Positions 1-21,203 of a stretch of 21,203 nucleotides of DNA are shown here, piece by piece. The first letter of the stretch is position 1; every line of letters starts with the position of its first letter. Origin of the DNA: a virus; IMG/VR virus record IMGVR_UViG_3300009168_000128, positions 1 through 21,203 of that record; one strand, 5' to 3'. Under the pieces are notes generated by a model that saw only the letters and a list, made by a program, of their open reading frames with translations, made no database searches and was not told where the DNA came from. Made by a program: the position numbers and the translations under genes.

Positions 1-1419
1 AGTTACATCTTCAATGTGTACACCTTTCCTGTCCTGAACCAGCAATTCATAATAGTCACCTGTATGTGCCATTAAGTTGTTCTTTGCAGGGCCATAAGGA
101 TTTTGTGTACCAGCTACATATCCGACTTTAAATTCATCTTTCTTGTTAATCAATGATATGTTACTATTGTTCTTATCACCGAAGTCAAGGAATGTGATTC
201 TTTGTGATTCTGTTGGATACCCTGTTACTGGGTCAATCTCCATGTTGATTTCACGATCATCATAAAGAGGCAAGTGTACTAGTTCAAGTGAAGAACCATT
301 TGCCATCTTATACATGGTATATTGATAACCATAAGAGAGTGCATTTGTATGGTATGGAGAAGATACCTTCTGAATGAATTTATCATCAACAACCTGAAGG
401 AATCCACGTTTAGCATCAATTCTTTCAATTGCACGATGGAAATTCAACATACCATATTCGCCAGTTAGTCCCTTCACATGACGCTGCGCTCCCGGTTTTA
501 CCCTGCCATAGAATATATCCATCAGGTATTCTTCAATCAACCTTGCAGATAACACAGAGAAATGATGCACATGGCTATCTTCAAGTTGTTCCTGAATACC
601 GGGGAATGTATTTACTGGCCTTCCATTACCACCTGTTACTGTATTTACTTTACGAGAGTAAATGTTAGCAACATCTAATTCCTTGTACCATTGTTGCCAA
701 TATTCAACTTCAGCATATTTAATCCAGCTTTTAACCATCTGTCCATCAGATGTTGGTATCATTACAGCCAATGCTTCATTAGCAACGTCACCAGTTACCA
801 TGTAACTTTTACGGAAACGTCCCAATTCATTTTCAAGAGAAAGATTGCTGCTGTATTGAGTAGAACCAGCCTGTTCTGCACCTTCTTCGTAAACAGAGTA
901 CAGTTTGCTCCAAAGTGTACCAGTTGTGAAATATTTGGAGTTAATGAAGAAGGAATTATCATCTGTCATGATACGGAGTTTATATACCCATCCTTTACCA
1001 TGACGTTGTGGTGGTGTAACTACACGACACTGATTACGCTTATCAGATGTACCGGGATGAATAACATCACCGGGTTTCCACCAGTTTTCATCGAATTTTT
1101 GATCAAAATCAACTTTGTATTTACCAATAGTAGTATTACTATCAGGCTGCATGTTTTCAACTACAACCAATGGCCTAGTAGATGCACCACGAAGTTGCCA
1201 CTCCCAAGATGATCTATCAATAGTTTTAGTTCGCCCTTCCTTGACAAGCATTGAGGTCAATGCATTATCGCTGTACTGCTGCGAAGTGAATAGCTTGGTC
1301 ATTACACCTTCCATAACATGGGGCTTTGCTATAAGCGCAGCACCCAAATGGTTCATTTCTGTCATGTTAGCGTGCCAAGGCATCTTCTTAGTTATAAGAC
1401 GACTTTCTATCTTTGCCAT
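1..1419 (-). CDS. Major capsid protein, crAss-like (C-terminus cut by window edge)
   Basis: This minus-strand frame is open for 473 codons from an ATG at 1419 to the window edge without a stop, so the C-terminus lies outside. The product begins MAKIESRLITKKMPWHANMT and carries a long mixed alpha/beta sequence without signal peptide or membrane segment. Its place directly after the portal and the acidic head protein is the standard position of the capsid gene in crAss-like phages, whose capsid proteins have about 500 residues, so little is missing. It would form the icosahedral shell. The gap to the preceding gene is 28 bp and AT-rich, with no separate promoter seen. The call rests on position, length and general resemblance to the family; the shorter plus-strand frames here are shadows. 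Confidence 0.85.
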   Translation of the reverse strand, partial: MAKIESRLITKKMPWHANMTEMNHLGAALIAKPHVMEGVMTKLFTSQQYSDNALTSMLVKEGRTKTIDRSSWEWQLRGASTRPLVVVENMQPDSNTTIGKYKVDFDQKFDENWWKPGDVIHPGTSDKRNQCRVVTPPQRHGKGWVYKLRIMTDDNSFFINSKYFTTGTLWSKLYSVYEEGAEQAGSTQYSSNLSLENELGRFRKSYMVTGDVANEALAVMIPTSDGQMVKSWIKYAEVEYWQQWYKELDVANIYSRKVNTVTGGNGRPVNTFPGIQEQLEDSHVHHFSVLSARLIEEYLMDIFYGRVKPGAQRHVKGLTGEYGMLNFHRAIERIDAKRGFLQVVDDKFIQKVSSPYHTNALSYGYQYTMYKMANGSSLELVHLPLYDDREINMEIDPVTGYPTESQRITFLDFGDKNNSNISLINKKDEFKVGYVAGTQNPYGPAKNNLMAHTGDYYELLVQDRKGVHIEDVT

Positions 1420-1447
1420 TGTTTAATTTTTTATATTCGTATTAAAG

Positions 1448-2650
1448 TTATCCGAGTAAATCAGCTATTGTTCTTGCATGTTCTACTTTAGCTGATGAAG
1501 GAGTTTTCTTTTCTTTGGCTACAGCTAACTTCTCTCTGATTGATTGCACTTTCTTAGTCTCACCTTTCTTCTCAATCTCCGGCAACTTAAAGTCATTCAT
1601 TAATATCTTAGCTAAAGCTGCCGTTTCTTCATCATTATCTAAAGCCTTATCTAACCTTTGTTGGAATGGAGTTCTGTAACCTATCTTAGTTTTAATTGTA
1701 GCATTTAAAGTAAAGTCAATTAATTTGTTTCTTTCTTTGGATGCGATTGGTATTCCAGCAACTTCATCCTTTTTGAATACTTCAATCATTGCTTTCTTAA
1801 ACTCATTAGCATCACTAATTGCTTTCTCTTTGGCTGCGGCTTGTCTTGCTAAGAGTTGTTGTTTATCATGTGCTTCTTTCTCAACAAAGTAAGTATGATA
1901 TTTCTTAGCATACTTATCAACTCTTGCAGCATCTTTCAAAAACTCAAAACGTTCATCTACTTCCTCATCATCCAGACCTTCTATTTCTCTTAGGTATGTT
2001 TTAATTACCTTATGTTTATTACCATCAACTGTAAGATCAAGGTCTGGTTTGAAAGTTGGTTGACTATATACTTGTAAGAACTTATTAGTTGCTCCACCAT
2101 CTTTCTTATACTTGATAAATTGTTTTGCATCGTTATCAAGACCTTTAAAGAATTCATCTATTGCTTCATTTGTTCTTTCTTCTAACTCCTTGTCCTGTAA
2201 TTCAAAGAATGTATCTTCATCGAATTCCGCATCCTTTTCAAAATCAATAGAAATAATTCCCTTTTCTTTTAATGAATGCGCAAGACTGGTATAGAACCTA
2301 ACATCATCTTCTTCCTCATCTCCATCAGTATCATCATCCTTAGTGTCCTTCTTGTCTTTACTTTTATCTCCTTCATCCTTTTTTCCTTCCTTATTAGCTT
2401 TCTTCTTCCTATCAATGTTATCAAATTCGGAGAAGTCATCATCGTCTACGTTTTTATCATCCTCATCATCATCAGTCTTATCATCATCACCTTTCTTGCT
2501 TTTATCATCTTTGGGCTTTTCATCTTTAGGCTTATCATCTTTTTCATCTACTTTAACTGGCCCTGTTTTATTAAAGTCAAATAATTCATCATCATTGTCG
2601 AAGTAATCTTCTAAAGAATTTTCTTCAGTTTGTTGTGTTTTGCTTGGCAT
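1448..2650 (-). CDS. Acidic low-complexity head protein, possible scaffold
   Basis: A 400-residue protein between portal and capsid genes. The first ~115 residues are strongly biased to Asp, Glu and Lys, with many short D and K runs; the rest looks helical and charged. The ATG at 2650 (MPSKTQQTEEN) is preferred over an in-frame TTG nine bases upstream. A highly charged, helical protein encoded between portal and MCP is what a scaffold or head-assembly factor would look like, and crAss-like phages do have a gene in this slot, but no catalytic or fold-defining motif is visible, so the role is inferred from position. The upstream portal gene ends in the same reading frame, separated by 25 codons and two TAG triplets. 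Antisense frames across the biased part are composition artefacts. Confidence 0.85.
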   Translation of the reverse strand: MPSKTQQTEENSLEDYFDNDDELFDFNKTGPVKVDEKDDKPKDEKPKDDKSKKGDDDKTDDDEDDKNVDDDDFSEFDNIDRKKKANKEGKKDEGDKSKDKKDTKDDDTDGDEEEDDVRFYTSLAHSLKEKGIISIDFEKDAEFDEDTFFELQDKELEERTNEAIDEFFKGLDNDAKQFIKYKKDGGATNKFLQVYSQPTFKPDLDLTVDGNKHKVIKTYLREIEGLDDEEVDERFEFLKDAARVDKYAKKYHTYFVEKEAHDKQQLLARQAAAKEKAISDANEFKKAMIEVFKKDEVAGIPIASKERNKLIDFTLNATIKTKIGYRTPFQQRLDKALDNDEETAALAKILMNDFKLPEIEKKGETKKVQSIREKLAVAKEKKTPSSAKVEHARTIADLLG

Positions 2651-2725
2651 CGGATACAAATTTAAGTTTGAAAATGTAATTTTTTTCAGTTTGAAAATGA
2701 AGTCCTGAAATAACTTCTATAATAG

Positions 2726-5155
2726 CTATTTTGATCTAGGTTTTTGCGATGCTTTTTTATCATCAATTCTAAGTTTCTCTTTATCTACCTCTTTTTGATG
2801 TTCAAATTGTTTCTCTTTAAGAAGAATTTCTGATTCTATCTGATCAAGTTTACCTTGTACTACCATAGCATCAAGTCCATGTTTATATACTTCCAATACA
2901 TCTGGTTCTCTATCTCTATCCATATCTTTATCTTCTGCAAATCCTAATGCTGATATAGTAGCTTTCTGTAGTTCAATTTTACCTTTCTCTTGTATTTCCC
3001 TTATAGCTTGTTCATCATCATGTTTCCATGTTTCTCTCTGGAACTCTCTTGCTTTCTCTGCTTCTTGTGCTTGTGCTTCTGTTGCAGCAGTTTGTTTCTG
3101 TAGTTCCCTAGCATGTTTCTGATCTTCAGATACTTCAAGTAATTCTTCAGATTCTTGTATTCCTTCACTTCTTATTATCTTAATTACATCAGACATTTCA
3201 ATCATCTGGTTCTGCATAGCTGCATGTGCAAGTTGTTCAACCATCTTCTTAGCTTCAGCAGACTTAGATGAATTTAAAACAAAAAGTCCATATGTACTAG
3301 CATCCAGTAATTTCTGGTCTACTGTTAACATATGGACTGACATATCATCTAAGATATAAGATAGTTTACGTGGCTTACCACTTGACCATGCTATCTTAGC
3401 TTGTTCTACTAATCCAGTTAAACATCTTTGTTTAACCTGATTATGTAAATCGAATAAAGGTTCTAGGATAGTTGTGCCTTGTATAATTGATTGCTTTGTA
3501 TTAGTAACAGCATCAGATGTTGCTATCTCACCTTCCATTTGTTTAGTTACTCCAATAGCAGAACCTGCTTTGTTCTCTAGGTATTCAGCTATATTCATAT
3601 ACTTCTGAATATCAGATACAAGAGACATATCTATCTCTTTAGCCATATTCGTTACATCTGCACCTTTTGCTCCTTCTTCTGATGGATTAACCCAACCTAC
3701 TTTAATAGCATTTAAAAAGTAAGTCCATTTATCAATATCAATTCCCATTGATCTTGGAATAGCTTTGATATTCATTAACAGTATCTTACCTTGATCTGAA
3801 GCCATCAATAATTCTATACGATACATTACTATATTATATAGATACTGATAACCCTTAATCCTATCCATTGGAGAGGTAGCTTCAGAGTTCATATTATCAT
3901 ATGATACTCCGTAATACTGTAGTTTTGGTGAGTGAAGATTATCTAAGTCTTTATGTTGTCCCGGTACTGGCCCACAATCAACAAACAAGTCTCTACCTAA
4001 TCTCCACATCTGATGTACCTGTGGTATCCATTCCCATTCAATACTTAAATCGCCAAGAGCAGGATTCATCTGATAGTTTTCATCTACCATATCCTCCTGC
4101 TCTTGACCTTCTTCATCCAGATATTTAACAAAGCCTACTTTCCTTAACGATACTAAGTTATAGTGAAATACTTGTTTTGTTCTTGCATCTACGCTATAAT
4201 TAACTGTTGAAAAATCAAATAGTAAATCATCACCATAGTAACCATGTGCTAAGTTATAATCACCATATACTTCATCTTCAATTTGTTTAGGAGTTAATTT
4301 ATCACCAAAGTAATTAACTATCTGCTCTGGTGTCATGCGATACTCTGCTCTTGCCCATGAACCATCTTCTATAAAATCATCTTCTTCTTTTGTAGTATCA
4401 TGATTAAACCTAATTGGATTTACATTACTTATATAAGGTTCACCTGCTCTTACACCTATACAATATATTTCTTTAGCTGATAATGTAGCATGTTTCCAAC
4501 CTCTATTAAACTTATGTTCTACTTGTTCTGATTGTGTAAGATACTCCAATATCTGATGCATCATTGCTTCAGCAGGGTCTTGATGGTCACGCTTCATGTA
4601 CTTACGTACTTCTTCTGGTGTCCTTGTCTCTAGTTCTTGTGCTATTTGCTTCCTTATTTGTTCTTGTTGATCTGCTGTTAACTGTTGTCCTCCTTGTTGC
4701 TGTTGCTGGAACTGCATTTCAATCTCTTGCTTTATAGGTAGCATGATTGAATTGATAACAAACTGTGAAATCATATCGAATTCAGCTTGTTCCTTCCTAG
4801 TAGTAGCTTCTTCATTAACTGCCAAGACCTTCCATCCGAAAGGTCTTTTTAATTCTAATCCATGTAAAACTTTTATTTTTGCACTACATATATCTCTATT
4901 AGTTAAAGTAGCAGGTAACTCACCAAGACTTTCTCCGAATGGTTTAACTACATAATCAAAATCCTTCATATTTATGGTATTGTTAAACAAATCGTAATTT
5001 ACTTTCATACGATCTATTTCACCAACACCACCAAATCCTACGGCATTATTACATAGACTATCAATTCCCCTTGCCCTTTCCTTATACCATTCGTTATCAT
5101 TTTGTTCCTTCTGCTTTTGAGTAAGCATGTCATGCTTAGGTACAGAAAAATCCAT
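2726..5155 (-). CDS. Portal protein, crAss-like
   Basis: An 809-residue protein directly downstream of TerL (19 bp gap), the usual place and size of the crAss-like portal. It would form the dodecameric ring at the capsid vertex through which DNA is packaged. The middle part (about 200-640) contains the long mixed alpha/beta region with the stretch EPYISNVNPIRF typical of these portals. A glutamine run lies at residues 150-154 in a Q-rich insertion, and residues ~690-809 are a charged, Q/E/K-rich helical tail likely to form coiled coil. No signal peptide or membrane segment. The gene ends in TAG, with a second in-frame TAG three codons later. Assigned from position, length and overall resemblance to the family. 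Confidence 0.9.
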   Translation of the reverse strand: MDFSVPKHDMLTQKQKEQNDNEWYKERARGIDSLCNNAVGFGGVGEIDRMKVNYDLFNNTINMKDFDYVVKPFGESLGELPATLTNRDICSAKIKVLHGLELKRPFGWKVLAVNEEATTRKEQAEFDMISQFVINSIMLPIKQEIEMQFQQQQQGGQQLTADQQEQIRKQIAQELETRTPEEVRKYMKRDHQDPAEAMMHQILEYLTQSEQVEHKFNRGWKHATLSAKEIYCIGVRAGEPYISNVNPIRFNHDTTKEEDDFIEDGSWARAEYRMTPEQIVNYFGDKLTPKQIEDEVYGDYNLAHGYYGDDLLFDFSTVNYSVDARTKQVFHYNLVSLRKVGFVKYLDEEGQEQEDMVDENYQMNPALGDLSIEWEWIPQVHQMWRLGRDLFVDCGPVPGQHKDLDNLHSPKLQYYGVSYDNMNSEATSPMDRIKGYQYLYNIVMYRIELLMASDQGKILLMNIKAIPRSMGIDIDKWTYFLNAIKVGWVNPSEEGAKGADVTNMAKEIDMSLVSDIQKYMNIAEYLENKAGSAIGVTKQMEGEIATSDAVTNTKQSIIQGTTILEPLFDLHNQVKQRCLTGLVEQAKIAWSSGKPRKLSYILDDMSVHMLTVDQKLLDASTYGLFVLNSSKSAEAKKMVEQLAHAAMQNQMIEMSDVIKIIRSEGIQESEELLEVSEDQKHARELQKQTAATEAQAQEAEKAREFQRETWKHDDEQAIREIQEKGKIELQKATISALGFAEDKDMDRDREPDVLEVYKHGLDAMVVQGKLDQIESEILLKEKQFEHQKEVDKEKLRIDDKKASQKPRSK

Positions 5156-5174
5156 TGACTAGGTTTTTTCAAAA

Positions 5175-7271
5175 CTACCTATTTTTTTTATATAAGTTCT
5201 CAATCAGAGATAATAATTTTTCATCTTTTTTTACTTCTTCGTTATATTCCTTCCCAAGTTCCTCTTCATTTATCTGGAACATTACCATTATCAAAGCACT
5301 AACCCTGTCATAATTGCCCTTTCTGTTATACATGATAAGCTGTTCAAGTAATCCCGGTGAATCAATATAGTCAATAACTGTTAATACTCTTCCATCTTCT
5401 GTTACATTCACTGGTGTTAATAACCAAGTCTTGATATATTTTTCACCCGCATCCTTTAATTGTTCATTCATATGACAACCATAAATCCTTTCAGTTTCGG
5501 AGTTATTAATTGCCTTTGATATTACTGCATCTGGTTGTGCTGCTAATAGATTAAGTTTCTTGCGTCTAACAAAATAAGATTTTACATGTGTTACTTCATT
5601 CTCATACATTCCTTCTGTATTGAATAACATAATGAGTAACTCAAATATCTTATTAACATCATCAGGGTCTTGTGGTCTACCTGTATACTCTGCTACTATA
5701 CAATCTCTTGAAAAGCTACCACGTTGAATACCTTTATACACAATGATAGATGCTAATGAATTACCATTAACTTGTCTATATGGGTCATATCCTATCTTGT
5801 AAAGACCTCTAGGTGCATTAGGTAATGGATATTCATATATAATAACTGCACCATTCCTATTATTAGATGCTGGTCTGTTAAACCATATAGGTTCTAATAG
5901 ATTTCTTATATCTGGTGTTACCTTAACCCTTCCTTCTTCTAATGACAATTCACATGGTACACCACGCTTTAAATAAAGCTTCTCATTTACTACCTTATTT
6001 AATCTTGCTCTTAATTCAACTATAGGGAAGTCATTAAGAGAAACACTCAAGAAAGCTTCAGCAGGACAAGTACAATATTCCTGCATATGTAATTGTACTA
6101 CAGTAGAACCTGAAGATTGAGAAGTCATTTTATCTCTAACTGATTTCTCATATGCTAATGCACCTATTACATCTGAATTACCATCTTCATCATAATAACC
6201 TTCCATATTCCACTGAATAGGATGAAAGAATCCACAATTACCTATTTCAGCATTTTCATCCCATATGTTCATAAATGGCATAATACCATATAAATCAGGA
6301 TTATAGAACATTTCAGCAAAGTCTAATGTTCCACTTTCCATATCACCACCAGTACCAAATATTAATATCTGTCCTGTTATATATTTACCTGCTGATAATC
6401 CCGGTGCTGTAGCTATAAATGAATCAATAAGATTAGGAAATGCACCAGCTTCTTCAAGTAGTACTATTACAGCATCTTTACCCCTAGCTGCATCAGGATT
6501 ATCTTTAAAGGTTATTGCCATTATCTCTGACATATAACCTGATTCGATACCTATACCTTCTACTGTCTTTTTATAAGATGCTCTACGATGATCTTGTTTA
6601 TCAACGTAATCTCTTGCTTTTCTCCAACCAGTATGTTCATTAAGGAAGTTAAGTTGTTCAGTAGCCATACCCATTGTACCTTTAGGATATAGATACTTCT
6701 TATCAAATGCACCTATAATAGATAATGCATTTCTAGTAGTGTTATAGTTATTAACACAAATGAAACCATTCTTATAACTATAACCTTTACGTCTTGACTT
6801 ACCAATGATTACATGTCTTGCACCATCTAAATATTGCTCACGAATGGTAACTGATAATTTTAAATCATCTAATGCTTGTTTTGTTATACCATCCCTTGCT
6901 ATATTAATAGAATGATAGTAGTTATAATCACCATCCCAAAAGTCAGGCATAGCTACTATCTTCTTAGCCATCTTACTTTCAGGATTCTCTCCCGGTGCTA
7001 CTTTCTTAATCTGACTGAAGTTCATGTAACCATAATGATTACCACTTATCTTCACTCCACCAGATGAATAACCATTCTTACATCTATCAAGTTGCTCTTG
7101 CCAATACTCTTGCCAAGCTGGTGTTCCCCAAGGGTCAGGTGTATAATACCCATGTTTTGCAAAATGATTAGCTTCTTCTCTGAAGCATTGGGTATTAATA
7201 AAGATGCCATCAGGATTCCTGATAGCATTCAATTTAGAGTGATTTGAGGTAAGTCCTGATATACTATTCAT
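5175..7271 (-). CDS. terL: Terminase large subunit (ATPase-nuclease)
   Basis: A 698-residue packaging motor. An N-terminal ATPase is visible: a Walker A-like loop GKSRRKGYSYK at 157-167, a Walker B strand ending in the acidic pair (VIVLLEEAG, 268-276) and a coupling-type motif FGTGGD at 305-310. The C-terminal RNase H-like nuclease starts with an Asp strand (YKIGYDPYR, Asp496) and ends with the conserved acidic turn GNYDRV (Asp655). It converts ATP hydrolysis into DNA translocation through the portal and cuts the concatemer. The start ATG at 7271 overlaps the upstream stop by 4 bp (ATGA), which implies translational coupling. Stop is TAG. All key motifs appear intact. No small-subunit gene is recognisable by sequence; the two genes at 7268-7831 and 8719-9066 are candidates. 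Confidence 0.95.
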   Translation of the reverse strand: MNSISGLTSNHSKLNAIRNPDGIFINTQCFREEANHFAKHGYYTPDPWGTPAWQEYWQEQLDRCKNGYSSGGVKISGNHYGYMNFSQIKKVAPGENPESKMAKKIVAMPDFWDGDYNYYHSINIARDGITKQALDDLKLSVTIREQYLDGARHVIIGKSRRKGYSYKNGFICVNNYNTTRNALSIIGAFDKKYLYPKGTMGMATEQLNFLNEHTGWRKARDYVDKQDHRRASYKKTVEGIGIESGYMSEIMAITFKDNPDAARGKDAVIVLLEEAGAFPNLIDSFIATAPGLSAGKYITGQILIFGTGGDMESGTLDFAEMFYNPDLYGIMPFMNIWDENAEIGNCGFFHPIQWNMEGYYDEDGNSDVIGALAYEKSVRDKMTSQSSGSTVVQLHMQEYCTCPAEAFLSVSLNDFPIVELRARLNKVVNEKLYLKRGVPCELSLEEGRVKVTPDIRNLLEPIWFNRPASNNRNGAVIIYEYPLPNAPRGLYKIGYDPYRQVNGNSLASIIVYKGIQRGSFSRDCIVAEYTGRPQDPDDVNKIFELLIMLFNTEGMYENEVTHVKSYFVRRKKLNLLAAQPDAVISKAINNSETERIYGCHMNEQLKDAGEKYIKTWLLTPVNVTEDGRVLTVIDYIDSPGLLEQLIMYNRKGNYDRVSALIMVMFQINEEELGKEYNEEVKKDEKLLSLIENLYKKNR

Positions 7272-7831
7272 ATCTCAAAGAAATTTACCTCTCTAGTATT
7301 TTTCGCTTTACTATCTACAAGTTCTTCTTGTTCAATCTTCTTTTGTATTGATTCAAGGTTACTTATTATTGCATTTGTATCTGCTAATGCAGATGTTAAC
7401 TCTCTTGGTTTATATAAAGGTGCGCCAGTTCTACTATTTCGTAACTTCAATGTACCTTCTTCACTAAAGAATTCCTTTAATTGTTCTGCCGCAATCTTAG
7501 CTGAAATTAAATAAGAATAAGTTAATGAGGAGTTCCTCATATCCTCACGATATATTTCAACTAGTTGTTTAACTTTATCATCAGGTCTCCATTCTGGATT
7601 ATCTCTAAATATCCTTTCAGCTATCTTCCTGGGTTTAAGCTTCTCATTATATGCTCTAAAAGGATTGTTCATTCTCATACTTACTCTAAAGTAAACAAAT
7701 GCAAACTCCTTCAATGCTAACTCTTTCTTAGGTGATTCATCCCTATTCCAGATTTCAGCATATTCAGGTATCAATAGTATTTCTTTTGAGGGCCAAACTA
7801 TAAAGTCCTTAACCTCGAAAAATTCGTACAT
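7268..7831 (-). CDS. TerL-adjacent helical protein, unknown
   Basis: A 187-residue soluble protein (MYEFFEVKDFIVWPSKEI) that overlaps TerL by 4 bp and overlaps the preceding gene by 23 bp. It is rich in charged residues and predicted helix; residues ~150-175 (NAIISNLESIQKKIEQEELV) could form a short coiled coil. There is no signal peptide, membrane segment or metal site. Translational coupling to TerL suggests a packaging or head role, and a terminase small subunit is one possibility, since none is obvious elsewhere. No helix-turn-helix can be named with confidence, so the function is left open. Confidence 0.85.
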   Translation of the reverse strand: MYEFFEVKDFIVWPSKEILLIPEYAEIWNRDESPKKELALKEFAFVYFRVSMRMNNPFRAYNEKLKPRKIAERIFRDNPEWRPDDKVKQLVEIYREDMRNSSLTYSYLISAKIAAEQLKEFFSEEGTLKLRNSRTGAPLYKPRELTSALADTNAIISNLESIQKKIEQEELVDSKAKNTREVNFFEI

Positions 7832-8135
7832 CTTCTACTTTGATTTTAATCATCAATATATACTCTTTAATAGTCTCATTAACTACTGTTTTAAGTTTAG
7901 CATTTTGAGTAACATTCATATAGTCTCTACCTTGAGCAATTATTTGTTGTGGTATATCAGCACCAGTATAACTGATAGTTAATCTTTGTTCCTTTTCATC
8001 CCATTTTGCACCAGCACAACCACAAGATGTTTCAATTGATAATACCTTAATTTTACCAATGAAGTTAAATATACCAGTTACTTTTTGTTTAGGTCTTATA
8101 GTACCTAAATCATTCAACAACTTGTCCCAAGGCAT
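7809..8135 (-). CDS. DUF1573-like Ig-fold protein, cytoplasmic
   Basis: A 108-residue protein. Residues 10-60 follow the pattern of the Bacteroidota family DUF1573: a DLGTI opening, a beta strand, then LSIETSCGCAGAKW (33-45) with the family's Cys-Gly-Cys signature, then ISYTGADIPQQ. DUF1573 domains adopt an immunoglobulin-like beta sandwich, and cellular members are usually exported; this one has no signal peptide. In a head-gene operon the likely role is a virion surface or accessory domain. The ATG at 8135 (MPWDKLLNDL) is chosen over the upstream ATG at 8174, because the extra 13 residues have no family counterpart and would lengthen the overlap with the preceding gene from 26 to 65 bp. Confidence 0.8.
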   Translation of the reverse strand: MPWDKLLNDLGTIRPKQKVTGIFNFIGKIKVLSIETSCGCAGAKWDEKEQRLTISYTGADIPQQIIAQGRDYMNVTQNAKLKTVVNETIKEYILMIKIKVEDVRIFRG

Positions 8136-8427
8136 CTTTATATGTTTTAGTAGTCTTGTACCAATCCCATGCACCTTTAGTCATCATTCTAGGATAACAT
8201 CTTCCTCTACATGGTTTATCTGCAAATTGTAAATTAGTAGTTAAACAACCACATTCATCACATACTCCATTATCATAACAAGATTTGCGCATTACTCTAG
8301 TACGAAAAACATATTGCTCTTTAATATGTTCCTTTAAAAATCTTGCATATCCATGATAATATAACCAATGTCTTATGTTACCTTGAAAATATGCTTTAAT
8401 GTTCTTCCAGTTCTTCTTTGCTCTCAT
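8110..8427 (-). CDS. Small Cys-rich putative zinc-binding protein
   Basis: A 105-residue basic protein. The centre (about 50-80) carries C-Y-D-N-G-V-C-D-E-C-G-C followed by DKPCRGRCYP, giving six or more cysteines in CxxC-type spacing, consistent with one or two zinc sites. The N-terminal 45 residues are basic and helical, the C-terminus is short and polar. It overlaps the DUF1573-like gene by 26 bp and the upstream gene by 32 bp, so it is part of the packaging and head operon. Similar Cys-rich small proteins occur beside DUF1573-like genes in phages of Bacteroidota, from memory. Nucleic acid binding or a structural zinc knuckle are both possible; nothing visible decides. Confidence 0.8.
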   Translation of the reverse strand: MRAKKNWKNIKAYFQGNIRHWLYYHGYARFLKEHIKEQYVFRTRVMRKSCYDNGVCDECGCLTTNLQFADKPCRGRCYPRMMTKGAWDWYKTTKTYKDALGQVVE

Positions 8428-8722
8428 ACTTATTAATTATATGATTTAGCTTTAGCAATTCAGCTTCGTATATGTTTTTGTTTATCTTACCTGCTTTGTA
8501 CATATTCTCATACTTCATCTTAGCAGCTATTGCCATTCCTTTCTTAACTCCAAATGTACCAATATACTTTAGTCTAATAGTAGGCATATGAGGTAATGTC
8601 ATTGCCCTATTAACAAACAATAAAGCAGAGTAACATATCCTACCTACATCATTAACATCAAGGTCTGGATAATCATCTTTAATTGTTTCGTAGAATTTCT
8701 CAACTAAAGTTTTACAGTTCAT
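8396..8722 (-). CDS. Small basic protein, unknown
   Basis: A 108-residue protein (MNCKTLVEKFYETIKDDYPD) with helical ends and a central strand-turn segment, RLKYIGTFGVKKG (about 50-62). That segment faintly recalls the arm region of HU/IHF-type DNA-binding proteins, but the rest of that fold is not evident, so no family is claimed. It overlaps the upstream winged-helix gene by 4 bp (ATGA) and the downstream Cys-rich gene by 32 bp, so translation is probably coupled. No signal peptide or membrane segment. Confidence 0.8.
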   Translation of the reverse strand: MNCKTLVEKFYETIKDDYPDLDVNDVGRICYSALLFVNRAMTLPHMPTIRLKYIGTFGVKKGMAIAAKMKYENMYKAGKINKNIYEAELLKLNHIINKYESKEELEEH

Positions 8723-9066
8723 TTACATATCAGTTTAAAGTAGTATAACTGTTCAGAATCCTTTGGATGCAAGGTAGGATGAATCTGCAAATTATCATCA
8801 ACTGATATAATACATTTTTTGGAACCAAGACTCCTTATGAAATTACTCAATCCTGCATCACTTAGTTCTAAGGCTAATCTAACTTTCTTCCTGCTAAGAG
8901 TACAGAACATATTGTCAGCAAGTTCACCTTCCAATGACATAAATGCAGATAATACTTCTATCTCCCTATTAGTCAATCCTAATCTAGCAATTGAGTTAAC
9001 CAAATTTAAATGAACCTCATAGTATTCCCTTCTAGGCAATTCTAATGTTTTCTTATACGGTTTCAT
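8719..9066 (-). CDS. Winged-helix DNA-binding protein, first gene of the head operon
   Basis: A 115-residue protein. Residues ~30-105 read as a winged helix: LTNREIEVLSAF helix, then ALELSDAGLSNFIRSLGSKK as the helix-turn-helix pair, then a beta wing ending DNLQIHPTLHP. This layout resembles MarR/RepL-type DNA binders. As the first gene downstream of a good promoter candidate and immediately upstream of packaging genes it could regulate the head operon, or be the terminase small subunit, which is often a helix-turn-helix protein. The ATG at 9066 is the only sensible start. The leader carries a UUCG-capped hairpin (9085-9116). Confidence 0.85.
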   Translation of the reverse strand: MKPYKKTLELPRREYYEVHLNLVNSIARLGLTNREIEVLSAFMSLEGELADNMFCTLSRKKVRLALELSDAGLSNFIRSLGSKKCIISVDDNLQIHPTLHPKDSEQLYYFKLICK

Positions 9067-9084
9067 TATCTGGTATTAACCCAT

Positions 9085-9116
9085 AACTTAACCTGTTCCG
9101 AAGAACAGGAAAAGTT
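9085..9116 (-). promoter_or_regulatory. 5' leader hairpin with cUUCGg tetraloop
   Basis: In the minus-strand transcript CCTGTTC and GAACAGG (arms 9092-9098 and 9103-9109) form a 7-bp stem closed by C(UUCG)G, one of the most stable RNA tetraloops. Outside a symmetric 2x2 internal loop, AACTT/AAGTT add 5 more pairs. It ends about 18 bases before the ATG of the winged-helix gene and is not followed by a U tract, so it is more likely a leader stabiliser or translational control element than a terminator. Confidence 0.7.
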
Positions 9117-9180
9117 AGAGGCGTTGTGTCTTGTAAAATTATTCCCAATCAGTTGATATTCATTATTATGCTTTCGTCTT

Positions 9181-9217
9181 AATATTCAAATTTAAAGTTT
9201 TTCAGATTAAAATTAAA
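9181..9217 (-). promoter_or_regulatory. Bacteroidota-type promoter for the head operon
   Basis: On the minus strand TAAATTTG (9194-9187) matches the Bacteroidota -7 consensus TAnnTTTG exactly. TTTA at 9217-9214 sits 19 bp upstream, the right distance for the -33 box TTTG with one mismatch. The predicted start near 9181 gives a leader of roughly 115 bases containing the UUCG hairpin. It lies downstream of the terminator at 9263-9281, as expected for a new transcription unit. Confidence 0.55.
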
Positions 9218-9242
9218 TTTCTTTTATTTAAAATGAAAATTA

Positions 9243-9281
9243 TTTCAGTTTAAAACTGAAAACCCCAGTAGAGACTGGGGT
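9243..9281 (-). terminator. Rho-independent terminator plus adjacent palindrome
   Basis: ACCCCAGT and ACTGGGGT (9262-9269 and 9274-9281) form an 8-bp GC-rich stem with loop AGAG (plus strand). In the minus-strand direction it is followed by a U-rich tail TTTCAGTTTT. That tail runs into a second perfect inverted repeat, TTTCAGTTT-A-AAACTGAAA (9243-9261), which could be an operator or extend the terminator. It ends the operon 9373-10984 and separates it from the head operon. The stem is symmetric, so weak termination on the other strand is also possible. Confidence 0.75.
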
Positions 9282-9372
9282 AGTTTTGAAACTAAAATCT
9301 TTAAGCTTTAAACATGTAAAGGCTTAGAGTTATAGATCAACTAATTTCGACGAATAACAAATGTAATACTTT

Positions 9373-9633
9373 TTATGCTTCGTTAAACTGTTTTTTTAAT
9401 TCAGTTAACCTTTCATTGTATTGGTTGAGTAAGTAACCTTTAATCTTCCTAGTTAATTCATCACCATTCCTTAGTGTCGCAATCTTAATATTTTCATTTG
9501 TGCTATTGCCGATTGCTCTTGTTCTTTCAACTGTTACTTTAATAGCATCAGAGTTAAGATGTGCAATATTACCTTCTATCTCCCTGATTTCTTGACTAAT
9601 AGTTGTCAGTTCCTTTAGTTTTGCCTCCGTCAT
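9373..9633 (-). CDS. Small coiled-coil protein, unknown
   Basis: An 86-residue acidic-basic helical protein. Residues 1-30 and 60-84 have heptad-like spacing of Leu and Ile (KELTTISQEIREIEGNI; NERLTELKKQF), suggesting a coiled coil. No signal peptide, membrane segment or metal site. It is the last gene of its operon, overlaps the upstream gene by 38 bp in a different frame, and is followed by the terminator at 9243-9281. Confidence 0.75.
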   Translation of the reverse strand: MTEAKLKELTTISQEIREIEGNIAHLNSDAIKVTVERTRAIGNSTNENIKIATLRNGDELTRKIKGYLLNQYNERLTELKKQFNEA

Positions 9634-9940
9634 TGTCTTTATTATTTAAGTTAATTAATGCAACATTCTGTTTAATGTATTCAATCTCTCTTACAATGAA
9701 TTGATATAAATCTTCTCTAACTTTATCAGCATTAGGTGTTAATGCTACATACTTTCTTTTATCATCACTTGAACTCCACATTTCTAATCCCATCCAATTG
9801 ATATAGATAGTCTTACCAGTAGTTACAACTTCAAAGAGTAATTCAGTATCATCTAATGTAGAATCCATTATCTTTTTGTTTAAGGCTTCTACAAGCTTAT
9901 ATGCTTTACGTACATCTATAGTACCTATATATTCATTCAT
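9596..9940 (-). CDS. Small soluble protein, unknown
   Basis: A 114-residue protein (MNEYIGTIDVRKAYKLVEAL). The first 85 residues look like a compact alpha/beta domain with an aromatic patch (INWMGLEMW); the last 25 are polar and probably disordered (NLNNKDNDGGKTKG). It overlaps its upstream neighbour by 4 bp and its downstream neighbour by 38 bp, consistent with coupled translation. Stop is TAG. No recognisable family. Confidence 0.8.
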   Translation of the reverse strand: MNEYIGTIDVRKAYKLVEALNKKIMDSTLDDTELLFEVVTTGKTIYINWMGLEMWSSSDDKRKYVALTPNADKVREDLYQFIVREIEYIKQNVALINLNNKDNDGGKTKGTDNY

Positions 9941-10407
9941 CTTCTACTTATTAATTTATTTACACTTGTATAAAGTTCTAATAGAGTTTTACTATCAGTT
10001 TCATCTATCTTCTTCCAATCCCATTCCCAAGGTTCTTTGTTACCTATTGCAAATCTATTGAAACTACCATAACCTGCACACATCTGGAAAGTCATTTCAT
10101 TGTTAGGTCTTAGACTTTTAATGAGGTCTATGATTGCTGGTCTATCTTCTTCTTTAGGTTCAGTATTAAAATCATTAATCAGATTAACAATATACTTCTT
10201 TAGTTCTTCAAACCTAATTTGACTAAAGTTCTTTTCGTAGAATACCTGTAATAGAACTGGTTCATCTGAATTAGTTCTAACAGGTACACATAATACATGA
10301 TAGTCATGAAATCTTTTAGAATAAATATCTTCCATTATTAAAAGATTATCTAAGTCACCTCTTAACACCTCTAACTCTAACTTAATTACTATTATTGGTT
10401 TTGGCAT
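9937..10407 (-). CDS. Soluble protein, unknown
   Basis: A 156-residue protein (MPKPIIVIKLELEVLRGDLD), with alternating strands in the first half, a helix around 75-90 (RFEELKKYIVNLINDF) and an aromatic segment KEPWEWDWKKID near 124-135. No export signal or metal site. It overlaps the next gene by 4 bp (ATGA) and follows the previous one by 3 bp, so it is translated within the same operon. Function not recognised. Confidence 0.8.
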   Translation of the reverse strand: MPKPIIVIKLELEVLRGDLDNLLIMEDIYSKRFHDYHVLCVPVRTNSDEPVLLQVFYEKNFSQIRFEELKKYIVNLINDFNTEPKEEDRPAIIDLIKSLRPNNEMTFQMCAGYGSFNRFAIGNKEPWEWDWKKIDETDSKTLLELYTSVNKLISRR

Positions 10408-10410
10408 AAA

Positions 10411-10707
10411 TTATAGTTTACACATTCTAAGTAAATAACTAAAGAATCCATATGATGAATCATCAACTCTAAAACCCTTATCTCTATTACGATTCATTTC
10501 AACTTTAAACATTTCATATGACTTACGTAAATCTTCACCATTAAACAAGGCTTGATTACGAGTAGCATATTCTTCTCTTGTCTTATACTTAGTCTTACCC
10601 CAAAAGTATTTATTGAATGTATCAACTACTATATCATATAAGATTAATTCAGCTTCTATATTTTCAGGCAACTTATATGCTGGCCTATTTCTTGGACTAC
10701 TTATCAT
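10411..10707 (-). CDS. Small basic helical protein, unknown
   Basis: A 98-residue protein (MISSPRNRPAYKLPENIEAE) that is mostly helical and basic towards the C-terminus (VEMNRNRDKGFRV). It overlaps the preceding gene by 11 bp. No membrane segment, metal site or known motif is visible. Reading frame quality is supported by tight packing and by consistent AT-rich codon use like its neighbours. Confidence 0.75.
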   Translation of the reverse strand: MISSPRNRPAYKLPENIEAELILYDIVVDTFNKYFWGKTKYKTREEYATRNQALFNGEDLRKSYEMFKVEMNRNRDKGFRVDDSSYGFFSYLLRMCKL

Positions 10708-10984
10708 TGCTAAAAGTTGATGTGAATATGATAATTGAAGTTACAGCTAATACTAATGCACTAATTAGTATAATTGTTATTAAAGTTCTTATAGTAGCTT
10801 CATAATAAGACATGGTATCATCCTTCCACTTATGATAATCAGTAAACCTTTTCCAAAGAATGTCTCTATTCTTGTACTTATTATAGCAACATACTGGACA
10901 ATCATATAACTTTGGTGCGCTAGAGTTACATTCAGGACAAAAGCCGAACAATAACCTCCATTTTCCGAGGATTTTAGGGTACAT
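10697..10984 (-). CDS. Zinc-ribbon small membrane protein
   Basis: A 95-residue protein with two parts. Residues 16-34 hold a zinc ribbon, CPEC-x7-...-CPVC, preceded by the hydrophobic FGF. Residues ~66-88 (TLITIILISALVLAVTSIII) form one transmembrane segment near the C-terminus, leaving a short polar tail, so the ribbon would face the cytoplasm if the protein is tail-anchored. The ribbon resembles the one at 13915-14115, which suggests paralogs. It opens the operon 9373-10984, just after a terminator at 11091-11139; no clear -7 box was found upstream. Confidence 0.8.
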   Translation of the reverse strand: MYPKILGKWRLLFGFCPECNSSAPKLYDCPVCCYNKYKNRDILWKRFTDYHKWKDDTMSYYEATIRTLITIILISALVLAVTSIIIFTSTFSNDK

Positions 10985-11090
10985 AATGTTGTATAATATA
11001 TATGGTGTATATAGATTCTAATAAACAGGGCAAAAACTATAGAAAATCTAAAGAAGCAGGGAATTTGGTAGGCAGTTTTAGAAAATATTT

Positions 11091-11139
11091 AAAAAAAACC
11101 CGTTTTTTTGAAAGAGTTCAGAAAATTGGGTTCTTTTTT
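11091..11139 (-). terminator. Probable Rho-independent terminator
   Basis: Read on the minus strand, AAAAAAGAACCC pairs with GGGTTTTTTTT across a ~26-base loop, with one bulged G, and the right arm ends in a long U run. A shorter alternative is the A-run/CGGG/T-run hairpin inside the right half (11091-11109). It lies between the operon ending at 11307 and the one starting at 10984 and would stop read-through between them. Confidence 0.5.
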
Positions 11140-11156
11140 GTGGCAAAATCAAGAGA

Positions 11157-11192
11157 TCAGCAACTCTTCTTGCCTTTCTTTTTACCTTTCAT
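11157..11192 (-). CDS. Possible 11-residue Lys-rich peptide
   Basis: ATG at 11192 opens a tiny frame reading MKGKKKGKKSC and ending in TGA. Seven of 11 residues are Lys or Gly-flanked Lys, and it is preceded by an A/C-rich stretch (CAAACAACACATTACC) like Bacteroidota leaders, and followed by the terminator at 11091-11139. A mini-transcript is therefore possible. The length is too short to rule out chance, so this is a low-confidence entry. Confidence 0.2.
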   Translation of the reverse strand: MKGKKKGKKSC

Positions 11193-11306
11193 GGTAATGT
11201 GTTGTTTGAGTGAATGAAGATATAACATTTAGTAACAAGTTGTGTGAGTTTGTGAAAATTTATTATAATAAGCTACCGCACCCTTGGATAAAATTTGTAT
11301 AATAGA

Positions 11307-12032
11307 TTACCCAAATGATTTACGAGCATCAGTTTCATTATCAAATAATGCACAGCCCCATATCTTCCAATTACTTCTTCTGTTCTTAAAGTGTTCATCT
11401 GATGAAAATGAACTTCTTGTATAAGGTTCTATCTTACTATCAGGATTTTTCCTAGCATACTCTCTAACTGCATCATCAAATGTTTGTCCTACACCTTTTC
11501 CTATCATTTGTGCATCAGAAGATTGACCTGTAGCTTGAAAACCTTCCATCCATATCTCATATACATTAGCAGGAATTATATTATTTTCATTATAATCTAT
11601 TTCTTTGTTTCTTTCAACAACTTTAACATTCATATCATCACTAAATGGAACTTCGTGTTTATTTCTTCCATACCATCTTTCTCTCATATTAATAGCATCA
11701 TTAAATATTTTTAAACATTCAATTAAAACACCACGTAATATAAAATCAGGAGTATTACTATCTTTCTCCATTGAGTGTCTATTGATAAGAGTCTCTAATT
11801 CTTGTTCAAATGAAGGTGGGTCTATTATTCCATCTTCTATTGGTGCAGCATTCTCAAACATATTATCTGATAACTTAACAACCTTCTGTAACATATCATC
11901 AGGTGATACTTGTTCACCATTAACTGTTTGACTATCTATTGTTAATTCTTTAGAACCAGTAAGTATAACTAATGCTGCAATTAAGTTTCTACCCTCATGT
12001 GTTTGTGTATTAATCTCTGATAAATTTTTCAT
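11307..12032 (-). CDS. Phage protein with two small conserved domains, unknown function
   Basis: A 241-residue soluble protein. Residues ~85-130 contain TPDFILRGVLIECLKIF followed by NMRERWYG, a pattern I recognise from many hypothetical phage proteins. Residues ~160-241 contain an IWMEGFQATG strand, TFDDAVREYARKNP helix and an end motif IWGCALFDNETDARKSFG, a second widespread small phage domain. Together they look like a fusion of two accessory domains. No signal peptide, membrane segment or catalytic triad is visible. It is the last gene of the operon 11307-14874 and lies 56 bp after the proline-rich gene, with a strong hairpin in the gap. Confidence 0.85.
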   Translation of the reverse strand: MKNLSEINTQTHEGRNLIAALVILTGSKELTIDSQTVNGEQVSPDDMLQKVVKLSDNMFENAAPIEDGIIDPPSFEQELETLINRHSMEKDSNTPDFILRGVLIECLKIFNDAINMRERWYGRNKHEVPFSDDMNVKVVERNKEIDYNENNIIPANVYEIWMEGFQATGQSSDAQMIGKGVGQTFDDAVREYARKNPDSKIEPYTRSSFSSDEHFKNRRSNWKIWGCALFDNETDARKSFG

Positions 12033-12048
12033 GTTGTGTTTTGTTTAG

Positions 12049-12080
12049 AATAACTAGTGGTTATCATACCACTAGTTATT
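12049..12080. terminator. Strong intergenic inverted repeat
   Basis: AATAACTAGTGGT (12049-12061) and ACCACTAGTTATT (12068-12080) are perfectly complementary 13-base arms around a 6-base loop. It starts 8 bases after the stop of the proline-rich gene on the minus strand and ends 17 bases before the next ATG. The minus-strand right side is TTCTAAAC, so there is no good U tract; it may attenuate transcription or serve as an RNA-processing or stability element rather than a full terminator. Confidence 0.6.
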
Positions 12081-12088
12081 AGCAATCA

Positions 12089-12592
12089 TCATTTAGGTGC
12101 TGGATTTGGATTCTCTGGTAAATCTCCACCGGGAGTAAATGCTATCCATGACCATCCTATACCGGGAACATATACAAATACCCACCAACCACCTTCACTT
12201 GGAGGTAAGTTAATAGGATGTTCAGGTTTAGGTGCATTAGGGTCTGGTGGTGTAGTTTGATCTGGTGGTAAGTCACCGGGAAGTGTTTGGTCAGGGTGTG
12301 GAGCATTGGGGTCTACTGGTGGTGGTTCAGTAGGAGGTAATGTATTATCAGGATAGCTACCACCTGGGGGTACAACGATAGGGAAGAAAGGAAATAGAGG
12401 TAAATCCTGATTAGGTCTTTCTGCACTTCCACTAGGAGGTTCTCCGGGCCATGCTCCACCGGGAGGTACTACTATAGGCACAAAAGGAAAGAGTGGTAAG
12501 TCATGATCTGGTCTAGGTATATTTCCACCACCACCTATAGGTGGTTTAGTAGGTGGTTGCAATGGAATGATTATAGCTTTAAAAGGTTCCAT
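12089..12592 (-). CDS. Proline-rich repeat protein
   Basis: A 167-residue protein rich in Pro and Gly. Residues 27-49 and 59-81 are two near-identical copies of a unit containing DLPLFPF and PIVVPPGG, 32 residues apart. Residues 85-130 are a looser Pro/Asp spacer with PDQTLPG and PDQTTPP. The C-terminus ends in an aromatic beta segment, GWWVFVYVPGIGWSWIAF (135-152). Pro-rich proteins with PDQ-LPG units and an aromatic end are known near structural genes of several phages; a decoration or fibre-linker role is a guess. No signal peptide is seen. The ATG at 12592 overlaps the upstream 37-residue membrane protein gene by 22 bp. Confidence 0.8.
   Translation of the reverse strand: MEPFKAIIIPLQPPTKPPIGGGGNIPRPDHDLPLFPFVPIVVPPGGAWPGEPPSGSAERPNQDLPLFPFFPIVVPPGGSYPDNTLPPTEPPPVDPNAPHPDQTLPGDLPPDQTTPPDPNAPKPEHPINLPPSEGGWWVFVYVPGIGWSWIAFTPGGDLPENPNPAPK
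12350..12514 (-). repeat. Two-copy internal repeat in the proline-rich gene
   Basis: Positions 12446-12514 and 12350-12418 encode matching 23-residue units, spaced 96 bp start to start. The DNA copies share long matches around CCACC-GGGGGTAC type sequence, indicating an in-gene tandem duplication rather than chance similarity of proline codons. Confidence 0.7.
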
Positions 12593-12684
12593 GTAATTAG
12601 TTTATAAAGAATAAGTAATATAGTTACTAACGTTATTATAATTTGGATTTCTCTAAATCTAGGTGGTGGTCTTATTGGCATCAT
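12571..12684 (-). CDS. 37-residue single-pass membrane protein
   Basis: ATG at 12684 (a second ATG follows at 12681) opens a 37-codon frame ending in TAA at 12571. It reads MMPIRPPPRFREIQ, then a hydrophobic stretch IIITLVTILLILYKLI (15-30), then a short tail. A basic N-terminal head followed by one transmembrane segment is typical of small phage membrane proteins, including holin- and spanin-like ones, but no family is recognised. It fills the only gap between the Acb2-like and proline-rich genes and overlaps the latter by 22 bp. The tight fit and the clear membrane segment support it as a real gene. Confidence 0.65.
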   Translation of the reverse strand: MMPIRPPPRFREIQIIITLVTILLILYKLITWNLLKL

Positions 12685-12699
12685 TTTATTTGTTACTTA

Positions 12700-12963
12700 T
12701 TAAAGATTAGAAGTTGCAGCTTTAACAGCCCACATTGCACCTTCTTCATAAGCTGTTTGTGCTAATGACCATAAGCGAATAGCTTCACCTTTTTGTACAT
12801 CAGTTAAACTGGTATTCTCCTTAACTGTTTTAATACCATCTTCACAAAAATCAATTAACATTGCTACATCATTTTTAATAGAAGCTACATCTTGTCTTTC
12901 AAGATTATTAAAATTACGTCTTACTCTAGCTTCTCCTTTTGTCATTGAGACTTCTGTTTCCAT
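12700..12963 (-). CDS. Acb2-like protein (anti-CBASS cyclic nucleotide sponge family)
   Basis: An 87-residue, all-helical protein. Residues 14-40 (RVRRNFNNLERQDVASIKND) and the end LAQTAYEEGAMWAVKAATSN (67-86) match, from memory, the Acb2/DUF7681 family pattern, where the helix ends in an (E)A-MWAVKA motif. Acb2 proteins are small oligomers that bind cyclic di- and trinucleotides and so stop CBASS and related signalling; the activity is known for the family, not shown here. The ATG at 12963 is used; Met7 is an alternative. It lies in an operon with other accessory genes, 18 bp after the beta-rich protein. Confidence in the family is moderate because only a pattern was compared. Confidence 0.7.
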   Translation of the reverse strand: METEVSMTKGEARVRRNFNNLERQDVASIKNDVAMLIDFCEDGIKTVKENTSLTDVQKGEAIRLWSLAQTAYEEGAMWAVKAATSNL

Positions 12964-12981
12964 TGTGTTTTGTTTTATTTA

Positions 12982-13527
12982 TTAAAGATACTTTAACCAT
13001 ATTCTTATATCATGTGGTGCAACGTTATTACCACCAAAGTAAGGATATAACTTATATCCTATTGCTTTATCAGTAGTTGCTGCTCTAGGCATTCCTATTA
13101 ATATACTTAATTCTTTAATATAGAAAAGATAGTCAACATTATTTACTACAATACCACAGGTATAAACTGTATCTATTTCTATAATTGATAATTCTTTCTC
13201 TGACCATTCACCATCATTATATACATATGCAAATAACCTAAGTTCATTATCTGAATATCTCCAACCAAATCTTGCACTAAATTGCTGGTGATGTGAATTG
13301 TTATCTGAAAAGCCAGTTAGTTTATTAATATCATGTTGATCTTGTGATGGGAGAGTATATATAGCAGAACTATCAAAACGTACTTTAAATTTATACTCAT
13401 TAGTTTCAACTCTAATTAGTCTTTCAGAGTAATGTCTACCTTCTGGAATAACATATTCTTTAAAGTCTTTATTCTTATCCTTATTTTTTTTACAACGTAC
13501 ATTAATTGTTATCCTTTTATTTCTCAT
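12982..13527 (-). CDS. Beta-rich conserved Bacteroidota protein, unknown function
   Basis: A 181-residue protein that is predicted mostly beta strand. It begins MRNKRITINVRCKKNKDKNK (very basic), then has INKLTGFSD, SARFGWRYSDNELRLFAYVY and DGEWSEKEL, and ends with YKLYPYFGGNNVAPHDIRIW. I recognise this end pattern, LYPYFGG-x3-APHDI, from hypothetical proteins of Bacteroides and their phages; it resembles a lectin-like or jelly-roll beta sandwich. No signal peptide is present, so a virion surface role is plausible but not shown. It is 18 bp upstream of the Acb2-like gene. Confidence 0.8.
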   Translation of the reverse strand: MRNKRITINVRCKKNKDKNKDFKEYVIPEGRHYSERLIRVETNEYKFKVRFDSSAIYTLPSQDQHDINKLTGFSDNNSHHQQFSARFGWRYSDNELRLFAYVYNDGEWSEKELSIIEIDTVYTCGIVVNNVDYLFYIKELSILIGMPRAATTDKAIGYKLYPYFGGNNVAPHDIRIWLKYL

Positions 13528-13543
13528 TCTGCATATCTATTTA

Positions 13544-13798
13544 TTATTTTTTATCTAAGGATGCGGTGAGTTCTGGATACTCTGCTTTCACATAGTTATC
13601 AAGTTGTTCCTTCCAATAGTTAATAGCTTGTTCATTAGCATTGTGATGGTATACTATACTCATTGATTTTAAATCAATAGTTATACTTGGCTTTGCCCTA
13701 TTATACACTCTTTCAATTTGAGAGATAAGGTACTTAATAATTTCATCATTATGAAATCTTTGTACTATTCTAGTATAATTTATTTGAGGTTGTAACAT
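13544..13798 (-). CDS. Small basic protein, unknown (revised start)
   Basis: An 84-residue protein (MLQPQINYTRIVQRFHNDEI) with a helical first half and an acidic-basic C-terminal helix (KEQLDNYVKAEYPELTASLD). The frame stays open 32 codons further upstream to 13894, but that part lies inside the 43-residue gene 13800-13931. The ATG at 13798 begins one base after that gene's stop (TAA-A-ATG), which fits coupled translation, so the shorter version is used. No family is recognised. Confidence 0.75.
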   Translation of the reverse strand: MLQPQINYTRIVQRFHNDEIIKYLISQIERVYNRAKPSITIDLKSMSIVYHHNANEQAINYWKEQLDNYVKAEYPELTASLDKK

Positions 13799-13799
13799 T

Positions 13800-13931
13800 T
13801 TACTTCTTTTTCTTCCTTTTAGGTAGAGTCTTTTGATTAGTGACTGCTGACCAATGTTTGCAATCCACTTTACCTTTAAATCCTTTAGTTGCATAACAGG
13901 CTTTTTGCTGTGCTTTACTTTTGAATGGCAT
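13800..13931 (-). CDS. 43-residue MPFKSKAQQ-type phage protein
   Basis: ATG at 13931 gives MPFKSKAQQKACYATKGFKG and ends with a Lys/Arg-rich tail (PKRKKKK) at TAA 13800. Short proteins beginning MPFKSKAQQ with an ACYATKGF-like motif recur in many phages, as far as I recall; they have no assigned function. The coding frame overlaps the stop of the zinc-ribbon gene by 17 bp and ends one base before the next ATG, filling the space fully. This recognition is what makes the 84-residue start at 13798 preferable for the next gene. Confidence 0.75.
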   Translation of the reverse strand: MPFKSKAQQKACYATKGFKGKVDCKHWSAVTNQKTLPKRKKKK

Positions 13932-14115
13932 TTAATACCTCCTTATATTTAGTCCACCATTGATTAAGTAATACATGATTAGGATAATATTGATAATTAT
14001 CACAAACATTGCAATACCATTTATCTATATCTTTTGATTGGCATTTAGGACATACATGAAATATCTGATACCTAATATAACCACGAATTAGTTTGAGTTT
14101 AGATTTGAATGGCAT
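13915..14115 (-). CDS. Small zinc-ribbon protein
   Basis: A 66-residue protein beginning MPFKSKLKLIRGYIRYQIFH. A zinc ribbon follows: HVCPKCQSKDIDKWYCNVCD, residues ~20-39, with CPKC and CNVC pairs spaced 11 apart. The C-terminal part is helical and aromatic (NQWWTKYKEVLNAI). It looks related to the ribbon protein at 10697-10984 but lacks its membrane segment. Its first six residues equal those of the following gene (13800-13931). Function unknown; zinc ribbons of this size usually bind nucleic acid or another protein. Confidence 0.8.
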   Translation of the reverse strand: MPFKSKLKLIRGYIRYQIFHVCPKCQSKDIDKWYCNVCDNYQYYPNHVLLNQWWTKYKEVLNAIQK

Positions 14116-14120
14116 GGCGT

Positions 14121-14369
14121 TTACATTATATTAAATCCATTAATATCTTGTTCAGTTAATTTTCTTAATACTGCAAATGATTTGATACAACCATAAGGTT
14201 GATAACCCATTGCATCTTTTGACCTTATCATTGGTGGCATACCGGGAACTAGTGCATGAACATAATAACTTACTTCATAGAACCCTTCGTTATATTCTAC
14301 TAGAAGTAAATCATCTTCATTTGGACTTGCTTCTTCTGTATCAAAGAATACTAATTTCTTAGTTTTCAT
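14121..14369 (-). CDS. Small protein, unknown
   Basis: An 82-residue soluble protein (MKTKKLVFFDTEEASPNEDD). Alternating short strands and turns (LLLVEYNEGFYEVSYYVHAL) suggest a small beta-rich fold; the C-terminal helix is polar. No signal peptide or metal site. It overlaps the RepL-like gene by 11 bp and lies 5 bp upstream of the zinc-ribbon gene, so it belongs to the same operon. Confidence 0.8.
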   Translation of the reverse strand: MKTKKLVFFDTEEASPNEDDLLLVEYNEGFYEVSYYVHALVPGMPPMIRSKDAMGYQPYGCIKSFAVLRKLTEQDINGFNIM

Positions 14370-14874
14370 TTGTTATCAAATTTATTTCTTTAACAGGTTG
14401 TTTATCTGTAATTAAATCAGGTCTTATTCTATTAGTTCTAAATAACATAGCTGCTGTTGTACTTAGTACTGCGAAGTATTCACCATAACTAATATAATAT
14501 GGATTTACAATATAGATATTGGTAGTTTCAGTTTTAATAAGTACCTTCATTTCTATAAATCCTTTGATTGCTTTACAGTAATTTCCATTGTTCTTTATTT
14601 CAGGTTTACATTCCCATAATACATTATACATTTTCAGTTCTCTTTGTATTATATTAACTAGATTCCATTGAGCAGGTGTACACATTGACCCTAATTCTTT
14701 ATTGATTATAATAAAGTCTCTATCTAATCTTATATTCTTTAAGTTTGCTACAGCACCTCTTTTAAATGATGTACCATTTATATCATTTATAATAACATTA
14801 CCTTCTATAGTTGGAGTATTAAATAACATATCCATAATGACTACATATGACGGAGATATTTTTCTCTGAATCAT
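14359..14874 (-). CDS. RepL-like winged-helix DNA-binding protein
   Basis: A 171-residue protein. The stretch 55-130 looks like a RepL-type winged helix: an N-terminal strand FIIINKELG, helices around MCTPAQWNLVNIIQREL, the recognition part CKAIKGFIEMKVL, then the wing with TNIYIVNPYYISYGE, ending in the VNP motif that RepL proteins carry. RepL proteins bind DNA, in plasmids as replication initiators; phage versions may regulate transcription. It is the first gene of the minus-strand accessory operon and its start is 20-60 bases from two palindromic operator-like sites, which makes autoregulation plausible. Which role it plays cannot be told from the sequence. Confidence 0.8.
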   Translation of the reverse strand: MIQRKISPSYVVIMDMLFNTPTIEGNVIINDINGTSFKRGAVANLKNIRLDRDFIIINKELGSMCTPAQWNLVNIIQRELKMYNVLWECKPEIKNNGNYCKAIKGFIEMKVLIKTETTNIYIVNPYYISYGEYFAVLSTTAAMLFRTNRIRPDLITDKQPVKEINLITNEN

Positions 14875-14896
14875 TCATAAAGATAAACTATATTTG
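14865..14896 (+). promoter_or_regulatory. Putative promoter toward the plus-strand genes
   Basis: TATATTTG at 14889-14896 matches the Bacteroidota -7 consensus. TCTG at 14865-14868 lies 20 bp upstream and matches the -33 box TTTG in three of four bases; it falls within the first codons of the RepL-like gene. The first operator-like palindrome overlaps the end of the -7 box and would cover the start site, a repressing arrangement. The resulting leader to 15222 would be about 320 bases, so an additional promoter nearer the gene is possible. Confidence 0.4.
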
Positions 14897-14941
14897 GCTA
14901 ATCTAGCCATTTTTTTTAGAGAAATTGGCTAATTTAGCCAA
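14895..14941. promoter_or_regulatory. Pair of operator-like palindromes
   Basis: TGGCTA-ATC-TAGCCA (14895-14909) and TTGGCTA-ATT-TAGCCAA (14925-14941) share the half-site TGGCTA with a 3-base centre. The centres are 31 bp apart, close to three helical turns, so two protein dimers would sit on the same DNA face and could cooperate. The first overlaps a promoter candidate (TATATTTG) and ends in a T run that also makes a weak hairpin; the second is 51 bases from the RepL-like start. Candidate binder: the neighbouring RepL-like winged-helix protein. Confidence 0.65.
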
Positions 14942-15035
14942 GAAAATGGTATATAACTAATTAGCAATCAGCAAGATGTAAAAGTAGTCTCTAATAGAGA
15001 TAAGACCCTATACATTAATCAGAAAAGTAATAACA

Positions 15036-15068
15036 TGTAAAATTGTCAAGAGCCTGTTAAAATGTCAA
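15036..15068. repeat. Imperfect direct repeat in the control region
   Basis: TGTAAAATTGTCAA (15036-15049) and TGTTAAAATGTCAA (15055-15068) differ by a shifted T and start 19 bases apart. This spacing is close to two helical turns and could be a second regulator-binding site. It also may be an iteron-like part of an origin. Only two copies are seen. Confidence 0.5.
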
Positions 15069-15221
15069 CATTGCAAGATAGGTAAGAATAATGTATAAAC
15101 ATAATAGTCATACAAAATTTTTGTAAAAAATTTTTAAAGATAAATGGAAACGTAATCCTCCCTACAACTAACCCTCACTAATTTTCGGGGAGATAGGTAT
15201 CCCCCCACTAAAATCACCTTT

Positions 15222-15503
15222 ATGAATATTTCCGAGATTAAGAAAGCTTTAGGCGTAGAGACATTACCTTTCGAAGAAGGTCTTGCTAATCAGGATGGTA
15301 CTCCATCATTGTATGGTACTATTTGGGATAACACTACACGTAGGCAAGTTAGTATCCTCAAGACTGATTTGACCAGTGTAATCGCTAATCCAACACGTTC
15401 TGATTTGTACATGCATCATAGCCAGCCAGTATCCACTGGTTCAGGCAAGATGTTTGACAACTATCGTATTGGTATCATGGCTAATGTCATTGGTACGTTG
15501 TAG
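15222..15503 (+). CDS. First gene of the plus-strand half, unknown
   Basis: A 93-residue soluble protein (MNISEIKKALGVETLPFEEG) with an N-terminal helix and a C-terminal region ending FDNYRIGIMANVIGTL. Codon use is richer in GC and in CGT arginine codons than in the genes around it. It has its own strong terminator starting 3 bases after the TAG stop, so it is probably transcribed as a single-gene message, the pattern of a strongly expressed early gene. No family is recognised. No Shine-Dalgarno is seen; a GGGGA/TCCCC hairpin lies 18 bases before the ATG. Confidence 0.85.
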   Translation: MNISEIKKALGVETLPFEEGLANQDGTPSLYGTIWDNTTRRQVSILKTDLTSVIANPTRSDLYMHHSQPVSTGSGKMFDNYRIGIMANVIGTL

Positions 15504-15505
15504 GT

Positions 15506-15532
15506 AAGGGGGCGTAAGCCCCTTTATTTTTC
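15506..15532 (+). terminator. Strong Rho-independent terminator
   Basis: AAGGGGGC and GCCCC-TT form an 8-bp stem with one G-U pair and the loop GTAA, followed by TATTTTT. It begins 3 bases after the TAG stop of the gene 15222-15503, which also confirms that this TAG is a real stop. It would make that gene monocistronic. Confidence 0.9.
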
Positions 15533-15778
15533 ATACACAATGTTAGAACTAGCAGAAATCAAGAGATATTCATTAAAGTTAATAAGGTAGGGTGTTAGTA
15601 CAGGATATATACTATGAGAGAGAGTACAGTTTGCATAATTGCGTCAGACATATCTTGTTATAACATAAACTTATAGCTACTTGTTACTAAGTAACCTTCC
15701 TAATTTCATCAACCTTTTCACTATCACCAATTTTCTCATAATCAGGGTTTATAATAATAGCCCAAAATACAATCCAAA

Positions 15779-16126
15779 ATGAAAAACTTTGCAATCCTTT
15801 TAAGTATCATTGCTTTCTTAGTTATTATGATGAGCAGTTGTTCAGAATCTCAACCTACAATTAAAGCAGCAGGTAGTGTTGACAGTATCATTATTGCACG
15901 TAATGAAATACTCAATGAGAAAGTACTTGCAAAAGTACATTCTTGGCCTATTCGTGTTGATGAAGAATTTATTTCCGAATTGAAATGGGTTCATCCAGCA
16001 TTTGTTGCTGGTGACATAGTTACATTAGGTGGAGTTCATTCTACTTATATGATTGATTCAATAATTGTCCTTGATACAGAAGGACATTATACTGGTGATC
16101 TAAACATACTAGATGATGACAATTAA
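15779..16126 (+). CDS. Small lipoprotein
   Basis: A 115-residue protein with a lipoprotein signal: MKNFAILLSIIAFLVIMMSS followed by Cys21, then polar residues SESQPTIKA. The mature part has about 95 residues, is beta-rich (YMIDSIIVLDTEGHYTGDL) and has no known motif. It would be anchored in the outer or inner membrane of a Bacteroidota host. Surface lipoproteins of phages often block re-infection or shed the receptor, so a superinfection-exclusion role is conceivable. A terminator-like hairpin surrounds its stop codon (16108-16139). The 275 bases before it contain no other gene. Confidence 0.85.
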   Translation: MKNFAILLSIIAFLVIMMSSCSESQPTIKAAGSVDSIIIARNEILNEKVLAKVHSWPIRVDEEFISELKWVHPAFVAGDIVTLGGVHSTYMIDSIIVLDTEGHYTGDLNILDDDN

Positions 16127-16139
16127 GTCATCATCTAGT
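16108..16139 (+). terminator. Hairpin enclosing the stop codon
   Basis: ACTAGATGATGAC (16108-16120) and GTCATCATCTAGT (16127-16139) are perfect 13-base arms with loop AATTAA; the TAA stop of the lipoprotein gene is inside the loop. The following bases TTTAAAT make a modest U tract. The left arm also matches CATCTAGT at 16199-16206, so an alternative pairing is possible. Confidence 0.7.
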
Positions 16140-16351
16140 TTAAATAACAAACGTGGTGTTGATGCAAAAAGACCACATTAAACAATTCATTAAACTTGCA
16201 TCTAGTGTACTGGTTAAGCATTCCAGATAATACACGATTTAACATGCTTAGATAATAGTAAAAGGCTATATTGGGGACGATATAGTGACAAGCAATAAGG
16301 CCGCTTTGAAGTGCCTATTCATTTTCTTTTAAATCCTTAAAATAAAATAAC
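16140..16351 (+). other. Intergenic stretch with RNA-structure motifs
   Basis: About 210 bases between the lipoprotein and the next gene. It contains a likely hairpin: GTGTA-CTGG (16205-16213) with CCAG (16223-16226), ATAA bulge and TACAC (16231-16235). Also CTATAT-TGGGGACG-ATATAG (16266-16285) and TAAGCAT/ATGCTTA (16215-16221, 16244-16250). A 22-codon frame (16162-16230, MQKDHIKQFIKLASSVLVKH) crosses the same bases and is a competing explanation. Words GTGTACTG, CCAGA, AATACAC and AAGGCTATA recur in the next spacer (16709-16802). Confidence 0.45.
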
Positions 16352-16366
16352 GTGGAAAAATCACAA

Positions 16367-16705
16367 ATGTTAGCGATACTGGAATTTGGTAATATATATG
16401 AATTTAAATTCTTAACAAGTGAAGAGTGGTGGAGTATAGTAACTAAATCAGCAACTGTAATAACTACAAGGTTATTACCTTATGGTATAGTAAATACTGC
16501 AATCATTGATAAAACAGAATATAATCAAGTATCATATTACAAAGGCCATCCTTCTGAATCAGAGCAATGTGTATATTGTTCTAATCGTCATTATACAATA
16601 GAAGATACAGAATCTTTTATTAAGATAATGACACAAGGTATAGCACCAGTATGGCCTGAACCAGAAGAAATGCAACACCTACTTTGCGAAGATACTGATT
16701 ATTAA
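16367..16705 (+). CDS. Small protein, unknown
   Basis: A 112-residue protein (MLAILEFGNIYEFKFLTSEE). A GTG 15 bases upstream (16352) is in frame, but the ATG at 16367 follows TCACAA, similar to the ATTCACA leader of other genes in this region, so it is preferred. The middle has CVYCSNRHY (about 68-76), possibly a lone metal pair, and the C-terminus is acidic (EPEEMQHLLCEDTDY). No family is recognised. A long stem (16709-16797) starts just after its stop. Confidence 0.8.
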   Translation: MLAILEFGNIYEFKFLTSEEWWSIVTKSATVITTRLLPYGIVNTAIIDKTEYNQVSYYKGHPSESEQCVYCSNRHYTIEDTESFIKIMTQGIAPVWPEPEEMQHLLCEDTDY

Positions 16706-16708
16706 GAT

Positions 16709-16802
16709 ATTGGTCAATATGCTCATTTGTACGTGTACTGATGGAAGGCTATAACAATCTATCCAGAGGAGGAAATACACCTAGAGTATTGACCAATTTT
16801 TT
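16709..16802 (+). ncRNA. Possible structured RNA closed by an 11-bp stem
   Basis: ATTGGTCAATA (16709-16719) and TATTGACCAAT (16787-16797) are perfect 11-base arms around 67 bases, followed by a T run (16798-16802), the layout of an RNA with a terminator-like closing stem. The interior carries CTC/GAG (16722-16724, 16784-16786), GTGTA/TACAC (16733-16737, 16776-16780) and TGGA/TCCA (16742-16745, 16762-16765) pairs nested in order, and an AGGAGGAAA loop. It sits directly behind the stop of the gene 16367-16705. It may instead be a long-looped terminator. Confidence 0.5.
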
Positions 16803-16805
16803 ACC

Positions 16806-16822
16806 TTTTAAAACTATTCACA
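16806..16822 (+). promoter_or_regulatory. Shared start-proximal leader word (TTTTAAA..TATTCACA)
   Basis: TTTTAAAACTATTCACA lies directly before the ATG at 16823. The same TATTCACA word is directly or nearly directly before the starts at 17463 (17446-17460, with the TTTTAAA part), 18437 (18429-18436) and 19551 (19544-19551). Three of the four also have a second ATTCAC word 14-15 bases upstream (17440, 18415, 19530). The repetition at starts suggests a translation or transcription signal used by this region. Confidence 0.55.
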
Positions 16823-17281
16823 ATGAAAATTAAATTATGTTGGTTCAACCAACATTGGAATGTTTATCTTTATTCAGATGATAGTCTCTGGATAGGGAAT
16901 AGAACAGAGAAAATTATTAGGGATGAAACACCGGGTCATGAAGGTGAGTATAGATTGCGTGAATATAAACATGCTGAAATACCTATATTTACGTTTGGAT
17001 TCTTTGCAGATGATGCAAAACAGAGGCCGGGGCATGGTGGTGAATGGTCAAGTAATTCACCAGTCATTAATAGAGTGTTTGGTACAACTCTTAGAGAAAT
17101 TGCTGTAGACCAGATGAGTGTAGCTGTTCCTATTGAATGGCTAAAAGAATTGTTGGGTGATAATGTTGAATGGGGAGCATCAATGTGGTCACCAAATTAT
17201 CTTGAAATTAAATCTGCAAAAGATTATCCCAATCCAGAATATGACCAATGGATTGAAATAATTCCGAAGCTTGTCAGCTAA
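16823..17281 (+). CDS. Protein of unknown function
   Basis: A 152-residue protein (MKIKLCWFNQHWNVYLYSDD) with many Trp and aromatic residues and an acidic middle. Short strand segments and the stretch VPIEWLKELLGDNVEWG suggest a compact alpha/beta domain. There is no signal peptide or membrane segment. The ATG at 16823 follows the TATTCACA leader word. It is followed by the 15-bp stem at 17297-17415. I do not recognise the family. Confidence 0.85.
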   Translation: MKIKLCWFNQHWNVYLYSDDSLWIGNRTEKIIRDETPGHEGEYRLREYKHAEIPIFTFGFFADDAKQRPGHGGEWSSNSPVINRVFGTTLREIAVDQMSVAVPIEWLKELLGDNVEWGASMWSPNYLEIKSAKDYPNPEYDQWIEIIPKLVS

Positions 17282-17296
17282 GGAACAACACCCAAA

Positions 17297-17415
17297 GTAA
17301 TCAGAGATACATACAAGGTATACATTGTAGCCTACGTGCATAAGTTCATAGTTATTACGCATACCTTCACCAAGAGGAAGATGTAATGATGTTCACTTAT
17401 TGTATCTCTGATTAC
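17297..17415 (+). ncRNA. Possible structured RNA closed by a 15-bp stem
   Basis: GTAATCAGAGATACA (17297-17311) and TGTATCTCTGATTAC (17401-17415) are perfect 15-base arms around 89 bases. The interior has an AAGGTAT/ATACCTT pair (17315-17321, 17361-17367) and CCAAGAGGAAGATG, close to the CCAGAGGAGGAAAT of the previous spacer. No long T run follows, so a plain terminator is less likely than an RNA with its own fold or a processing substrate. It lies 16 bases after the stop of the gene 16823-17281. Confidence 0.5.
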
Positions 17416-17462
17416 AGAGGGTAAATTAAAATGTCATTTATTCACTTTTAAATATTCACAAA

Positions 17463-17954
17463 TTGAAACAGTTTAATCAGGTTATTACAGTTGAAGTGTC
17501 AGTAGATTCTATTGCACAAAAGTTATTGGAATCAATGAATGTTGATTTCAAACATGCAGAATTAGTAACAGAAGCAGTTATTGGTTCAGCATTGCATTCC
17601 GGGAAATTAAGTTACATTTACAATGCCTTAAATGGCTTTACTAATGACATTAACTTCAAAGTTGGTGACAAAGTAAGAACTACAAAGAAAGCATATATGT
17701 ACAAAACTCCAAGTTCCAAAGAAAGGAGCAGTTCTGAATATGCTACAATGGATAATTGCGTAGTATTGGAGATAGATGAATACCGGGATGCTAAATTGTT
17801 GCTGGAATATGACCATTACAATCGTGATGAAACCATTGTTCGTAAACAGGAATGGGTAAGTCATACTGAATGTTCACAAATTGAACCATCAATTGATTTG
17901 CGTAAATCAAATGGTGCAGAGATAATGGGGCCACAGTACACCATGGAAGATTAA
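17463..17954 (+). CDS. Protein with SH3-like segment, unknown (TTG start)
   Basis: A 163-residue protein. The only start with a good leader is TTG at 17463, two bases after TATTCACA; the first in-frame ATG would cost 25 residues. Residues ~68-125 look like a small SH3-like barrel (FKVGDKVRTTKKAYMYK; CVVLEIDEYRDAKLLLEYDH; QEWVSHTECSQIE), a type common in small phage proteins. The first 60 residues are helical. No export signal. It is followed by a strong hairpin (17963-18005). Confidence 0.8.
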   Translation: MKQFNQVITVEVSVDSIAQKLLESMNVDFKHAELVTEAVIGSALHSGKLSYIYNALNGFTNDINFKVGDKVRTTKKAYMYKTPSSKERSSSEYATMDNCVVLEIDEYRDAKLLLEYDHYNRDETIVRKQEWVSHTECSQIEPSIDLRKSNGAEIMGPQYTMED

Positions 17955-17962
17955 TCAAACAC

Positions 17963-18005
17963 TTATCGCATCCTATTATATTCAAAACATAATAGGATGC
18001 GGTAA
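17963..18005 (+). terminator. Strong hairpin after the SH3-like gene
   Basis: TTATCGCATCCTATTAT (17963-17979) pairs with ATAATAGGATGCGGTAA (17989-18005), 17 base pairs including one U-G, with a 9-base loop. It starts 8 bases after the TAA stop and is followed by TTTCTATTT, a moderate U tract. It probably terminates the unit or protects its 3' end. Confidence 0.75.
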
Positions 18006-18038
18006 TTTCTATTTACAAATCAAAACAAAAAAAGAAGT

Positions 18039-18332
18039 ATGAAACCTTCACAGTTAAAGTTGAAATTGTTTTTCATTGGTATGCTGATTGTTGCTATGTT
18101 TGCAAACAGCAAATGTTTCAGTCAGAATGCCAAATTGGACAGCAAAGGTAATTATGTGCAGATCAAAGCACCAATTGATACAACTGGTACACCAACTGGA
18201 AAGACATTCACCACAACAAAGGGTGATGTGTATCCTGTCCTGATTTCTAAATCGGGTAGCCTGTTTGTAGTAAGAACATCAGCGAAAGGTACACGCTATA
18301 AGATGTATCTTAAAACAGAACCAAAGATATAG
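18039..18332 (+). CDS. Secreted small protein
   Basis: A 97-residue protein with a cleavable signal peptide: basic start MKPSQLKLK, hydrophobic LFFIGMLIVAMFANS (10-24), then a polar region KCFSQNAKLDSKG. The mature part contains TGKTFTTTKGDVYPVLISKS and ends FVVRTSAKGTRYKMYLKT, a beta-rich pattern I recall from small secreted phage proteins of Bacteroidota. It would act in the periplasm or outside the cell. Its leader is A-rich (CAAAACAAAAAAAGAAGT) rather than ATTCACA. A terminator follows at 18360-18388. Confidence 0.8.
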   Translation: MKPSQLKLKLFFIGMLIVAMFANSKCFSQNAKLDSKGNYVQIKAPIDTTGTPTGKTFTTTKGDVYPVLISKSGSLFVVRTSAKGTRYKMYLKTEPKI

Positions 18333-18359
18333 GTTTTGAGTTTTTGGGTTTTCGATGAT

Positions 18360-18388
18360 AGAGTAGTAACACAGAAATGTGTTACTCT
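18360..18388 (+). terminator. Terminator hairpin with GAAA loop
   Basis: TAACACA and TGTGTTA pair around a GAAA tetraloop; outside a 3-base bulge, AGAG/CTCT add four pairs. TCTTTTGTTATTT follows. It starts 28 bases after the TAG stop of the secreted protein gene. Confidence 0.8.
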
Positions 18389-18436
18389 CTTTTGTTATTT
18401 CAAATATGAAATCAATTCACCAATAATATATTCACA

Positions 18437-18664
18437 ATGAGCATGCCTATTAATGTTATAATGCGTATTAATAATATCGCATATAAACAGTCTATTCCTA
18501 CTGAATTAAAAGTAGGAGATTTAGTTTTTGATACTAAAGATAATAGCTATGGATATGTAGATATGATACACGATGAAAAACGTGTAGCTGTAAGGGATGG
18601 CCATGTTACTGAATTAGGAGTATCTATTGAAAGACTTAGATTATTAACACCAATAAATAGTTAG
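18437..18664 (+). CDS. Small SH3/KOW-like protein
   Basis: A 75-residue protein (MSMPINVIMRINNIAYKQSI). Residues 23-70 look like a KOW/SH3 barrel: LKVGDLVFDTKDNSYGYV, then IHDEKRVAVRDGHVTE, then RLRLL. Such domains bind RNA or protein, or are structural in small phage proteins. It has the TATTCACA leader and a second ATTCACC word 15 bases upstream. The next gene follows after 2 bases, with no hairpin between, so the two are one unit. Confidence 0.8.
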   Translation: MSMPINVIMRINNIAYKQSIPTELKVGDLVFDTKDNSYGYVDMIHDEKRVAVRDGHVTELGVSIERLRLLTPINS

Positions 18665-18666
18665 CA

Positions 18667-19068
18667 ATGAAAACATTAAAAGTTTACTGTAATTACCATA
18701 ACGAAAGTGGTACATGTACAGAAGAAGATTATAATGATGCAAAGAATGGTACTAATCCATCAAGAATGGTAAGAGTACAATTTAAAGACTTCTCACATGC
18801 TGTTCCTTTTCACACAATAGCAATCATTGATGATACGTCTATTGATTTATTAAAAAGACTATTAACATTAAGAAAGAAAGGTCAGTTATTTACTCATGCA
18901 AATATGGTAGATGATGGTGATGGTAATTTTGATGATATGTCTACATTAAATGAAGAATTATTAGACATATTAGATAAAGCAGAAAAAGTTATCAAAAACT
19001 ATAAAGAACCAGAACCATCATTTAATGATATTGATAATACAGGTATTGGTATAAACAGAAATAGTTAA
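18667..19068 (+). CDS. Protein of unknown function
   Basis: A 133-residue acidic protein (MKTLKVYCNYHNESGTCTEE). It has a beta-rich start, a helix SIDLLKRLLTLRKKGQLF (58-75) and a low-complexity acidic tail (NFDDMSTLNEELLDILD). It is translated with the preceding gene (2 bp apart). A hairpin (19072-19107) begins 3 bases after its TAA stop. No family is recognised. Confidence 0.8.
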   Translation: MKTLKVYCNYHNESGTCTEEDYNDAKNGTNPSRMVRVQFKDFSHAVPFHTIAIIDDTSIDLLKRLLTLRKKGQLFTHANMVDDGDGNFDDMSTLNEELLDILDKAEKVIKNYKEPEPSFNDIDNTGIGINRNS

Positions 19069-19071
19069 CAA

Positions 19072-19107
19072 TGACCTGCAAACCTCAATGTTGAGTTAGG
19101 CAGGTCA
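19072..19107 (+). terminator. Cruciform-like hairpin
   Basis: TGACCTGC (19072-19079) and GCAGGTCA (19100-19107) pair around a 20-base loop that itself holds CTCA/TGAG. CTTCTAAATC follows, so the U tract is weak. It separates the genes 18667-19068 and 19127-19423. Confidence 0.6.
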
Positions 19108-19126
19108 CTTCTAAATCCAATTAAAA

Positions 19127-19423
19127 ATGGCAACAAAGAAGATTAAGACAAGTAGATATGATCAAAAGTATCAAAAGCTATCAAATGCTTTTGCAGCATT
19201 ATTAGGAGTTAACGGAGAAGAGTTTGTAAATGAAATAATGGTAACAAGTAAGTTATCATATAACTCATATCAAAAGATATGTGAGTTAACATTATATCAC
19301 AGTTATGAAATTCTTGCAGAACACTTCGGAGTAGTTCAATCTTATTACTTTAACACAGTAATAGAAGAAAGAGCAAGGAGACACAAACAAACAACAGAAA
19401 CTCTTTGGATAACAAGCCTATGA
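19127..19423 (+). CDS. Small helical protein, unknown
   Basis: A 98-residue, mostly helical protein. It opens with basic residues (MATKKIKTSRYDQKYQKLSN) and continues with long helices (YNSYQKICELTLYHSYEILA). It contains no known motif. Its stop overlaps the next ATG (CTATGA, 4 bp), so the tiny lipoprotein gene 19420-19527 is probably co-translated. Confidence 0.8.
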   Translation: MATKKIKTSRYDQKYQKLSNAFAALLGVNGEEFVNEIMVTSKLSYNSYQKICELTLYHSYEILAEHFGVVQSYYFNTVIEERARRHKQTTETLWITSL

Positions 19424-19527
19424 AAATCTTTTTAATTATTGTAATAGTTATCATAACTTTACAATCTTGTGCATCTACAGGTTATGGGTGTCAAGGTAAA
19501 AGCAGATTAATAACCAGAGTCCAATAA
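19420..19527 (+). CDS. 35-residue mini-lipoprotein
   Basis: ATG at 19420 overlaps the previous stop by 4 bp and opens 35 codons: MKIFLIIVIVIITLQS then Cys17, then ASTGYGCQGKSRLITRVQ. The hydrophobic start with a LQSC lipobox is a lipoprotein signal, leaving a mature peptide of only 19 residues with GYGC. Such tiny lipoproteins with a GYGC motif are found in Bacteroidota and their phages, from memory; their function is unknown. Its 4-bp coupling and clear lipobox make it a confident real gene. Confidence 0.75.
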   Translation: MKIFLIIVIVIITLQSCASTGYGCQGKSRLITRVQ

Positions 19528-19550
19528 TTATTCACCAGAAAACTATTCAC

Positions 19551-20234
19551 ATGAAAACAAAAAAGATTACAAATCTTAGTGAAGAGATGCAACATGATAC
19601 TATTGCAATGTATCATGATAACATCAGAAAATTGCAAGAAATGAAAGATGCAGTAATGCCAAAGTATGAAGAGAAACTGGCATTCTTAAAGCAGGTCAGA
19701 GAGGACTTCATTGAAATTGATGAAGAAGTTAAAATACTTGATAGCAAAATCGAGAAACTGTATAAGTGGATTGATGCATTTAAAGGTTTCAAAGGCTCTG
19801 AATTTGAAACTGAATATGAAGTACGTGGTGTTGTTAAAGAAAAAACATTTGTTGTAAGAGTTAAGTGGTTAACTGAAATTAATGCCATAATAAAGAAACA
19901 AAATAGATTTCTTACATGGGGTGAAATTTGGAAGTTAATGAGTGAAGATACTAGAATTGTTGATTTGGCGAATCAAACCAAAATGGGTTTTAAATTCTCT
20001 AAAGTAACAATTCTAAGAGGACTTGATACTCATGCAAACAATCTTAGCAATGCAAAAGGTAGAATGGTATCTATCTATCAGGATAAATATGGATTACCTG
20101 AATGGGTAAATCACAATGGTAAATTGATAAGCCCTGAACATGCTAAAGAGTTCATGGGAATTGAAACAAGTCCTGATGTTATTGTATTACCTATTAAAAG
20201 AAAATACGAAAGAAGAAACCATGCTCATAACTAG
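19551..20234 (+). CDS. Coiled-coil protein with possible HTH-like C-terminus
   Basis: A 227-residue protein. Residues 1-75 are a coiled coil (KLQEMKDAVMPKYEEKLAFL; EIDEEVKILDSKIEKLYKWI). Residues 100-190 have alternating helices (LTEINAIIKKQNRFLTWGEI; FKFSKVTILRGLDTH) and KYGLPEWVN, which faintly recall HARE-HTH domains of DNA-associated proteins. The end is basic (IKRKYERRNHAHN). The leader word is TATTCACA directly at the ATG. It overlaps the next gene by 14 bp. Function not recognised; DNA binding is a guess. Confidence 0.85.
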   Translation: MKTKKITNLSEEMQHDTIAMYHDNIRKLQEMKDAVMPKYEEKLAFLKQVREDFIEIDEEVKILDSKIEKLYKWIDAFKGFKGSEFETEYEVRGVVKEKTFVVRVKWLTEINAIIKKQNRFLTWGEIWKLMSEDTRIVDLANQTKMGFKFSKVTILRGLDTHANNLSNAKGRMVSIYQDKYGLPEWVNHNGKLISPEHAKEFMGIETSPDVIVLPIKRKYERRNHAHN

Positions 20235-20472
20235 AAGAAGCGAATTAACAGGCAAGTTAAATACAAGAGACTTGCCTGTTACTTTTAGACAATTGATAAT
20301 GTTTTATTGTAATAAACATCATCTGGAGATAATATTCCCATGCTTATCACCAGAAGATAAAGAGTTTCTTAGAACAGGAATAACAAAAGAAGAATGGGAA
20401 CTAATCCGAAAAAAAAATCCAATCTATGAAGATGGCAATCACAGGTCACAGACCTCACAAATTGGGGAATGA
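20221..20472 (+). CDS. Small phage protein, unknown (revised start)
   Basis: An 83-residue protein (MLITRRSELTGKLNTRDLPV). ELTGK-x-NT-x-DLPVT and LSPEDKEFLRTGITKEEWE match short phage proteins I recall, all of unknown role. The frame also stays open 27 codons upstream to 20140, but those codons lie inside the preceding gene in another frame and lack the family pattern; the ATG at 20221 is used. It overlaps its upstream neighbour by 14 bp and the SLOG gene by 47 bp. Confidence 0.8.
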   Translation: MLITRRSELTGKLNTRDLPVTFRQLIMFYCNKHHLEIIFPCLSPEDKEFLRTGITKEEWELIRKKNPIYEDGNHRSQTSQIGE

Positions 20473-20914
20473 CTATCAATTAACAAGTGATCTGATTAAA
20501 GAAATCAAGAAATTGATACAGATGCAGATTGATATGTATCAACCTGATATAATGATAACAGGTATGGCACTTGGTATTGATACAGTATTCGCAATCTTAG
20601 CTGTTGAAAATCAAATACCATTTATAGCTGCTGTTCCATTTAAAGGTCAAGATAGTATGTGGCCTACAGCATCAAGAAAAGCGTATCTTAATTTAATTAA
20701 CCAAGCAAAAGAGGTTGTAGTTATATCTGAAGGTAATTTTACAGCAGCAAAGATGCAATTAAGAAATCAATGGATGGTTGATAATTGTGATTTGTTATTA
20801 GCTGTATGGGATGGAACATCAGGTGGAACTGCTAATTGTATTAAATATGCAATAAACCAAGGTAAACAAATAATTCATATTAACCCTAAAACTTTAAAAG
20901 CAGAATTTATATGA
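20426..20914 (+). CDS. SLOG-fold protein, YpsA/DUF1273-like
   Basis: A 162-residue Rossmann-like protein. The start MKMAITGHRPHKLG, then ITGMALGIDTVFAILAV (44-60), then PFKGQDSMWP (72-81), then DLLLAVWDGTSGGTANCIKY (121-140) follow the SLOG family pattern, with G-rich loops that bind nucleotide-type ligands. SLOG proteins include YpsA and the sensing domain of ThsA in Thoeris defence, so a role in nucleotide signalling is possible but not shown. No signal peptide or catalytic triad is visible. It overlaps the previous gene by 47 bp and the next by 4 bp. Confidence 0.85.
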   Translation: MKMAITGHRPHKLGNDYQLTSDLIKEIKKLIQMQIDMYQPDIMITGMALGIDTVFAILAVENQIPFIAAVPFKGQDSMWPTASRKAYLNLINQAKEVVVISEGNFTAAKMQLRNQWMVDNCDLLLAVWDGTSGGTANCIKYAINQGKQIIHINPKTLKAEFI

Positions 20915-21159
20915 AATATGTTGTAATGATAATAATAGCAATCATGGGAGTGGTTGCTATTTTTCTTTCCAGTTCAAAAGTTCACATGTGTCCATATGAA
21001 TTATGTCCCTATATAGGAATGACAGAATTTAAAGATGATATTTGTGGTTGTCCTGTAGGTTCAGACTGTAATTTATTAGACAAAATTCATTTTGACTATC
21101 CACAATGGTCATATGAAGAGTGTGAAAGGGAATTATTCAGTCCATTAAGTCTTAAATAA
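20911..21159 (+). CDS. Single-pass protein with Cys-rich external domain
   Basis: An 82-residue protein. A hydrophobic N-terminus (VVMIIIAIMGVVAIFLSSS, residues 4-22) is an uncleaved signal anchor or transmembrane segment. The rest carries seven Cys in MCPYELCPYIG, ICGCPVGSDC and YEECERE, suggesting a disulfide-stabilised periplasmic domain. It overlaps the SLOG gene by 4 bp, so the two are translated together. No family is recognised; a surface-exclusion or envelope role is conceivable. Confidence 0.8.
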   Translation: MKYVVMIIIAIMGVVAIFLSSSKVHMCPYELCPYIGMTEFKDDICGCPVGSDCNLLDKIHFDYPQWSYEECERELFSPLSLK

Positions 21160-21203
21160 AAGAAATTTAGATAATGGTATAATTTTTTATTACATTTATT
21201 AAA

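Follow-up and report, generated by a model that had tools for sequence, protein, structure and literature searches.

Those members of the Acb2/Tad1 family that have been studied soak up the cyclic-nucleotide alarm signals of bacteria. Acb2 is built from a short N-terminal helix and two long helices (PMC12043709). In the T4 protein (Vs.4), K23 and R79 contact cGAMP and the hexamer is held together by L29, A66 and A77 (PMC10097602); A73 is also among the hexamer-interface positions, Y8 and F82 stack on the cGAMP bases (PMC10097602, PMC12657230), and the substitution T68M weakens binding (PMC12657230). In each Tad1 protomer two helices follow an antiparallel beta-sheet at the N-terminus, and the pocket for gcADPR is formed by conserved loops as well as by the helices (PMC12043709).

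The window, by which we mean the whole 21,203-nucleotide stretch of viral DNA analysed, encodes one protein of this family:

12700 to 12963, minus strand: Acb2-like gene (open reading frame, PF24729 and phrog_717 matches)
12712 to 12900, minus strand: Acb2/Tad1 hairpin domain, residues 22-84 (hmmscan, six-frame family search of the window)

ORF calling returned the gene that the original prediction had described: 87 codons on the minus strand with an ATG start and a C-terminal end of ...AYEEGAMWAVKAATSNL. A second methionine at residue 7 (12945) aligns with the usual start of the relatives (MTKGE/MSLGE...), and for this reason the true protein may be 81 rather than 87 residues long, beginning at Met7.

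Family membership follows from profile searches. As the original prediction had proposed in assigning the protein to DUF7681/Acb2, it matched the Pfam family PF24729 (Acb2_Tad1_hairpin) above the gathering cut-off (hmmscan, 34.4 bits where 27 bits are required, E=2.6e-8), and it also matched phrog_717 (E 2.1e-5), the source of the T4 Vs.4/Acb2 homologues collected by Jenson et al. (PMC10097602). T4 Acb2 itself, used as a positive control, scores 70 bits with PF24729. The six-frame search found a single PF24729 match in the window, and the same family matched none of 14 control genomes. NCBIfam and PADLOC searches with the window protein gave no match, and a Pfam match to PID_2 was set aside for falling under its own cut-off.

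We then looked at relatives among viral contigs. A first scan returned an identical protein in two contigs and a diverged protein in four, and a second scan, querying with the alignment of these relatives, returned at least 443 confirmed relatives. Across an alignment set of 58 sequences, the window protein included, PF24729 was matched by all 58 and PHROG 717 by 57. Seven residues are invariant throughout the set (K30, R63, T70, E73, M77, W78 and K81) and a further twelve are near-fixed (G10, R13, V14, F18, N19, P20, V26, L36, A68, A76, A79 and T84); where the family has FNPS, the window protein unusually has FNNL. The number of relatives and these invariant residues, together with the above-threshold PF24729 score and the empty control genomes, place the reading frame beyond chance. 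Proteins with the pattern GExRVRxxFNPS...MWAVKAAT, from environmental phages, among them Flavobacterium elemo phages and F. columnare phages (FCOV, FCV), form one sub-family with the window protein; most of those aligned are 42-60% identical to it, all exceed the PF24729 cut-off wherever the cut-off is displayed, and they occur in unrelated phages and in gene contexts unlike that of the window.

Structure prediction is consistent with the family assignment. AlphaFold2 modelled the window protein with a mean pLDDT of 92.8 and a pTM of 0.80 as one short helix (9-13) and two long antiparallel helices (24-49 and 55-83, with pLDDT about 97-98 across most of both), with no beta strand and only ~23 residues ahead of the hairpin. 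At 87 residues, under about 95, and with no beta-domain, the protein fits the size and layout of Acb2 of the T4/PaMx33 type. The original prediction had named the absence of a significant profile match, or a fold unlike Acb2, as outcomes that would count against it; what we found was a 34.4-bit match and a short-long-long helical model. Its proposed comparison with Acb2 structures gave a more mixed picture: the helical architecture is alike and T4 Acb2 (7uq2) ranked first when the model was searched against the PDB with Foldseek (probability 0.90, TM 0.60), but the E-value of 0.79 is not significant, and the model of a canonical shorter relative of 72 residues did not retrieve Acb2. Among viral models, the top two Foldseek matches were proteins named Acb2/Tad1 hairpin (E 0.0014 and 0.036). 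We gave the Foldseek results little weight because short hairpins are poorly resolved by fold search. Membership in the Acb2/Tad1 hairpin family therefore rests on the sequence profile, and the fold evidence, weak by itself, agrees with it.

A PDB search with the single window sequence gave no match. With a profile built from the 58 sequences, the best natural proteins in the PDB were T4 Vs.4 (E 0.004), 'Acb2 homolog 43' (E 0.005) and Tad1 (E 0.02), with all three matches covering the second helix, and a profile-profile comparison with eight T4-type Acb2 proteins gave E 3e-5 and a probability of 73% over the C-terminal helix. By E-value the profile placed Acb2 below a designed TIM barrel (7mcd), but this match adds up four weak repeats of a single designed helix, each non-significant by itself, and we rejected it as an artefact. 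We also rejected matches of an elemo-phage relative to NEQ131, in which the stretch of chain starting the match looks like an expression tag (SMTGGQQMGR).

To compare individual residues we aligned T4-type and window-type proteins with MAFFT, counting positions over the 58 sequences. Two features of the window protein were mapped in this way:

12874 to 12876, minus strand: Lys30, counterpart of T4 Acb2 K23 (alignment, 58 of 58 sequences)
12715 to 12777, minus strand: second-helix signature, residues 63-83 (RLWSLAQTAYEEGAMWAVKAA), with the counterparts of T4 A66, T68, A73, A77 and R79

The window protein and T4 Acb2 (PDB 7UQ2) are about 15% identical, and they share the Pfam family and the arrangement of one short and two long helices. 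The counterparts of T4 K23, L29, A66, T68, M75, W76 and A77 are identical in the window protein, and that of R79 is conservatively Lys. Both cGAMP-contacting positions are fixed in the alignment set (K23 to K30 and R79 to K81, each 58/58), as is T68 (T70, 58/58). At the hexamer-interface positions L29, A66, A73 and A77 the window protein has L36, A68, G75 and A79; the first, second and fourth of these are kept in 57/58 sequences each, and the third is Ala in 48/58.

The aromatic pair that stacks on the bases, in contrast, is absent from the window protein as judged by sequence alignment, not superposed coordinates. In the N-terminal part, where the mapping to T4 Acb2 is ungapped from K30 but of low identity, Y8 corresponds to R15 (Arg or Gly in all sequences but one), and at the other end F82 corresponds to T84 (Thr in 57/58). 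We accordingly rejected the label of T4 Acb2 orthologue. H11, a polar cGAMP contact in T4, aligns with the almost invariant F18, which could serve as a substitute for the missing base-stacking aromatic. Unlike T4 Acb2, the family of the window protein has its own N-terminal motif, GExRVRxxFNPS (FNNL at its end in the window protein). An aromatic residue does occur at the position of F82 elsewhere in the wider family, as Tyr in the one divergent relative and as Phe in an F. columnare phage protein. The divergent relative is located as follows:

L006, 5851 to 6066: divergent hairpin relative, directly after a terminase-like ORF

Its motif, SRERALALTAYEEGAMWATKSVY, appears to lie between the pattern of Tad1-type proteins and that of the window sub-family. 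The window protein resembles Tad1 (e.g. PDB 7UAV, 8KBB) in the C-terminal hairpin pattern R..A.ALT..EEA.MW and the Pfam hairpin domain, and differs from it in lacking the N-terminal beta-sheet region.

We next considered the phage that carries the gene and the organisation of its genome, for which two further features of the window are needed:

5175 to 7271, minus strand: terminase large subunit (TerL), downstream of the Acb2-like gene (phrog_6681 E 4e-155, tblastn)
12982 to 14874, minus strand: small uncharacterised genes upstream of the Acb2-like gene (ORFs with short gaps)

The portal protein matches phrog_6547 (E 1e-165), and tblastn found Fpv-type Flavobacterium phages first (46-52%; TerL about 51%, portal about 46%) and crAss-type gut phages after them. 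Because of these tblastn matches we read phrog_6681 and phrog_6547 as crAss-like, and the original assignment of the Acb2-like gene to a crAss-like phage holds. No PF24729 match occurs anywhere in the genome of Fpv1, which by TerL is the cultured phage nearest to this one. The leftward genes begin at 14874 and continue by way of small ORFs to TerL (7271-5175), the portal and beyond, and rightward genes lie right of 15222; in a related contig (G001) the leftward block runs on into more large ORFs and an AAA/UvrD-type helicase is encoded in the rightward block. The original prediction had spoken of a late-strand accessory operon. The gene does lie in the strand block of TerL, which runs away from the replication-side block, and 'late' is a reading from strand and position only; a promoter scan around the operon found sites no more numerous than in shuffled sequence, so expression timing is unreadable from it. 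The Acb2-like ORF starts 18 nt past the stop of the nearest upstream gene (12982-13527), and the upstream genes, which gave no confident family among those scanned in Pfam and PHROG, are probably the start of its own transcription unit. Just before the leftward block, at 14895-14941, stand two adjoining stem-loops, TTGGCTAA...TTAGCCAA and TGGCTA...TAGCCA, with a T run on the plus strand after the second. About 100 nt after the Acb2-like gene comes a proline-rich ORF (12089-12592, minus strand) encoding a 167-residue protein with internal repeats (PPGGAWPG / PPGGSYPD ...) and no family match in Pfam or PHROG. At 20426-20914 on the plus strand is a SLOG-domain (YspA/DprA-like) protein (PF06908, E 1.2e-15), whose PADLOC match to ShosA (1.6e-7) probably reflects a shared DprA-like domain. 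SLOG domains bind nucleotide and nucleotide-sugar signals in some defence systems.

Two other contigs (L001 and L002) are 97-99% identical to the window in nucleotide sequence from 9651 to 18539 (in the second, as far as 17086), but only 85% identical over 7245-9066. Within the former stretch the Acb2-like gene shows no nucleotide difference across the three contigs and its frame is intact. The shift in identity places the gene in an accessory block whose recent history differs from that of the TerL-side genes, a block probably exchanged between related crAss-like phages. The segment between the two stretches (9066-9651) is divergent, and one of its ORFs is only 40% identical in protein. Around 77 relatives we found 105 PHROG families and no fixed neighbour; TerL types are the commonest neighbour class, still a minority (phrog_2 in 9/77). 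Such varied neighbours are the pattern of a movable accessory gene.

Taken together, we consider it probable, from sequence comparison, that the gene encodes an Acb2-type cyclic-nucleotide sponge directed against CBASS-type signalling. Its product would be a small all-helical sponge, copies of which probably pack by their hairpins into an Acb2-like hexamer, with pockets that would hold negatively charged cyclic nucleotides. The captured molecules would be those made on infection by host CD-NTases (CBASS) or by a related signalling system, and the sequestered signal would be kept from its effector, so that the infected cell would be spared abortive death. The gene thus appears to be a new member of an already known kind of counter-defence protein, with its sponge function predicted.

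The main target of a sponge with the same fold could also be, as for Tad1, a nucleotide signal of ADP-ribose type (Thoeris) or of some other kind, rather than a CBASS cyclic oligonucleotide. The Pfam family joins Acb2 and Tad1, Tad1 is among the PDB matches of the profile, and the aromatics that stack on cGAMP are missing; Tad1, however, has its beta-sheet and pocket loops (PMC12043709), and the window protein has only ~23 residues before its hairpin and no strand in its model; we regard this target as unlikely. A further suggestion, that the family member no longer binds signals, either through decay or because it was selected to dodge Panoptes-type sensing of sponges, draws on the missing counterparts of Y8 and F82, on FNNL in place of the family's FNPS, and on the loss-of-function acb2 alleles carried by T4-like phages (PMC12657218, PMC12657230). 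Against it, the frame is intact with zero nucleotide changes in three contigs, the invariant K30, R63, T70, E73, M77, W78 and K81 are all present, and Thr at the F82 position is common to the whole sub-family and is therefore not private decay. Loss of binding accordingly seems to us a slim prospect.

We give similarly little credence to a late structural or packaging helper, such as a small terminase- or head-associated protein, that would share the hairpin shape only. The gene does sit in the TerL-strand block, TerL-type PHROGs are the commonest among the neighbours of its relatives, and a terminase-like ORF immediately precedes the divergent L006 relative. Yet the neighbouring families also include Erf and Sak4-like annealing proteins, HNH nucleases and a RusA-like resolvase, the gene adjoins Erf and a 5'-3' exonuclease in the Flavobacterium elemo phages, and Fpv1, the closest cultured relative, does without a PF24729 match, so the protein is not an essential virion part.

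Returning to the Acb2-type sponge, the replacement of the two stacking aromatics (Y8 by R15, F82 by T84) suggests that its ligand preference differs from the 3'3'-cGAMP of T4 Acb2 and is for another dinucleotide, or for a trinucleotide at the trimer interface. A bolder proposal, possible though doubtful, is that the GExRVRxxFNPS...MWAVKAAT sub-family, abundant in environmental phages, is a class of hairpin sponges apart, which would bind a cyclic-nucleotide ligand of its own in a distinct pocket, with the conserved R13, F18, N19 and T84 standing in for Y8 and F82.

These findings place a predicted Acb2-type counter-defence gene in a crAss-like phage, whose host is most likely a member of the Bacteroidota. 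STING-type CBASS sensing c-di-GMP is known from bacteria (PMC8748872), and a recent review does not count c-di-GMP among the ligands of Acb2 (PMC12043709). For a common sub-family of predicted sponges that lacks the known stacking pair, it is a testable question which signal is bound, and relatives in cultured Flavobacterium phages make a ligand test practical. Homologues occur in elemo phages and in F. columnare phages (FCOV, FCV), all labelled 'hypothetical protein' among the matches listed, and one of each scores 42.9 bits (elemo) and 51.4 bits (F. columnare) with PF24729. Two of these uncharacterised Acb2/Tad1-hairpin genes are located as follows:

L097, 3995 to 4222: Acb2/Tad1-hairpin gene of cultured Flavobacterium phage FCOV-F1
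L008, 3977 to 4258: Acb2/Tad1-hairpin gene of cultured Flavobacterium phage elemoE

Phe stands at the position of T4 F82 in the FCOV-F1 protein, which together with the elemoE protein would make a useful pair for ligand comparison.
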